From: Propionivibrio dicarboxylicus
GTDB taxonomy: Bacteria; Pseudomonadota; Gammaproteobacteria; Burkholderiales; Rhodocyclaceae
Length of the DNA stretch: 64,000 bases
Reading direction: 5' to 3'
Assembly: GCF_900099695.1 (NCBI RefSeq)
Contig: NZ_FNCY01000007.1
Location: 1 to 64,000, forward strand
Each line of letters begins with the position of its first letter. Within the stretch, counting starts at the first letter, position 1. The notes under the pieces are model-generated. The model searched no databases. It was not told the origin of the DNA and worked only from the letters and a program-made list of their open reading frames with translations. Both the position numbers and the translations under genes were made by a program. This document shows positions 1 through 64,000 of the stretch, piece after piece.

Positions 1-170
1 CCCAGGAACACCATCCAGACAAAGAGAAAACGCGAAACCTCTTCCGAAAATATGATCCCGTAGTTGAACCCGTAGCGCAGCACCACGTTCCCGAATACCA
101 GCAATACCATCAGCCCGAATATGCAGATCAGCAGCCATTCGAGCGACTTCAGCAACAGCCTTGAAAACAT
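1..170 (-). CDS. TRAP transporter small permease (DctQ family), N-terminal part
   Basis: Partial gene, cut by the left edge; 56 complete codons are visible. The start ATG (170-168) follows a GGGAGGGG ribosome site. The protein begins MFSRLLLKSLEWLLICIF, has one hydrophobic helix, then the typical DctQ stretch with EE-x-x-RF-x-F-x-W (FSEEVSRFLFVWMVFLG). DctQ is the small membrane subunit of tripartite ATP-independent periplasmic transporters, which import carboxylates and sugar acids using an ion gradient. It is the last visible gene of a minus-strand operon with three dehydrogenases, so a sugar-acid substrate is likely (inference). The large permease and binding protein should lie to the left of the window. 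Confidence 0.85.
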   Translation of the reverse strand, partial: MFSRLLLKSLEWLLICIFGLMVLLVFGNVVLRYGFNYGIIFSEEVSRFLFVWMVFL

Positions 171-207
171 CTTTATTCCCCTCCCTGTTCTTTCTGCCGG
201 TGTCGCC

Positions 208-963
208 TTAGCGGCCCATCCAGCCGCCATCGACGGTGATGATGGTGCCATTGACATAATCCGAGGCGCCCGATGCAAGATAGATCGCAGCGCCGACCAT
301 GTCTTGCGGCTTACCCCAGCGGCCCGCCGGAATACGTTCCATGATCTGGCGGCTGCGCGTCGCATCGGCCATCAATGCCGTATTCATCTCGGTATCCATG
401 TAGCCCGGGGCGATGCAGTTCACGTTGATGCCCTGGCTGGCCCATTCGTTCGAGAGCGACTTGGTGAACTGCGCGACTGCCCCCTTGCTGGCGGCATAGG
501 CCGGCACGGTCAGTCCGCCCTGGAACGAGAGCAGCGAGGCAATGTTGATGATCTTGCCCGACTTCTGCGCGAGCATCCGCTTGCCAACTTCCTGGCACAT
601 GAAAAAGACCGCGTTCATGTTGACGTCGATGACGTAGTTCCAGTCCTGGCGCGGGAACTCGGCCGCCTTGTGGCGGCTTTGCACGCCGGCGTTATTGACG
701 AGAATGTCGATCCGGCCGAAATCCGCTTCGACCTTGGCCACCAGCGCGGGAATGCCGTCGATGTCGGCGAGATCATGCACATAGAATTTGCCGCAGACAC
801 CCTGTGTGTTGATCTGGTCGATGACATCCTGGTCGGGGGTGCGGCCGACGACAGCGACATTGGCGCCAGCCTTGGCAAGACCGATCGCCATCGCCTTGCC
901 AAGCCCGCGATTTGCCCCGGTGAACAGCGCAGTTTTTCCCTGGAGATTGAAAATATCAAGCAT
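208..963 (-). CDS. kduD: SDR-family oxidoreductase, KduD-like (2-dehydro-3-deoxy-D-gluconate 5-dehydrogenase type)
   Basis: 251 aa classical short-chain dehydrogenase. Seen: cofactor motif TGANRGLG near residue 15, NNAG, catalytic Ser in NIASLLSFQGG, YAASK, and C-terminal SDYVNG and VDGGW. These segments, with IDGIPAL and RIPAGRWG, match what I remember of KduD, which interconverts 2-keto-3-deoxygluconate and 2,5-diketo-3-deoxygluconate in uronate breakdown. The start at 963 is preferred to longer readings because the family begins just before the nucleotide-binding strand and an AAAGAAGA site precedes it. It is 14 bases from the upstream Zn-dehydrogenase stop and 37 from dctQ, so one operon. 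The exact substrate is not proven; gluconate 5-dehydrogenase is an alternative. Confidence 0.75.
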   Translation of the reverse strand: MLDIFNLQGKTALFTGANRGLGKAMAIGLAKAGANVAVVGRTPDQDVIDQINTQGVCGKFYVHDLADIDGIPALVAKVEADFGRIDILVNNAGVQSRHKAAEFPRQDWNYVIDVNMNAVFFMCQEVGKRMLAQKSGKIINIASLLSFQGGLTVPAYAASKGAVAQFTKSLSNEWASQGINVNCIAPGYMDTEMNTALMADATRSRQIMERIPAGRWGKPQDMVGAAIYLASGASDYVNGTIITVDGGWMGR

Positions 964-977
964 GGACAGTCTTCTTT

Positions 978-1979
978 CTACAATTTGAAAAGCATCTTGA
1001 TGGCGTTGGCGCCCTTGAGCAGATCCTGGAAAACAGCAGGCGCCTGCTCCGGCGTCGAGACGAAAAGCATCAGTTCGAAGTCGATCGTGCCGCTGCCGAG
1101 AATGCCGGCGGCAATCTCGAAATCGCGGCGCTCGTAGACGCGAATGCCGATCATCGTCAGTTCCTTGAACTCGATCTTGAGCAGATCGACTTCCGGCGGC
1201 TTCTTGTAGGAGCCGACCACCACGGCGGTACCGCGCACCTTGATGACGTCCATCAGCGTTGCCTGAACACTCGGGTGCGCCGCGCAATCGAAGGCGAAAT
1301 CGGCGCACAGCCCCTGCGTCGCCGCCTTGACGCTGGCAACGACATCGTCATTGGCGGCGTCGATCGTGATGAAGCCGAGTTTCTTGGCGATTTCCAGGCG
1401 ATAAGGATTGGCTTCGACGACGATCACCGAGCGCGCACCGAAATACTTGAGGCAGGACGCCACGCACAGACCGATCGGACCGGCACCATAGACGACGGCC
1501 GTATCGCCGGGCTTGTAGCCCGAACGACGGACGGCATGCACCCCGACGGCGACCGGCTCGATGAAGGCGCCCAGCTTGAGCGACAGCCCGGCGGGAATCT
1601 CGACGACCTTGTCGGCCGGCACCTTGACGTATTCGGCCATGCCGCCGTCGCAATCGATACCGATCAGCTTGAGCGTGTTGCAGACATGCGGATTGCCGCT
1701 CTTGCAGGGCTCGCACTCGCCACAGGAAAGCAGCGGATAGACGGTTACCGGCGTCCCCTTGGCCAGGGTCGGATGTCCCTTCTCGATGACGCCCGAGAAC
1801 TCGTGCCCCATGATCAGCGGCGCCTTGGCGCGTGGGTGTGTTCCCTGGTAAATGAACATGTCGGAACCGCAGATACCGGCATAGGCAACCTTGATCAGGA
1901 CTTCGTCTGCAGCCAGTTCAGGGACCGCGCGGTCTTCAGCGGCGACATCCTGCGCACTCTTATACACAATACTTTTCAT
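978..1979 (-). CDS. Zinc-dependent alcohol dehydrogenase (sorbitol / L-galactonate dehydrogenase-like)
   Basis: 333 aa medium-chain dehydrogenase. Seen: catalytic zinc ligands in GICGSD, GHEFSG and FIEPVAVG; structural zinc cysteines in CGECEPCKSGNPHVC; Rossmann motif GAGPIG. The family oxidises secondary alcohols of polyols and sugar acids with NAD(P). The ATG at 1979 (MKSIVYKS) is chosen over an in-frame start six codons upstream because AGGAAG lies 9 bases before it. It sits between a hydroxyacid dehydrogenase and a KduD-like SDR, next to a TRAP permease gene, which suggests oxidation of a sugar acid such as an aldonate (inference). RspB/LgoD-type L-galactonate dehydrogenase is one possibility. 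Confidence 0.8.
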   Translation of the reverse strand: MKSIVYKSAQDVAAEDRAVPELAADEVLIKVAYAGICGSDMFIYQGTHPRAKAPLIMGHEFSGVIEKGHPTLAKGTPVTVYPLLSCGECEPCKSGNPHVCNTLKLIGIDCDGGMAEYVKVPADKVVEIPAGLSLKLGAFIEPVAVGVHAVRRSGYKPGDTAVVYGAGPIGLCVASCLKYFGARSVIVVEANPYRLEIAKKLGFITIDAANDDVVASVKAATQGLCADFAFDCAAHPSVQATLMDVIKVRGTAVVVGSYKKPPEVDLLKIEFKELTMIGIRVYERRDFEIAAGILGSGTIDFELMLFVSTPEQAPAVFQDLLKGANAIKMLFKL

Positions 1980-2054
1980 GCCAATCACTTCCTTCAAGAA
2001 CGGGATTCGAAAATCATGCGGACAGCGGACGCCGGCTTGACCGGCCGCCGCTAC

Positions 2055-3020
2055 TCAGAACTTGTTCACCTGGTACCAGGGTGCCTCGCCACGCAGCACG
2101 CGACGTACTTCTTCGGCCGCCTTGCGTTTGAGCTCCTGCGCCGATTCGCTCGAATGCCAGGCCATATGCGGCGAGCACAGGAAATTGTCATATTTGAAGA
2201 GCGGATGATCGACGCGTCCCGGCTCGCTCGCCAGCACATCGAGCGCAGCGCCGGCCAGGCGCTTCTCGGCCAGCATCTTCTCCAGAGCGACTTCATTGAC
2301 GATGTTGCCGCGCGCCGTATTGACGAGATACGCCGTCGGCTTCATCAGGCCGAGTCTCGCTTCGTCGAGCAGATTGCGCGTTTCGTCGTTGAGCGGGCAG
2401 TGCACCGAAACCACATCGGATTCGCGCAACAGCGTTTCCAGCGACACCAGTGTGACGCCCTCGGGCGCGCGCGCCGGATCGGTGATGTAGGGGTCGAAAG
2501 CCAATACGCGCATGCCGAGCGCGCGCACCTTGCGCGCCATCGCACTGCCGATTCGGCCGATGCCGATAATGCCGATCGTCTGCACCTGGTGGCGGAAGAT
2601 CGGCTGCATCAGGCGGAAATCCCACTGTCCTTGCTTGACGTAAGCATTGGCCTGGGCAATCTTGCGCGTCAGGCACAGCATCATCGCCAGTGCGTGATCG
2701 GAAACTTCCTCGGTGCCGTAGTCCGGCACATTGCTGGCAACGATCCCGAGTTCGGCAGCCGCCCTGAGATCGATGGTATCGACGCCAACGCCATAGCGGG
2801 CGATGATCTTGCAACGTTTCAGGTGCTGCATCACGCGCCGGGTCAGCGGCGCATACATGATGATCAGCCCCTCGGCGTCGGCGCACTGGGCGATCACCTC
2901 GTCCTCGCTCCGACAGTTCAGCCAAGGCAACTCACGACAGACATCGGCCAGCACCCGTTTTTCGATGTCGATATCGGGATGATCGCAATCGGCCACCAGC
3001 ACTACATGGTCGTTATTCAC
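2055..3020 (-). CDS. D-isomer-specific 2-hydroxyacid dehydrogenase (CtBP/SerA-like)
   Basis: 321 aa, the usual length for the family. The start codon is GTG (3020), preceded by GAGAGGAC. Seen: N-terminal catalytic-domain segment RYGVGVDTIDL, nucleotide-binding GIGRIGSAMA near residue 150, catalytic Arg in NTARGNIVN, Glu in SEPGRVDHP and His in SPHMAWHS. Known: these NAD(P)-dependent enzymes interconvert 2-keto acids and D-2-hydroxyacids. As first gene of the operon it probably reduces or oxidises a keto/hydroxy-acid intermediate of the pathway served by the TRAP transporter. The substrate cannot be read from sequence. Confidence 0.85.
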   Translation of the reverse strand: MNNDHVVLVADCDHPDIDIEKRVLADVCRELPWLNCRSEDEVIAQCADAEGLIIMYAPLTRRVMQHLKRCKIIARYGVGVDTIDLRAAAELGIVASNVPDYGTEEVSDHALAMMLCLTRKIAQANAYVKQGQWDFRLMQPIFRHQVQTIGIIGIGRIGSAMARKVRALGMRVLAFDPYITDPARAPEGVTLVSLETLLRESDVVSVHCPLNDETRNLLDEARLGLMKPTAYLVNTARGNIVNEVALEKMLAEKRLAGAALDVLASEPGRVDHPLFKYDNFLCSPHMAWHSSESAQELKRKAAEEVRRVLRGEAPWYQVNKF

Positions 3021-3345
3021 AGAAAAGTCCTCTCAACGCAGATTAGATCGACGCCAGCCGGCCTGTTGCCCCGACAATTGGTCAGATATGTAGAAACACC
3101 ATTCTCGAATATTACCACCAAAACAAAAAAACGGAACATCGTTTCGTATTTAAGCATTCATTGTGGCAGGCGTCGCGCACGACACCTCCGGAGGAAACGA
3201 GCGCCAGGGGGAGATGTGGCGTTCTCCGCGCCGATCCGTCCGACATCGTCATAAGTCCGTTGCCGACTTAGAACCAATTGGCGTAACGTATTGCCTGAGC
3301 CCAAAGGACACCAAGCAACCCTTTCGCAAAGCCCCCGAAAAACGA
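3021..3345. other. Divergent intergenic region
   Basis: 325 bases between the 2-hydroxyacid dehydrogenase operon (minus) and the HD-GYP gene (plus). It must carry promoters for both. It is AT-rich around 3090-3160, where the inverted repeat listed separately lies. The reading frame of the HD-GYP gene is open upstream to 3163, but that stretch looks non-conserved and is not part of a receiver domain. Confidence 0.6.
3132..3146. promoter_or_regulatory. Imperfect inverted repeat, IclR/KdgR-like operator candidate
   Basis: CGGAAC-ATC-GTTTCG: two 6-base arms, five of six positions complementary, 3-base spacer. This resembles the GAAAC/GTTTC core bound by IclR-family regulators such as KdgR, which control uronate and ketodeoxygluconate genes. 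It lies 112 bases upstream of the dehydrogenase operon start. The link is inference only; no regulator gene is in the window. Confidence 0.35.
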
Positions 3346-4692
3346 ATGGACACCGTAATTTCTCCGACGCCCGCCCCTGCCGCCGATCCGATCCCGACCA
3401 CCGTGCTGTTGGTGGACGACGAGCCGAACATTCTCTCCTCGTTGCGGCGCCTGTTGCGCCCGACCGGATACCGGACGATCACCGCGGAAAGCGGACGCGC
3501 CGGGCTGGAGATTCTCGAGAAGGAGCACGTCGACCTCGTCATCTCCGACATGCGAATGCCGGAAATGGACGGCGCCCGCTTCCTCGAAGAAGTGCGCAAC
3601 CGCTGGCCCGGCATCGTTCGCATCCTGCTCACCGGCTACGCCGACATCAGCTCGACCATCGCTGCCATCAACCGGGGCGAGATCTACCGCTATATCTCGA
3701 AGCCCTGGAACGACCACGACTTGCTGCTCGTCATCCGCGAAGCGCTGGAAAACAGCCGTCTGCGCGGTGAAAACGAGCGTCTGCTGGCCCTCACGCAGGC
3801 ACAGAACGAGGCGCTCAAGGATCTCAATGCCGGCCTGGAAGACAAGGTCAAGCAGCGCACGGCCGAGATCGAGCAGATCAACAGCTTCCTCAATCTCGCG
3901 AACGACAAGCTCAAACAGAACTTCCTCATCTCGATCAAGATCTTCTCGGGCCTCATCGAACTGCGCGGCAACAACGTCGGCGGCCACTCGCGCCGCGTCG
4001 CCGATCTGGCAAGACGGCTCTCGGCCAAGCTGGGCATGACTTCGCGCGAGCAGCACGACATCTTCTACGCTGCCCTGCTCCATGACATCGGAAAGATTGG
4101 CTTTCCCGACACGCTGATCGCCAAACCCGTATCGAAGATGAGCAGCGACGAACTGGTCCTCTACCGCAAGCACCCGGGCATCGGCGCATCGGCCCTGACG
4201 GCGCTGGAGGAACTGGCCGACGTGGCGCGTTACGTGCGCACCCACCACGAACGCTTCGACGGACTAGGCTTCCCCGACGGCCTCGAAGGCAATGCCATTC
4301 CCCGCGGCGGACGCTTGTTGGCGGTCATCAACGAATACGACTCGCTGCAGGGCGGCATGATGTCCGAAAAGCGGATGAGCGCGGACGAAGCCAGAAAATA
4401 CATCGAGCAGTCGCGCGGCAAACGTTTCGACCCCGAAATTGTCGATGCTTTCTCGGCGCTGCTCGACACCATCGCCGAAGAATCGATCCGCGACAAGGCC
4501 GTCTACTACACTGACCTGTGCAGCGGCATGGTGCTCTCGCGCGACATCTTCAGCAAGGAAGGGCTGCTCCTGCTCGCCGCCGACTTCGTCCTCGACGCCC
4601 GCGTCATCCGCCAGATCCAGGAATATGCGAAGCGGGAAAAGCTGCAGATCACGGTGCATGTGCACCTCGATCCGCCGGGACCGAAATCATGA
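3346..4692 (+). CDS. Response regulator with HD-GYP domain (RpfG-like c-di-GMP phosphodiesterase)
   Basis: 448 aa. Receiver domain about residues 18-135 with acidic pair D24/D25, phosphoacceptor D68 (LVISDMRMPEMDG) and K119. A charged helical linker (about 140-190) leads to an HD-GYP domain about 200-390 with HD at 246-247 (LLHDIGK), HH at 300-301 and DGLGFPDGL in place of the usual DGxGYP. HD-GYP proteins hydrolyse c-di-GMP when their receiver is phosphorylated. The Tyr-to-Phe change in the signature is conservative and the metal ligands are present, so activity is expected. The start at 3346 is chosen because it gives a normal N-terminus just before the receiver. It overlaps the next gene by ATGA. 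Confidence 0.88.
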   Translation: MDTVISPTPAPAADPIPTTVLLVDDEPNILSSLRRLLRPTGYRTITAESGRAGLEILEKEHVDLVISDMRMPEMDGARFLEEVRNRWPGIVRILLTGYADISSTIAAINRGEIYRYISKPWNDHDLLLVIREALENSRLRGENERLLALTQAQNEALKDLNAGLEDKVKQRTAEIEQINSFLNLANDKLKQNFLISIKIFSGLIELRGNNVGGHSRRVADLARRLSAKLGMTSREQHDIFYAALLHDIGKIGFPDTLIAKPVSKMSSDELVLYRKHPGIGASALTALEELADVARYVRTHHERFDGLGFPDGLEGNAIPRGGRLLAVINEYDSLQGGMMSEKRMSADEARKYIEQSRGKRFDPEIVDAFSALLDTIAEESIRDKAVYYTDLCSGMVLSRDIFSKEGLLLLAADFVLDARVIRQIQEYAKREKLQITVHVHLDPPGPKS

Positions 4693-5264
4693 AACGGGGA
4701 TTGCTGCTTGACGACGAACCCTTCGTCCTCAAGGCACTGCAGCGGGTGCTGACGCCCGCCGCCGCGCACGGCCAGCTGCCGCAGCTGCAACTCGACCTGT
4801 TTGCCGGCCCGGCCGAAGCCCTCGACAAGGCCCGCCACACGGCCTATGACTTCGTAATTGCCGATTACCGCATGCCGATCATGAGCGGCGTCGAATTCCT
4901 CCGGCAATTGCGCGCCATTCAAGCCGATACCGTGCGGATCATCCTCTCCGGGCAAGCCGACCTGGAGGGCATCATCGGCGCGATCAATATCGGCGGAATC
5001 CACCGATTCATCGCCAAACCCTGGGACAACGACGCGCTGATCGCCGTCCTGGCCGAAGAGTTGGCGAATCGCGAGACGCGCCTTGAAAACGGGCGCATGG
5101 CCGACGCCGTGCGCGTCGAACGCGGCAGTCTCACGGCGGAAGAACTCGAACGACGCCGGCTCGAAGCGCTCGAACCCGGCATCACCCAGGTCAATTGGGG
5201 TCCCGACGGCGCCGTATTGCTCGATGAGTCACTGCTTGACGCGCCGGAAGCGCGCCACAAGTAA
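4689..5264 (+). CDS. Response regulator, receiver domain with short C-terminal tail
   Basis: 191 aa. Receiver domain residues 1-120: D8/D9, phosphoacceptor D59 (FVIADYRMPIMSG), K110. The remaining 70 residues contain no output domain I recognise; the tail is charged and ends with a predicted loop. The ATG overlaps the HD-GYP stop (ATGA at 4689-4692), implying coupled translation and a shared signalling task. It may act as a phosphate sink or as an adaptor between the neighbouring kinase and HD-GYP protein (inference). Confidence 0.82.
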   Translation: MKRGLLLDDEPFVLKALQRVLTPAAAHGQLPQLQLDLFAGPAEALDKARHTAYDFVIADYRMPIMSGVEFLRQLRAIQADTVRIILSGQADLEGIIGAINIGGIHRFIAKPWDNDALIAVLAEELANRETRLENGRMADAVRVERGSLTAEELERRRLEALEPGITQVNWGPDGAVLLDESLLDAPEARHK

Positions 5265-5306
5265 TCCTCATTTCTGCGGCCGCCACTTGCCCTCGACACC
5301 ACGACG

Positions 5307-6623
5307 ATGACCACGGAAACCCCTCCCCCCTCGGACAGCCGCATTGATGCGCGGGTACTGTTTGTCGAGGACGACGCGCTCCAGCTGATGGCCCTGCGCC
5401 GATTGGGCGAGAAGATCGTCAGTGCCGTCCGCGGCGCGCCGGATGGACAACAGGGGCTCCAAGTCTGGCGGGATTGGCAACCGGACGTCATCGTCACCGA
5501 CATCCACATGCCGCACATGAACGGGCTCGAACTCTCCGCCGCGATAAAGCGCGAGAACCCCGACGCGCAAATCGTCGTCCTGACCGCCGACCTCACCGAC
5601 GACAGCCTGATCGAGGCGCTGCATGCCGGCGTTGACCGCTACATCACCAAGCCGGTCGACATGCGCTTGCTCGCCGATGCCATCCGCAAATGCCTGCGCG
5701 ACCGTGATCACCTGAAAGAACTCCGGCTCAACCGCGAGATTACCCTGCTCAACACGGCGCTGCAGAAGGAAAAAGCCGAGCATCTGGCCCTCATCCGCCG
5801 ACTCGAGGAAGCGCACAACCAATTGCTTCAATCGGAGAAAATGGCCTCGATCGGCCAACTGGCCGCCGGCGTCGCACACGAGATCAACAATCCGCTAGGC
5901 TTCGTCACCGCGAATTTCAGCGTGCTCCAGCAATACATCGCCCGTCTCTCGCGTCTGCTTGCCACTTACGCCGGCTTCGAGAACGACTTGTCCGCGCAGG
6001 AACGCGAAACGCTCGCGCACGTCAAGGCGGAGATCGATTTCGAATTTCTCAACGAAGACATCAGCGACATGTTTGAGGAATCCTCGTCGGGACTCCGTCG
6101 GGTCAAGCAGATCGTGCAAAGCCTCACCGATTTCGCCGAAGGCGGCGGCACGGATTTCGAGCCCTGCGACCTTCACGAGTGTCTGGAAACGACGCTCAGC
6201 GTCATGACGCACGAATTGAAGGGGAAAACACAGATCCTGCGGGAATACGGCGATCTACCGATGGTCGAGTGCATTCCGTCCGAAATCCGGCAAGTCTTCA
6301 TGAGCCTGCTCGTCAATGCCGCCCAGGCCATCACCGGAGAAGGACGCATCGTCATACGCACCTGTCGGCAAGACGACTTTGCCTGCATTGAAGTCGCCGA
6401 CAACGGCCATGGCATCCCCCCCGACATCCTGCACCGCATTTTCGACCCTTTCTTCACCACCAAACCGGTCGGTGAAGGAACGGGGCTGGGATTGTCGATT
6501 GCGCATGGCATCATCCGCAAGCATGCGGGACGCATCGACGTGGAGAGCGCTCCCGGCCAGGGCACGACTTTCCGGGTCCTGATCCCCTTTCACCGCCCGG
6601 AAGCGGCCACCACGACGGCGTAA
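5307..6623 (+). CDS. Soluble hybrid: N-terminal receiver plus histidine kinase
   Basis: 438 aa with no membrane segment. Receiver about residues 15-130 (phosphoacceptor D65), coiled coil about 135-175, dimerisation/phosphotransfer domain with H191 in HEINNPLGF, then a HATPase domain with DNGHGIP and GTGLGLSIAHGI. The architecture is that of cytoplasmic kinases driven by another kinase through their own receiver. It follows the HD-GYP and stand-alone REC genes on the same strand with a 42-base gap and probably belongs to their operon. It converges with the next gene, leaving 13 bases between stops. Confidence 0.88.
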   Translation: MTTETPPPSDSRIDARVLFVEDDALQLMALRRLGEKIVSAVRGAPDGQQGLQVWRDWQPDVIVTDIHMPHMNGLELSAAIKRENPDAQIVVLTADLTDDSLIEALHAGVDRYITKPVDMRLLADAIRKCLRDRDHLKELRLNREITLLNTALQKEKAEHLALIRRLEEAHNQLLQSEKMASIGQLAAGVAHEINNPLGFVTANFSVLQQYIARLSRLLATYAGFENDLSAQERETLAHVKAEIDFEFLNEDISDMFEESSSGLRRVKQIVQSLTDFAEGGGTDFEPCDLHECLETTLSVMTHELKGKTQILREYGDLPMVECIPSEIRQVFMSLLVNAAQAITGEGRIVIRTCRQDDFACIEVADNGHGIPPDILHRIFDPFFTTKPVGEGTGLGLSIAHGIIRKHAGRIDVESAPGQGTTFRVLIPFHRPEAATTTA

Positions 6624-6636
6624 TATCCGGCCGAGG

Positions 6637-7959
6637 TCAGCGGCGCCGGATCGGCAAGCTGATATGGAATATCGTCCCTTTGCCCGGTTCGCTGCAGACG
6701 GCGATCATGCCGTTATGCGTCTTGACGATACCATAGGACAGGGACAATCCGAGCCCGGTCCCCTCGCCGACGGGCTTGGTGGTGAAGAAGGGATCGAAGA
6801 CGCGGCTCTGGTGTTCCGGCGAAATGCCCCGTCCGTTATCGGCGATCTCGATCCAAACGGAATCGCCTGAAACCCCGGTGCGGATGTCGATCTCGCCGCG
6901 CACCTCTTCCGGAATGGCCTGCGCCGCATTGACCAGCAGATTCAGGAAGACCTGGCCCAACTGCGAGGGCAGACACTCGACCGGCGGCAGGTCGCCGTAA
7001 CTCTTGCGCACGGCCGCCCGGTACTTGATCTCGTTGTTGGCGATATTCAGCGCGGAATCGATGCACTCGTGAAGATCGGCCGTCTCCCACGCCGGATTGA
7101 GATCGACGTGAGCGAAACGTTTCAGATCCTGGACGATCTTGCGTACGCGGGACAAACCGTCGAGCGACTCCTCGATCAGCATCGGACCGTCCTGGCGCAC
7201 ATAGTCGATATCGATGGCCTGGCGCTTCTGCCGCAGTTGCTCCATGAGAGGCGAATCCTTGCCGCACTCGGCCGCCAAGCCTTCATAAACCGCCAGCAAG
7301 GACAAGAGACCGTCGAGATAATTCTTGAGCGTGCCCAGATTGGCATTGACGAAGCCGATCGGATTATTGATCTCATGCGCCACACCGGCGGCAAGCAGAC
7401 CGATGGCCGACATTTTCTCCGACTGCAGGAGTTGCGACTCCATCTGGCTCAGGCGATGACTGGCCGATTCGAGCTTGCCGGCGCTGTCGGCGACGCGCGA
7501 TTCGAGCAAGCTGCTGTAGCGTTCGAGCGCGTTCTGGTAGCGCTTGAGCTTGAGCAGATTGCGGACGCGCATGACCAGTTCGGCCTTGGCCACCGGCTTG
7601 GTCAGGAATTCCTCGACGCCGTTGGACAGCGCAGCCAGACGCGACTCCGCATCCCCCAAGGCCGTCAGCATGATGATCGGAATATTCGCGGTACGCGCCT
7701 CCGCCTTGAGGATTTCGGCGACATCGAAGCCGCTGATTCCCGGCATCATGACGTCGAGCACGACCAAATCGGGAAGGCGGTGGTCGATCTCGTTGAGCGC
7801 TTCCTCACCGGACGAAACCGAAACGATCTCGTAGCCCTCATGGCGCAATTGGGCGGCGATGACATTGCGATTATGCGCCTCGTCGTCGACGACAAGAATG
7901 ACGGCGGTATCGCCCTCGTATTTCAGATCAGCGCCCTGCACGAGACTGGAAGCATCCAT
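6637..7959 (-). CDS. Soluble hybrid: N-terminal receiver plus histidine kinase
   Basis: 440 aa, same architecture as the convergent gene 5307-6623: receiver about residues 18-135 with D69 (LVVLDVMMPGISG), coiled coil about 140-185, H196 in HEINNPIGF, HATPase domain with DNGRGIS and GTGLGLSLSYGI. No transmembrane segment. The two kinases are clearly paralogous (shared LLQSEKM...AIG/SIG and LAAGVAHEINNP stretches). It lies 30 bases downstream of the HTH-REC gene and is probably cotranscribed with it. Confidence 0.88.
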   Translation of the reverse strand: MDASSLVQGADLKYEGDTAVILVVDDEAHNRNVIAAQLRHEGYEIVSVSSGEEALNEIDHRLPDLVVLDVMMPGISGFDVAEILKAEARTANIPIIMLTALGDAESRLAALSNGVEEFLTKPVAKAELVMRVRNLLKLKRYQNALERYSSLLESRVADSAGKLESASHRLSQMESQLLQSEKMSAIGLLAAGVAHEINNPIGFVNANLGTLKNYLDGLLSLLAVYEGLAAECGKDSPLMEQLRQKRQAIDIDYVRQDGPMLIEESLDGLSRVRKIVQDLKRFAHVDLNPAWETADLHECIDSALNIANNEIKYRAAVRKSYGDLPPVECLPSQLGQVFLNLLVNAAQAIPEEVRGEIDIRTGVSGDSVWIEIADNGRGISPEHQSRVFDPFFTTKPVGEGTGLGLSLSYGIVKTHNGMIAVCSEPGKGTIFHISLPIRRR

Positions 7960-7989
7960 GATTATGGTCTACACCGGGACAAGCACCGT

Positions 7990-8580
7990 TCAGCCCGGCG
8001 GCACACGCCGCACATGCCATCCATCGTAATAGGCTCTGACCAGAGAAACAAGCAGCGATGCTTGAATCGGCTTGTGAAACACGACGACGCCTTCGGGAAC
8101 ACCACCATTACGAACAATTTCTTCGTCATCCAGACCGGTGACCGCGATGATCTGCAGAGGACGATTCTGCGTACTGGAAACAAGCGTGTTAAGCATGTGG
8201 AAGCCATCCAGACCCGGCATGATCAGGTCGGTAATCAACACCTGCGGCGGACGCTCGCCGAACTTGATCAGGCCTTCGACGCCATTGCCCGCCACCCGCA
8301 GTTCGATTTTCGGCGAAATGCCTTTGAGCTTTGACACCAGCATTTGCCGCAGCACCTCGTCATCCTCGACGATCAGGACGCCAAAGGATTCCGCTGGCGC
8401 GCCGCAGGCTTCTTCCCGCGCGCGCAATTGCTCATCGACCGAGGAACGTAATATGCGGCGGTGCCCCCCGGGCGTTTTCCATGCACGCAAGCGACCCTGT
8501 TCAACCCAGAGTTGCACGGTACGCACACATATTCCCAAGGCATCGGCGGCCTCGCTGGTGGTACAGGAATGATCATTCAT
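7990..8580 (-). CDS. DNA-binding protein with N-terminal excisionase/MerR-like helix-turn-helix and C-terminal receiver
   Basis: 196 aa. Residues 5-45 form a winged HTH of the excisionase/MerR type: TTSEAADALGICVRTVQLW followed by the wing GGHRRI. Residues 65-190 are a receiver with D73/D74, phosphoacceptor D118 (VLITDLIMPGLDG) and the conserved Lys in VVFHKPI. Most response regulators have the DNA-binding domain after the receiver; here it comes first. It probably represses or activates genes of this island in response to the kinase next door (inference). Upstream lies an AT-rich divergent spacer shared with the binding-protein gene. Confidence 0.85.
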   Translation of the reverse strand: MNDHSCTTSEAADALGICVRTVQLWVEQGRLRAWKTPGGHRRILRSSVDEQLRAREEACGAPAESFGVLIVEDDEVLRQMLVSKLKGISPKIELRVAGNGVEGLIKFGERPPQVLITDLIMPGLDGFHMLNTLVSSTQNRPLQIIAVTGLDDEEIVRNGGVPEGVVVFHKPIQASLLVSLVRAYYDGWHVRRVPPG

Positions 8581-8717
8581 GGCATCTTGATTTCGTTTGC
8601 AATTTTTGACGCATCAATTATGATATTTATCAAATATACTCTTTAAATCATTTTTTTCAACTCTCTCTCACCCGACGACGGCCCGATTCGACGCCGCCCG
8701 CACTCGAAGGAGCGCCC
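8581..8717. promoter_or_regulatory. AT-rich divergent promoter region
   Basis: 137 bases between the HTH-REC gene (minus) and the binding lipoprotein gene (plus). The core 8600-8660 is strongly AT-rich in an otherwise GC-rich setting and contains TATACT (8634-8639) in the plus direction, but no well-spaced -35 partner. The HTH-REC protein is a natural candidate to bind here (inference). Confidence 0.4.
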
Positions 8718-9821
8718 ATGATCCGCTGCCTCATCACGCTGCTCACCATTTTTTGTGCACTGCTGACAGGCTGCGGCCCGCAGGAACCGATCCGGATCGG
8801 ATTCATCGGCGGCCTGTCCGATCGCAACTCGGACAACGGCCAGTCGGGCCTCAACGGCGTCACGCTCGCCATCGAGAACTTCAATCGCGCCGGCGGTGCC
8901 AACGGGCGCCTGGTCGAACTGATCGCCCGCGACGATGCGCAGAATGCCGAAACCGCGGCAAAGTCAGCGAACGAACTCGTCGGTGCCGGCGTCGAGGCGA
9001 TCATCGGCCCCTTCACCAGCGGCATGGCCGAAGTCATCATACCGATCACCGGCAAAGCCGGCATTTTCGAGATCAGCCCGACCATCACATCGATGGCCTT
9101 CTACGGCAAGGACGATAATCTGTTCCGCATCAATCGGACGACACGCGACAACGCCGTCGATTACGCTGCCGTCATGGCACGCCGCGGTCTCGTGAACATT
9201 GCCATCGCCTATGACATTCGGAATCGCAACTTCTCCGAATCCTGGCTGAAGGAATTTCGCGAAGCGCTCGCGACACACCGGGGAATAATCGCCGCGGCGA
9301 TCCCGTACGAATCGGCGGCCGACAGCGATTTCGACAGCATCGTCCGCGACCTGCTCAAATCGCGCCCGGACAGCCTCTTCTTCATCTCCGGCGCCATCGA
9401 CGTCGCGCGACTTGCCAAGGCCGCGCGCAGTCAGGCGCCGAAACTGCCGATCGGTGCCAGCGAATGGGCGTCCACAGAACAGCTGATCGACCTCGGCGGT
9501 GAATTCGTCGAAGGCCTGCTGATCGTCCAGAATTACGACCGCGACGACCGCTCCCAACGTTTCACCGAGTTTTCCGAGGCGTATCTCAAGCGTTTCCAGC
9601 GCGCGCCGGGCTACAGCTCGGTTTCGGCGCACGATGCCGCCACCGTCCTGCTGACGGCGCTCAAGCAACGGCAGAAGAACGAAACGATCAAGGCCGCCGC
9701 CTTGCGCAGCGGCCCCTATCAAGGCTTGCAGCAAGAGATCGTCTTCGACCAGAATGGCGACACGCAACGCAAGGTCTATTTCACCCAGATCCGTTCGGGG
9801 CGCTACGTCAAGATAGAGTGA
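8718..9821 (+). CDS. Periplasmic binding lipoprotein, branched-chain amino acid ABC binding-protein family (LivJ-like)
   Basis: 367 aa. Good start: AAGGAG six bases before the ATG. Signal peptide with lipobox LLTGC (Cys at about residue 18), then a type I periplasmic binding fold beginning IRIGFIGGLSD, with NGVTLAIENFNRAGGANGR and IIGPFTSGMAEVI as in LivJ-type proteins. The family binds amino acids, amides or other small ligands. No ABC permease or ATPase gene is nearby. Instead, a membrane hybrid kinase starts 67 bases downstream, so it more likely delivers a ligand to a sensor than to a transporter (inference). Confidence 0.85.
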   Translation: MIRCLITLLTIFCALLTGCGPQEPIRIGFIGGLSDRNSDNGQSGLNGVTLAIENFNRAGGANGRLVELIARDDAQNAETAAKSANELVGAGVEAIIGPFTSGMAEVIIPITGKAGIFEISPTITSMAFYGKDDNLFRINRTTRDNAVDYAAVMARRGLVNIAIAYDIRNRNFSESWLKEFREALATHRGIIAAAIPYESAADSDFDSIVRDLLKSRPDSLFFISGAIDVARLAKAARSQAPKLPIGASEWASTEQLIDLGGEFVEGLLIVQNYDRDDRSQRFTEFSEAYLKRFQRAPGYSSVSAHDAATVLLTALKQRQKNETIKAAALRSGPYQGLQQEIVFDQNGDTQRKVYFTQIRSGRYVKIE

Positions 9822-9888
9822 CCTCAATGACAAGCAACTTACTCACCGCCCGGCTGCCTGCGCCCGGCCTTATCCAATCGCCTTTGTC

Positions 9889-12798
9889 ATGACCGGAAAA
9901 TCGCGGCTCGCCCGCCTGTATGATGGATGGAACGCTTCGCTGCGGGCACGCCTCGTCACCCTGAGCGTCGTTCCGTTGCTGGTCGCCTTCCCGATGATCA
10001 TCGCCGTGATGGTCATCGTCGGTGGCGCCAGCTTCGATCGTCAACTGACCGTCAACGTCTTCGGCAAGGTCGAAGGCATGCGCACCTATCTCGACCACGT
10101 CGGTGCGCGCTCGATCGACTACCTCAAACAGCAGGCCACCTCCGACCGCATCACGACACTGCTTGCCGCCCACTTCGCGACGAAAAGCCATCGTCACGAA
10201 CTGGCCGAAACGCTGAAATCGATCACGCAAAGCGAACAATTCGATTTCCTGATCATCGGCGACCGTTCCGGAAAAATCATCGCTTCCAGCCTGGGCAGCG
10301 AACGTAGCGGCACCTTGCCGGACACCTTCGTCACCCGCCAGGCGCGCACGGGCCTTCCCGCCTGGGCTTACGAAGTCCTGAGCGAGCAGCAGCTGCGGGC
10401 ACTGTCACCGACGCTCGCCGAACGTGCCCGAATCGAATCGGGCAGCACTGTCGAGGGACGCGGTCTGCTGATCAATTTCGCCGTACATTTCCCGCTCTCC
10501 TCCCGCTATCCGGACACCATCCTGTTCGGCGGCATCCTGGTCAGCCGCAATTCCGGCCTGATCGATCATATCCGTGACATTGTCTTCCCGATCAACGCGC
10601 AGATTGGCAGCCTGTCGGGAACCACCTCGGTTTTTCTCGACGATCTGCGTGTCGCCAGCAACGTCCGCACGTCGGACGGCCACCGCGCAACCGGGACGCG
10701 GGCGAGCGGCGACGTGGTGCGCGACGTTCTCGTTGCCGGCAAGACCTGGGCGAAACATGCCTTTGTCGTCGATAACTGGCAAATTTCCGGCTATGAACCG
10801 CTGCGCGATGGCGACGGCAAGATCATCGGCATGATCTATGCGGGATTCCCGGAAGCCCCCTATGTCCGCGAAAAATGGTTCCTGCTCGGCAGCATCACCC
10901 TGCTGCTGGCGCTTTCCATGCTCGTGCTGACGATCCTGCATCTGCGCAGCGCCCAGCACCTGACCCGCCGCCTGCGCACGATCTCCGAGGCGATGACGGC
11001 GCTGCGCCAGGGCGACCATTCGGTGCGCGTCGGCCAACTCGGCGGCCAGGACGAGATCACCCAGCTCGGCGGCGACTGCGATGCACTGATCGTCACGCTG
11101 GCCGAACAGGAACAAGCCCAGCGTCATTACCAGGCGCAGATCATCGAAGAGATTTCGCTGCGCCGGGCGCTGTTCAACAATGTCCGCGACGGTATTGTCG
11201 TCCTCAACGACGATGGCAGCGTTTTCGAGGCCAATCAACGCTTCGCCGAGATGCTCGGCTATCTCCCCGAGGAAATCCTGGCCCGTCACGCCTGGGACTG
11301 GGAAGAGACCACGCCCGAGGAATCGCTGGCCGCGCTGCGCGCCGTCACGCGCAGCGGCGCAACGCACCAGCGCAAGCAACGCCGCCGCGACGGCAGCCGG
11401 TTCGATGCCGAAATCAGCGCTACCCGGATCGAATACGGCGAAAACCGTTTCATCCTCTGCCTCGAACACGACATCACCGAGCGACTGAGACTCACCGACG
11501 AACTCGAACGGCACCGCGACCACCTGCGCGAACTCGTCGACGCCCGCACGCGCGAACTCGAGACCGCCCTCAAGGAAGCCAAGCAGGCCAACAAGGCCAA
11601 GAGCGACTTTCTCGCCAACATGAGCCATGAAATCCGCACGCCGATGAACGGCATCCTCGGCATGACCGAAGTCCTCCTCGAGTCGCCGATATCGGCCGAA
11701 CAACGCGATCACCTGCAAGTCGTCAAGGCCTCCGGCGACGCGCTGCTGGCGATCATCAACGACATTCTCGACTTCTCGAAGATCGAGGCCGGCCGGCTCG
11801 AACTCGAACACATTCCGTTCAACCTGCCCGACCTGATGCAATCGCTGATCGCGCGGCAACAACAGCCGGCCAAAGCCAAGGGACTGGCGCTGCAGCTACG
11901 CCTCGCCGACGACCTTCCGCCAACCGTGATCGGCGACCCCATCCGGCTCGGTCAGATCATGACCAACCTGCTCAGCAACGCGATCAAATTCACCGCGCAA
12001 GGCAGTGTCAGCGTCGAGGTCCGCCGCGACGGTGCCGATGACGGCCCTCACGCCAGGCTGCGTTTCTCGGTAACGGATACGGGTATTGGCATTGCCCCGG
12101 AAAAGCGCCAGGGCATCTTCGACGCCTTCGTCCAGTCGGACAGCTCCGTCACCCGGCGTTTTGGCGGCACCGGACTCGGACTCGCCATTTCCCGCGAACT
12201 CGTCGCACGCATGGGCGGAACGCTTGACCTCGACAGTGAACTCAACCGCGGCAGCTGCTTCCATTTTTCCGTCGACTGCCCGATTCCTCAATCGAACGAT
12301 GCCCCGACGACGCCCGCCAGCACACCGGCACCAGCGAACACAGGCAGCGGCACGGGAGCCGCCCCGGTGGCCACGAGCACAGCCCGATGGAATATCCTGG
12401 TCGCCGAAGACAACAAGATCAACCAGCGGCTGATCTCGGCCATGCTGAGCCGCTCGGCGCACACCGTGACGCTTGTCGGCACCGGCAATGAAGTCCTCGC
12501 GCAGCTGGCGAAGGCGCATTTCGACGTCATCCTGATGGATCTTCAGATGCCCGAACTCGACGGACTGGAAACGACGCAGCGCATTCGCGCCGAGGAGGCC
12601 GCAAGCGGAAAGCACCAGCCGATCATCGCCCTCACCGCCGACGCCCTGGTCGGCGACAAGGAACGCTGCATCGCCGCGGGCATGGACGGCTACGTCGCCA
12701 AGCCCTTCAGCCGGCAGGAACTGCTGCAGACGCTGGCAAACGTCATCGACGCCGCAAAGACCGCAACCCGGGAAGACGCGGGCGCTTACAAGGCATAG
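9889..12798 (+). CDS. Membrane hybrid histidine kinase (Cache-HAMP-PAS-HisKA-HATPase-REC)
   Basis: 969 aa. TM1 about residues 22-46, an extracytoplasmic sensor region about 47-325 with Cache-like features, TM2 about 328-352, HAMP about 353-405, PAS about 425-545, then [15 protein letters not shown] with H580, HATPase with GIGIAPEKRQGIF and GTGLGLAIS, a Pro/Ala/Thr-rich linker, and a C-terminal receiver with D884 (VILMDLQMPELDG). Known: such hybrids autophosphorylate and relay phosphate to separate regulators. It follows a binding lipoprotein gene on the same strand, so ligand-bound lipoprotein may be its input. It converges with the GGDEF-EAL gene; the two stops overlap by 13 bases. Confidence 0.9.
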   Translation: MTGKSRLARLYDGWNASLRARLVTLSVVPLLVAFPMIIAVMVIVGGASFDRQLTVNVFGKVEGMRTYLDHVGARSIDYLKQQATSDRITTLLAAHFATKSHRHELAETLKSITQSEQFDFLIIGDRSGKIIASSLGSERSGTLPDTFVTRQARTGLPAWAYEVLSEQQLRALSPTLAERARIESGSTVEGRGLLINFAVHFPLSSRYPDTILFGGILVSRNSGLIDHIRDIVFPINAQIGSLSGTTSVFLDDLRVASNVRTSDGHRATGTRASGDVVRDVLVAGKTWAKHAFVVDNWQISGYEPLRDGDGKIIGMIYAGFPEAPYVREKWFLLGSITLLLALSMLVLTILHLRSAQHLTRRLRTISEAMTALRQGDHSVRVGQLGGQDEITQLGGDCDALIVTLAEQEQAQRHYQAQIIEEISLRRALFNNVRDGIVVLNDDGSVFEANQRFAEMLGYLPEEILARHAWDWEETTPEESLAALRAVTRSGATHQRKQRRRDGSRFDAEISATRIEYGENRFILCLEHDITERLRLTDELERHRDHLRELVDARTRELETALKEAKQANKAKSDFLANMSHEIRTPMNGILGMTEVLLESPISAEQRDHLQVVKASGDALLAIINDILDFSKIEAGRLELEHIPFNLPDLMQSLIARQQQPAKAKGLALQLRLADDLPPTVIGDPIRLGQIMTNLLSNAIKFTAQGSVSVEVRRDGADDGPHARLRFSVTDTGIGIAPEKRQGIFDAFVQSDSSVTRRFGGTGLGLAISRELVARMGGTLDLDSELNRGSCFHFSVDCPIPQSNDAPTTPASTPAPANTGSGTGAAPVATSTARWNILVAEDNKINQRLISAMLSRSAHTVTLVGTGNEVLAQLAKAHFDVILMDLQMPELDGLETTQRIRAEEAASGKHQPIIALTADALVGDKERCIAAGMDGYVAKPFSRQELLQTLANVIDAAKTATREDAGAYKA

Positions 12799-14840
12799 GC
12801 CTGGTTGCGGCAAATCAGTGCCGCGAAATCGTCGGCGGGCACTGCCCGTGCGAAATAGAAGCCTTGCGCGCAATCGCAGTCATACTGCCTCAGGATCGCC
12901 AATTGCTCGGCCGTCTCGACGCCTTCGGCAACGACGCTCAGCTTGAGCCGGTGCGCCATCTCGATAATGCTGCGCACAAGCTCGGTACTCGCCGAGCAGG
13001 AGGTCAGATCGCGCACGAAACTCGCATCGATTTTCAACGTATCGATCGGAAATCGACTGAGATATGACAGTGACGAATAGCCTGTCCCGAAATCGTCGAT
13101 CGCCAGGGACAGGCCCATGCGCTTGAACATCATCAGCGTCTCGACCGTGTCACCGTCATCGGAAACCAGGGCGCCCTCGGTTAACTCCAATTCGATCTCG
13201 CTGCCGGACACACCCCGCGCCGCCAGCACGCGGGTCAGCAGATCGACCGTATTCTGACGCTGGAACTGGCTGGCCGACAAATTCAGGGCGATGCAGGGCG
13301 GGGATATCGCCTTGCCACGCCATTCGGCGATCTGGCGACACACCTCGTCGAGCACCCATTCGCCGACGACATTGATCAGTCCCGACGTCTCGGCGAGCGG
13401 GATGAACACGCCCGGCGGCACCAGCCCGCGCACCGGATGCTGCCAGCGTAACAAGGCCTCTGCCCCAATAATGCGCCCATCATGCAGACTGACCTTCGGC
13501 TGATAATGCAGAAGGAATTCCTCGCGTTCGACGGCCCGGCGCAGATCCTGTTCCAGCGAAAGCCGCCGACCCGTCTCGGCATTCATCTCCGCCTGATACA
13601 CCCGGTAAGTGTTGCGCCCACCCTGCTTGGCGTCGTACATCGCCGCCTCGGCATTGCGAAGCAGGGTTTCCGGCATGTCGCCATCGCGGGGGAAGCAGCT
13701 GATGCCAAGGCTCGGCGTCACGAAGACCTCGGTCGCATCGACCCTGACGGGCGATTCGCACGCCGCCAGAATCTTTTCCGCGACACGGCGAATGTCGTCC
13801 ACACCGCTCACCATCGGCAACAACAGGGCGAACTCGTCGCCACCAAGACGCGCCAGCAAGTCCTCGCGACGCAGGCAGGTCATCACGCGGGAGGACATCG
13901 CCACCAGGAGACGGTCGCCGAAATCATGACCGAAGCTGTCGTTGATGTTCTTGAAGCGGTCGAGATCGAACATCACGATACCGCACATCAACTCGCGACG
14001 GTTCGCCTGCAGCAACGCCGTGCCGATATATTCCATGAACATCGTCCGGTTCGGCAGACCGGTGAGTGCGTCATGGAAGGTCGCGTGCCGCATCCGCTCG
14101 TCCGCCGCCTTCTGGCTGGAGAGATCGATGAACATGCCGACATACTGCTGCAGGTGCCCCTGCCGGTCGTGAACGGCGGAGACATTGAGGCGCAGCGGAT
14201 AGCGAGTGCCGTCGTGCCGCCAGCCATCCAGCTCACCGCTCCACTTGTCCTCGTGCTGCAAATGCGCCCACAGCATCCCGCCTACCGGACTGTCCTCGTT
14301 CCAGGCAAAGAGATCCGAGCAGGACTGGCGCGCCACCTGTTCCGGAGCGAAGCCGGTCACTCGCGTGAATGCCGGATTCACCGACTGAATATTGCCATCG
14401 GCATCGGCAATGAAAATTGCCTCGGCGGAATTCTCGTAAATCTTCGTCAGTTGCGTGCTGTTGCGGCTCAGATCGTAGCGCTCGCAAGCCTCCGCCAGCG
14501 TCGCCCGCAACAATTCGTCGTTCCAGGGCTTGGCGATGAATTTGTAGATGTTTCCGTGGTTGACGGCATCGCTGATCGAGGCGAAATCGGAATACCCGGA
14601 CAAGACCACGCGCACGGACTCGGGACACACCTCGCGCGCACGCGCCAGGAACTCGGAACCGGACATCCCCGGCATGCGCTGGTCCGAAAGAATCACGTGC
14701 ACATCGTTGGCCGCCAGGACATCGAGCGCCTGCTCGCCACTCGATGCCGTCAGAATACGGTAAGGATCATGCCGGAGCAGACGAACGAGGGCACGAACGA
14801 TGTATTCCTCGTCATCGACAATCAGCAAAGTATGTCTCAT
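12786..14840 (-). CDS. Response regulator with PAS, GGDEF and EAL domains
   Basis: 684 aa. Receiver residues 1-120 with D53 (VILSDQRMPGMSG) and K104; PAS about 128-240; GGDEF domain about 250-420 with intact GGDEF at 333-337 and an RxxD inhibitory site (RRED, 324-327) five residues before it; EAL domain about 430-684 with EAL at 461-463 and DDFGTGYSS. Both c-di-GMP synthesis and hydrolysis motifs are intact, so the receiver may set which one dominates. The ATG at 14840 is chosen because AAGGA precedes it by five bases and the receiver starts immediately; a longer in-frame reading to 14921 adds an unlikely leader. Confidence 0.9.
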   Translation of the reverse strand: MRHTLLIVDDEEYIVRALVRLLRHDPYRILTASSGEQALDVLAANDVHVILSDQRMPGMSGSEFLARAREVCPESVRVVLSGYSDFASISDAVNHGNIYKFIAKPWNDELLRATLAEACERYDLSRNSTQLTKIYENSAEAIFIADADGNIQSVNPAFTRVTGFAPEQVARQSCSDLFAWNEDSPVGGMLWAHLQHEDKWSGELDGWRHDGTRYPLRLNVSAVHDRQGHLQQYVGMFIDLSSQKAADERMRHATFHDALTGLPNRTMFMEYIGTALLQANRRELMCGIVMFDLDRFKNINDSFGHDFGDRLLVAMSSRVMTCLRREDLLARLGGDEFALLLPMVSGVDDIRRVAEKILAACESPVRVDATEVFVTPSLGISCFPRDGDMPETLLRNAEAAMYDAKQGGRNTYRVYQAEMNAETGRRLSLEQDLRRAVEREEFLLHYQPKVSLHDGRIIGAEALLRWQHPVRGLVPPGVFIPLAETSGLINVVGEWVLDEVCRQIAEWRGKAISPPCIALNLSASQFQRQNTVDLLTRVLAARGVSGSEIELELTEGALVSDDGDTVETLMMFKRMGLSLAIDDFGTGYSSLSYLSRFPIDTLKIDASFVRDLTSCSASTELVRSIIEMAHRLKLSVVAEGVETAEQLAILRQYDCDCAQGFYFARAVPADDFAALICRNQAYAL

Positions 14841-14889
14841 GAAAATCCTTGGTACGGCGACCACACGATCGCCCGGTACGCGCCTTTCC

Positions 14890-16230
14890 CTATCCGACAG
14901 CACCGCCAGGCAAGGGTTCATCCTGCCTGAGCGCGCTCACTGGTAATACCAACCGGAAGCATGCCCCTTGCTTCAACACGCTCTCGACCTCGATACGCCC
15001 GCCGTGATTCTTGACGATCCCGTACGACAGGGCCAATCCGAGCCCAGCCCCGCTGCCGACCGGCTGCGTCGTAAAAAAGGGATCGAAGACCTTGCCGATC
15101 GTTTCCGGCGACATTCCTATACCATTATCGGCAATCTCGACGCGAACCTGACCCGCATCGACCACGGCCGTACGGATGCGGATTCGCCCGCCCGGCCGAT
15201 CGCCGATCGCCTGCACGGCGTTCTTCAAAACATGGCGGAATACCTCGATGATCTGCTCCGGCAGGCACTCGATCGGCGGCAGCGCCCCGAACTCCTTGAC
15301 GACCTCCGCCGCCACCGGCATCTCCTCGCCGAGACGCTTGAGCGCCATGTCGATCCCCGCGTTGAGATCGAAGGGCTGCCAAGCCTCCCGGCTGTCGAGT
15401 TCGGCGAAGTCGCGCAAACCTTGCACGATGCGCGCGACACGGCGAATCCCGTCGCAGGACTCGTCAATCAGGCTGGGGGCGTCCTCGCGAATGTACTCGA
15501 GATCGAAGCGCTGCCGTACCGCACGCAAGGCGGCGGCGGTTTCCCCGGCCAGCGGAGCGACGATCTCTTCGTAAGCCGCGAGCCCCGCCGACAGGTCGTC
15601 AAGATACTTGCGCAGCGACCCGAGATTGGAGAGCACGAAACCGATCGGCGTATTGATCTCGTGCGCCACCCCAGCCGCCAGCTGACCGATCGACGCGAGT
15701 TTCTCCGACTGGATCAGTTGCGTCTGCATGGCTGACAGGGCCGCGTTCAACTCGCTCAATTCGATGCAGCGCCGCGACAATTCCGCCTCGGCCAGCTTTC
15801 TCGCCTGGATATCCTCCTCCATCTGGCGATTCGCGACATGAAGACGCTGCCGCAAGCGGGCCACCCGATCGACGGCCAACAGCTTGGTGCGCAATACGCC
15901 GTCATCGACAGTCTTGGGCAGCAAATCGTCGCCGCCGGCATCGACGGACGTCACGAAATTCTCGGTCGTCGCCACCGACGTCAGAAAGACGATCGGCGTC
16001 CACGCCCATGCCTGCGACGCCTCGAACAGCCGGATCTGATGCGTCGCGGCGAATCCGTCCATGACCGGCATCTCGATGTCCATCAGCACCAGGTCCGGCG
16101 CCAGTGCCTTGAATTTCTCGACGGCCACGGCACCATTTTCGGCACATGACACCTCATGCCCAAAATTTGCCAGACGCGCCGAAAAGATCGTCGAGGCTGA
16201 GCGAGAGTCATCGACGAGAAGAATTCTCAT
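14890..16230 (-). CDS. Soluble hybrid: N-terminal receiver plus histidine kinase
   Basis: 446 aa, third soluble REC-kinase of the island. Receiver about 1-120 with D51 (LVLMDIEMPVMDG) and K106; coiled coil about 122-175; H190 in HEINTPIGF; HATPase with DNGIGMS and SGAGLGLALSYGI. Start ATG 16230 is five bases after GGAGG; an in-frame GTG at 16236 sits too close to that site. It lies 49 bases upstream of the GGDEF-EAL gene on the same strand, so the kinase probably phosphorylates that regulator. Confidence 0.88.
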   Translation of the reverse strand: MRILLVDDSRSASTIFSARLANFGHEVSCAENGAVAVEKFKALAPDLVLMDIEMPVMDGFAATHQIRLFEASQAWAWTPIVFLTSVATTENFVTSVDAGGDDLLPKTVDDGVLRTKLLAVDRVARLRQRLHVANRQMEEDIQARKLAEAELSRRCIELSELNAALSAMQTQLIQSEKLASIGQLAAGVAHEINTPIGFVLSNLGSLRKYLDDLSAGLAAYEEIVAPLAGETAAALRAVRQRFDLEYIREDAPSLIDESCDGIRRVARIVQGLRDFAELDSREAWQPFDLNAGIDMALKRLGEEMPVAAEVVKEFGALPPIECLPEQIIEVFRHVLKNAVQAIGDRPGGRIRIRTAVVDAGQVRVEIADNGIGMSPETIGKVFDPFFTTQPVGSGAGLGLALSYGIVKNHGGRIEVESVLKQGACFRLVLPVSALRQDEPLPGGAVG

Positions 16231-16274
16231 GGCCACCTCCGAACCCGCAGGAACCGACTACAGGGAAAATTCCG

Positions 16275-16284
16275 GCATTAATGC
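16275..16284. promoter_or_regulatory. Perfect 10-base palindrome GCATTAATGC, copy 1
   Basis: GCATTAATGC, 44 bases upstream of the REC-kinase start at 16230. The same perfect palindrome occurs at 18512-18521 upstream of the next kinase gene. On the minus strand it follows a possible promoter (TTGCAT, 16 bases, TATCAT). It could be a shared operator; this rests only on sequence identity and position. Confidence 0.35.
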
Positions 16285-16356
16285 AGGAAATGATAAAAAT
16301 GATACTACTTCCCGCAACAAATGCAAGCGTCGCGAAAACGCACGCCCTGACCGGTA

Positions 16357-18489
16357 TCAGACGGGATCCGGACGATCCGGGGCAGGCTTGCCAAACGCCG
16401 GCGACAGCCATTGGTCGAGCACACGCTCGAGCACGTTGGCCGAGATGGGTTTCGAAATGTAATCGTTCATCCCGGCCGCAAGGCAACGTTCGCGATCGCC
16501 GGTGACGGCATTGGCGGTCATGGCGATGACCGGCACGGTACAGTGACGCGCCCGCAGTCGAGACGTCGCTTCGTAGCCATCCATGACCGGCATCTGGCAA
16601 TCCATGAGAATCAGGTCGAAGTTCTCCATCGCGGCTCGCTCAAGCGCCTCCTGTCCATTGACCGCCGTCGCGACATTGACGACCCCCAGGCGCCGGAGCA
16701 AGCCTTTGGCGACGAGTTGATTGACGCTATTGTCCTCGACCAGCAAGACCCGGTACGGCTTGGCCTCGACGTCGCCCGTCGCGCTTTTCTCGGTTGCCGG
16801 CGCAACATCGAGCGTTTCGGGTACGACCAGCAAAGGAAGCTCGACCCAGAACGTCGCCCCTTGCCCCTCGACGCTGCTGAACCCCACCGTTCCGCCCATC
16901 ATCTCCGCCAGTTGCTTGCTGATCGCCAGCCCCAGCCCCGTCCCGCCGAAGGTCCGTGTCGTCGAAGCATCGGCCTGGGCAAACGGCGCGAACAGCCGCG
17001 ACTGCGCCTCGCGCGCAATCCCGACGCCGGTATCTTTCACCGCAAACCGCAGCACGACGCCGTCGGTCGAGGTACTTTCGAGCGACACGGCCAGAACGAC
17101 CTCGCCGCTGCTCGTGAACTTGAACGCGTTGCCCAGGAAGTTATTGAGAATCTGGCGTAGCCGATGCGGATCGCCGCGCAGGCAACGCGGTAAATCGCCG
17201 ACGATCTCCTGCCGGAAGGCGATATTTTTTTCACCCGCACGCACCGTGTAAAAAGCGACCAGATCCTCGATCAGGAGACGCAAATCGAAATCGAGCGTCT
17301 CGATCTCCAGCTTGCCCGCCTCGATCTTGGAAAAATCGAGGATATCGTTGATGATCGTCAGCAGTAACTGGGCGCTGTTGGCGAGCACTTGGGCATACTT
17401 GCGCAAGGTCGGCGCGAGATCGCCCTCGAGCAGAAGTTGCGACATGCCGATAATGCCGTTCATCGGCGTGCGAATCTCATGCGACATGGCGGCAAGAAAC
17501 GCGCTTTTCGCATGATTGGCCGCTTCCGCCAGATCCTTGGAAACCTGGAGCTGGCGCCGAACCTCTTCCAACCGGACCAGCGACCGCAACAGCAAGAGGA
17601 ACAAAATAATGACCGCCGCACTGACCGCCAGCGCCACCCCGACGACGTCGCGCCGGTGCGCGTGATAATCCGCCAGCACTTCGCCAAGGCTCTCGCCAAC
17701 CACGAAATTCATGCCATACGCAGGCAGGCGGACATAGCCATACACGCGCTCGACTCCGTCGGTCGCCGCCACCTGCCGGAAGGTTCCGGAAATGGCCGCG
17801 TCGGGGCTTAGATAAGGGCTGTTGTGCAGCACCTTGCCGAAATATTCCTCAGCAGAGGGAAATCGTGCCATGAACTCGCCCGAATCGCGCACCATCGCCA
17901 TGACACTGGCACCGGAGAGCTTCAATTTCCTGGCAAAGCCGGCGAACAAGTCCGGACTCACCGACAGAACGATGACGCCATCAAAAACGCCGTTACGGAA
18001 CACCGGTCGCGTGAATTGAATCGACCACTTTCCCGACACCTTGCCCTGGAGCGGCTTGCTGATGAACAGCCGGTCTGTTTCCGGATTGTCGCGATGCACG
18101 CGGAAATGCTCGCGCTGGCTCAGGTCGGTGCGGTCGGTCGGTTTGGCGAGATTGGAAAAGGCGACGAATCCGTCCCGATCGATCACCGCCACCTGGAAGG
18201 AAATGTCACCGATGATGTCCTGCCGCCGCTGCACGAGTTCGGCAAAGGATTGCCAGTCGCCGGTCCAGTAGCTGCGCAAATCGAGCGCCAGTTCGTCGAC
18301 ACGCTTGAAGGCGGAATAGGAAAATTCGGCGAAGACCTGCGCCTGGACTTCCGACCGGAGTTCAGCCTCGTGAATGACGCTGTCTTTACTCCGCCCCAAT
18401 TCGTAATAGGCAACCGCAAAAATCGCGGCCAGGCTGACAAAAGCCACGGCGCCGATCTTGAAGAGAAATTTCGGATAAAGGCGTTTCAT
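16357..18489 (-). CDS. Membrane hybrid histidine kinase (Cache-HisKA-HATPase-REC)
   Basis: 710 aa from ATG 18489 (MKRLYP). TM1 about residues 7-31, extracytoplasmic double-Cache-like sensor about 35-275 (with [15 protein letters not shown]), TM2 about 280-305, short coiled coil, [15 protein letters not shown] with the phosphoacceptor His, HATPase with [13 protein letters not shown] and GTGLGLAIS, and a C-terminal receiver with [11 protein letters not shown] and [13 protein letters not shown]. Longer in-frame starts exist at 18507 and 18525; none has a clearly better ribosome site. It may be the sensor feeding the downstream REC-kinase and GGDEF-EAL protein on the same strand. Confidence 0.88.
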
Positions 18490-18797
18490 GAAATGGTCGG
18501 AGCCCATCCTTGCATTAATGCCCAATAATTAATGCCCGATTCGTGCGTCTGTCGTCCCAAAAACCAGAGGCGATACGGCACTCTAGCAACAACGGCTGTC
18601 ATCGGCAAACACCGCCGGCGAGCGACCGGTGCGTTGCCGTCAATGACATGAGAATCAAACGCACGCGTCGCGACACCCATACTATGCTCATGGGAAATCG
18701 ATTTTTTGATAAATTCGGTCCTGGCGACGTTAGCTGTACGGCATGATTGCCGATGCAATGTCGCCGAACGCCCCCATTTTCACCACAGGACACCCAC
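18490..18797. other. Divergent intergenic region
   Basis: 308 bases between the hybrid kinase (minus) and the 471-aa protein (plus). Near the kinase end it holds two 10-base direct repeats ATTAATGCCC (18514-18523 and 18528-18537), the first embedded in the palindrome GCATTAATGC. I see no RNA gene or further reading frame with coding character. Confidence 0.5.
18512..18521. promoter_or_regulatory. Perfect 10-base palindrome GCATTAATGC, copy 2
   Basis: Same sequence as 16275-16284, here 22 bases upstream of the hybrid kinase start chosen at 18489, and partly overlapping a pair of direct repeats ATTAATGCCC. Candidate operator shared by the two minus-strand kinase genes. Confidence 0.35.
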
Positions 18798-20213
18798 ATG
18801 CAAGAACGCAACGCCGCACTCACCACTGATCAAAAAGCCCTCGCCGTCAACCTCGACAAATACAAGTACGGCACCATCGTCGAGATTGGTGCGGGACAGG
18901 AAGTGGCGCGTCGTTTCTTCCAGGTCGGCGCTGCCGCCGGCACCATCGCCAAGACCATGTCGGCCTATGACATGGCGGTCAGCGACGACATCTATGGCCA
19001 GGTCGACCGCTATGTCAGCCGCGAACGACTCCTGCAGATGCTCGACAAGGAGTTCACTCAAGTCGTCACACGCCTCAGCGACGTACGGCCGAAGAACACC
19101 ACCTTCTTCGCTTATGCCGCAACGGTCACCGCGCGCAGCTTCAAGCAGACGAACGAATGCCATGGCTGGGTCGGGGTCCGCCTGCAACTGCATCCTGGCG
19201 CCGAACCGAGCGACGTCATCCTGCACGTGCGCATGCTCGACCACGAGAACGCGCAGCAATCCGAAGCGCTCGGCATCCTCGGCGTCAACCTGATCCACGG
19301 CGCCTTCTTCCTGCACCAGAAGCCGGACTGGATCGTCGAGTCGCTCGCCGATGGGCTCGGACCGGAGCGTATCGAAGTCGACTCGATTCATTTCTCCGGA
19401 ACGTATTTCGAGGAAGTCGAAAACCGGTTGATGAACCTTCACCTCGTGCGCAGCAAGCTGACACGGGCGGTCGTCTTCAATCCTGCCGGCGAAGTCGTCG
19501 TGCCCGGCGCGCTCTTCTATCGCAAGCCGGTCATGGTGATGCGCGGACATTTCAAGCCGGTCACCAACGTCAACATCGACATGATGGCCTCCGGCCTCAA
19601 GCAGTTCAGCCAGCTCGCCGCCGTCGACGCCAACCAGATCGTCTCGCTCGCCGAAGTGACGATGAACTCGCTGATCCGCAATGACAACGTCGATGACGCC
19701 GACTTTCTCGCGCGCATCGACCTACTCGCCTCGCAGGGCTACACGGTCATGATCTCCGACTACCTGCGCTATTTCCGCCTGCGTGATTACCTGCGGCGCT
19801 ATACGCAAAAACCCATCGGCATCGTGCTGTCGGTGCGCGACTTTCACTACCTGTTCGACGAGAAGTACTACGAAGGCCTGGAAGGCGGCATTCTCGAGGC
19901 ATTCGGCAAACTCTTCCCGGACAACACCTACGTCTATGTTTACCCGTCGCGGCCGCGCGGCACCGAAGCAGCGGCACAGATCACGCTCGACAATGTCGAG
20001 GTTCCGCGCAAGCTGCGGCACCTGCTCGCGCATCTCAAGGAAAATGACAAGATGCTGGCGCTGATTCCGCTCGACGACCGTCACATGCACATCGATGCGG
20101 CCGAAGTGTTGACCAACCTGCGCCATGGCCGCGGCAGCTGGGAAAACGACGTGCCGGAAGCGGTTGCTCGCCATATTATTGCCAACCGACTGATGGGCTA
20201 CGACAGCGAATAG
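18798..20213 (+). CDS. Conserved protein of unknown function (about 470 aa)
   Basis: 471 aa, soluble, no signal peptide. ATG 18798 with AGGA seven bases upstream. It begins MQERNAALTTDQKALAVNLDKYKYGTIVEIGAGQEVARRFF. I remember similar full-length proteins in many bacteria under inconsistent names (TonB-dependent receptor, nicotinate-nucleotide adenylyltransferase), none of which the sequence supports: there is no beta-barrel signal, no TonB box and no HxGH nucleotidyltransferase motif. It has its own promoter region and a shared terminator with ssb, so it looks like a single-gene unit. I assign no function. Confidence 0.85.
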   Translation: MQERNAALTTDQKALAVNLDKYKYGTIVEIGAGQEVARRFFQVGAAAGTIAKTMSAYDMAVSDDIYGQVDRYVSRERLLQMLDKEFTQVVTRLSDVRPKNTTFFAYAATVTARSFKQTNECHGWVGVRLQLHPGAEPSDVILHVRMLDHENAQQSEALGILGVNLIHGAFFLHQKPDWIVESLADGLGPERIEVDSIHFSGTYFEEVENRLMNLHLVRSKLTRAVVFNPAGEVVVPGALFYRKPVMVMRGHFKPVTNVNIDMMASGLKQFSQLAAVDANQIVSLAEVTMNSLIRNDNVDDADFLARIDLLASQGYTVMISDYLRYFRLRDYLRRYTQKPIGIVLSVRDFHYLFDEKYYEGLEGGILEAFGKLFPDNTYVYVYPSRPRGTEAAAQITLDNVEVPRKLRHLLAHLKENDKMLALIPLDDRHMHIDAAEVLTNLRHGRGSWENDVPEAVARHIIANRLMGYDSE

Positions 20214-20270
20214 GTCCGCCGCGAACGGCCGACCGGCGACGGCCATCGACCGCGCTGGTCCCCCACAAGG

Positions 20271-20308
20271 AAAAACCCGGACAAGTGAAACACCTGTCCG
20301 GGTTTTTT
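20271..20308. terminator. Bidirectional intrinsic terminator
   Basis: AAACCCGGACA and its complement TGTCCGGGTTT enclose a loop of about 11 bases, flanked by A-run on the left and T-run on the right. It lies between the convergent 471-aa protein gene and ssb and can stop transcription from both. Confidence 0.85.
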
Positions 20309-20330
20309 GTCGTAATGACTTCGGCGTATA

Positions 20331-20798
20331 TCAGAACGGGATATCGTCATCCATGTCGTCGAAGCTCGCCTTCTTGGCCGCCACCGGCTTCGCACCGCCG
20401 TAGGACGGAGCCGGCGCGGCCGGTTCGCCGCCGCCGTAGGACGACGACGGTTCGCCCATGCCCTGACGGCCGCCGAGCATCTTCATTTCCTCGACGACGA
20501 TCTCCGTCGTCTGGCGCTCCTGGCCGTCCTTGTCCTGCCACTTGCGCGAACGCAGCCGGCCCTCGACATAGACCTGCGACCCCTTCTTCAGATACTGGCC
20601 GGCGATTTCGGCGAGCTTGCCGAAGAACACCAGACGGTGCCACTCAGTCGCCTCCTTGCGCTCCCCGCTCGACTTGTCGCGCCAGCTATCGGTCGTCGCC
20701 AGGGACACATTGACGATGGCGCTGCCATCGGCACCATACCGAGATTCCGGGTCGCGCCCGAGATTACCGACGAGAATCACTTTGTTGACCGAGGCCAT
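20331..20798 (-). CDS. ssb: Single-stranded DNA-binding protein SSB
   Basis: 155 aa. N-terminal OB-fold about residues 1-110 ([39 protein letters not shown]), a Gly/Pro/Ala-rich disordered tail, and the conserved acidic C-terminal tip DDDIPF that recruits replication and repair partners. GGAG lies five bases before the ATG. It is downstream of an MFS gene and divergent uvrA, an arrangement common in betaproteobacteria. Confidence 0.97.
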
Positions 20799-20855
20799 GC
20801 TGTCTCCAATAAAACGAAAGGGGTTAGCTGAAAACCCGGATTATAAGGGAAAGAT

Positions 20856-22031
20856 TCAGGCCGCCGCTTGTCTGCGTGAAGGCGGCGGCACCAAGCCCCT
20901 CGCCAGCCACAGCCACGCCGCTGCCAGCACGGCGCAGGCGGAGAAAACCGCATCGCCACCGAAATGCTGCAGCAACCAACCGCCGACACCTCCGCCGACG
21001 AACAGCCCGATCGCCTGGGTGGTGTTATACACGCCGAGCGCCAGGCCCCGCTGCCCCGCCGGCGCAATCCGCGAGACCAGCGACGGCAGCGTCGCCTCGA
21101 GAATATTGAAGGCGACGAAAAACGACAGGATCAAGCCCGCCAGCACCCAGCCATGATCGCGACCGAAAATGAAGCCCACTTCGGTCGCCAGCAGCAGTCC
21201 AATGGCGCCGATGAACACCGGCTTGATCTTGCCGTGGCGTTCTGCCCGGATCACCGCCGGGACCATGAAGGCGAACGACAGCAGCACGGCCGGCAAATAG
21301 ACTTTCCAGTGCTCGGCCAGCGGCAGCGCGGCCGCCTGCTTGAGCGCGGCCGGAATGACCATGAACATCGCCATCTGCATCAGGTGCAGGGAGAAAATGC
21401 CAACGTTCAGCCGCAGCAGTTGCGGATCGAGCAACACGCGCAAATTCCTCGCCTCGGGCACCGCCGGGCGGGCCGGCGCAGCCGGCACGACCCAGGCAAC
21501 GACAGCGATCGCCGCCAGCGACAGGATGCCGGTGAGCAGAAAAATGCCATGCAGACCGACCGCGGCGTACATCAGCGGCGCCAGAACGAGAGAACCGGCG
21601 AACACCAGCCCGATCGAAGAACCGATCATCGCCATGACTTTGGTCCGATGCTCGTCACGCGTCAGGTCGGCGGCCAGCGCCGTCACCGCCGCCGAAATCG
21701 CACCGGCGCCCTGCAGTATCCGTCCGGCGATCATCCAGTACAGATCCTCGGCCTGCGCCGCAACCAGGCATCCGGCGGCAAAGAGCAGCAAGCCGAAAAC
21801 GATCACCGGTTTACGCCCGTAGCGATCGGACGCGACGCCGAAAGGAATCTGGAACACCGCCTGCGTCAGCCCATAGGCGCCGAACGCGATGCCGATCAGC
21901 GTGTAATTGTCGCCACCCGGCAGTTGCTGCGCCGCCACGGCGAAAACCGGCAGGATCAGGAACATGCCGAGCATGCGCAAGGCGAAGACCGAGGCCAGCC
22001 CGAGGCCAGCGCGACGCTCTGACGGCGTCAT
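20856..22031 (-). CDS. MFS transporter
   Basis: 391 aa, twelve predicted membrane helices. The motif between helices 2 and 3 reads [13 protein letters not shown], the MFS signature. The ATG at 22031 ([20 protein letters not shown]) is chosen because this is where homologues I remember start; the frame is open to 22205 but adds a non-conserved, Arg/Ser-rich leader. The family includes sugar and drug exporters; the substrate is unknown. It is 57 bases upstream of ssb on the same strand and divergent from uvrA. Confidence 0.88.
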
Positions 22032-22225
22032 GGGATCGTGAGACAAGGAACGCATCCGTCGGAAAGAAATCGAAAAATCGAAAGGAGACATTGACACAGC
22101 GGAACGCCGATTGGTTCGCGCTGTCGGAAGTGCGTATATTAAGCGGTTTTTCCTTTGCGCCCGGCACGAATGCAACGACGCCCGGGCCGGTTGAACCAGA
22201 CACACCTCATTGCACCAGGCATCTC

Positions 22226-25081
<2,856 letters not shown>

Positions 25082-25212
25082 CGAAAAAAACAACAAAATC
25101 GCCAAATTCTTCGCGAAAACCCGCGCCAACCCTCTTCACAGCTTGCATATGAAATGTAAGAATCTTCGCCGAGTACCAGACCGGCTCTCAACAATCACCA
25201 ACAGGAGATACC

Positions 25213-25509
25213 ATGAACAAGTCTGAATTGATCGATGCCATTGCAGCAAAAACCGAACTCTCGAAGGTTGCTTCCGGCAAGGCGCTTGACGCCGTCGTCG
25301 AAGCCATCGTTCAGGCTGTTGCCAAGGGTGACGGCGTAAGCCTCGTCGGCTTCGGCTCCTTCAAGGCATCGGCTCGTGCCGCTCGCGAAGGCAAGAACCC
25401 GAAGACGGGCGAAAAGATCAAGATCCCGGCAACCACCGTGCCGAAGTTCAGCGCTGGCGCCACGTTCAAGGCCGCCGTTGCCGCCGCCAAGGGCAAGAAG
25501 AAGAAATAA
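25213..25509 (+). CDS. hupB: DNA-binding protein HU
   Basis: 98 aa histone-like protein that bends and compacts DNA as a dimer. [18 protein letters not shown] is the typical start, [21 protein letters not shown] the DNA-binding arm region, and the end is unusually basic (AAAKGKKKK). AGGAG lies six bases before the ATG. It is monocistronic, with an intrinsic terminator after it. hupA versus hupB cannot be separated by sequence alone. Confidence 0.93.
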
Positions 25510-25532
25510 GTTTGATTTGCAGAGCCGGAAAG

Positions 25533-25556
25533 GGCTTGCCGCGTGCAAGCCTTTTT
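25533..25556 (+). terminator. Intrinsic terminator after the HU gene
   Basis: Stem GGCTTGC / GCAAGCC with a five-base loop, followed by TTTTT, 24 bases after the HU stop codon. Confidence 0.8.
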
Positions 25557-25630
25557 CGTTCGAGGGGCTCTGTAAAGCCAATTAGCATTTGACGCGCAGT
25601 GATGAATTTCGTAGAATGCGCGCTCGACGT

Positions 25631-25706
<76 letters not shown>

Positions 25707-25715
25707 CAAAATTCA

Positions 25716-25747
25716 AAGCCCAACCGGCGACGGTTGGGCTTTTTTTT
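25716..25747 (+). terminator. Intrinsic terminator after tRNA-Ala
   Basis: Stem AAGCCCAACCG / CGGTTGGGCTT followed by a run of T, ten bases after the tRNA CCA end. Confidence 0.88.
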
Positions 25748-25750
25748 GGT

Positions 25751-25856
25751 TCATCGCGCCTTGCCGGGGAAAGCAGCCTTGATCTTCAGAAAGAAATAGG
25801 CGGAGTCACGGAATCCGTAGGCGGAACGCTTGATGACCTTGATCTTGTTATAGAAG
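25751..25856 (-). pseudogene. C-terminal remnant of an ISL3-like transposase
   Basis: Only the last ~35 codons remain: GHFYNKIKVIKRSAYGFRD, then SAYFFLKIKAAFPGKAR and a stop. This is the characteristic C-terminal end of ISL3-type transposases as I remember it (NKIKVxKRxAYGFRDxxYFxLKI). The rest is missing: the coding sequence is interrupted at its upstream side by the IS3-family element. The remnant touches the tRNA-Ala terminator. Confidence 0.7.
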
Positions 25857-25913
25857 TGGCCCCGTTCAGTTGGACAGAATTCCGGTTTTCTTAAGTGATA
25901 TCTCTGCCGGGTT

Positions 25914-26747
25914 TTAAGCCGCCGCGGCGAGCGGCGGCTTGCTGAGGTTGAAGTAAGCCGTGTCGGGAGTGTTTCCGTCAAGCGTTGAATGCGGACGACG
26001 ACGGTTGTAAAAGTCAAAATATCTGTTCAAAGCCTGCCTGGCGATCGAAACGGTGTCATAGCCGTGCAAATAGACCTCTTCGTATTTCACTGATTTCCAG
26101 AGGCGCTCGACGAAGACATTGTCACGCCAGTAGCCCTTGCCATCCATGCTGATCGCAATGCCGTTCTGTTCGAGCACGCTGATGAAGGCTGAGCTGGTGA
26201 ACTGACTTCCCTGATCCGTGTTCATGATTTCTGGTGGTCCGTATTTCAGGATCGCCTCTTCCAAAGCCTCGACGCAAGGGGCTGCGGTGAGCGTATTGGA
26301 CAGCCGCCAGGCCAAGACGCGGCGGGTAGCCCAATCCAGCACGGCAGAGAGATACACAAAGCCTCGCTGCATCGGAACATAGGTTGTATCCATCGCCCAG
26401 AACTGGTTTGGGCGATCAATGGAGAGGCCACGCAAGCGGTAGGGGTAGATGCGGTGCGCTTGGTTACGCCGGCTGGTGTTGGCCTTGCGGTAGATGGCTT
26501 CAATGCCCATCTTCTTCATCAGCGTACCGACATGCTTGCGGCCGATTTCTACGCCTTCGAGCTTGAGCATATCGCGCAGCATGCGAGCACCGGCAAAGGG
26601 ATGCTCCAAATGAAGTTCGTCCATTCTTCGCATCAGTCGAAGTTCATCCTGCGGTATCGGCTGTGCCTGGTAATACACCGACGACCGCGATAAATCGAGA
26701 AGTTGTACTTGCCTCACCACCGGCAATTTATGATTCCTGTCGATCAT
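25914..26747 (-). CDS. IS3-family transposase OrfB (DDE integrase domain)
   Basis: 277 aa. An N-terminal HTH_21-like segment is followed by an rve/DDE core: first Asp in FWAMDTTYVP, second in MNTDQGSQFTS, Glu in VFVERLWKSVKYEEV. The end FDFYNRRRPHSTLDGNTP is typical of IS3 OrfB. Its ATG overlaps the orfA stop as ATGA, so it can be translated by coupling; a frameshifted OrfAB fusion is usual in the family but no strong slippery run is visible here. Confidence 0.93.
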   Translation of the reverse strand: MIDRNHKLPVVRQVQLLDLSRSSVYYQAQPIPQDELRLMRRMDELHLEHPFAGARMLRDMLKLEGVEIGRKHVGTLMKKMGIEAIYRKANTSRRNQAHRIYPYRLRGLSIDRPNQFWAMDTTYVPMQRGFVYLSAVLDWATRRVLAWRLSNTLTAAPCVEALEEAILKYGPPEIMNTDQGSQFTSSAFISVLEQNGIAISMDGKGYWRDNVFVERLWKSVKYEEVYLHGYDTVSIARQALNRYFDFYNRRRPHSTLDGNTPDTAYFNLSKPPLAAAA

Positions 26748-27046
26748 TTCTTTGCGCTCGCATCGCCGATGCGACCGAGCGCGCCGGCCAAAAAATCGAT
26801 CTCCAGCGCCTGCTGGCCAATTTTTGCATGGAGGTCTTTCAGGTCCGGTCCGGCAGACTGCTTCTCAGCAACGCTGGAAAAAACGCCAGAGGCGTTTTCC
26901 AGGAGTTGCGTCTTCCATTGGGTTATTTGGTTCGCATGAACATCGAACTTCTCCGCTAACGCGGCTAAGGTCTCATCGCCTTTGAGGGCTGCGATTGCCA
27001 CTTTGGCTTTGAAGGCGGCTGTGTGGTTACGGCGGGGTCTTCTCAT
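26744..27046 (-). CDS. IS3-family transposase OrfA (HTH protein)
   Basis: 100 aa from ATG 27046, with AGGAG ten bases upstream. MRRPRRNHTAAFKAKVAIAA and LAALAEKFDVHANQITQWK form the helix-turn-helix that recognises the IS ends, followed by a leucine-zipper-like helix (LHAKIGQQALEIDFLAGAL). The frame is open to 27100 but the Shine-Dalgarno favours the inner start. Confidence 0.9.
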   Translation of the reverse strand: MRRPRRNHTAAFKAKVAIAALKGDETLAALAEKFDVHANQITQWKTQLLENASGVFSSVAEKQSAGPDLKDLHAKIGQQALEIDFLAGALGRIGDASAKK

Positions 27047-27235
27047 TGCTTCTACTCCTGGTTCGGCGATTTCCATCGCACATTGGAGCAGAGATTTCAC
27101 TTAACCGCCTGACCTATTTCGCGGGACCACTTCTCTTCATGACAAATCTCCTGCCCGTTAGGGTTTCAAATTTGCCAGAAATCTCTACTTCTCGCCGCTT
27201 CGGCTTTCCGGGAGGACGTCAGAAACTTGAGAAGA

Positions 27236-28594
27236 TCACTCACTAAGCCATTGCCTCAATACATCAAAAACCTCTCTGTTTGATTCTACTTCTTCAATTC
27301 TTGGCATGGAAGATCTGGAGGCCACAATAAGAGGCACTTGATCATCCGTCAGAGCAGCGGATATTACGCACGGTGAGTCAAATTGAGCCGATTCTCTGGC
27401 ACACCACATAGCCTGCCTGAGGGGATGGTCAGAAAATATAATGATCTGAGGCTCAACTTCGTTTTTTTCGAATTGATCCAATAGGTCAGAGAGTATATTT
27501 TCTGTCAGCTGTAAGTTTCGAGAGTATTGTTCTGCGATGCTACCCGTCCCTTGTGCAGGAGGATGAGGCAAAGGCAAGTGAGCGAACAATACCCCACCAT
27601 CGAGAAGCGTTGGCGCACGCCACAAGCTGGCAAGAACTTGGTCTCTAAGTTCTTGCCATGCTTCATGAGAGCGCTCCTGACAGCGACGCCCCGTCGGTTC
27701 GATCTGCACCCCGGATAGTCGTACCGCAGCACAAGCCCATCGATCACCATCAAATATTGCCCTAGGTGCAACTACAGATCGCTTGCAATAACGCAGGCCC
27801 TGAATTGCACAATATGGTTGAAAAAAACCCACTACATCTACATCATTTCTACGAACCTCTATTTTTGAAAAATCAAGCACTGCCGTTTGAGCACAAATGC
27901 GCGATAGACCACAAGCGCGTGCTTTCCGAAAATCCTTGTCAGCGAAAAGTACGGGTACCACTTCAGCGGTTGAGTTGTACGCCGGCGTCACGGGCTTATA
28001 GCTTACTGTCAATCCGTGGGAAACCAACACCCTTTGCAGTCCTTGACTGGCCTGGGCGTTTAACTCGTCCAACAACAAGACCACCATTGCGGTCTTTCTT
28101 GAATACTTTGATCCCCCAGTGGGTAGCCATACAACGGGTTCTGCAAAGATGTACCCGAAGATCAAAGTAGATGCTACGATCAAAGAGGGTAATATTCCCA
28201 CCAAGCCACGCAATTTCCCCCAGAGCGTGGCCGAAGCAGCATAATTAGCCCACAATCCAAAAAAAAACAGCGTCAGAAACGCTATCGCAGTCGTAGCCAC
28301 ACCAAACTCCTGGACCACAACCCCCTCGTAGCCACACCAAAGGCCGATTATTAGACTCACCCACAACCAGCGCCGAGCGAAAACGTAGACTTGGCCTAGC
28401 TCAACCCAACGCATAACAGCGAGCACAAGCCCGGATGCGATAAAATAAACAAATAGAAAGAGATCGTTAAAGGTGAAGTCATAGATCCCGTGATAGAACT
28501 TCCCGAGCAAAGTTGGAGCAAACAAAGCCACTACAGCGGCACTTCCAGCAGAAATGTCCCAAAGCAGTTCTCTGTCCGCCACCTTCAATTGCAC
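27236..28594 (-). CDS. Membrane-anchored alkaline phosphatase-superfamily (sulfatase-like) protein
   Basis: 452 aa. The first ~155 residues hold four or five membrane helices; the rest is a large extracytoplasmic domain. Motifs fit the alkaline phosphatase / sulfatase fold: VLLLDELN with D176 as likely first metal ligand, HLPLPHPP (H339, H344) and IIIFSDHPLR (D389, H390). Family members transfer or hydrolyse phosphoethanolamine, phosphoglycerol or sulfate groups on surface glycans. It overlaps the methyltransferase gene upstream by 10 bases and ends the minus-strand cluster. The substrate is not deducible; the residue normally acting as nucleophile is not obvious. Confidence 0.72.
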   Translation of the reverse strand: MQLKVADRELLWDISAGSAAVVALFAPTLLGKFYHGIYDFTFNDLFLFVYFIASGLVLAVMRWVELGQVYVFARRWLWVSLIIGLWCGYEGVVVQEFGVATTAIAFLTLFFFGLWANYAASATLWGKLRGLVGILPSLIVASTLIFGYIFAEPVVWLPTGGSKYSRKTAMVVLLLDELNAQASQGLQRVLVSHGLTVSYKPVTPAYNSTAEVVPVLFADKDFRKARACGLSRICAQTAVLDFSKIEVRRNDVDVVGFFQPYCAIQGLRYCKRSVVAPRAIFDGDRWACAAVRLSGVQIEPTGRRCQERSHEAWQELRDQVLASLWRAPTLLDGGVLFAHLPLPHPPAQGTGSIAEQYSRNLQLTENILSDLLDQFEKNEVEPQIIIFSDHPLRQAMWCARESAQFDSPCVISAALTDDQVPLIVASRSSMPRIEEVESNREVFDVLRQWLSE

Positions 28595-29898
28595 TTCTCC
28601 AACAACGCCAGAATCCGATGCCCACCAGAAAGGCTTATCTCCTCCTGCAATTTGAAGCCCGCGCTCAAAAAAGCTTGCCTTTGTTTGTCAAGACTAAAGT
28701 CGTCCGCATTCCTGCACCGTTGCGCGCAAAGTTGCAGGAGTTGCGAGTCTGTAGGGGCCAACCATTCTACGATTAACCAACGTCGAGAGCACGCTGCCGC
28801 AAAGTGCGCCACATTTTCCAAGCTTACCGCGGCGGAAACAGCCAGATGGTGCAAAAGGGCGAGCATCAACACAACGTCTGCGCAAGATTGCAGACGCTGC
28901 ATAAGCCCAGGATGCTCTTCCCCCCCCCAGCCACGCCCCGAATGTATGTCATCTAACCTTGCCAATACCGGAAAAAGCGCTAGGTTATTCCTACGCTGAA
29001 GGTACATGGATTGCACTGCGTCGTGATCCCCATCGAGAGCAATCACTTTTGACCCTACGTCCAGTGCTAATTGCGAAAACTCTCCTGAATTACACCCCAA
29101 ATCCAGGCTCCAAGAGGGGCATAGACGAACAAGCCATTGTGCCACCTGCTCACGCTTTTCCTTCAATGCGATCGCACTGTAATGATTTCGATCCGACGTG
29201 TATCGACTCCAAAGTGTTGAGCATTTCGATAAAGGCCGTACGCTATCGAGCATCCAGCGCAGAGACGTAATCAGGCGTCGACGATAAATCGGTGTTCGAA
29301 CATGCGCGGGACCTAATTGACCAGAATCAGCGGATTGAGAGTTCCCGTCAACCACTAATGGCCAGCAGCGTGATAAAAACCTCCGCCAACCCAATGTCTC
29401 TCGAACAAACTCTGGCTGCGCGCCCTCGCGAAACATCCTAAACACGTCGCGCGATTCCATACCAGTTGTGCGCGCTAACCAAAGTGGTGAAATGAAGTGT
29501 CGAACAAACTGTCCTGCCGCCCACCAGGCATGGGTCCGCATAGGCTCCAGCGATGTCAGATCGCAAAAAACCGGCTTACATCCGTCAAAGATGACATTCC
29601 ACGCACTAGCATCTTTGAGATCAGCGTCAACTCCATTGGCCCGTTCTAACAAATCCAGAGTCAAACAAGCCGCGTCAAACAGTTGGGCGCCACACCACTC
29701 TTCGGGAGAAGTCACGAAGGGAATTCGTGGAGAACACAAGCAGCGTTGATCAAGCCAATCAAAGGAAATCAGCATCCCTTCGTTTGCCCAAATTCGAGCG
29801 TGTTTGCCATAAAGGGGGTGGTTTGCAGGCATCTCCTCATATAAGAGACGATGCACTACCCCAACCCCCAATTCCAAGCGAGCTTGAGGGTCCCTCAT
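28585..29898 (-). CDS. Class I SAM-dependent methyltransferase with kinase-like N-terminal region
   Basis: 437 aa. The C-terminal half carries the SAM-binding motif DLGCNSGEF (266-274) and ALDGDHDAV. The N-terminal half contains LKDASAWNVIFDG (94-106) and VFCDLTSLEP (110-119), which resemble the catalytic and metal-binding loops of small-molecule kinases (D-x-x-x-x-N and D). Proteins of this two-part type are found in polysaccharide clusters, but their acceptor is unknown. ATGA overlap with the small membrane protein upstream and 10-base overlap with the phosphatase-like gene downstream make a coupled three-gene unit. Confidence 0.7.
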   Translation of the reverse strand: MRDPQARLELGVGVVHRLLYEEMPANHPLYGKHARIWANEGMLISFDWLDQRCLCSPRIPFVTSPEEWCGAQLFDAACLTLDLLERANGVDADLKDASAWNVIFDGCKPVFCDLTSLEPMRTHAWWAAGQFVRHFISPLWLARTTGMESRDVFRMFREGAQPEFVRETLGWRRFLSRCWPLVVDGNSQSADSGQLGPAHVRTPIYRRRLITSLRWMLDSVRPLSKCSTLWSRYTSDRNHYSAIALKEKREQVAQWLVRLCPSWSLDLGCNSGEFSQLALDVGSKVIALDGDHDAVQSMYLQRRNNLALFPVLARLDDIHSGRGWGGEEHPGLMQRLQSCADVVLMLALLHHLAVSAAVSLENVAHFAAACSRRWLIVEWLAPTDSQLLQLCAQRCRNADDFSLDKQRQAFLSAGFKLQEEISLSGGHRILALLEKCN

Positions 29899-30152
29899 TT
29901 GCCCTTGATCCAGTCAATCAGATTTCTTATAGCCCGAATCGGATTGCGAACAAAAATCAGCACAGCCCCAACACCCGCAATCAGGCCCTGCCAGATCAAC
30001 ATGCCACTACCAGGATCTACGTAAGCCCAAGCGCTCTCCGCAAACGTCAACCAGAGGAATGTAATGCGGAGCACAATTCGTAGGAAGAAAGCTCCATCTG
30101 CTTGGTATTTACACTGAGTCAGCCGTTCGAATTCTTGCATTCTGTAAATCAT
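29895..30152 (-). CDS. Small membrane protein with DPGSG motif
   Basis: 85 aa. Residues about 20-42 look like a signal or membrane segment ending AYVDPGSGMLIWQGL, followed by a second hydrophobic helix and a basic tail (RNPIRAIRNLIDWIKGK). Small proteins with an Y-(V/I)-DPGSG segment and a following helix accompany surface-glycan enzymes in other bacteria as I remember; no function is assigned. Starts at 30152 and 30140 are both possible. It is translationally coupled (ATGA) to the methyltransferase. Confidence 0.65.
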   Translation of the reverse strand: MIYRMQEFERLTQCKYQADGAFFLRIVLRITFLWLTFAESAWAYVDPGSGMLIWQGLIAGVGAVLIFVRNPIRAIRNLIDWIKGK

Positions 30153-30700
30153 TCATAAAGATATCTTGTTGACACAGGTCGGAGTCGCCTCTAAAGACGA
30201 CATCCACAGCCTTATGCGACAAGTCTGGCGAAATGCCGACGATCACCGTGTTCCAGCGACGAGGGCAAACTGCAGTGGACAGAGTTCTTGCTATGAGTAG
30301 CACTAAGTCTATATATCCGTGCCCACATACACGAAGGAAAACTCACATTTTCCGCCTCCGGCAATCTTGCTCGACGGCCTCTAGCTCCTTCAAGTAGCGA
30401 GGGAGTCAGCATGGACGCAATTTTCCGGACCGCAAATCGAACGGCGACAGAGAAACAGCCACTGCACATGGCCAACATACCCACAATAGACATTGTACCA
30501 GCACGACTTCAACCTAGTTACCCAGCGAGAAGTAGCAACGCAAGCTATTCTCGGGTGCCATCACTCTTTCCGAATTACCTACACAGAAGAGCTTATCGAG
30601 GCTGATAATAAGTTCGTCGAGCAGCGCGAATCAACTGCAAACGTAGATGCCACTGCTGAAAACCGCAGCCCTGGTGCCCGTTAGCATTTAGAAACATCCG
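30153..30700. other. Long non-coding gap inside the polysaccharide cluster
   Basis: 548 bases with no gene I can support. Short frames exist on both strands (for example 30109-30303 and 30212-30493 minus, 30411-30684 plus) but none has a ribosome site, a recognisable domain or continuous coding character. It may be eroded coding DNA, since the next gene upstream is itself shortened. A promoter for the three-gene unit downstream could lie here. Confidence 0.5.
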
Positions 30701-31351
30701 CTACAGACCAGTCAAGAATCTCATTGCACTAACAACGTGCCAATTATTCTTGCCCATACGCCGACAAATGTCGGCACCTTCCAAGTACATATAGAAGCGA
30801 CGAGAATCAAAGCCGCCAACTTGCTGAAATGCTTCCCTACGGAACGCTATAAACATGCCTGCTACCCAGTCCACTTGATACGGCGCAGATTGGATATCGT
30901 AGTCCGATTTGCGTTGTCGAAATACTACGCGCCGTGCAAATCTAAAAAATGTAGGAAACCTCCTCGCACTATCCTCAACCGCCCCCTCTGCAGACAAAAC
31001 CACAGGCGCCACTGCTGCAACCGATTTACTCTTGAATGGATCTAATAAGACAACGAAATCCAACGATTGAATCCGGATATCTGGATTAACTACTGCAAAC
31101 CAAGCAGTACTTGCATACTCAAACGCCGCGTTATGGTTCTCTCCAAAACCTTTAGGTGAAGCATTACGAATGATATGTAACGGAAATACGAAGCCTTGGT
31201 ACAAAGACTCATCTTCCGGAAGATTTACGGTAATAATTACTTCAAAGTTTCGTTGTGATAACGCAGCTAAGTCGTTCAGCAACTCTCTGACAAGAGCGGC
31301 CTGACCGTGACTGACGATAGAAAGTGTAATTTTCTCTGCTGACTGGAACAT
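30701..31351 (-). CDS. Glycosyltransferase family 2, C-terminally altered
   Basis: 216 aa; members of this rhamnosyltransferase-like group are usually 250-300 aa. Seen: start LSIVSHGQAALVRELLNDLA, the NPDIRI segment, the loop DWVAGMFIAFRREAFQQVGGFD and FYMYLEGADICRRM, all typical of GT2 enzymes adding a sugar to a lipid-linked glycan. After GKNNWHVV the protein jumps straight to SAMRFLTGL and a stop, whereas relatives have about 25-30 residues with a conserved His between these points. An in-frame deletion is the likely cause, so activity is doubtful. Confidence 0.72.
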   Translation of the reverse strand: MFQSAEKITLSIVSHGQAALVRELLNDLAALSQRNFEVIITVNLPEDESLYQGFVFPLHIIRNASPKGFGENHNAAFEYASTAWFAVVNPDIRIQSLDFVVLLDPFKSKSVAAVAPVVLSAEGAVEDSARRFPTFFRFARRVVFRQRKSDYDIQSAPYQVDWVAGMFIAFRREAFQQVGGFDSRRFYMYLEGADICRRMGKNNWHVVSAMRFLTGL

Positions 31352-31394
31352 AGACGATTGAGTATCAAAACATATAAGGAACCAACGAGCGGCA

Positions 31395-32396
31395 TCAGCT
31401 AAGGTCGATGGAGGAACCTAACCGACGAATCTCATCATTCGCGCTAGCGTAAGCCGCAACCACATCTCTCGGAGGCGAATACTGAAAAGGACTACCCTCA
31501 TCTCCGTGTCGCGGGAGCGACTGCACAAGAGCATCAATATCGGGATGAAACCGCGCACCGCCAGTGAAGAATTCCCTAAACACCGGTCGATCAAGTAATT
31601 CAACAGGCATCTTGGCTAATAATGCAGATGCAATTGGCCGCCCGAATCCTTCCTGTTCTGCGGCCGATGCTAATACATCAACGCAATTCATAAAATCATT
31701 CAGAGTCACATCATCACTTTTGACCAGTTCAATGCGAAGATCAGGGAAAAGCTTACAAATATAACTGAAGTAATCAGTTAGGTGCCCATAAACACGAAAG
31801 ACTAGGTTCTGCGACAGTACGGCACGCCGAACTGCTTCAAATAGTCGTTCGTAATTCTTTTTACTGGAATCAGTGCCTAACAAACCCACGCATGTGACGC
31901 CATCTAGCTTACGCCCCACTAGGTCAATCGCAGCTGGGGCCGGAAAACGATTCGGCGCAAAAAACATCCTATGATCCGGAATTCCAAGATCCGCAATAAA
32001 GGGCATGGCATCGCTGCGATTAATGTATCCAATTCGACAGTTAGACAGGAGCAATGACCATCGGAGCAAACACTTTTTAAACCGTGCAAGTTCTCCGATT
32101 TCGAATGGATACGCGTCATGCAGTATAATCAATTGCGTATCGAAAAATGGAATCGGATGTGATGTTGGGGTGTACAACAGATCTCCGCGCCGATTCGAAA
32201 TTCGAAGCCGACGCAAATACTCCATTACCGAACAGCCAACGACCTCGGTGTTAGGAAAAGCCATTTTTACCCGCTTTTCCAGAGACGGGCGAACCAATAT
32301 TGTTCGAACGAGATCAACATTTTCATTCAAATAGTCGAGCCCGTAGAAAAACAAGCCATTAGTTGCTTTTATATGGAACAGATTTGCCGTTATCAC
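31395..32396 (-). CDS. Glycosyltransferase, GT-B / family 4-like
   Basis: 333 aa. Features of retaining GT4 enzymes: VGLLGTDSSKKNYERLFEAVRR at the start of the C-terminal Rossmann domain and AEQEGFGRPIASALLAKMPV in the nucleotide-sugar loop. The usual second glutamate of the E-x7-E motif is replaced by Ser here (EGFGRPIAS). The N-terminal acceptor domain has LIILHDAYPFE. It probably adds one sugar of the repeat unit made by this cluster. Base composition is visibly AT-richer than in flanking housekeeping genes. Confidence 0.72.
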   Translation of the reverse strand: MITANLFHIKATNGLFFYGLDYLNENVDLVRTILVRPSLEKRVKMAFPNTEVVGCSVMEYLRRLRISNRRGDLLYTPTSHPIPFFDTQLIILHDAYPFEIGELARFKKCLLRWSLLLSNCRIGYINRSDAMPFIADLGIPDHRMFFAPNRFPAPAAIDLVGRKLDGVTCVGLLGTDSSKKNYERLFEAVRRAVLSQNLVFRVYGHLTDYFSYICKLFPDLRIELVKSDDVTLNDFMNCVDVLASAAEQEGFGRPIASALLAKMPVELLDRPVFREFFTGGARFHPDIDALVQSLPRHGDEGSPFQYSPPRDVVAAYASANDEIRRLGSSIDLS

Positions 32397-32527
32397 AAAA
32401 AACTCTTAGTAAGTATATTCTGGAAAATTATTTTCAACCCTACAACAATTTGTCAAGAGGCGATAAAAACACAACATAGCAAGAAACCTAATTAAAAAAC
32501 TTCGCCAATCCATTGATGTCCTAAAGC

Positions 32528-33754
32528 CTAACGCGGAACTCTAAACTTCGCGACGAGCAAATGCATAATTAAAAACAACACACACGAATAAGTAAATAAA
32601 ACAAATGCACCATACCAACCTGGTATTAACAGTACGAGCACCATATACCAAAATATATCTTTAGAAATTTCATTTCCGGATACCATTCTGAAAGCTAAAG
32701 AAGATACCAGCACGAGACCAGTTCCATAAATCACATGAAAAATGCAAAAATACGGCAGAACGAAAAACCATCCAATAAATGTAGGATTTGAATTCCAATT
32801 CTCAACCAATGAAAATGGATCTAATATATTAGCTATCGCTTGCCCAATATCAAGCTTATGAGGCTCAGAAAATAGCCTATCGAAAGCTAAGGAATGCAGC
32901 CCTTCTGCCCAAAACGGATAGACATTCCCGTCCATGACCATCCGCTCTAATTCAGTTGACAATTCATAAGTAGAAATCGCACTAGAAATAAGCTGAATAC
33001 GATTACCAATCTGTGAAATCGCAATCTCGAGCAGGGAAATAACATCAACATCAACATGTTGAGAGAGAAAACCATCTACAGTTACATCATCCAGAAAGGC
33101 GTAATAGCGGACAAAAATTTTTCCAAAGTACAAAACGGGATATGCCACGACGCAAGCGAAAAGAATAGCTAAAAATCTAGGGAATGTTAATCTACGCTTC
33201 CTAACAAGCTGGCAAGACTCGATAAACACAATTGTCAAAACAATGCCAAACCAACCACGAAGCAAATTCGAAACCAAGTTTACTCCCAGGTTGTATTTAA
33301 AATACTTCTCGTCTCTGTACGCACCATAATATAGTAAAAAAATAACATCAATGGGAATAAGAACCCAAATTTGAGAAATAAGTGAAGCATCGCTGGCGCC
33401 AGAACCAGCCAAACGTGACCCGCTAAAAAAGGAATATGCCGCAAAAGAAATTTGTAACACCAATATCAAAATGCCAATTCTATCAATTTCAATTTGGCTC
33501 GGAACAACACGGAACGAGATCGGGAAAATTCGATAAGAAAAATTGAAGACAATGAGATTAAAATATACAAACGACATCACAAGCAATACAAGAATGAAGA
33601 AAATTGGTGTACTCTCACCAATTTGCACAACGTTGGTTTCACCGTACAACCTATTTGTCGAAAAAATTAGCACCGAATAATAGACGTTAATCACCACATG
33701 CGCCAACAACCATATCAATCTCGGCTTTCTTCTGAAAATACTGGCCAATGTCAT
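32528..33754 (-). CDS. O-antigen / polysaccharide polymerase-like membrane protein (Wzy)
   Basis: 408 aa with about ten or eleven membrane helices and a larger extracytoplasmic loop in the second half (about 205-290). No catalytic motif is diagnostic, as is normal for Wzy proteins, which are poorly conserved. The identification rests on topology, length, strong AT bias and position among glycosyltransferases and a Wzx flippase. Wzy joins repeat units on undecaprenyl diphosphate at the periplasmic face. Confidence 0.7.
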   Translation of the reverse strand: MTLASIFRRKPRLIWLLAHVVINVYYSVLIFSTNRLYGETNVVQIGESTPIFFILVLLVMSFVYFNLIVFNFSYRIFPISFRVVPSQIEIDRIGILILVLQISFAAYSFFSGSRLAGSGASDASLISQIWVLIPIDVIFLLYYGAYRDEKYFKYNLGVNLVSNLLRGWFGIVLTIVFIESCQLVRKRRLTFPRFLAILFACVVAYPVLYFGKIFVRYYAFLDDVTVDGFLSQHVDVDVISLLEIAISQIGNRIQLISSAISTYELSTELERMVMDGNVYPFWAEGLHSLAFDRLFSEPHKLDIGQAIANILDPFSLVENWNSNPTFIGWFFVLPYFCIFHVIYGTGLVLVSSLAFRMVSGNEISKDIFWYMVLVLLIPGWYGAFVLFTYSCVLFLIMHLLVAKFRVPR

Positions 33755-33859
33755 ATCCTAGCAATAGTCGTTAACAAATATAAAAATATGGGATAAAGCC
33801 ATTAAAAACAAAACTCCACTCAACAGACACCTGTCGAACAACATACACAACTCGCAATT

Positions 33860-34600
33860 TTACAGAGTCCTAACCTTTATAAAATCACGAAAAATTGATT
33901 TCGCATGATTAAGAAAATACGGCACCGCAGCAACGACAAGAAATGGGTCTACAAATAATAGAAGCGTAAGAAAACCAAAATATATCTGCAAAGTTATCGA
34001 CTTAAGCGTTTTATCATCAACCAGGACAATTTCTTTTGCCCCAAGGTAGTGCAATAACTTAATTACCAAATGCGGCATCGCGGAAAAAACAAAATACAGA
34101 CAATTCGGCCCAAGCAGTATAATCCTTGAGACAATTTTTAATCCATTTAATACAATAAAGGTAATAATTCTTGCACGAGGAGACCGGAGTTCGTTGTGTA
34201 TTATAAAAAAGGGAACAATGCAAGCAGTGATAGCAATAGATTTTAGAATATCTCCGCCGCCGAGAGATGCCAAATAGTAGAACACAAAAAATACTACCGG
34301 AACACGATAAATAGCAAATGCCAAATAATTAAATTCAGAAAACTGGCTCCTAATGGTCGCTCCACTACGCTCCTTTTCCGCTTTGTAATCATTGTGCAGA
34401 TATCCAAAATCGTAAATACCATACACCAACACAAAACCAAACAAAACAAACTTGACATTAATAGAGTTGATGACAGCGATTAATAAATACGGTGCAAATT
34501 CCATTAACAGCAAACCGACCATACGTCCTACCGAAAAACGAGGCGAATATCGATAGAAAAATACAGCCCCAGGAAGAATACCGAGGATAAATTCTTTCAT
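33860..34600 (-). CDS. Multi-spanning membrane protein, possibly UbiA-like
   Basis: 246 aa, about seven or eight membrane helices. Residues about 60-80 read YGIYDFGYLHNDYKAEKERS: the ND pair followed by acidic residues loosely recalls the Asp-rich motif of UbiA prenyltransferases but is not a proper NDxxDxxxD. It overlaps the HAD phosphatase gene by ATGA. HAD-fold phosphatases paired or fused with UbiA-type proteins make decaprenyl-phosphate sugars in other bacteria, so a prenyl-linked sugar role is conceivable (inference). Could equally be an unrelated membrane protein. Confidence 0.6.
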   Translation of the reverse strand: MKEFILGILPGAVFFYRYSPRFSVGRMVGLLLMEFAPYLLIAVINSINVKFVLFGFVLVYGIYDFGYLHNDYKAEKERSGATIRSQFSEFNYLAFAIYRVPVVFFVFYYLASLGGGDILKSIAITACIVPFFIIHNELRSPRARIITFIVLNGLKIVSRIILLGPNCLYFVFSAMPHLVIKLLHYLGAKEIVLVDDKTLKSITLQIYFGFLTLLLFVDPFLVVAAVPYFLNHAKSIFRDFIKVRTL

Positions 34601-35154
34601 CTAGCTATTGTGAGTGTAAAGTTATCTAGAACGAGATAATTTTTTGACAAATTATAAAAATCCAGAGGGCTATCAGAATAAATCGACTTTATCTTCCGCC
34701 CCTGTAACTCAAGGAGTTTATAAATCCTGTACTTTTTACCGAGCAAATCACTATAGAGAAAGCCGAATATGGATCTACTTGAATAGACTGGAATATTTAA
34801 ATGGAGCGACAAATGTTTGACGACGTTACTAGGCGCCGCTGTTACCATTACCATTTCAATGCCAAGCCTGCGGTAACGGTCGATTCTATTTATTAGCCTC
34901 AAGTTAACCATGTTCGCGTCACCCATAATATCAATCGTAAAACGCTGAATATCATGATCGCAAATAAGAAACATCACGAAGTACTCAAATCGCCTCCTCA
35001 AACTACGATGTGGGAGCGCGGATATTATTGCGCACACAATCTTGTACGAAACACGCCGCAAATAAGAGCCTCCAAGCCAATTACTAATAATCAATTCATG
35101 CAAATTTTTTTTAACCAGAGTTTTATCGATATCAAAAACAATAATATTACTCAT
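34597..35154 (-). CDS. HAD-family hydrolase
   Basis: 185 aa. HAD motif I is clear: IIVFDIDKTLVKKN (nucleophile Asp, acid Asp). Motif II VMVTAAPSN and motif III/IV IYSDSPLDFYNLS are present. These enzymes dephosphorylate small metabolites. ATGA overlap with the membrane protein gene downstream and 8-base overlap with the glycosyltransferase-like gene upstream show tight coupling. A phosphatase acting on a lipid-linked or nucleotide-sugar precursor fits the context. Confidence 0.78.
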   Translation of the reverse strand: MSNIIVFDIDKTLVKKNLHELIISNWLGGSYLRRVSYKIVCAIISALPHRSLRRRFEYFVMFLICDHDIQRFTIDIMGDANMVNLRLINRIDRYRRLGIEMVMVTAAPSNVVKHLSLHLNIPVYSSRSIFGFLYSDLLGKKYRIYKLLELQGRKIKSIYSDSPLDFYNLSKNYLVLDNFTLTIAR

Positions 35155-36073
35155 TTTCGAATTCCGTTAGCCATTTCTCCAACCTGCAAACGGGATCCAG
35201 ATGTTCGCTCATGCAATGAACTGCCAAACCGGGGATAGGGGTTAATAGCACTCTCTTTAACTTAACCGTTAGGCGCTTAAACATTTGGTGATCATTTTTC
35301 GTGGAATATAGATATTTAAAATCCCGATTAAATACAGACTTCTTGAACAAAAATGTTCCACACGTCGAAGGAGCGCTAACCCAATGTCTAGTATTGGTGA
35401 CAAAAATAGTTGATTTTTTATAATTATTAGGCATCTTGTATCGATCTGGATGATCGTAAAGTGAAATATAATCGAACTTAATTTTCGAGTTGCTTAGCTC
35501 AAATACCTCATCGACCCAACCATGGGCGTGCAAATAGTCATTTTCGAGAACATAGACGATATCATCATCATTGGAAACAACGGAGTTAATCGCATCAAAC
35601 ATTGCCAGAACGGACTCAACAGCTGACGTCGCATCAACGATTTTAACGGTTACGTCAACCGAACAATTCTCCAAAAATTTAGATATCCCGTCCTCCAACA
35701 ACTGTTCTTGCGTTCCATTATAAAAAATGAAAACCTTGACTCTATTTCTATTCCGACTTTCTGAAATCGTATCGATTAAATTAATCAAGCATTTTAGATG
35801 ACTAAACCCTTCAGGCCTTGATTTGTTTGGAAATCTTGCTTTATCCTTACTGATGTGAACGTGCCTAAATATAACCACCAAATCGCCATTAACATTAGAC
35901 GACGTCACATCGGCACCTCGTCTATTCACCATATTTATCGATCTTTTCACCCCTCCCCAGCACCATTTTAAGAATCGATTCGATTTAATTTCATTGATGA
36001 GCTCATGCTTCCTTAGTAAGGCCCGGCCTTTCAATGACACTTGAAATTTCTCTTTTGAAATGTATAACGCCAC
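35147..36073 (-). CDS. Putative glycosyltransferase (GT-A-like)
   Basis: 308 aa, soluble. The middle segment DDDIVYVLENDYLHAHGWVD followed by FDYISLYDHPDRY resembles a GT-A nucleotide-sugar domain in which END takes the place of the DxD metal site; proteins with this pattern occur in surface-glycan clusters. The N-terminal 60 residues are basic. The acceptor and donor are unknown. It lies 12 bases downstream of wzx and overlaps the HAD gene by 8 bases. Confidence 0.6.
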   Translation of the reverse strand: MALYISKEKFQVSLKGRALLRKHELINEIKSNRFLKWCWGGVKRSINMVNRRGADVTSSNVNGDLVVIFRHVHISKDKARFPNKSRPEGFSHLKCLINLIDTISESRNRNRVKVFIFYNGTQEQLLEDGISKFLENCSVDVTVKIVDATSAVESVLAMFDAINSVVSNDDDIVYVLENDYLHAHGWVDEVFELSNSKIKFDYISLYDHPDRYKMPNNYKKSTIFVTNTRHWVSAPSTCGTFLFKKSVFNRDFKYLYSTKNDHQMFKRLTVKLKRVLLTPIPGLAVHCMSEHLDPVCRLEKWLTEFENE

Positions 36074-36085
36074 GAATGTCTTCCG

Positions 36086-37600
36086 CTAGTTATTCTCTGA
36101 CAGCCTATCGAACACCGTCTTACGAATATTACTGGATCCAACAGCCCCGAAAACTAATGACATTAAATAAATGATCAGCAAGATGCTGATATCCAAAACT
36201 CTATCGCCTGTGAAATTTATCAATTCTTTGGAAGCATAAACAAAAATACAGCACGGCAAAGCGATTTTTAACAAATCATCACGTAACCACCTCAGATGCC
36301 CGTTTCTGAAGAGAGCCGAGTGAATCACAGGCGTCCACAACACAAGAGAAATCAAATTAATAAGCAGCCAACTCCAACATGCCCCTTCCACTCCAAAACG
36401 TTTAACTGACCAAATTAGAACGGGATAATAGACCAACGCGTAAATAAAATTTCCAATAACATGCAGCCTTATTTTCCCTTCTGCGTATTGCAATAACAGA
36501 GGGAGTGACGCGAGCACCATTAAGCAATTTCCTAACGTATAGAACGCAAATACCTCACTGGCTTGATCCGAAACTAAAGAGTTACCGGTCCATAACTCAA
36601 TAATCTTGCCTGAATAAAAATACAATACAAGTGTCGCTGGAACTACCGCTACCGCCGTATATTGACTAACTCGTTTATAAAGAACCTGCATTTCCAAATG
36701 CATAGCAGAAGCATGGAGCAGGGCCATTTTCGGCACTGCTGCGCTCGTTATTGGCCCCCCTAACATCACTACACCACTCGCGAGAAGCACACCCACCGAA
36801 AAAAATCCATAATCGGACAAACTCAGAAGCTTTGAAAGTACTAATTTGTCAGACTGCGTAATTAGCGCCCACACCACTGACGTAAATGCAATCCCAGAAG
36901 AGAAACCAAACACTGGCTTCAATGATTCAACGACCGACTTTCGACTACTTCTAACTTCGCCAAAATTATTCCGAATTAATCGTCGACTTTTTTGGATCAA
37001 CCCAAATACTTCGATCGCTGCAACCATGACCTGAAAAACAAAAAAAGCGATAAACGATCCGTCGAACACAACCAATACCGGAATAACTGCTACAAATCGA
37101 AGCGTAGCAACAATACTATTCCATCCACTTAACCACAAAAATTTCTCAAACCCGGTAACTGTAGCCCGGTAGAAACCCGACATCCATCGCATACAAATAC
37201 TGCATGCCATCGCGACCAGAGCGAATTGAACCTCTGACACGTCTAGTCTATCAACATTGAGCCACGATCTCGAAATATATCCAGAAGAGGCCACCAGAAA
37301 TACGCACCCAACAATTGCAATAAACATAAAAACTATATTAATTGCACGCAATACATCAAAAAAACCGGCAAAACCATCCACCCCACCTCTGGTTCTCGCC
37401 GTTTCTCTGGCCAATGTTGGACTAAGTCCAAGATCAAGCATATTGAATAAGGACTGAATTAACGCGAAGATACTTACTAGAGCATATGCCTCCACTCCCA
37501 TCAATTTCAAGTACTGTGGCGTTGCCAAAATAGCTATTGCCGATACATATAACTGGCCCGCCAAATTTGATATTATATTCTTTCTTATATTATCAACCAT
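36086..37600 (-). CDS. wzx: Polysaccharide repeat-unit flippase (Wzx family)
   Basis: 504 aa with about twelve to fourteen helices. N-terminus NIISNLAGQLYVSAIAILATPQYLKLMG, then LFNMLDLGLSPTLARETARTRGG, is typical of Wzx/MOP exporters. It moves undecaprenyl-diphosphate-linked repeat units across the inner membrane. Together with the Wzy-like protein it defines a Wzx/Wzy-dependent pathway. AT-rich like its neighbours. Confidence 0.85.
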   Translation of the reverse strand: MVDNIRKNIISNLAGQLYVSAIAILATPQYLKLMGVEAYALVSIFALIQSLFNMLDLGLSPTLARETARTRGGVDGFAGFFDVLRAINIVFMFIAIVGCVFLVASSGYISRSWLNVDRLDVSEVQFALVAMACSICMRWMSGFYRATVTGFEKFLWLSGWNSIVATLRFVAVIPVLVVFDGSFIAFFVFQVMVAAIEVFGLIQKSRRLIRNNFGEVRSSRKSVVESLKPVFGFSSGIAFTSVVWALITQSDKLVLSKLLSLSDYGFFSVGVLLASGVVMLGGPITSAAVPKMALLHASAMHLEMQVLYKRVSQYTAVAVVPATLVLYFYSGKIIELWTGNSLVSDQASEVFAFYTLGNCLMVLASLPLLLQYAEGKIRLHVIGNFIYALVYYPVLIWSVKRFGVEGACWSWLLINLISLVLWTPVIHSALFRNGHLRWLRDDLLKIALPCCIFVYASKELINFTGDRVLDISILLIIYLMSLVFGAVGSSNIRKTVFDRLSENN

Positions 37601-37627
37601 TGATCAAAAATATTGTATAAACACAAT

Positions 37628-38044
37628 TTAAATTAATTCGACTTCCATAAAAAAACTATCTTCACTACTATCCACAACTCTGAACCCATTTTTGCTATAA
37701 AATCGAATTGCGGCATTATTCACTTTCAACACTTCCAGCCGGTAGCGCTGAAACCCCTTGCTCTTACAAATCTGTTTTGAATAATCTAGCAGAGATTGAC
37801 CCACTCCTGTTTTCCTCGCCGAATCGGCCACACATATCAAACTTAGATAACACAAAATCTTGTTCGGATCATTGCAATAAAAGAAAACAAATCCCAATAA
37901 GCTATCTGAGTTGTAAAGAGATAAAACCTCTGCATGTGTTGAAATTTTTGTTAAATACTCTCCTAGGTCTTTTCTGACAAACCCACCGCAATGGCGAGAA
38001 TTTTCGCTTTCTATAAGAGCAATAATATCCTTATTTATCTTCAC
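37628..38044 (-). CDS. GNAT-family N-acetyltransferase
   Basis: 138 aa. Acetyl-CoA binding loop VADSARKTGVGQSLLDYSKQ and the C-terminal LEVLKVNNAAIRFYSKNGFR are typical GNAT motifs. It overlaps the ATP-grasp gene by ATGA. With the aminotransferase two genes upstream it likely N-acylates an amino sugar or an attached amino acid. Confidence 0.83.
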   Translation of the reverse strand: MKINKDIIALIESENSRHCGGFVRKDLGEYLTKISTHAEVLSLYNSDSLLGFVFFYCNDPNKILCYLSLICVADSARKTGVGQSLLDYSKQICKSKGFQRYRLEVLKVNNAAIRFYSKNGFRVVDSSEDSFFMEVELI

Positions 38045-39237
38045 TCCACTTGGACCCTAATATCATTTTCCATGTTATCGACCATTTCTAACATTTCGTT
38101 CAAATCCTCAAATTTGAGAATCATTGTTCCAAGCGTGTCATTTGATCCGAGATATTTTCTTACTTTATCACCAGGCTTAACGTAAATATCCTGCTCGACA
38201 ATTTTTGTTTGCACCCGATCCGAAAGCCACAATTCCTTGAAAACACCATCTTCCAGCGAATGCACCATATAGCTCGACCAAAATCCTTTAGCCGGCTCCA
38301 TTTTCAATGCATGGCAAGGAATACCCACTGCTGCATCAACCGTATATTTGATCAAATCAATGCCTGTGGCATAGCGAATCACTTCAGGAATCAGGCACCC
38401 CCCATTACGAGGCCCCAATTCCAAAAAATAAAAATTACCACTCTCATCAAATACATAATCAAAATTGAGCGCACCAGTTTTCATGCCTAACAGGCTAAGT
38501 AAACGCTGCGATTCTGCGTGAGCCACCTCCAACCAGGGTTTCGGATGCGACGTGGGAAAAGTCTGACCAATTGGCACTAAGCCATTGCATAATTTGTCAA
38601 AATGTTCATCTGCCCAACTGCGAAAAACCAACTTGCCATCCACGATGAAGCCATCTCCCGCTACTTGGTAACGAGTACGGACAATTTGCTGTTCCACTAC
38701 CACTAACTTTTCTCGCGAATAATTCAAGGCGTGATCGAATGCTTTATCGAACTCGCTAGCATTAGTTAGTTTGGTAACGCCTTTGCTGCCAGAAGAATCA
38801 ACTGGTTTAATAAATGCAGGCAACCCGATTTCGCTTAGCCAAACGCGAGCCTCCTCACGATCGTAGAAAGACTGCGAGCGAGGCACATTGAAGCCATGCT
38901 CTTTTAAAAAGGCACGAAATAGATCCTTGCGCGCCAAAGTGAGGACTGATTGATAGGGATTTCCAGGCAAACCCATTTTCTCAGCGACATAGGCGGCCGT
39001 AGGCGCCGCCGGATCTGACGCATATGCAACGATGCCATCAATTTTCAGTTGTTTCGCGAGCTCGAGCACAGCATCTTTGTCTGTCGTGCTTACGTTATGC
39101 CATTCGTCTGCAAGCTTATGTCCTGGGTTATCTGGCAAGTAGTCACAAGTGATGATGTAATGCCCCTGGGCTCGCGCATAATGAAGAGGGGGAACCTGCG
39201 TTGGCGCAGCACCAAGAAAGAGAATTCTTTTTCCCAT
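38041..39237 (-). CDS. ATP-grasp ligase
   Basis: 398 aa. N-terminal dinucleotide-like fold (KRILFLGAAPTQVPPL), central ATP-grasp with FIKPVDSSGSKGV (ATP-binding Lys) and the C-terminal metal site FYFLELGPRNGG. Such enzymes ligate a carboxylate to an amine using ATP. ATG 39237 is used because AAAGGA is seven bases before it; an in-frame TTG two codons earlier overlaps the aminotransferase stop. Next to an amino-sugar aminotransferase and a GNAT, it may attach an amino acid or other acid to the amino group (inference). Confidence 0.82.
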   Translation of the reverse strand: MGKRILFLGAAPTQVPPLHYARAQGHYIITCDYLPDNPGHKLADEWHNVSTTDKDAVLELAKQLKIDGIVAYASDPAAPTAAYVAEKMGLPGNPYQSVLTLARKDLFRAFLKEHGFNVPRSQSFYDREEARVWLSEIGLPAFIKPVDSSGSKGVTKLTNASEFDKAFDHALNYSREKLVVVEQQIVRTRYQVAGDGFIVDGKLVFRSWADEHFDKLCNGLVPIGQTFPTSHPKPWLEVAHAESQRLLSLLGMKTGALNFDYVFDESGNFYFLELGPRNGGCLIPEVIRYATGIDLIKYTVDAAVGIPCHALKMEPAKGFWSSYMVHSLEDGVFKELWLSDRVQTKIVEQDIYVKPGDKVRKYLGSNDTLGTMILKFEDLNEMLEMVDNMENDIRVQVE

Positions 39238-39239
39238 GT

Positions 39240-40355
39240 TCAAGTCCTTTCTATAATTAGATTGATAACCCGTTCAACAGCTTCGTCGCTGAGACTTGGA
39301 TAGATCGGCAAACACAACACCTGCTCCGCAGCCTTGGCTGCCACAGGGAGATTTGAACGGACAGCTGACGGGAGCCCCCGATACATAGGGAAATCACTTA
39401 TCAGCGGATAGAAATAACGTCTCGCATTAATTCCGTTATCCTTTAACTTTTGATAGAGCTCATCGCGACACATAGAGTAGTCGGACTCTACCAAAATCGG
39501 AAAATAGGAGTGATTGGCGACAATTTGTCCCGAACTAGAAACGCAGCGTATTCCTCTAACCCCACATAACCGACGACGATAGTGAGAATCAATTTCAGCA
39601 CGGCGTTCCATTACATAAGGCATATGTTTTAGTTGTAATAGCCCGAAAGCAGCGTTAATTTCGCTCATCTTTGCGTTAATGCCAGGGGCAGCAACAGTAA
39701 TCTCATCAACGAAGCCGAAGTTCTTCAGGTGATCGATCCGCCGTTTAGTTTTCGCATCCGGGCAAATGATAGCCCCACCCTCGAACGTGTTAAATACTTT
39801 GGTGGCATGAAAGCTAAGGATGGACAAATCACCATAATTAAGCACACTACCTCGTTGGCACTGCACACCAAAAGCATGCGCCGCATCATATATGACACGC
39901 AAGTTGTAGTTGTCAGCGATTTTTTGGATAGCGTCAACGTCGCACGGGTTCCCATAGCAATGAACCGGCATGATTGCAGTCGTCTTGGGGGTAATTGCGG
40001 CCTCAATCTTTGCGGGATCCATATTCAGTGTTTGCGGCTCCACATCGACAAAAACAGGTTTGTTACCGTGCCACAAAAGTGAATGGGCTGTTGCGACAAA
40101 GCTGTAGGGCGTGGTAATGACTTCTCCCGCAACCCTTAACGCTTGCAAAGCAGTGATTAGGGCCAGTGTTCCATTGGAGAAGAGAGCCACATATTCAACG
40201 CCCAAGTACTCACAAAGGGCTTGCTCCAATTGCTGGTGGAAGGGCCCTCCATTAGTGAGTATCTTATTTTTCCAAATATGCTCTAGATAAGGCGTGAATT
40301 CTTCTAATGGTGGCAGGTAGGGCTGTGTAACAAAAATAGGTTGAATATTATCCAT
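39240..40355 (-). CDS. DegT/DnrJ/EryC1-family sugar aminotransferase (VioA-like)
   Basis: 371 aa PLP enzyme that converts a nucleotide keto-sugar into an amino sugar. Catalytic K186 in SFHATKVFNTFEGG; DAAHAFGV and GNPCDVDAI are typical. The N-terminal half (PYLPPLEEF, KILTNGGPFHQQLE) matches VioA-type enzymes that make dTDP-4-amino-4,6-dideoxyglucose, as I remember them. The keto-sugar donor genes (for example rmlA/rmlB) are not in this cluster and would have to be elsewhere. Confidence 0.85.
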   Translation of the reverse strand: MDNIQPIFVTQPYLPPLEEFTPYLEHIWKNKILTNGGPFHQQLEQALCEYLGVEYVALFSNGTLALITALQALRVAGEVITTPYSFVATAHSLLWHGNKPVFVDVEPQTLNMDPAKIEAAITPKTTAIMPVHCYGNPCDVDAIQKIADNYNLRVIYDAAHAFGVQCQRGSVLNYGDLSILSFHATKVFNTFEGGAIICPDAKTKRRIDHLKNFGFVDEITVAAPGINAKMSEINAAFGLLQLKHMPYVMERRAEIDSHYRRRLCGVRGIRCVSSSGQIVANHSYFPILVESDYSMCRDELYQKLKDNGINARRYFYPLISDFPMYRGLPSAVRSNLPVAAKAAEQVLCLPIYPSLSDEAVERVINLIIERT

Positions 40356-40559
40356 AATTTTCTCTCTACCTTAAAGACGACATGCAGTATATTGTCGCTT
40401 ATATTCCGTATTGCACCGTTTTTCCAGATGCTGCTCTACAAGCGAAGACGAATTCTCAGCACCAACCACAAACAAAAGATGCCTTGAAAAGCCTGCGCTG
40501 GTTAGCGTCCTCAAACGAGTCTCTGTACCACCGCGGGGAGTTGGAGGCGATCACATTGG
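40356..40559. other. Gap between regulator gene and aminotransferase gene
   Basis: 204 bases with no gene. On the minus strand TATACT (40388-40393, complement) lies about 33 bases upstream of the aminotransferase start and could be a -10 element, but no good -35 is seen. No ops element lies here. Confidence 0.4.
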
Positions 40560-40925
40560 TCATACTTCTTGACCAACCTTCGCGCAGGCCTTTTCAACCT
40601 CAGATCTCAGAGCCTCAATTTCTGCCTTTAACGCCTCGTATTCGTTCATCTTGCGCTGCAGAAAACGTTGGGTAATGGCCGCTTTTTCGGCCATTCCGCT
40701 CGGCGTGAGCACATAGACGTAGCCGAACTTATTCTTGGAGTGAGCGAAATTTTTCATCTTCACCAAACCTTTTTCAATCAGCGCTTTGAGGCAGTAGTTC
40801 AGCCCTCCGACGCTGATACCGAGTTTCTCGGCCAGTTCTCGCTGTGTGAGGTCCGGGTTATCTTGCAGGATCCGCATGATCCTAAAATGAGTATCTTCCT
40901 GGATTTTAGCTTGGCGACTAGTCAT
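40560..40925 (-). CDS. EPS-associated MarR-family transcriptional regulator
   Basis: 121 aa. Winged HTH: DNPDLTQRELAEKLGISVGGLNYCLKALIEKGLVKMKNF, then a coiled-coil tail (FLQRKMNEYEALKAEIEAL). I recognise this as the short MarR-like regulator found beside exopolysaccharide gene clusters and NusG/RfaH paralogues. It is the first gene after the minus-strand ops element, 45 bases downstream of it. It may control the cluster promoter. Confidence 0.85.
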   Translation of the reverse strand: MTSRQAKIQEDTHFRIMRILQDNPDLTQRELAEKLGISVGGLNYCLKALIEKGLVKMKNFAHSKNKFGYVYVLTPSGMAEKAAITQRFLQRKMNEYEALKAEIEALRSEVEKACAKVGQEV

Positions 40926-40970
40926 GTGGGCACATTGAGGCGCGGGACCGACGTCAATACCGCTTCGGGC

Positions 40971-40981
40971 ACGCTACCGCC
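40971..40981 (-). promoter_or_regulatory. ops element (RfaH recruitment site), minus strand
   Basis: On the minus strand reads GGCGGTAGCGT, a full match to the ops consensus GGCGGTAGCNT. It lies 45 bases upstream of the EPS regulator gene, inside the probable leader of the minus-strand polysaccharide operon, and 239 bases from the rfaH start. RfaH binds ops on the exposed non-template strand of a paused RNA polymerase and then suppresses termination. Confidence 0.8.
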
Positions 40982-41219
40982 TTGCCGTGTCACGATCGGC
41001 AAGCGCGAGTAGCGAAAACGTTTCCTACAATTTCTGTTTGAACTTGAACATTCTACCACCTGTCATATACAGGAGTCCACTTCAGCAGAACTGTACAAGT
41101 ACAACAACTGCTGAACTAATCTCTCGCCACACCAAAGAACTGCTCCCTGCAGATAAATTGCCGCATCAAGCCCCAAAGAGTAGAATCCGTCGCTGGCTGA
41201 CTTTTGGGGAGGTTGCGCA

Positions 41220-41717
41220 ATGCACTGGTATCTCGTCCATACCAAACCCAAACAAGAAAAGTGTGCGTTGGAGAACCTTGTGCGGCAAGGGTATCAGTGC
41301 TACCTCCCGACGCTGCCCTGCGAAAAAATCTGTCGCGGCGCGTTGGCGCTCAGCGAAGAGCCGCTGTTTCCCCGCTATCTCTTCATCCACCTCGGTCTGG
41401 ATGACTCGGCAAAAAGCTGGGGACCCATCCGCTCCACCAAGGGCGTCAGCCGCTTGGTCAGTTTCGGCACATCCCCTGCCAAGGTGCATGACACCTTGAT
41501 CGACCACCTCAAGGCGCATGAGGCCGATGTACACACCACTCCGGCGCGTATCTTCTCGCCGGGAGAACGCGTTTGCCTGACAGAAGTCCCCTTTGCCGGC
41601 ATCGAAGGCATTTACCAGATGGCAGACGGTGAACGACGCGTCATGGTGCTGATCGAACTGATGAGCAGGCCGGTGAGCGTCCGTGTGGCGCCGACGGCAT
41701 TACGCAAGGTAGGCTGA
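41220..41717 (+). CDS. rfaH: Transcription antitermination protein RfaH
   Basis: 165 aa NusG paralogue. N-terminal NGN domain MHWYLVHTKPKQEKCALENL; the RNA polymerase-contact segment EKICRG...LSEEPLFPRYLFIHL and STKGVSRLVSFGTSPAKV match E. coli RfaH closely, which separates it from general NusG (no KOW PGEMVRVxDGPF sequence of the NusG type in its usual form). GGGGAGG lies nine bases before the ATG. It sits between two divergent glycan operons, each with an ops element, so it probably controls both and possibly only these. Confidence 0.93.
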   Translation: MHWYLVHTKPKQEKCALENLVRQGYQCYLPTLPCEKICRGALALSEEPLFPRYLFIHLGLDDSAKSWGPIRSTKGVSRLVSFGTSPAKVHDTLIDHLKAHEADVHTTPARIFSPGERVCLTEVPFAGIEGIYQMADGERRVMVLIELMSRPVSVRVAPTALRKVG

Positions 41718-42112
41718 AAAAGAGACTGATGCCATAGTCGGTAAATCTGAGTTACCCCTATCGCATCCTGCAGCCGGAACATTCAAAAGAACCGGCGTTT
41801 GTGGCACAATCCGCCTTCTCTCAACGCAAATTTGGGCATCCCTCATTCGGTTTTGCTTTGTGCATCTCCAAAGAAGCGCGCTTGTCGATCGTAGAACGAC
41901 AGGGCGGTAGCCTGCCCAACTTTGCCCTGAATCCGGGTCGCCTCCGGTTCGCGAACTTCAATCGACAGCCAAACACCATCGGCGGGGAGTTCCCGAATTG
42001 CATACGCATGGAGACAACCCGATCTTATCGGTAACAACGCGGCATCGATGAGTTGTTAGCTGTTATCCGGCGAATCGCCTTCTCACCCGCACATACCCCC
42101 TAAACAGGATCA
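41718..42112 (+). other. Leader region of the plus-strand glycan operon
   Basis: 395 bases between rfaH and the ABC flippase gene. It contains the plus-strand ops element at 41903-41913. Short frames in it (for example 41801-42034) have no ribosome site or domain. It is likely a promoter plus a long untranslated leader of at least 200 bases. No strong terminator after rfaH is visible, so read-through from rfaH is possible. Confidence 0.6.
41903..41913 (+). promoter_or_regulatory. ops element (RfaH recruitment site), plus strand
   Basis: GGCGGTAGCCT, a full match to GGCGGTAGCNT. The sequence GGGCGGTAGCCTGCCC can form the small hairpin GGC-GGTA-GCC expected of ops DNA. It lies 199 bases upstream of the ABC flippase start. 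The longer JUMPstart sequence around ops in enterobacteria is not recognisable. Confidence 0.78.
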
Positions 42113-43888
42113 ATGCATCCCCATTCTTCTTTGACCTGTCTCCTGAGCGCTTTGTGGTCGCATATCGATCGCCATCAGCGCAGGCAACTATATCTTCTAC
42201 TGACGTTGATGATGCTGGTCGCCGCAACAGAGATGATTAGCATTGGCGCGATCTTCCCCTTCCTTGCGGCTCTGACGGCACCTGAAAAAGTATTTGCCCA
42301 TCCGTGGGGACAATGGTGCGCCAATGTTTTAGCGCTGACCAAACCGACAGACTTACTCGCCCCAATCACGATTATATTTGGCATCGCCATCGTGATCGCC
42401 GGTGCAATGCGGCTGCTCCTGGTTTGGGTACAAACGAAGATCGCCTATGCCATTGGCGCCGACATGGCACTCGAAGTCTATCGGAAGACTCTGCACCAGC
42501 CATATACCGTGCACACCAGCCGAAACAGCAGCGAAATCATCAACGGAGTCTACAGCAAGGCCGCCGGAATCAGCAGCTATGTCATTCTTCCGGTCATCAC
42601 CATCATCAGTTCATTCGCCGTTGTTAGCGCCATTCTGCTGACGCTTGTCAGCGTAGACCCCGTTGTGTCATTGATCGCATTGACCGGATTTGCCGCCATA
42701 TATGGCGGCGTAGCAAAACTTACGCACCGGCGTCTCTACGAAAATAGCCGGCTCGTCGCAGACGAAGCAGGTAAAGTTATCCGCTCGCTTCAGGAAGGAC
42801 TCGGCGGCATACGCGATGTATTGCTGGATCGCAGCCAAGCTGTTTATTGCTCCATCTTTCGCCGTGCCGATCTGTCGATGCGAAATGCTCAAATCAACAG
42901 CGCATTCATTGCACAGAGTCCCCGCTTTGTCATGGAAGCGATGGGAATGCTCTTGATTGCCCTGCTCGCCTATCAACTGACCGCAACCGACGGAGGGGTA
43001 ATCGGCGCCATGCCGGTACTCGGCGCCCTCGCTTTAGGCGCGCAGCGGATGCTCCCCCTGCTGCAGCAGTGTTTCCAGGCATGGTCTTCGATCAAATCAA
43101 ACCAAGCCTCGCTCGCCGATACTTTGGCATTGCTGGAACAACCGCTCCCGACTCACCTGTCGGCGGACGATTTGAGTCTCTTGCCTCATCAACACCACCT
43201 GCAACTCGATGACGTCTGGTTTCGTTACGCGGCCGATTCCGATTGGGTTCTCAACGGGATATCGATAACCATCCCGAAAGGGGCAAAAGTCGGTTTTATC
43301 GGAACAACCGGTTGTGGCAAAAGCACACTCCTGGATATCGTCATGGGGCTCCTGCCGCCAACGCGCGGAAGACTTCTCGTCGACGGCATTCCACTTGACG
43401 ACAAAAACCTGCCTCGCTGGCAGTTACATCTTGCTCATGTGCCGCAAGCTGTATTTCTCGCCGACAGTTCGATTGCCAGCAATATTGCTTTCGGGATTCC
43501 TGCGGACAAGATCGATATGGATCTCGTGACAGATGCCGCACGGCGGGCACAATTGCTGGACACCATCGAATCCTGGCCTGACGGTTTTTCAACGCAAGTC
43601 GGCGAACGGGGCGTACGCTTGAGCGGAGGCCAACGCCAGCGTATCGGAATTGCTCGCGCGCTATACAAGAAGGCCGATGTCCTGATATTCGACGAGGCCA
43701 CCAGCGCGCTCGACAACGACACCGAAGAAGCGGTAATGAAAGCGGTCGATGCACTCGGAGCGGATATCACCGTGCTGATCATTGCGCATCGGATCAACAC
43801 TTTAAGAAATTGCAACATCATTTTCGAACTCGGCAAAGGAAACGTCGTCCGCCGCAGTTCATATCAAGAAATCCTCGCCAATCCATGA
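42113..43888 (+). CDS. ABC transporter, fused permease and ATPase (PglK/MsbA-like flippase)
   Basis: 591 aa. Six helices in the first ~330 residues, then an ATPase with Walker A GTTGCGKST (about 396-404), signature LSGGQRQR (about 503) and Walker B VLIFDEATSAL. Similar to PglK, which flips lipid-linked oligosaccharides. As first gene of the operon it may export the pseudaminate-containing glycan, separately from the Wzx of the other cluster. PseB follows after ten bases. Confidence 0.87.
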   Translation: MHPHSSLTCLLSALWSHIDRHQRRQLYLLLTLMMLVAATEMISIGAIFPFLAALTAPEKVFAHPWGQWCANVLALTKPTDLLAPITIIFGIAIVIAGAMRLLLVWVQTKIAYAIGADMALEVYRKTLHQPYTVHTSRNSSEIINGVYSKAAGISSYVILPVITIISSFAVVSAILLTLVSVDPVVSLIALTGFAAIYGGVAKLTHRRLYENSRLVADEAGKVIRSLQEGLGGIRDVLLDRSQAVYCSIFRRADLSMRNAQINSAFIAQSPRFVMEAMGMLLIALLAYQLTATDGGVIGAMPVLGALALGAQRMLPLLQQCFQAWSSIKSNQASLADTLALLEQPLPTHLSADDLSLLPHQHHLQLDDVWFRYAADSDWVLNGISITIPKGAKVGFIGTTGCGKSTLLDIVMGLLPPTRGRLLVDGIPLDDKNLPRWQLHLAHVPQAVFLADSSIASNIAFGIPADKIDMDLVTDAARRAQLLDTIESWPDGFSTQVGERGVRLSGGQRQRIGIARALYKKADVLIFDEATSALDNDTEEAVMKAVDALGADITVLIIAHRINTLRNCNIIFELGKGNVVRRSSYQEILANP

Positions 43889-43898
43889 TACTGCAACC

Positions 43899-44897
43899 AT
43901 GCTAAAGAACTCATCCATTCTCGTAACCGGCGGAACAGGATCATTTGGCAATACGTTCGTGCCGATGACCCTGGCCAAGTACTCGCCCAGAAGAATTGTC
44001 GTGTTTTCCCGCGACGAAATGAAACAATGGGAGATGGCAAAGAAATTTGCCGGAGACGAACGGGTTCGCTTCTTCATAGGGGATGTGCGGGATCGCGACC
44101 GTCTCTACCGAGCCCTCAACGGTATCGACTACGTTGTGCATGCCGCCGCCACAAAGATTGTGCCGACTGCCGAATACAACCCGTTCGAATGCGTCAAGAC
44201 CAACATCAATGGCGCCATGAATCTCATCGATGCCTGCATCGACAAAGGGGTGAAGCGGGTTGTTGCGTTGTCCACTGACAAGGCGAGCAGCCCCATCAAT
44301 CTGTATGGCGCGACCAAACTTGCTTCGGACAAGCTGTTCGTTGCCGGCAATTCATATTCCGGTGCGCACGACACCCGCTTTGCCGTCGTTCGCTACGGTA
44401 ACGTCATGGGATCGCGGGGCTCTGTCATTCCCTTCTTCATGTCAATCCGCAATAGCGGCGTGCTTCCGATCACGGATGAGCGCATGACCCGCTTCATGAT
44501 TTCGCTGGAACAGGGCGTCGAACTTGTTTGGCATGCGCTTGGAGACATGGAAGGCGGGGAAATCTATGTAAAAAAGATCCCGTCGATGAAAGTTGTCGAC
44601 CTGGCCAAAGCGATCGCCCCAGAATGCAAATTGGATTTCATCGGTATTCGTCCGGGTGAAAAACTTCATGAGCAGATGATCAGTGAAGAAGATGCTCTTT
44701 ATTCATACGAGTATCCGGAACATTTCAAGATTCTCCCGGCGATCCACAACTGGCATATGAGTCCCAATCGGATCAAGAACGGGACCAAGGTTGCCGAAGG
44801 TTTTTGCTACACAAGCGACAACAACTCGGAATGGATGGAAGCATCGGCCTTGCAAAGCTGGATTGCCGCCAACAGCGACAAAATCGGAAAGATCTGA
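43899..44897 (+). CDS. pseB: UDP-N-acetylglucosamine 4,6-dehydratase (inverting), PseB
   Basis: 332 aa. First step of pseudaminic acid synthesis: UDP-GlcNAc to the 4-keto-6-deoxy L-arabino sugar. Seen: GGTGSFG (11-17), STDKA (catalytic Asp/Lys at 127-128), YGATK (Y136, K140), and the C-terminal IRPGEKLHEQMIS typical of PseB/FlaA1. pseC begins two bases after its stop. Confidence 0.95.
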   Translation: MLKNSSILVTGGTGSFGNTFVPMTLAKYSPRRIVVFSRDEMKQWEMAKKFAGDERVRFFIGDVRDRDRLYRALNGIDYVVHAAATKIVPTAEYNPFECVKTNINGAMNLIDACIDKGVKRVVALSTDKASSPINLYGATKLASDKLFVAGNSYSGAHDTRFAVVRYGNVMGSRGSVIPFFMSIRNSGVLPITDERMTRFMISLEQGVELVWHALGDMEGGEIYVKKIPSMKVVDLAKAIAPECKLDFIGIRPGEKLHEQMISEEDALYSYEYPEHFKILPAIHNWHMSPNRIKNGTKVAEGFCYTSDNNSEWMEASALQSWIAANSDKIGKI

Positions 44898-44899
44898 CG

Positions 44900-46075
44900 A
44901 TGATTCCGTACGGACGACAGGACATAACAGAAGCAGACATCGATGCAGTCGTTTCGGTGCTCCGATCGGACTTTCTGACACAGGGTCCGGTCGTACCGCG
45001 ATTCGAGGAGAAACTGGCTCGGAAAGTCAAAGTCGAGCATGCGGTCGCCGTTAACAGCGCTACATCGGCATTGCATATTGCCTGCCTGGCCCTCGAGCTC
45101 GGCCCGGGCGACATCTTATGGACGTCGTCGATCACCTTTGCCGCATCGGCAAACTGTGCTCTCTATTGCGGCGCAAAGGTGGACTTCGTCGATATCGATC
45201 CGAATACTTTCAACATATCGCCGATCAAGCTCCGCGAGAAACTTGAAGTTGCTGCCAAAGCCGGCCGGTTGCCAAAGGTCGTCGTCGCCGTTCACATGTG
45301 CGGACAGTCCTGCGACATGCGTGCAATTCACGCACTCGGACAGGAATTCGGCTTCGCCATCATCGAAGATGCGTCGCATGCAATCGGCGGCCAATATCTC
45401 GGAACGCCGATCGGGGACTGCCGATTCAGCGACATCACAGTATTCAGTTTCCATCCCGTCAAAATCATTACCACGGCTGAAGGCGGCGTCGCGACAACGC
45501 AGGACGCAAGACTCGCCGAGCGTATGCGTCTGCTGCGCAGTCACGGCATCAGTCGCGAACCATCGCAACTGACTCGCTCCTCCGAGGGGCCTTGGTACTA
45601 CGAACAGTTAGCGCTTGGATTCAATTACCGCATGACGGAAATTCAGGCGGCATTGGGTGTCAGTCAGTTGGACAGACTTGATGACTATGTCGCGATTCGT
45701 CACCGGAAGGCGCAAGCATACTCCGAACTACTTGCCGGACTGCCGCTTGACACACCATGGTTACATCCGGACACATACTCCGCATTTCATCTCTATGTCG
45801 TTCGGCTGGACATCGATGCCATCGGCAAGCCCCTCGGATTGTTGCATGAGCAGATGCGGGCAGCAGGCATCGCCGTTAACCTTCACTACATCCCGGTACC
45901 CATGCAACCGTACTATACCGGCATGGGATTCGATGCGACCGAATGGCCAGAAGCATGCCGCTACTACCGCTGCGCGATGACACTCCCGTTATTTCCAACC
46001 ATGCAAGAAGTACAGCAGATCAAGGTCGCAGCGACTTTGCGCACGATTCTTGAAGGCGGGAACTCGACACAATGA
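44900..46075 (+). CDS. pseC: UDP-4-amino-4,6-dideoxy-N-acetyl-L-altrosamine transaminase, PseC
   Basis: 391 aa DegT-type PLP enzyme for the second pseudaminate step. MIPYGRQDITEADIDAV is the classical PseC start; K188 in FSFHPVKIITTAEGG forms the Schiff base; HMCGQSCDM and EDASHAIGG are typical. The ATG at 44900 follows the pseB stop directly; the longer open frame upstream is inside pseB. Confidence 0.95.
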   Translation: MIPYGRQDITEADIDAVVSVLRSDFLTQGPVVPRFEEKLARKVKVEHAVAVNSATSALHIACLALELGPGDILWTSSITFAASANCALYCGAKVDFVDIDPNTFNISPIKLREKLEVAAKAGRLPKVVVAVHMCGQSCDMRAIHALGQEFGFAIIEDASHAIGGQYLGTPIGDCRFSDITVFSFHPVKIITTAEGGVATTQDARLAERMRLLRSHGISREPSQLTRSSEGPWYYEQLALGFNYRMTEIQAALGVSQLDRLDDYVAIRHRKAQAYSELLAGLPLDTPWLHPDTYSAFHLYVVRLDIDAIGKPLGLLHEQMRAAGIAVNLHYIPVPMQPYYTGMGFDATEWPEACRYYRCAMTLPLFPTMQEVQQIKVAATLRTILEGGNSTQ

Positions 46076-46734
46076 AAAGCACATGCCAAAGAGAGGTTTT
46101 TCTCGCATCCGAAGCCGATGCCTGGTTCGAACGCAACCATGAAGTCGTAGCCACACGCGACAAGGCCAGTGACCCTTTATACCAGGTACTGCAAGAGGTA
46201 ATCCCCCCCCTGCTCGGCGAAAACACATCGCTATCGGTGCTGGAGATCGGCTGCGGAGAAGGGAAAAGGCTGGAGTGGATTGCCGCCGAATATGGCGTCA
46301 AGGTCGCCGGCATAGATCCCTCGGCAAAGGCGGTCGCCGCGGCACGCGCAAGGAGCATCGATGCCGTATGCGGCACAGCCGAACAACTGCCCTGGCCAAC
46401 CGCATCGTTTGACATCGTGATATTCGGGTTTTGCCTCTACCTCTGCGACCCGGAAGATTTATTTCGCATTGCCGCCGAGGCGGATCGGGTCTTGAAAGCT
46501 CCAGCGTGGTTGCTGATTCACGACTTCCACTCATCTTCGTTTGTCCGCCGCCCCTATCATCACAAACCCGGCATCCTTTCGACGAAGATGGATTTTCGCC
46601 GCCTGTTCGATTGGCATCCGGCATACACCTGTTATGCACATCGGATCGGTGCTCACGGACTGCCAGAATTTACGGACGACAAGCAAGAATGGGTAGCCAT
46701 TTCCTTGTTAAGGAAAAATCTCATTGACCGCTGA
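46072..46734 (+). CDS. Class I SAM-dependent methyltransferase
   Basis: 220 aa. SAM motif LEIGCGEGKRLEWIA about residues 56-70, acidic end of the next strand GIDPSAKAV, and FDIVIFGFCLYLCDPEDL. Its ATG overlaps the pseC stop. Methyltransferases of this sort are recurrent in pseudaminate clusters and may methylate a nucleotide-sugar intermediate or the finished glycan; the target is not known. Confidence 0.82.
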   Translation: MKSTCQREVFLASEADAWFERNHEVVATRDKASDPLYQVLQEVIPPLLGENTSLSVLEIGCGEGKRLEWIAAEYGVKVAGIDPSAKAVAAARARSIDAVCGTAEQLPWPTASFDIVIFGFCLYLCDPEDLFRIAAEADRVLKAPAWLLIHDFHSSSFVRRPYHHKPGILSTKMDFRRLFDWHPAYTCYAHRIGAHGLPEFTDDKQEWVAISLLRKNLIDR

Positions 46735-47602
46735 ACACAAGCTTGCGCTGGGAACTGTTCAATTCGGTCTGCCGTATGGCATAGCCAACAAAGCTGGCCA
46801 GGTTCCAGGCGAAGAGGCTCGCGCAATTCTTCAATTCGCCCGCACTACCGGTATCGACACGCTCGACACGGCAGTCGGCTACGGGAATAGCGAGACTGTC
46901 CTCGGCGACATCGGCGTTGAACACTTCAAGGTCATTACAAAACTTCCGGAATTCAACGGACATGCCAAGGACATCGGTACATGGATGCGGGAAGAAATCC
47001 AGGCATCGAAACGCCGTCTGCGCCAAAAGAGACTCCAGGGCGTATTGCTGCATCGTCCCGCACAATTGCACGCGCCCTTCGGCCATGCCTTGTATGCTGA
47101 ACTGTGTGCGCTCAAGGAAGCCGGAGAGGTCTGCCAGATTGGCATTTCCATTTATGAGCCGAGCGAACTTGACAGCCTGATCCCGAACCATCAGTTCGAT
47201 CTGGTTCAGTCACCTCTGAATATTTTTGATCGACGCTTGATCGAGACCGGCTGGGCGCGGCGTTTGCACGACAAAGGCATCGAAATTCATGCTCGCTCCA
47301 CCTTCCTGCAAGGGCTCTTGCTGATGCCAGCAACAGCGCGTCCGAAGAAATTCGAGCGTTTTGCACCTGTTCTGCGGGCATGGGACGATTGGCTGGAGAG
47401 GACGCGCCAGTCGCCCCTGGACGCCTGCATCGGCTATGTTGCATCGCACCCCGAAATTTCCCGCATAGTCGTCGGCGTCGACTCGGCCGATCATTTGAAG
47501 GAAATCGTGATCGCTGCCCAGACGGCTTATTCCGAACGCCCTGATTGGTCGTCGCCAACCGACCCTTTGCTGCTCAACCCCGCTCACTGGAATTCGCTAT
47601 GA
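46724..47602 (+). CDS. Aldo/keto reductase
   Basis: 292 aa. Start codon TTG (46724) with AAGGA eight bases upstream; it overlaps the methyltransferase gene by 11 bases. AKR features: LGTVQFGLPYGIAN, the catalytic D/Y pair in DTLDTAVGYGNSE, the Lys in VITKL and LLHRP. Reduces a carbonyl with NAD(P)H. Aldo/keto reductases accompany nonulosonate genes in several bacteria; here it is coupled by ATGA to the SpsF-aminotransferase fusion, suggesting a joint step. Confidence 0.85.
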   Translation: MTAEHKLALGTVQFGLPYGIANKAGQVPGEEARAILQFARTTGIDTLDTAVGYGNSETVLGDIGVEHFKVITKLPEFNGHAKDIGTWMREEIQASKRRLRQKRLQGVLLHRPAQLHAPFGHALYAELCALKEAGEVCQIGISIYEPSELDSLIPNHQFDLVQSPLNIFDRRLIETGWARRLHDKGIEIHARSTFLQGLLLMPATARPKKFERFAPVLRAWDDWLERTRQSPLDACIGYVASHPEISRIVVGVDSADHLKEIVIAAQTAYSERPDWSSPTDPLLLNPAHWNSL

Positions 47603-49626
47603 AAACCGTCGCCATTGTTCAGGCTCGCGTCGGCTCAACGCGCCTGCCTAACAAGGTCATGAAACCGATTTGTGGCAAGCCGATGATTGAATTGCTTCTC
47701 TCCCGCCTTGCCCAAGCGAAAGAGATCGATGAAATCGTCGTTGCCACCTCGGAAGATCCGCGTAATCAACCGATGATCGCGCTGGTGCGCGCGCTGGGAT
47801 TTCGCTGTGTCGTCGGAAGCGAAAATGACGTTCTCGACCGATTTATCACGGCAGGAAGAGAATCGGGGGCGGATACGGTCATTCGCATCACCGGCGACTG
47901 CCCATTGGTTGATCCAGGGCTTGTCGATCGCTGCATCCGCGAGTTTGCAGCGCAGAACGTTGAGTATCTCAGCAATAGCGCTCCACCGACCTTTCCGGAC
48001 GGACTGGACACCGAAGTCTTTAGCTTTGCCGCGTTGGAACAAGCCGCAATCGAGACGCAGGCGCCCTTCGATCGGGAGCACGTCACACCGTACCTGCGCA
48101 ACTCCGGAAAATTCAAGTGCGCGACACTGACGCATGACAAAGATCTTTCCGCACTTCGCTGGACAGTGGACGAACCAGCCGACCTCACGGTCATAACCAG
48201 GGTATTCGAACATTTCTCCCCGAACATCCACTTCCCCTGGCTGGACGTGCTTGCCTTGCAAGAGAAGGAAAAGGAGCTATTCATGGAAAATCAAGAGATC
48301 ACACGCAATGAAGGCGCAACGATAGGAACCGGCCAGAAACTCTGGAAACGCGCCAAGGAAGTCATCCCCGGCGGCAACATGCTGCTCTCAAAACGGGCCG
48401 AGATGTTTCTGCCCGACCTGTGGCCTGCCTACTTCTCCAAAACGAAGGGGTGCCAAGTATGGGATCTCGACGGGAATCAATACACCGACGTGTCGATCAT
48501 GGGGATCGGCACCAACGTTCTGGGATATGGCCACCCGGATGTCGACGCGGCGGTCCATCGGACGGTTGATGCTGGCAACATGTCAACTTTCAACTGCCCG
48601 GAAGAAGTTTATCTCGCCGAAAAGCTGATCGAGCTCCACCCGTGGGCTGCCATGGCCCGCTTTGCCCGCTCCGGCGGGGAAGCCAATGCAATCGCCATCC
48701 GTATCGCCAGAGCGGCCGCCGGACGCGACAAGGTCGCCATCTGCGGATATCACGGTTGGCACGATTGGTACCTGTCGGTCAACCTTGGCGATAACAAGGG
48801 CCTCGACGGTCATCTGTTGCCGGGACTCGAACCAAATGGCGTTCCCCGCAATTTGCGTGGCACTGTATTCCCGTTCTCCTACAACAATTTCGCCGAACTG
48901 GAAGCACTGGTGAATGCGCAGGATATCGGTGTCATCAAAATGGAAGTTGTTCGTAATAACGGCCCCCAAGACAACTTCTTGCACAAGGTACGTCAGCTGG
49001 CCACTGAAAAAGGCATCGTTCTGATTTTCGACGAATGCACCTCGGGCTTCCGACAAACATTCGGCGGATTGCACAAGCTCTATGGTGTCGAACCCGATAT
49101 GGCAATGTTTGGAAAAGCGCTGGGGAACGGTTATGCCATCACTGCAACCATCGGGCGTCGAGAGGTCATGGAAGCGGCGCAATCGACCTTCATCAGTTCG
49201 ACATTCTGGACCGAACGCATCGGCCCGACCGCAGCACTGGCGACACTCGATGTCATGGAAAAAACCCGTTCATGGGAGAACATCACACAAACGGGACTTG
49301 GCATTCGCGACCGCTGGCAAAAACTCGCTGAAAAACACGGTCTATCCATCGACCACTGGGGTCTTCCTGCACTGACTGGCTTTAGTTTCAAGAGTCAGAA
49401 TGCATTGGCCTACAAAACGCTGATCACGCAGGAAATGCTGCGAAAAGGCTTCCTGGCCGGAAACAGCGTCTACGTCTGTACGGAGCACACGCCGGCTGTC
49501 GTTGACGCCTATTTCACGGCACTTGATCCGATTTTCGCGACGATATGCGAATGCGAGAACGGACGCGACGTAGGCGAGCTTCTGGCCGGTCCGATCTGCC
49601 ACGCTGGATTCAAGCGCCTGAACTAA
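47599..49626 (+). CDS. Fusion: SpsF-type cytidylyltransferase plus class III aminotransferase (GSA-aminomutase-like)
   Basis: 675 aa. Residues 1-228: SpsF/CMP-sugar synthetase-like domain with VQARVGSTRLPNKVM and ITGDCPLVDPG. Residues about 229-675: class III PLP aminotransferase resembling glutamate-1-semialdehyde aminomutase, with RSGGEANAIAIRIARAA, IFDECTSGFR and PLP lysine K506 (MFGKALGNGY). The two parts normally are separate proteins. At the junction there is an internal AAGGAG and an in-frame ATG (see 48271-48285), so the second half can probably also be made alone. It is coupled by ATGA to the aldo/keto reductase. Confidence 0.85.
   Translation: MKTVAIVQARVGSTRLPNKVMKPICGKPMIELLLSRLAQAKEIDEIVVATSEDPRNQPMIALVRALGFRCVVGSENDVLDRFITAGRESGADTVIRITGDCPLVDPGLVDRCIREFAAQNVEYLSNSAPPTFPDGLDTEVFSFAALEQAAIETQAPFDREHVTPYLRNSGKFKCATLTHDKDLSALRWTVDEPADLTVITRVFEHFSPNIHFPWLDVLALQEKEKELFMENQEITRNEGATIGTGQKLWKRAKEVIPGGNMLLSKRAEMFLPDLWPAYFSKTKGCQVWDLDGNQYTDVSIMGIGTNVLGYGHPDVDAAVHRTVDAGNMSTFNCPEEVYLAEKLIELHPWAAMARFARSGGEANAIAIRIARAAAGRDKVAICGYHGWHDWYLSVNLGDNKGLDGHLLPGLEPNGVPRNLRGTVFPFSYNNFAELEALVNAQDIGVIKMEVVRNNGPQDNFLHKVRQLATEKGIVLIFDECTSGFRQTFGGLHKLYGVEPDMAMFGKALGNGYAITATIGRREVMEAAQSTFISSTFWTERIGPTAALATLDVMEKTRSWENITQTGLGIRDRWQKLAEKHGLSIDHWGLPALTGFSFKSQNALAYKTLITQEMLRKGFLAGNSVYVCTEHTPAVVDAYFTALDPIFATICECENGRDVGELLAGPICHAGFKRLN
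48271..48285 (+). promoter_or_regulatory. Internal ribosome site and start codon at the fusion junction
   Basis: AAGGAG (48271-48276), six bases, then ATG (48283-48285) in frame with the fused gene. Translation from here gives a 447-aa protein (48283-49626) starting MENQEITRNEG, i.e. the complete aminotransferase without the SpsF domain. Spacing and strength are as good as at ordinary starts in this window. Confidence 0.6.
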
Positions 49627-49636
49627 CGGCTCCGCA

Positions 49637-50752
49637 ATGCGTATCGCATTCCGCACAGACGCGTCGATCCGGATCGGAAACGGCCATGTCATGCGCTGCC
49701 TGACGCTCGCCGACGCGCTCCGCGACAGAGGCGCATCCTGCACGTTTTTCTGCAGGGCGCACGACGGACATCTGATCGAATACGTTACGGCCCGCGGACA
49801 CCAGGGCACCCTCTTGCCTGCACGAAAAAACGACGAGCTAAATCGCGCATTGGAGACCGGCCATGCCGCCTGGCTCGGAACGTCTTGGGAAGATGATGCA
49901 ACCGAGACAATTCGCGCCATCGACAGTGATCATCCGGATTGGCTCGTCGTCGACCACTACGCGCTTGATGAACGCTGGGAAAGAGCGATGCGTCCTCGCT
50001 GCCGGCGCATCATGGCAATCGATGATCTCGCCGACCGGCCGCATCACTGCGAATTACTCCTCGATCAAAACCTAGGTCGGAAGACATCCGACTATGAGCA
50101 TCTGATACCGGCAGATGCGATCGCGCTGACAGGCCCGCGCTACGCGCTCCTTCGCCCGGGATTCGCGCAGCGGCGTTCTGAAAGCCTGGCTCGGCGCGTT
50201 TCACCCGACCTGAAGACAGTTCTCCTGAACATGGGCGGCGTTGACAAGGATAACGTCACCTCGCTGGTGTTGAAGACGATGAGCAAGGCAACGTTGCCCG
50301 CTGATACGCGCGTCATTGTGGTCATGGGCCCGCATGCACCGTGGCAGAGCGACGTGCGCACACTTGCAGGACAGATGCCCTTCGCAACACAGGTACTCGT
50401 CGGCGTCAGCGATATGGCCGGGTTGATGACAACCAGCGATCTCGCGATTGGTGCTGCTGGCAGCACCGCATGGGAACGTTGTTGCCTGGGACTTCCGACC
50501 ATCCAGCTGGTACTTGCCGACAATCAGGCCGAAGCGGCTGTTGCCTTGGCGCAATGCGGTGCGGCCATTGGCATTTCGTCAATCGACAGCATCGCGTCGG
50601 AATTGCCAAGAGCACTGCACAAGATGCAACACGACCACAGCGTGTTGCATCATCTATCGCGACGAGCCGCCGATATATGCGATGGTCTCGGCACCGCTTC
50701 AGTCGCGGCGCATCTTCTCGACGTTTCGGGAGTAAATGGAGCGACCCAATGA
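49637..50752 (+). CDS. pseG: UDP-2,4-diacetamido-2,4,6-trideoxy-beta-L-altropyranose hydrolase, PseG
   Basis: 371 aa. Removes UDP from the diacetamido sugar before condensation with phosphoenolpyruvate. MRIAFRTDASIRIGNGHVMR is the classical N-terminus, with catalytic His in GNGHVMRC; VDHYALDERWE, IDDLADRPHHCELLLDQN and LRPGFA are conserved PseG segments. The C-terminal domain has IGAAGSTAWERC. It overlaps pseH by ATGA. Confidence 0.94.
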   Translation: MRIAFRTDASIRIGNGHVMRCLTLADALRDRGASCTFFCRAHDGHLIEYVTARGHQGTLLPARKNDELNRALETGHAAWLGTSWEDDATETIRAIDSDHPDWLVVDHYALDERWERAMRPRCRRIMAIDDLADRPHHCELLLDQNLGRKTSDYEHLIPADAIALTGPRYALLRPGFAQRRSESLARRVSPDLKTVLLNMGGVDKDNVTSLVLKTMSKATLPADTRVIVVMGPHAPWQSDVRTLAGQMPFATQVLVGVSDMAGLMTTSDLAIGAAGSTAWERCCLGLPTIQLVLADNQAEAAVALAQCGAAIGISSIDSIASELPRALHKMQHDHSVLHHLSRRAADICDGLGTASVAAHLLDVSGVNGATQ

Positions 50753-51300
50753 GCGCATTCGGAAATCTACGAACAATTAACGACGACGAACTCGAGGTGA
50801 TGCGAGCTTGGCGAAACGCTCCGGCGGTACGCGCCAACATGTACACCCGGCATGAAATATCGAGCGCGGAACACCTCGCCTGGTGGGCTCGTACCAGACA
50901 ACGAGAAGACCAGCAATACTTCATGTTCGAGCGCGGAGATCGACCGCTTGGCATCGTCGCATTCACGCAGATTGATCGAATTAATAACAACTGTTCATGG
51001 GCTTTTTATACCGCCCCGAATGTACCCAAGGGTACCGGATCCTTCATGGAATTCCTGGCCATCGAGTATGTATTCAGCAAACAGCAACTGCACAAGCTTC
51101 ACTGCGAAGTACTCGCATTCAATACACCGGTAATAAAAATGCACCAGAAATTCGGATTTGCCGTTGAAGGAATCTTTCGCCAACATCATCTTGTCGACGG
51201 TCAATACGTAGACATATACCGTCTGGGCTTGCTCGAAGAAGAGTGGCTAATCAAGCGCGAAGAGATGCAACGCAAGCTACAAGCGATCAGCGGCAACTAA
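50749..51300 (+). CDS. pseH: UDP-4-amino-4,6-dideoxy-N-acetyl-L-altrosamine N-acetyltransferase, PseH
   Basis: 183 aa GNAT enzyme acetylating the 4-amino group made by PseC. Typical PseH features: LEVMRAWRNAPAVRANMYT, the motif WAFYTAPNVPKGTGSFMEFLA at the acetyl-CoA site, and HQKFGFAVEGIFRQHH. Its ATG overlaps the pseG stop; the longer frame upstream lies inside pseG. Confidence 0.92.
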   Translation: MSAFGNLRTINDDELEVMRAWRNAPAVRANMYTRHEISSAEHLAWWARTRQREDQQYFMFERGDRPLGIVAFTQIDRINNNCSWAFYTAPNVPKGTGSFMEFLAIEYVFSKQQLHKLHCEVLAFNTPVIKMHQKFGFAVEGIFRQHHLVDGQYVDIYRLGLLEEEWLIKREEMQRKLQAISGN

Positions 51301-51304
51301 TTCC

Positions 51305-52357
51305 ATGGCAGAACTCATCAAGATCAGCGAGCGAGCCATCGGCCCCGCACACCCGCCCTATGTCATCGCGGAACTCTCTGCCAACCATAACGGCAGCCTC
51401 GACACCGCGCTCAGAATCGTCGCGGAGGCAAAATGTGCCGGAGCTGATGCAATCAAGTTGCAAACCTACACCCCGGATACGATTACGCTCGATTGCGACA
51501 ATGAAGAATTCCGTATTCACGGCGGTCTCTGGGATGGCAGGACCTTGTACGATCTTTACCGCGAAGCCCACATGCCATGGGACTGGCACAAGCCACTGTT
51601 CGATCGGGCGCGGGAGATTGGCATCACCATTTTCAGTTCCCCCTTTGACACCACGGCAATCGATCTCCTCGAAGACCTCAACGCGCCTGCCTACAAGATC
51701 GCCTCGTTCGAAGCGGTGGATTTGCCGCTGATCAAATATGCTGCCAGCACCGGCAAGCCCATGATCATTTCGACAGGCATGGCATGCGCCGAAGAAATAC
51801 AGGAGGCCATCGAAAGTGCCCGGGAAGGAGGCTGCAAAGAGCTTGCCATCCTGCACTGCGTGAGTGGCTATCCTGCCCCGGCCAGTGACTACAATTTGCG
51901 AACAATCCCTGACATGATCGCGCGCTTCGGATGCGTTACGGGTTTGTCGGACCATACGCTCGACAACACCACGGCCATCGCCAGCATCGCGCTCGGCGCA
52001 TCCATCATTGAAAAGCACTTTACCCTCGATCGCTCCGGTGGCGGCCCTGATGACACATTCTCTCTAGAACCTCCCGAACTTGCCGCGCTCTGCAAGGGCG
52101 TGCGCTCCGCCTGGGAAGCACTGGGAAACATCGACTATGGATGCAAAGCGAGCGAACGGGCGAACGTTCAGTTTCGTCGCTCTCTCTATTTCGTCAAAAA
52201 TCTTCGCGCCGGCGAGATGATTACGTCTGACGCGGTCCGAAGCGTACGCCCAGGCCTGGGATTGGCTCCAAAATTTCTAGAACGCATCCTCGGCCGACGC
52301 GTCCGCCGGGATATCACTCGCTTTACGCCTGTTTCAATGGAGGACTTTGAAGAATGA
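51305..52357 (+). CDS. pseI: Pseudaminic acid synthase, PseI
   Basis: 350 aa. Condenses the altrose derivative with phosphoenolpyruvate to pseudaminic acid. NeuB-family barrel: YVIAELSANHNGSLDTAL, DAIKLQTYTPDT, SSPFDTTAIDLL, ISTGMA; C-terminal antifreeze-like SAF domain about 290-350 (RSLYFVKNLRAGEMITSDAV). Starts four bases after pseH. Confidence 0.95.
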   Translation: MAELIKISERAIGPAHPPYVIAELSANHNGSLDTALRIVAEAKCAGADAIKLQTYTPDTITLDCDNEEFRIHGGLWDGRTLYDLYREAHMPWDWHKPLFDRAREIGITIFSSPFDTTAIDLLEDLNAPAYKIASFEAVDLPLIKYAASTGKPMIISTGMACAEEIQEAIESAREGGCKELAILHCVSGYPAPASDYNLRTIPDMIARFGCVTGLSDHTLDNTTAIASIALGASIIEKHFTLDRSGGGPDDTFSLEPPELAALCKGVRSAWEALGNIDYGCKASERANVQFRRSLYFVKNLRAGEMITSDAVRSVRPGLGLAPKFLERILGRRVRRDITRFTPVSMEDFEE

Positions 52358-53103
52358 CAGAACACCGTCCTAAGGTCGTCGCCACGATCGAAGCACGCAT
52401 GACTTCCTCGCGTCTGCCGGGAAAAGTTCTCATGCCCGCGGCAGGAGAACCGATGCTGGCGCACCTCGTGCGCCGTCTCCGCGCAGTCCCGTCCATTGAT
52501 GCCATTGTGATCGCGACGACGATAAACGACAGCGACCAGGCAATTGTCGATTTTGCTCACGCCAACGGGGTCGCTTGCTTCAGGGGAAGCGAAAACAACG
52601 TCATGGAGCGCGTTCTCGGCGCGGCAACATCCGCTTCGGCCGATGTCATCGTTGAAATCACCGGTGATTGCCCGATTATCGACCCCGACATCGTGGAACA
52701 AACGATTCGTATGTTCTTCGGCAACTCCGTCGACTACATGAGCAACGCAGTGGTCCGCAGCTATCCTGACGGAATGGACGTCCAGGTATTTCATCTGGAA
52801 ACATTGAAAACAGCCGCGCGCAGCACGACAAACCAGCTCGATCTTGAGCATGTTTCGCGGTTCATATACCAGCATCCTGACATCTTCCGGATTGGCCACC
52901 TGATCGCGCCGCCATCGCTGCACTGGCCTGATCTTGGCCTGACGTTGGACGAAGCCACCGACTATCAGTTGCTCAGGAATCTGATCGAATTTCTGGCTCC
53001 CACCAACCCCATCTTTGGGTGCGGCGAAGCCATTCAGACCCTGCGCGAACGTCCAGAATGGGTCGACATCAACCGTCGCGTCATACGCAAAGGTGATTCA
53101 TGA
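52354..53103 (+). CDS. SpsF-type cytidylyltransferase, candidate CMP-pseudaminate synthetase
   Basis: 249 aa. VVATIEARMTSSRLPGKVLM (nucleotide loop with the R-x-x-S-x-R-L-P-x-K signature) and ITGDCPIIDPD. It belongs to the same SpsF group as the N-terminal half of the 47599 fusion, not to the classical PseF type. Placed directly after pseI with an ATGA overlap, it is the best candidate to activate pseudaminic acid with CTP, though it could activate another sugar made by the next three genes. Confidence 0.82.
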   Translation: MTEHRPKVVATIEARMTSSRLPGKVLMPAAGEPMLAHLVRRLRAVPSIDAIVIATTINDSDQAIVDFAHANGVACFRGSENNVMERVLGAATSASADVIVEITGDCPIIDPDIVEQTIRMFFGNSVDYMSNAVVRSYPDGMDVQVFHLETLKTAARSTTNQLDLEHVSRFIYQHPDIFRIGHLIAPPSLHWPDLGLTLDEATDYQLLRNLIEFLAPTNPIFGCGEAIQTLRERPEWVDINRRVIRKGDS

Positions 53104-54062
53104 GTTTCGGCGTCGTTATCATCGGGCTCGGCCAGATAGGCATGACATCCGATATTGGTCTCGACCCGGAACAGTACATTTGGTCACACGCCCGAGCTTT
53201 TTTCGCTCACCCCGCGTTCTCGCTTCTCGCTGGCGTAGACCCGTCACCGACAAGTCGTGCCGCCTTCGAGGAAGCATACCGACGCCCGTCATACGCCACA
53301 GCGGCTGAAGCCCTCTCTGCCCACCGACCAGACATCGTTGTCATTGCCGTTCCAACCGTCAATCATCTGCAAGCGCTACAGGAGACGCTTGCAGCAAGCC
53401 GTCCGATGGCGGTGTTGTGCGAAAAGCCGCTGTCGTACCGGTTCGACGAAGCCGTCGCCATGACTGATACCTGTAGACAGGCCAATGTCCGTTTATTCGT
53501 GAACTATGTACGACGCGCCGATCCCGCTGTACGCGAAATCAAGCAGCGGCTGAACTCAGGTCAGATTGCACAACCGCTGAAGGGCGTCGTCTGGTATTCC
53601 AAGGGGCTTTTCAACAATGGTTCGCACTTCTTCGATTTGATGCAATATTGGCTCGGAGAAATGAGGACATATGAAATCGTCAATTCGGGGCGCTTACTTG
53701 GCAATGACCCGGAACCAGACTTCATGGCGGTTTTTGGCGGCGGACAGATCCAGTTTCTTTCCGCGCGTGAAGAGGACTACTCGCATTACACCATCGAACT
53801 GGTTTCGCCGAGTGGTAGACTTCGCTATGACCAAGGAGGCAGCAAAGTCGTCTGGCAATCAGCCATAGCAAGCCCCGAGTCGCCAGCTTACAAGGTTCTC
53901 GACTCAGCAGAAGACGAAATCAGAAACGACTTGAATAGGGCTCAGTGGAACATTGCCGACCAAATGGCAAACGCTCTCTGCGGAAATAAGTCCGACATCT
54001 GTAGCGGAGACGAAGCACTGAGCACCATCCAACATCTCACTTCGATAAAAGACGCATTATGA
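53100..54062 (+). CDS. Gfo/Idh/MocA-family oxidoreductase
   Basis: 320 aa. Rossmann start VVIIGLGQIGMTSDIG, catalytic EKP in VLCEKPLSYRFDEAV, then a beta-rich C-terminal domain. These NAD(P) enzymes oxidise or reduce sugars, for example at C3 of nucleotide sugars before transamination. It is followed by an aminotransferase and acetyltransferase in overlapping order, which together form an amino-sugar module. Confidence 0.85.
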   Translation: MSFGVVIIGLGQIGMTSDIGLDPEQYIWSHARAFFAHPAFSLLAGVDPSPTSRAAFEEAYRRPSYATAAEALSAHRPDIVVIAVPTVNHLQALQETLAASRPMAVLCEKPLSYRFDEAVAMTDTCRQANVRLFVNYVRRADPAVREIKQRLNSGQIAQPLKGVVWYSKGLFNNGSHFFDLMQYWLGEMRTYEIVNSGRLLGNDPEPDFMAVFGGGQIQFLSAREEDYSHYTIELVSPSGRLRYDQGGSKVVWQSAIASPESPAYKVLDSAEDEIRNDLNRAQWNIADQMANALCGNKSDICSGDEALSTIQHLTSIKDAL

Positions 54063-55351
54063 GCACACCACGAAATGACAATCGTCTTGCATTGCTGGGC
54101 GGAACGAAAACGATCGACCAGCCATTCAAACGCTACAACCCGATCGGCGCCGAAGAAGTGGATGCTGCAAAGAAGGTCGTCGAAAGCGGCGTCTTGTCGC
54201 AGTATATCGGCGGATGGGATCCGGATTTCTATGGTGGTCCGAAGGTCAAGGAATTCGAGCGAAAATGCGAAACGTATTTCGGCGTAAAGCACGCAATCAC
54301 CGTCAATTCCTGGACCTCCGGATTGATTGCCGCCGTCGGCGCGCTCGACATTGAACCGGGCGATGAAATCATCGTTCCGCCGTTCACGATGTGCGCCAGC
54401 GCCACGGCCATTTTGCACTGGAATGCGATTCCGGTCTTCGCCGACATTGAGCCGGATACGTTCTGCCTGGATCCACACTCCGTCGAAGCCAACATTACGC
54501 CTCAAACCAAGGCCATCATGGCCGTCGATATCTTCGGTCAATCGGCAGACACCGAAGCGCTGATGGAAATCGCACGACGCCACAACCTGAAGGTCATCAC
54601 GGATACTGCGCAGGCGCCGGGAGCACGATACAAGGATCGCCATGCCGGAACCTTGTCGCATATCGGTGGATACAGTCTCAATTATCACAAGCACATTCAT
54701 ACTGGTGAGGGCGGCATTCTCGTCACCGACGACGACGAACTCGCCGACCGGTTGCGCCTCATCCGCAACCATGCCGAGGCTGTCGTCGGCCCCATGGGCA
54801 AAACGAATCTCGCCAACATGATCGGTTACAACTTCCGGCTCGGTGAAATCGAATGTGCCATCGGCATCACCCAACTGGACAAACTCGAACGGCTTGCCCT
54901 GGGGCGCCAACGCATTGCCGAGCGACTGAATCGAGGGCTGTCGGGATTGAAAGGCCTGAAAACGCCCGTGGTCAGAGAGGACTGTACCCACGTTTACTAC
55001 GTTTATCCGATGATTCTGGACACTGATGACTTGGGAGTGTCGCGTGCTCGTATCGTCGAGGCACTTGAAGCGGAAGGCCTGACGGGACTGGCGGCGGGTT
55101 ATGTGAACGTACATCTGCTACCGATGTACCAGAATAAGATCGCCTATGGCTCTCGCGGCTTCCCGTGGTCGTCGGATGTTTGCAAGCGCGAGGTCGACTA
55201 TTCGAAGGGAATCTGTCCGGTTGCTGAAAAGCTTCACGACGAGACCTTCCTGGGATTTGCCATGTGCCTGCATGACCTCGAAGATGCAGACGTAGACCTG
55301 ATCGTCGCTGCGTTCGACAAAGTGTGGCGTAATCTTGAGGCACTCAAATGA
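54059..55351 (+). CDS. DegT/DnrJ/EryC1-family aminotransferase
   Basis: 430 aa, longer than PseC because of an N-terminal extension and extra loops. PLP lysine K211 in NYHKHIHTGEGG, with an unusual His-rich surround (YHKHIHTGEGG) seen in one DegT subgroup. TVNSWTSGLIAAVGALDI binds PLP phosphate. It probably transaminates the keto-sugar formed by the preceding oxidoreductase. ATGA overlaps on both sides. Confidence 0.87.
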   Translation: MSTPRNDNRLALLGGTKTIDQPFKRYNPIGAEEVDAAKKVVESGVLSQYIGGWDPDFYGGPKVKEFERKCETYFGVKHAITVNSWTSGLIAAVGALDIEPGDEIIVPPFTMCASATAILHWNAIPVFADIEPDTFCLDPHSVEANITPQTKAIMAVDIFGQSADTEALMEIARRHNLKVITDTAQAPGARYKDRHAGTLSHIGGYSLNYHKHIHTGEGGILVTDDDELADRLRLIRNHAEAVVGPMGKTNLANMIGYNFRLGEIECAIGITQLDKLERLALGRQRIAERLNRGLSGLKGLKTPVVREDCTHVYYVYPMILDTDDLGVSRARIVEALEAEGLTGLAAGYVNVHLLPMYQNKIAYGSRGFPWSSDVCKREVDYSKGICPVAEKLHDETFLGFAMCLHDLEDADVDLIVAAFDKVWRNLEALK

Positions 55352-55890
55352 TCTATCGTATCGGTGAAGCCTATTTCGTCAGGCCTCTGCGCGAGTCCGA
55401 TCTCGACGGGCCATATCTGTCATGGTTCGAAGATCAGCAGGTCTGTCGCTACAACTCCCACGGAAAGTACCCAAGAACACGAGAATATTTCAGGGCGTTC
55501 TACGACTCCCTGAACGAACCGGAACACATCGTCTGGGCAATTTGTCATGATGGTGACGGCCACATCGGCAATATCAGCCTGCAAGGTATTTCAGTCATCA
55601 ATCGCCATGCCGAATTCGCCATTCTTCTTGGCGACCGCCGACACTGGGGATGCCAGGTCGGGAAATTGGCCGGAATGCAATTGCTCCGGCATGGGTTCGA
55701 CAAACTCAACCTCGAACGCATCTATTGCGGCACGGCCGAAACCAATATCGGAATGCGCAAACTTGCACTCTCCCTCGGCATGCAGGAAGAAGGACGACGG
55801 CGCGCTCATCTGTGGCTGGAAGGCGCCTGGGTGGATATGCTCGAATACGGCATTTTGCGATCCGAATTCAAGAAAACTGCAGATCACTGA
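55348..55890 (+). CDS. GNAT-family N-acetyltransferase
   Basis: 180 aa, RimJ/RimL-like. LRESDLDGPYLSWFEDQQV start and FAILLGDRRHWGCQVGKLAG acetyl-CoA site, then IYCGTAETNIGMRKLALSLGM. Most likely acetylates the amino group placed by the aminotransferase upstream. It shares one base with the next gene. Confidence 0.87.
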   Translation: MIYRIGEAYFVRPLRESDLDGPYLSWFEDQQVCRYNSHGKYPRTREYFRAFYDSLNEPEHIVWAICHDGDGHIGNISLQGISVINRHAEFAILLGDRRHWGCQVGKLAGMQLLRHGFDKLNLERIYCGTAETNIGMRKLALSLGMQEEGRRRAHLWLEGAWVDMLEYGILRSEFKKTADH

Positions 55891-56786
55891 TGCTGTGCAT
55901 CGCGAGCCATGACGCCGGCGGCGCCGAGGTGTTGGCCAGTTGGCTAGCCCGAAATCGGCAAGAGTGCCGCCTGCTGCTCGCCGGTCCGGCCGTGCGCGTG
56001 TTTGAGAGACGGCTGAATCGCCAGGTAGTCGTGGATCGCTTCGAGAACGCGATCAACGAATGCGACGCTTTCCTCACTGGCAGCAGTTGGCAATCGGATC
56101 TCGAATGGCGGGTGATCGAGGCCGCAAGACAGCAGGACAAAAATGTAATCACCTTCCTGGACCACTGGGGAAACTATCGCGAGCGTTTCTTGAAGAACGG
56201 CCGCGAATGTCTCCCTGATGTCATCTGGACCGGCGATGACGAAGCATTCGCGCTTGCGCGTCCGCTGTTTCCTGAAATAGAAGTAAAACAGGTACGCAAC
56301 CCATATTTCGATGACATCAGAGAAACGGTGAGCGCCCTCGCCGACAAGCAAGCGGGAAAACGCGAAGCAGTCGGCCTGCGCATTCTATTTGTGTGTGAAC
56401 CTCTGTCCGAACATGGGTTATTGCAATATGGCGACGCCTTGCACTGGGGCTATACGGAGTTCGACGCCCTGCGTTTCTTCTTCGCGAACATGTCCCGGCT
56501 TGGCTCTCCCGTACATTCCGTGATCATTCGCCCACACCCCTCGGAAAAGCCAGGAAAATATGACGAAATTGCAAGAGAACTGGCTACCGCATCGGGACTT
56601 GACGTTACCGTCGGGGGGCAGGTTCCACTGCTGAACGAAATTGCTGATTGCCAGGTCGTTGCCGGCTGCGAAAGTATGGCGATGGTCGTTGGCATGATTG
56701 CCGGCCGACGCATTATTTCGGCCATCCCGCCAGGCGGACGGCCATGCAGCCTACCGCACCGACAAATCGAAAAACTGACAGCATAG
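55890..56786 (+). CDS. Protein of unknown function in glycan cluster
   Basis: 298 aa, soluble. Begins MLCIASHDAGGAEVLASWLA, a Rossmann-like start. VITFLDHWGNYRERF, a second Rossmann-like segment LRILFVCEPLSEHG, IIRPHPSEKPGKYD, and the C-terminal VAGCESMAMVVGMIAGRRII resemble the nucleotide-binding half of GT-B proteins such as capsule glycosyltransferases. ATG 55890 overlaps the GNAT stop by one base; the frame is open further upstream only because it shadows the GNAT gene. Might be a transferase; not proven. Confidence 0.7.
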   Translation: MLCIASHDAGGAEVLASWLARNRQECRLLLAGPAVRVFERRLNRQVVVDRFENAINECDAFLTGSSWQSDLEWRVIEAARQQDKNVITFLDHWGNYRERFLKNGRECLPDVIWTGDDEAFALARPLFPEIEVKQVRNPYFDDIRETVSALADKQAGKREAVGLRILFVCEPLSEHGLLQYGDALHWGYTEFDALRFFFANMSRLGSPVHSVIIRPHPSEKPGKYDEIARELATASGLDVTVGGQVPLLNEIADCQVVAGCESMAMVVGMIAGRRIISAIPPGGRPCSLPHRQIEKLTA

Positions 56787-56818
56787 ACAGGGAAGCATTG
56801 ATTCGATGCACTCCGGCC

Positions 56819-58480
56819 ATGCCCAATAATTCCATAAGTAAATTGAATAACAGCTTTATCTCTCGCATCATCAGGCGCATTCGGTCCTTGCGCCCCCTGC
56901 CGGCAACGTCGAATTTCATCGAACACAATCGTCGTGTCTTCACGCAGTCCCCCGCGCATCCCGATGCACCGGTGGTACTGATGGAATTCAACGAGATGCA
57001 CTCTTCGCACATCGCGTACAGCTATCTCGCGAACTGCCTGGCGAAGAAAAATGACGCGCGCATCGTCGCTCATTTCCCGAGGCCGTTATCGAATTTGCGC
57101 GAGCGCCTGTCCTTTTTTCTCAGGAGCACGTTCGGGCTTGACGCATTTGGCGTGTACCGTTCGTTCGGGTGCAGCGAATTTCTGGCCATTTCTCTAGACG
57201 CAGCAAGAAATAAACGCGCCGAACATTTGCTTGGCGACATTTCAGGTCGATTGCGGACAAAAGTCGATCTGGAGTCGCTTTCCGTCGACGGTGTATGGAT
57301 AGGCGATCTCATCTATGACACCTATCTGATGCGCTTTCGTCGACCGACGGTCGATCTCGAAAGCCAGGAATTTCGTGACTTCTTGCTTGAATCTCTCGAT
57401 CTTTTTCTGTTCTGGCAGGACTATTTCAAAAGCCATCGCATCGCCGGCATCAGCGTCAGTCATTGCGTGTACAACCTAGCGATGCCGTTGCGAATTGCCG
57501 TTCTCCATGACATTCCCGTTTTTCAGGCAACGCTGACACATATTTATCGACCCAACCGCGACAATCTTTTTGCCTATAACGATTTCTTCCATTACCGAAG
57601 CCGCTATGCAGCGCTTCCAACTGACGTTCAACGCGCAGGACTTGAGCAGGCACGCGAACGGATCGAACGTCGATTCTCGGGAGAAGTCGGCGTCGATATG
57701 CACTACTCCAGCAAGTCCGCCTATGGAAATTCACGACATCAACAACTGTTGAAGCCGTCGCCTCGCAAGAAAATTCTTGTTGCCACACACTGCTTTTTTG
57801 ACAGCCCCCACAGTTACGGCAACAACCTGTTCCCCGACTTCCTGGAATGGCTCGAATTTCTCGGACAGATCTCCAAAGAGTCTGACTACGACTGGTACAT
57901 CAAGACTCATCCCGACTATTTGCCGGGCACAATGGAGATCATCCGAAGCTTCATCGACCGCTACCCAAAGTTCAGCTTGCTGCCCGCAAATGCCTCGCAT
58001 CACCAAATAATAGGAGAAGGCATCGACGTCGCACTCACCGTGTATGGGACCATTGCGTTTGAATACGCGGCGCTCGGAAAAACAGTCATCAATTGCTCGA
58101 TCAACAATCCTCACATTGCCTACGACTTCAATCTGCATCCGAGAAGTGTCGGCGAATACCGCGCAATGCTGTTGAACATCGATCAACTGACGCTAACTAT
58201 CGACAAGAAACAAGTGCACGAGTACTACTTCATGCATCACCTGTATTCAACGCACAACATGTTCGTCGACGACTACGCTGAACTTCTGAAATCGATTGGC
58301 GGTTACTCCGCGCAATTCACGCCGGAGATCTACGACAAGTGGCTACAGCAATGGACGCCACGGAAGCATCAGAAGTTGCTCGCGGCGCTTGACCGTTTTG
58401 TTGACTCAGGCGATTTTAGAATGGAATACAACCACTTCTCCGCAAAGGAGAGTGAGGATCGGATGGAGGGTCAGGCATGA
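56819..58480 (+). CDS. Putative capsule-type glycosyltransferase, unknown specificity
   Basis: 553 aa from ATG 56819. A longer in-frame reading exists upstream and an in-frame TTG lies at 56798; no start has a strong ribosome site, so the N-terminus is uncertain. C-terminal half: [35 protein letters not shown] and [28 protein letters not shown] resemble the nucleotide-sugar domain of capsule glycosyltransferases of the GT-B kind (HPxxx and a Gly/Glu loop). No membrane helices. The function is inferred from fold-like motifs and position. Confidence 0.65.
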
Positions 58481-59250
58481 TCGGCGTCATACTCGCGGGC
58501 GGACTCGGTACCCGCATTTCGGAAGAAACACATCTTCGTCCCAAACCAATGATCGAAATTGGTGGAAAGCCGATTCTCTGGCATATCATGAAGACCTATT
58601 CGGCCCATGGCGTGAATAACTTCGTCATTTGCTGCGGTTACAAGGGCTATCTGATCAAGGAATATTTCGCCAACTATTTCCTGCATATGTCGGATGTAAC
58701 CTTCGACATGCATAACAATCAGATGGAAGTCCATCAGCGTAAAGCCGAACCATGGCGGGTCACCTTGGTCGATACCGGTGAAGAAACCATGACGGGTGGT
58801 CGTTTGAAGCGGGTCGCGGAGTACCTCAGGAATGAGGACTGTTTTTGCTTTACCTATGGCGACGGATTATCCGATGTCGATATTTCCAGGGAGATCGCGT
58901 TCCATCGCCAGCACGGCAAGTTGGCAACAGTCACCGCCGTACAACCGCCCGGACGTTATGGTGCTCTGCAGTTGCAAGGAGACCGCGTCACCGGATTCAC
59001 CGAGAAACCCAAAGGAGATGGTGCTCTCATCAACGGAGGCTTTTTCGTCCTGTCGCCCAAATGCATCGAACTGATTGCCGACGATCAGACCAGTTGGGAA
59101 GGAGAACCGCTCAGCCGCCTCGCCAGTGAAGACCAGTTGATGGCGTTCGAGCACGAGGGCTTTTGGCAACCCATGGACACCCTGCGCGAGAAAAACCTTC
59201 TCGAGGATCTTTGGGCTTCGGGAAGAGCACCGTGGAAGGTGTGGAAATGA
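58477..59250 (+). CDS. rfbF: Glucose-1-phosphate cytidylyltransferase, RfbF
   Basis: 257 aa. Makes CDP-glucose from CTP and glucose-1-phosphate. [21 protein letters not shown] is the nucleotidyltransferase signature specific to this group; [12 protein letters not shown] contains the metal-binding Asp; [13 protein letters not shown]-like segment [13 protein letters not shown] binds product. ATGA overlaps upstream and downstream. Confidence 0.94.
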
Positions 59251-60308
59251 ACCGTCAATTCTGGCAAGGCAAGAAAGTTTTCATCACGGGGCACACGGGA
59301 TTCAAAGGAAGTTGGCTCGCACTCTGGTTGGCCGACATGGGCGCGGAAGTACATGGATACGCCATGCTTCCACCGACATCGCCTGCGCTCAATTCAGTCG
59401 CCGCAGTTCCCTCTCACATCGCTGATAGCGTTGTCGGCGATGTACGTGAAGGACAACAACTGGCCGCTGCACTCCTCAAGGCCTCGCCGGAGATCGTGTT
59501 TCATCTGGCAGCGCAAGCACTCGTTCGCGAATCCTACGCCGCGCCCGCTGAAACCTATGCAACGAATGTCATGGGGACGGTCAATCTGCTCGAAGCAGTT
59601 CGCCAATGTCCTGGCGTCAAAGCCGTCGTTAACGTAACAACCGACAAGTGCTACGAAAACAGGGAATGGCTCTGGTCATACCGCGAGCATGACGCTTTGG
59701 GCGGATACGATCCCTATTCCAGCAGCAAGGCCTGTTCCGAACTCGTAACCGCCGCCTATCGTAATTCGTTCCTGCGAGGCCATGGCGTTCAGGTGGCGAC
59801 GGCACGCGCCGGAAACGTCATCGGTGGCGGCGATTGGGCCAAAGACCGTCTGTTGCCCGATTTTCTGCGTGCGCTTGACGCGGGCCATGAACTCGTCATC
59901 CGATCGCCGCGCGCGACTCGACCATGGCAGCATGTACTGGAACCACTCTCGGGATATCTCTGTTTGGCGGAACAACTTTTTCTGCACGGAGAAAGCGCCG
60001 CAGGCGCATGGAACTTCGGCCCCGCCGACGCCGACACCCGACCGGTGGGCTGGATCGTCGAATACTTGTGCTCCCGCATCGCAGGATCTGCGTGGCGTTG
60101 TGAGGATGCATCGGTGCACGAAGCGACCAGCCTGAAGCTTGACAGCGCGAAGGCCAGGGCACATCTGAATTGGGTCCCTCGCTGGAATATCGCCACCGCC
60201 CTTGACATGACAATTGAATGGCACAAGGCTTGGAAGCGTGGTGAAGACATGAAGGCATACAGCCTGTCACAGATACACCAGTACGAAGCTTCCTCCGCAC
60301 AACCATGA
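59247..60308 (+). CDS. rfbG: CDP-glucose 4,6-dehydratase, RfbG
   Basis: 353 aa. Converts CDP-glucose to CDP-4-dehydro-6-deoxyglucose. [18 protein letters not shown] is diagnostic; [10 protein letters not shown] gives the catalytic Thr/Asp/Lys and [12 protein letters not shown] the Tyr/Lys pair. The start at 59247 follows GGAAGGTG and overlaps rfbF by ATGA. Confidence 0.94.
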
Positions 60309-60868
60309 CCCGGCGATTCGAGCTCATCTCCACACCGCTCTCCGGGTTGATGCTGCTGCAACGGCTTCCGCTCGGCGACGATCGCGGCTATCTGGAACGC
60401 CTCTTTTGCGAGGAAGAACTGCAACCGATAATGCAGGAACGTCGGATAGTTCAAGTCAACCATACGCTGACCGGCGACAGAGGAACGGTGCGAGGGATGC
60501 ACTATCAACTTCCGCCCGACGCTGAAATGAAATTCGTAACCTGCCTGCGCGGCGAGGTTTATGACGTGGCGGTGGACCTCCGCCGGAACTCGCCGACCTT
60601 TCTCCACTGGCACGCAGAAATACTGAGCGAAAAGAATCACAAGACCCTGGTCATTCCGGAAGGATATGCCCATGGATTCCAAACAATGAGCGACAACTGC
60701 GAAATGCTCTATTTCCATACGAAAGCCTATTGCCCCGGCGCAGAAAGGGGCCTTCAGGCAACCGATCCGGAACTCTCGATCGATTGGCCCTTGCCGGTCG
60801 TCGGACAATCGCCGAGAGACAAGGCACATTCGCCGCTCGACCCGTCTTTTGAAGGAGTAGTGTTTTGA
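60305..60868 (+). CDS. Sugar 3,5-epimerase-like cupin (RmlC family)
   Basis: 187 aa. RmlC signature residues: catalytic His in VRGMHYQ, Asp in YDVAVDLRRNSPTF, Tyr in YFHTKAYCPGAERG, and IPEGYAHGF. RmlC itself acts on dTDP sugars; placed after RfbF/RfbG this one probably epimerises the CDP-4-keto-6-deoxy sugar, possibly at one carbon only. ATGA overlaps on both sides. Confidence 0.88.
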   Translation: MTRRFELISTPLSGLMLLQRLPLGDDRGYLERLFCEEELQPIMQERRIVQVNHTLTGDRGTVRGMHYQLPPDAEMKFVTCLRGEVYDVAVDLRRNSPTFLHWHAEILSEKNHKTLVIPEGYAHGFQTMSDNCEMLYFHTKAYCPGAERGLQATDPELSIDWPLPVVGQSPRDKAHSPLDPSFEGVVF

Positions 60869-62091
60869 AGTGCAGACATTGCGGAAGCGACCTGAAGCTC
60901 ACGCTGGTCGATTTGGGTAGCGCGCCCCCGTCCAACGCCTATTTGACGGCAAAATCCCTGCATGCACCGGAAAAATGGTTTCCATTGAAAGTGCTGGTAT
61001 GCTCGGAGTGCTGGCTGGCACAAACCGAAGATTTCGCCCAGGCCGACGAACTCTTTGATGCCGAATATGCCTACTTCAGCGGTTTTTCCACCAGTTGGCT
61101 CAGACATTCGGAAAGCTATGTCGCCAACATGGCAGCGCGCTTCGGACTCGACGAGCAAAGCCATGTCGTTGAAGTTGCTGCCAACGACGGCTACCTACTG
61201 CAATACGTCATGGCCAGAGGCATTCCATGTACGGGAATTGAACCGACAGCGAGTACGGCGGCGGCAGCAAGGGCAAAGGGCATCCCCATCGTCGAGGAGT
61301 TTTTCGGCCTGCCCCTGGCGAAGCACCTCGCATCCCAGGGAAAGCGCGCCGACCTGATTGCGGCGAACAACGTTCTTGCGCATGTACCGGACATCAATGA
61401 CTTTGTCGCCGGCTTCGCCCATCTTCTCAAAGACAACGGAATCGCCACCTTTGAATTCCCGCATCTGTACCGTCTCATCATCGAGAATCAATTCGACACG
61501 ATATACCACGAGCACTTCTCGTATCTATCGCTGACAGCCGTCGAGCGAATCTTCAAGCATAACGGCTTGGTTGTATTCGATGTAGAAGAACTGCCCACCC
61601 ACGGGGGAAGTTTGCGCGTCTACGCGCAGAAGGCCTCGGTCGGACGACACCCCGCGAGTGCAGGCGTCAGCACCATCCTCAAGAAGGAAGCCGACGCCGG
61701 CATGATGTCGGAGGACTTCTATGCCCGATTCCAGCACTGCACCGACACGGTGAAAAATGACTTTATCGATTTTCTCTTGCGGGCGAAAAAGGAAGGCAAG
61801 CGCGTCGCAGCCTATGGCGCAGCTGCGAAAGGCAATACTCTGATGAACTATGCGGGCATCCGTCCCGACCTCATTGCATGCGTAGCGGACAGAAACCCGG
61901 CAAAGCAAGGCAAATTCATGCCGGGAAGCCGTATTCCCATCGTTAACGAATCACATCTGAGCACCGTCAGGCCAGACTATATTGTCATACTGCCATGGAA
62001 CTTGCGTGACGAAGTCATGGCCCAGATGGAATATGCCAGGGCCTGGGGGGCGCGTTTTGTCACGGCCGTTCCGGAATTGCGGATCTCATAA
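60865..62091 (+). CDS. Sugar C-methyltransferase (TylC3/NovU-like)
   Basis: 408 aa. N-terminal zinc site CRHC...CSEC (Cys 3, 6, 47, 50); SAM domain VVEVAANDGYLLQYV; catalytic-region YHEHFSYLS; C-terminal domain with YGAAAKGNTLMNYAG. Known members methylate C3 (or C5) of 4-keto-deoxy nucleotide sugars to give branched-chain sugars. Following RfbF, RfbG and the epimerase it suggests a CDP-linked 3-C-methyl-6-deoxyhexose. Confidence 0.9.
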   Translation: MKCRHCGSDLKLTLVDLGSAPPSNAYLTAKSLHAPEKWFPLKVLVCSECWLAQTEDFAQADELFDAEYAYFSGFSTSWLRHSESYVANMAARFGLDEQSHVVEVAANDGYLLQYVMARGIPCTGIEPTASTAAAARAKGIPIVEEFFGLPLAKHLASQGKRADLIAANNVLAHVPDINDFVAGFAHLLKDNGIATFEFPHLYRLIIENQFDTIYHEHFSYLSLTAVERIFKHNGLVVFDVEELPTHGGSLRVYAQKASVGRHPASAGVSTILKKEADAGMMSEDFYARFQHCTDTVKNDFIDFLLRAKKEGKRVAAYGAAAKGNTLMNYAGIRPDLIACVADRNPAKQGKFMPGSRIPIVNESHLSTVRPDYIVILPWNLRDEVMAQMEYARAWGARFVTAVPELRIS

Positions 62092-62930
62092 TGAAAATCG
62101 CCGTTACCGGGGCCAACGGCTTCATTGGCCGCCACGTGCTGGCCGCGTTGGAGAAAAAGGGCATCGAGCTTGTCGTGGTCACGCGCTCCGAAGCTCAGCC
62201 CGACGGGGTGTCGGCACGAAACTGCGTGTCATTGGATATTTATGGCGAGGAATCCGATGTCTTTGAACAACTCGGACGACCAGACGCACTGATACATCTG
62301 GCTTGGGGCGGATTGCCCAACTACGGGTCTTTGCACCATTTCGAAACGGAACTGCCCCAACAATACCGTTTTCTCCAACGCCTGATTAAAAGCGGACTTC
62401 AGAATCTGACCGTCACCGGAACCTGCTTTGAATACGGGATGATGTCCGGGAGCCTGATAGAGACAGTGACGCAGCCTCCCTCCAATCCCTATGGTTTTGC
62501 CAAAGATGCGCTGCGTCGCCAGCTTGAATTTCTGCAGGAAAAAACGCCATTCAATCTGGTCTGGACCCGTCTGTTCTACCTGTACGGGCAAGGCCAAAGC
62601 AAAACCTCGCTGCTTCCACAATTGAAACATGCTGTCGAACAGAATGAGGAGTATTTCAACATGTCGGGCGGCGAACAACTGCGCGATTACCTGCCAGTTG
62701 AAGCGGTCGCCGACTACCTCGTCGACCTGACCTTGATGAAAGCAGACATCGGCGTCGTCAATGTCTGCTCCGGACAACCGACATCGGTTCGGAATCTGGT
62801 CGAGGGATGGATCCGCGAACACGGCTGGAAAATCAAACTCAATCTTGGGCATTTCCCCTACCCAACTTACGAACCCATGGCTTTTTGGGGAAACATGAGC
62901 AAACTGCAAAAATTGCTGGAGTCACAGTGA
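62091..62930 (+). CDS. NAD-dependent epimerase/dehydratase (4-keto-reductase candidate)
   Basis: 279 aa SDR-extended enzyme. IAVTGANGFIGRHVLAAL at the N-terminus, Tyr/Lys in NPYGFAKDALRRQL, and GEQLRDYLPVEAVADYL. It most likely reduces the 4-keto group of the methylated CDP-sugar, finishing the donor. The ATG shares one base with the upstream stop and its stop overlaps the next GTG start. Confidence 0.86.
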   Translation: MKIAVTGANGFIGRHVLAALEKKGIELVVVTRSEAQPDGVSARNCVSLDIYGEESDVFEQLGRPDALIHLAWGGLPNYGSLHHFETELPQQYRFLQRLIKSGLQNLTVTGTCFEYGMMSGSLIETVTQPPSNPYGFAKDALRRQLEFLQEKTPFNLVWTRLFYLYGQGQSKTSLLPQLKHAVEQNEEYFNMSGGEQLRDYLPVEAVADYLVDLTLMKADIGVVNVCSGQPTSVRNLVEGWIREHGWKIKLNLGHFPYPTYEPMAFWGNMSKLQKLLESQ

Positions 62931-64000
62931 ATCGATACAGATTACTCTATAGCGCCGAACGGCTCCCGGTATTCCAGAATCGAATGTTCCCAACCGCAGA
63001 AACTGGAAGGACTTGCATCACAGGCGATATTCACCTCGTTCAGGACATGACAACCGGTTTGATATTCAACCGCTCATTCATGCCAGAGCTCCTTGAATAC
63101 GATCAAAATTATCAGAACGAGCAGGCTCTAAGCCCCATATTTCGTGATCACCTTGGCGAGGTACTCACGATTATCGACAGGCATATGGCCAATCATTCTC
63201 TGATCGAGGTTGGGTGCGGAAAAGGCGTCTTCCTCGAGATGCTCGCTGCACGTGGTTATAACGTTACGGGACTTGATCCGGCCTATGAGGGCATGAATCC
63301 GCGCATATTGAAAAAGTATTTTTCCACAGAAGTTGGCATCAACGCCGATGCCGTCATCCTGAGACATGTGCTGGAACATGTGCCAAACCCAATCGACTTC
63401 CTCAAGAACATAAAGAAAGCCAATTGCGATAAGGGCAAGATTTATATCGAGGTCCCCTGCTTCGACTGGATATGCAGCCACCGGGCTTGGTTCGACATAT
63501 TCTATGAGCACGTCAACTACTTCCGTCTGGAAGATCTTCTGCGCATGTTCGGCCGCGTTCACGGATACGGTCATCTATTTGGCGGTCAATACCTCTATAT
63601 CGTCGCGGACATTGACTCCCTGCAGACTCCGATCCTTAAAAACGAAAAAGGCTTCGATTTCCCGGACGACATGCTTGACGGGGTTAGCCAGATCGCATTT
63701 GCGCAAAAGGAAATGCGGAAGACCGATGCCGCGCCATTGATTGTTTGGGGCGGATCATCGAAAGGCGTCATTTTTTCACTTTTCATGCAGCGAGCCGGAT
63801 TAGAAGTAGACTATGTCGTCGATATAAACCCTGCCAAACAGGGGATGTACATACCAGCCACGGGCATTAAAGTGTCTTCCCCAAATGAGATAGTCTCAAA
63901 GGCAGCACCGGGAAGTACGATATTTGTCATGAACGGGAATTACCTTGCCGAAATCAAGGAAATGACTCACCACAATTTCACTTACATAGCGATCGACCAT
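62927..64000 (+). CDS. SAM-dependent methyltransferase, C-methyltransferase-like, partial at right edge
   Basis: At least 358 codons, open to the window end. Start GTG 62927 overlaps the previous stop (GTGA). Reads MNRYRLLYSAERLPVF; SAM motif LIEVGCGKGVFLEML; RHVLEHVPNPIDFL; then FYEHVNYFRLEDLL (compare YHEHFSY of 60865) and a C-terminal VWGGSSKGVIFSLFM matching the YGAAAKGNT region there. It is therefore a diverged relative of the C-methyltransferase two genes upstream, but without its N-terminal zinc cysteines. Target unknown. Confidence 0.8.
   Translation, partial: MNRYRLLYSAERLPVFQNRMFPTAETGRTCITGDIHLVQDMTTGLIFNRSFMPELLEYDQNYQNEQALSPIFRDHLGEVLTIIDRHMANHSLIEVGCGKGVFLEMLAARGYNVTGLDPAYEGMNPRILKKYFSTEVGINADAVILRHVLEHVPNPIDFLKNIKKANCDKGKIYIEVPCFDWICSHRAWFDIFYEHVNYFRLEDLLRMFGRVHGYGHLFGGQYLYIVADIDSLQTPILKNEKGFDFPDDMLDGVSQIAFAQKEMRKTDAAPLIVWGGSSKGVIFSLFMQRAGLEVDYVVDINPAKQGMYIPATGIKVSSPNEIVSKAAPGSTIFVMNGNYLAEIKEMTHHNFTYIAIDH

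Follow-up and report, generated by a model that had tools for sequence, protein, structure and literature searches.

In Enterobacteria, long glycan operons are preceded by the JUMPstart leader (RF01707) with its ops core, and a conserved stem-loop has been described in gammaproteobacterial JUMPstart sequences (in the relevant part of Weinberg et al. 2010, PMC2864571). According to the sections of PMC11001881 that bear on the pause, E. coli polymerase pauses at U11 of ops, and this pause is biochemically distinct from a hairpin-stabilised one. Substitutions K10F and R73D in E. coli RfaH cause strong ops defects and changes to its HTT motif lose antipausing (portions of PMC2871177), and a ribosome-binding site is often missing at E. 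coli RfaH targets, as stated in part of a 2026 preprint (PMC13015549). The same portion of that preprint proposes that RfaH proteins encoded beside long operons are monomorphic and ops-independent. Envelope genes and an HTH regulator have been described beside some RfaH clusters (Wang et al. 2020, PMC7593976, in the section on neighbourhoods). Our search of the open-licence literature brought up no study of JUMPstart or ops in Betaproteobacteria, which is not proof of absence. Here we analyse a 64-kb stretch of DNA, referred to throughout as the window, in which an rfaH gene lies between two divergent ops sites.

Two divergent ops cores within an extended leader

The sequence-only reading held that two full matches to the ops consensus lie divergently around rfaH, each facing a glycan cluster. 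This is confirmed: both cores are present, both are oriented away from rfaH and both point into glycan gene clusters. The features of the locus are as follows.

25631-25706: tRNA-Ala(cgc), at the rfaH-distal end of the left cluster
25914-26747: IS3-type transposase gene, after the tRNA, likewise at the rfaH-distal end
27236-40355, minus strand: left glycan cluster (DegT aminotransferase, ATP-grasp, GNAT, Wzx-like, HAD, Wzy (NF033860), GT2 and unknown proteins)
40560-40925, minus strand: marR, EPS-associated MarR-family regulator (TIGR04176), first left gene
40965-41013, minus strand: left JUMPstart-like leader element, of the marR operon (65.8 bits to model R1)
40971-40981, minus strand: ops core GGCGGTAGCGT, with G12 at 40970
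40983-41001, minus strand: left predicted RNA hairpin, TGCCG-9 nt-CGGCA (arms 41001-40997 and 40987-40983), 1 nt before ops
41050-41079, minus strand: left predicted promoter, TGGACT-N18-TAGAAT with TG before the -10, by consensus match only
41220-41717, plus strand: rfaH (TIGR01955, 164.7 bits)
41782-41810, plus strand: right predicted promoter, TTCAAA-N17-CACAAT with TGTGG before the -10, a conserved motif
41871-41919, plus strand: right JUMPstart-like leader element (53.7 bits to R1)
41883-41901, plus strand: right predicted RNA hairpin, TGTCG-9 nt-CGACA (arms 41883-41887 and 41897-41901), 1 nt before ops
41903-41913, plus strand: ops core GGCGGTAGCCT, followed by G12
42113-62930, plus strand: right glycan cluster within the window

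The two cores are the only exact matches to GGCGGTAGYNT on either strand of the window; 100 shuffles of the window gave a mean of 0.13 matches and never reached two (0/100). Each core carries GGCGGTAG with T11 and G12 on the non-template strand of a leader, the left one before marR and the right one, which has a C at position 10, before an ABC transporter gene. With one mismatch allowed, the window held 10 ops-like 11-mers against 10.97 expected, which is chance level, and GGCGGTAGYNTG occurred 6 times genome-wide against 15 times for the pattern read backwards. The 11-mer alone is therefore weak evidence, and it is the extended element that settles the reality of both sites.

Each ops core forms the 3' end of a conserved leader of about 49 nt that comprises CGCGC, a 5-bp hairpin, a 9-nt loop, a 1-nt spacer and ops. 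We collected 55 loci with relatives of the window RfaH from public genomes, and further loci from the genomes of relatives. An alignment of 44 ops sites (excluding L001-L006, L010 and L043) revealed about 27 conserved upstream bases with the consensus CGCGCTTGCTGATCGTGAAACGGCA, one free base and then GGCGGTAGCGTGCC; both window sites carry the upstream half of this consensus. CGCGCTTGYYGATCGT lies directly 5' of both ops sites with 0 mismatches, and the third match in the window has 2. Two reduced alignments were also made, A1 keeping 40 of the 44 rows (the two window sites, L027 and L062 removed) and A2 keeping 33 of those 40 (L015, L016, L018, L022, L044, L048 and L052 removed). Model R1, a covariance model from 33 relatives with the window excluded, found the left element at E 5.3e-14 and the right element at E 1.1e-10 across the whole 4.53-Mb genome; the third-best place (L089; 24.5 bits, E 0.011) has the ops core and lacks the conserved upstream half. 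There are only two strong copies in the genome, one on either side of its sole RfaH gene. At the four other genomic places with GGCGGTAGYNTG (L003-L006), R1 detected no element, and the hairpin test found a weak hairpin in two (p 0.108 and 0.444) and none in the other two.

Leader hairpins, promoters and neighbouring repeats

Pairing of the predicted hairpin was assessed with the register fixed on ops and identical 24-nt upstream stretches counted once (L001-L007, L079-L089, L106, L108, L110, L111, L113, L123 and L142-L144 were excluded, as were, at L115, L118, L119, L139, L140 and L146, sites without GGCGGTAGCGT). Full 5/5 pairing with a 9-nt loop and a 1-nt spacer occurred in 34 of 54 sites, and 218 of 270 cells were paired, compared with a mean of 182.3 and a maximum of 207 in 5000 whole-arm shuffles. 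Among the 31 distinct arm pairs, 108 of 155 cells were paired (shuffle mean 83.3, maximum 105; 0/20000 reached the observed value) and 12 arm pairs were perfect (shuffle mean 5.8; 4/20000 reached 12), and pairing dropped to 27-52% when the register was slid off the ops position. Three E. coli K-12 sites share the 5-9-1 geometry with other letters, namely CTGGT/GCCAG (rfb), TTGGT/GCCAG (wza) and CAGGT/GCCTG (waa). Tested singly, 16 of 52 sites reached p<0.05 against shuffles (median p 0.12), and the E. coli sites gave p values of 0.205, 0.265 and 0.020. Within the main leader type no pair differed from its commonest form at both positions, and covariation was weak (30/500 shuffles reached the paired percentage and 25/500 the covariation score); as judged from the alignments, support for the predicted hairpin comes from including other leader types, not from the main type alone.

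Where most relatives have a C-G pair, the right hairpin has T-A, both partners being changed together; L164 shares this substitution. For the plus-strand leader a longer alternative fold is also predicted, and in predicted folds a conserved CGC pairs with the ops RNA, a pairing that cannot covary, ops being the alignment anchor. The base of the hairpin lies 12 nt from U11; in the his pause, the distance from hairpin to pause is about 11 nt. Because the ops pause is stated to be distinct from a hairpin-stabilised pause (PMC11001881), we can only hypothesize that the hairpin has a role in the natural leader.

The motif TGTGG.A..AT lies 78-128 nt 5' of ops in 34 of 74 distinct sites, compared with a mean of 0.095 and a maximum of 2 in mononucleotide shuffles; the predicted left promoter lacks this motif, which is common to the leaders of many relatives. 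The first genes start at 40925 (marR, left) and 42113 (right), and inspection by eye shows no clearly strong ribosome-binding site before either. Between 40300 and 42200 nothing resembling an intrinsic terminator was found. Since the promoter motif lies between rfaH and the right ops site, a co-transcript of rfaH and the glycan genes with ops as an internal relay is probably not needed, though readthrough from rfaH may still occur.

Several repeats lie close by. The inverted repeat TTCAGCAG/CTGCTGAA, with a 19-nt gap, occupies 41081-41115 between the left promoter and rfaH, and CCTGT-N5-ACAGG was seen by eye within the predicted left promoter; both are possible candidate operators for the MarR protein. 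An 18-nt inverted repeat (83%; 41821-41838 and 41913-41930) could allow the start of the right leader to pair just behind ops. Another (40484-40498 and 40582-40597; 12 nt at 92% plus 8 nt at 100%) bridges the intergenic stretch that follows marR, and is possibly a candidate transcription barrier.

RfaH, the adjoining glycan clusters and the leaders in relatives

The window RfaH passes the cut-off of the NCBIfam RfaH equivalog (TIGR01955, 144.5 bits), matches E. coli RfaH (2oug) over its full length at 96.8 bits, and falls below the cut-off of the UpxY family (71.5 against 100 bits). It is the sole RfaH of the assembly, the other match being a NusG-like protein (27%; 56.8 bits to the RfaH model). 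Of the seven residues that contact ops in E. coli RfaH, K10, R23, Q24 and T72 are kept here and three are changed; E48 and R138, which form a salt bridge in the E. coli protein, are kept as well. R73 is changed to K (a position variable within the clade), R16 to C and H20 to N, and the HTT motif reads SWGP. The AlphaFold model (mean pLDDT 82.0) is confident for the N-terminal domain only, and its closest folds are E. coli RfaH in both states. Because its C-terminal domain is mixed, with two helices at block pLDDT 67-79 and no clean alpha-hairpin, the model leaves autoinhibition by this domain uncertain.

The left cluster begins with marR, whose product passes the cut-off of 88 for TIGR04176 (MarR_EPS) at 164.7 bits, and runs from 40925 to 27236 through genes for a DegT aminotransferase, an ATP-grasp, a GNAT and a Wzx-like protein, two proteins without a Pfam match together with a HAD protein, Wzy, one protein without a match, a GT2 and two further ORFs. 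The right cluster starts with an ABC flippase-like gene, whose product resembles MsbA/PglK/HepA below the cut-offs of those families, followed by PseB, aminotransferases, PseG, NeuB, cytidylyltransferases and acetyltransferases; then come nucleotidyltransferase, dehydratase, dTDP-sugar isomerase and C-methyltransferase genes of the deoxysugar/C-methyl kind. Same-strand ORFs extend past the window, with several glycosyltransferases and a Polysacc_synt_2 protein that ends at about contig position 75404. The right cluster is roughly 33 kb in size and of the pseudaminic-acid type. The presence of two different flippase-type genes suggests, from gene content only, that the two clusters make two separate glycans.

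Close rfaH copies with 300 nt or more of downstream sequence number 52 (a count that excludes one close copy with <300 nt and matches stopping short of residue 150). Of these, 32 are followed within 450 nt by an exact ops site on the same strand, a median of 170 nt after the rfaH stop (range 52-392). No opposite-strand ops was found within 450 nt downstream in any of the 52, none lay within 450 nt upstream in the 48 checkable close copies, and none occurred outside ±700 nt of rfaH in 422,327 bases of the same 55 loci. R1 scored at least 49 bits in four of the remaining 20 copies (L024, L038, L055 and L060), which leaves 16 of the 52 with neither signal downstream; no ops followed seven more distant rfaH copies (<55% identity). 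An rfaH gene linked to an ops-led glycan operon is the common state in related Betaproteobacteria, and the suggestion that linkage of rfaH to its targets is an unusual trait did not survive this comparison.

The element and RfaH also occur together across genomes. Of 150 family genomes, 20 match R1 at E<=0.01 and 11 at E<=1e-4; at the latter threshold the element is present in 10 of 17 genomes with an RfaH of at least 140 bits versus 1 of 133 without, with 7 genomes having such an RfaH and no element and 132 having neither (Fisher p 1.7e-10, the thresholds having been chosen afterwards and the genomes being related). At the level of the order, 16 of 399 genomes reach E<=1e-4 with R1. Nine of the 15 other element genomes of the order have an rfaH sequence within the 3-kb locus; of the six that do not, five have RfaH elsewhere in the genome and one (G235) has only an 88-codon fragment. 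In five genomes the element and rfaH lie on different contigs or 514 kb apart, so their co-occurrence is not just linkage. No full RfaH was found in 3 of 19 element-bearing genomes (G004, G030 and G235). Six of 28 genomes of the genus match R1, and a class-wide sample (our own genome plus 368) held no other genome with the element at E<=1e-4; searches of >40 genomes used stricter filters, by which weak matches are lost.

Other arrangements were seen in these loci. A second leader type, TTTTTTGGAATGACGCTYAATCCAAGGGCGGTAGCGTG-like, occurs in L015, L016, L022 and L129 beside an RfaH of 40-45% identity, which suggests that the flanking sequence of the leader varies in step with the RfaH clade. Two RfaH genes, with about 49% and about 75% identity to that of the window, lie about 4.4 kb apart in the same orientation in L024, L025, L026, L033 and L075 (rfaH at about 1600-2150 and 6001-6490), and also in G021:C32; in the five L loci no exact ops lies within 450 nt after the more distant rfaH of the pair. 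At G304:C9:63119-63370 an RfaH fragment with an internal stop lies beside a leader, with an intact rfaH about 5.5 kb off.

A second case of two leaders around one rfaH was not found with R1 in the family, order, genus or class samples, where R1 detects the main leader type only and other types could hide two-sided cases. The window's genome is the only one with two R1 matches among the 28 of the genus and, at E<=1e-4, among the 399 of the order; in the family sample, one genome (G175) carries a pair of strong elements that follow two separate rfaH genes, and another (G160) has its second element on another contig. Conservation of both ops sites in relatives of the same gene order holds for each half separately, the full two-sided order having been found in no relative. 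The right half (rfaH, leader, PseB at 80-83% and DegT at 62% identity) is kept in L059 and L068, and the left half (leader-marR) in L032, L153 and L157, with marR directly behind the leader at 78-79% identity in the latter two. In L032 (Burkholderia sp. lig30) a divergent leader-marR lies about 495 nt upstream of rfaH, and neither an exact ops nor an R1 match was found downstream of that rfaH. Leaders without marR as the next gene also occur in relatives. Only the second, divergent leader heading the marR operon is the unusual part of this locus.

A genome of the same genus (G026) has the order MFS, uvrA, a 98-aa ORF, tRNA-Ala(cgc), rfaH, leader, marR and glycan genes. Its first part is 95-100% identical at the protein level to window positions 20856-25509, and DNA similarity (93%) extends to window position 25745, just past the tRNA, after which the window has the IS3-type transposase, the left cluster and then rfaH. 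The tRNA gene adjoins rfaH in G026 (L167), L031 and L148. This comparison, which rests on one close genome, suggests, as the simplest reading, that insertion has placed a leader-marR-glycan cassette between tRNA-Ala and rfaH; as the rfaH genes of G026 and the window are only 73% identical, the whole island may instead have been replaced. The arrangement points to a tRNA-linked glycan island.

Candidate readings and comparison with known systems

Because the window protein is a TIGR01955 member and the sole RfaH of its genome, and because the genome has only two strong elements, a local regulon is the natural reading. The earlier proposal of a local, self-contained RfaH regulon stands insofar as two strong leaders flank the only RfaH of the genome, and not in its implication that such linkage is itself unusual. 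What we observe comprises both sites and the longer element around them, the confinement of strong copies to the surroundings of rfaH in this genome, the joint occurrence of element and RfaH in relatives, the pairing of the hairpin arms across lineages and the conserved promoter motif of the right leader. Pausing, recruitment and antitermination, and with them the control of both operons together, would follow by analogy with E. coli. In our judgement the two sites are probably RfaH-recruitment leaders, a betaproteobacterial variant of JUMPstart/ops, with one RfaH loading on both operons. Each glycan operon would have its own promoter; RNA polymerase would transcribe the leader, the 5-bp hairpin would form and the polymerase would then pause at the ops site, 1 nt downstream. 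The RfaH encoded between the leaders would bind the exposed ops strand and the polymerase, exclude NusG and Rho and aid ribosome loading, so that the marR-headed left cluster and the right cluster of about 33 kb would both be expressed to their ends. Retention of K10, R23, Q24 and T72 speaks for this reading. The changed ops-contact residues and HTT motif, the uncertain model of the C-terminal domain, the 16 of 52 rfaH copies with neither an exact ops nor an R1 match of at least 49 bits downstream, the three element-bearing genomes in which no full RfaH was found, the shortness of single hairpins and the alternative fold of the plus-strand leader count against it.

That both sites are chance matches to a short consensus, as the chance-level abundance of 11-mers of the ops kind across the genome might imply, is so improbable that we regard it as ruled out, since a model trained independently of both sites detects the 49-nt element at genome-wide E values of 5e-14 and 1e-10. 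We consider it unlikely that one leader only is functional for the local RfaH, the other being a cassette-borne relic or weakly served; the functional one might be either the leader in the typical rfaH-leader-operon order or the high-scoring left leader. The lower score of the right element (53.7 versus 65.8 bits) and its C at position 10 would fit this explanation, as would the left leader's lack of the TGTGG promoter motif, and a two-sided layout not found elsewhere with R1 is what a recent insertion by tRNA-Ala would predict. However, hairpin, spacer, ops core and G12 are kept in both elements, and the paired C-G to T-A change in the right hairpin suggests selection.

Alternatively, this RfaH might be a constitutively active homologue that does not switch fold, lies beside its operon and works in cis independently of ops, with the ops-like element mainly serving another purpose such as a ribosome-loading pause or a site for the MarR protein. 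Monomorphic RfaH homologues beside long operons are said to act without ops in the cited portion of PMC13015549, the AlphaFold model has no clean alpha-hairpin and several ops-contact residues differ. Against this, GGCGGTAG, which is read by E. coli RfaH, is invariant in the aligned set (a set selected on these bases), leaders exist without marR as the next gene, and element and RfaH are found together even in genomes where they are not linked, an outcome not expected from action in cis. On balance we hold action in cis to be rather improbable.

More tentatively, and with less than even confidence, we propose that JUMPstart is a two-part loading signal across Beta- and Gammaproteobacteria, an RNA hairpin combined with an ops DNA hairpin read by RfaH, that a linked rfaH with a retained ops is an intermediate, and that a second leader-marR-glycan cassette was added in the opposite orientation to give a two-sided regulon. 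Were JUMPstart such a signal, the nascent-RNA hairpin, with its base 12 nt behind the U11 pause, could block backtracking of the polymerase, and the linked rfaH with a retained ops would be an intermediate unforeseen by a model in which action in cis without ops is followed by action in trans with ops. The betaproteobacterial leader, missed by public RNA models, provides an independent alignment for testing the JUMPstart hairpin apart from ops, and the natural occurrence of rfaH both next to and remote from ops-led operons bears on the passage from a general to a targeted elongation factor. The locus also suggests a route by which glycan cassettes added beside an existing antiterminator fall under its control at once. 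For specialists the betaproteobacterial JUMPstart and the combination of linkage with an ops leader are of most interest; appealing as it is, the two-sided layout is a single case.

Like the JUMPstart/ops leaders of Enterobacteria (RF01707), the window element precedes long glycan operons and ends in an ops core, with a stem-loop before ops, and like those of E. coli K-12 rfb, wza and waa it has a 5-bp hairpin, a 9-nt loop and a 1-nt spacer; unlike them, it differs in the letters of the hairpin and flank. We rejected the Rfam JUMPstart model as a detector, since scores here fell below its threshold though the E. coli controls were found (all three sites at 55-60 bits): the right site scored 14.1 bits against a gathering score of 35, the left site was absent from the matches listed, the window site ranked 7th in its own genome, the whole window gave no match, and none of the loci of 14 relatives reached the gathering score. 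The protein resembles E. coli RfaH in passing the TIGR01955 cut-off with a full-length match, and differs in some ops-contact residues and the HTT motif and in the position of its gene between its two likely targets. As with the NusG paralogues UpxY, LoaP and TaA, the regulator gene lies beside the controlled operon (PMC7593976); unlike in those systems, there is a recognisable ops element, and the protein scores below the UpxY cut-off. The gene neighbourhood is similar to RfaH clusters CL2-CL8 (envelope genes) and CL4 (HTH regulator) of Wang et al. 2020, which the relevant section of that study describes by neighbours and not by ops sites. An rfaH gene beside its operon, together with a conserved ops leader, fits neither pole of the model neatly as set out in the cited part of PMC13015549.
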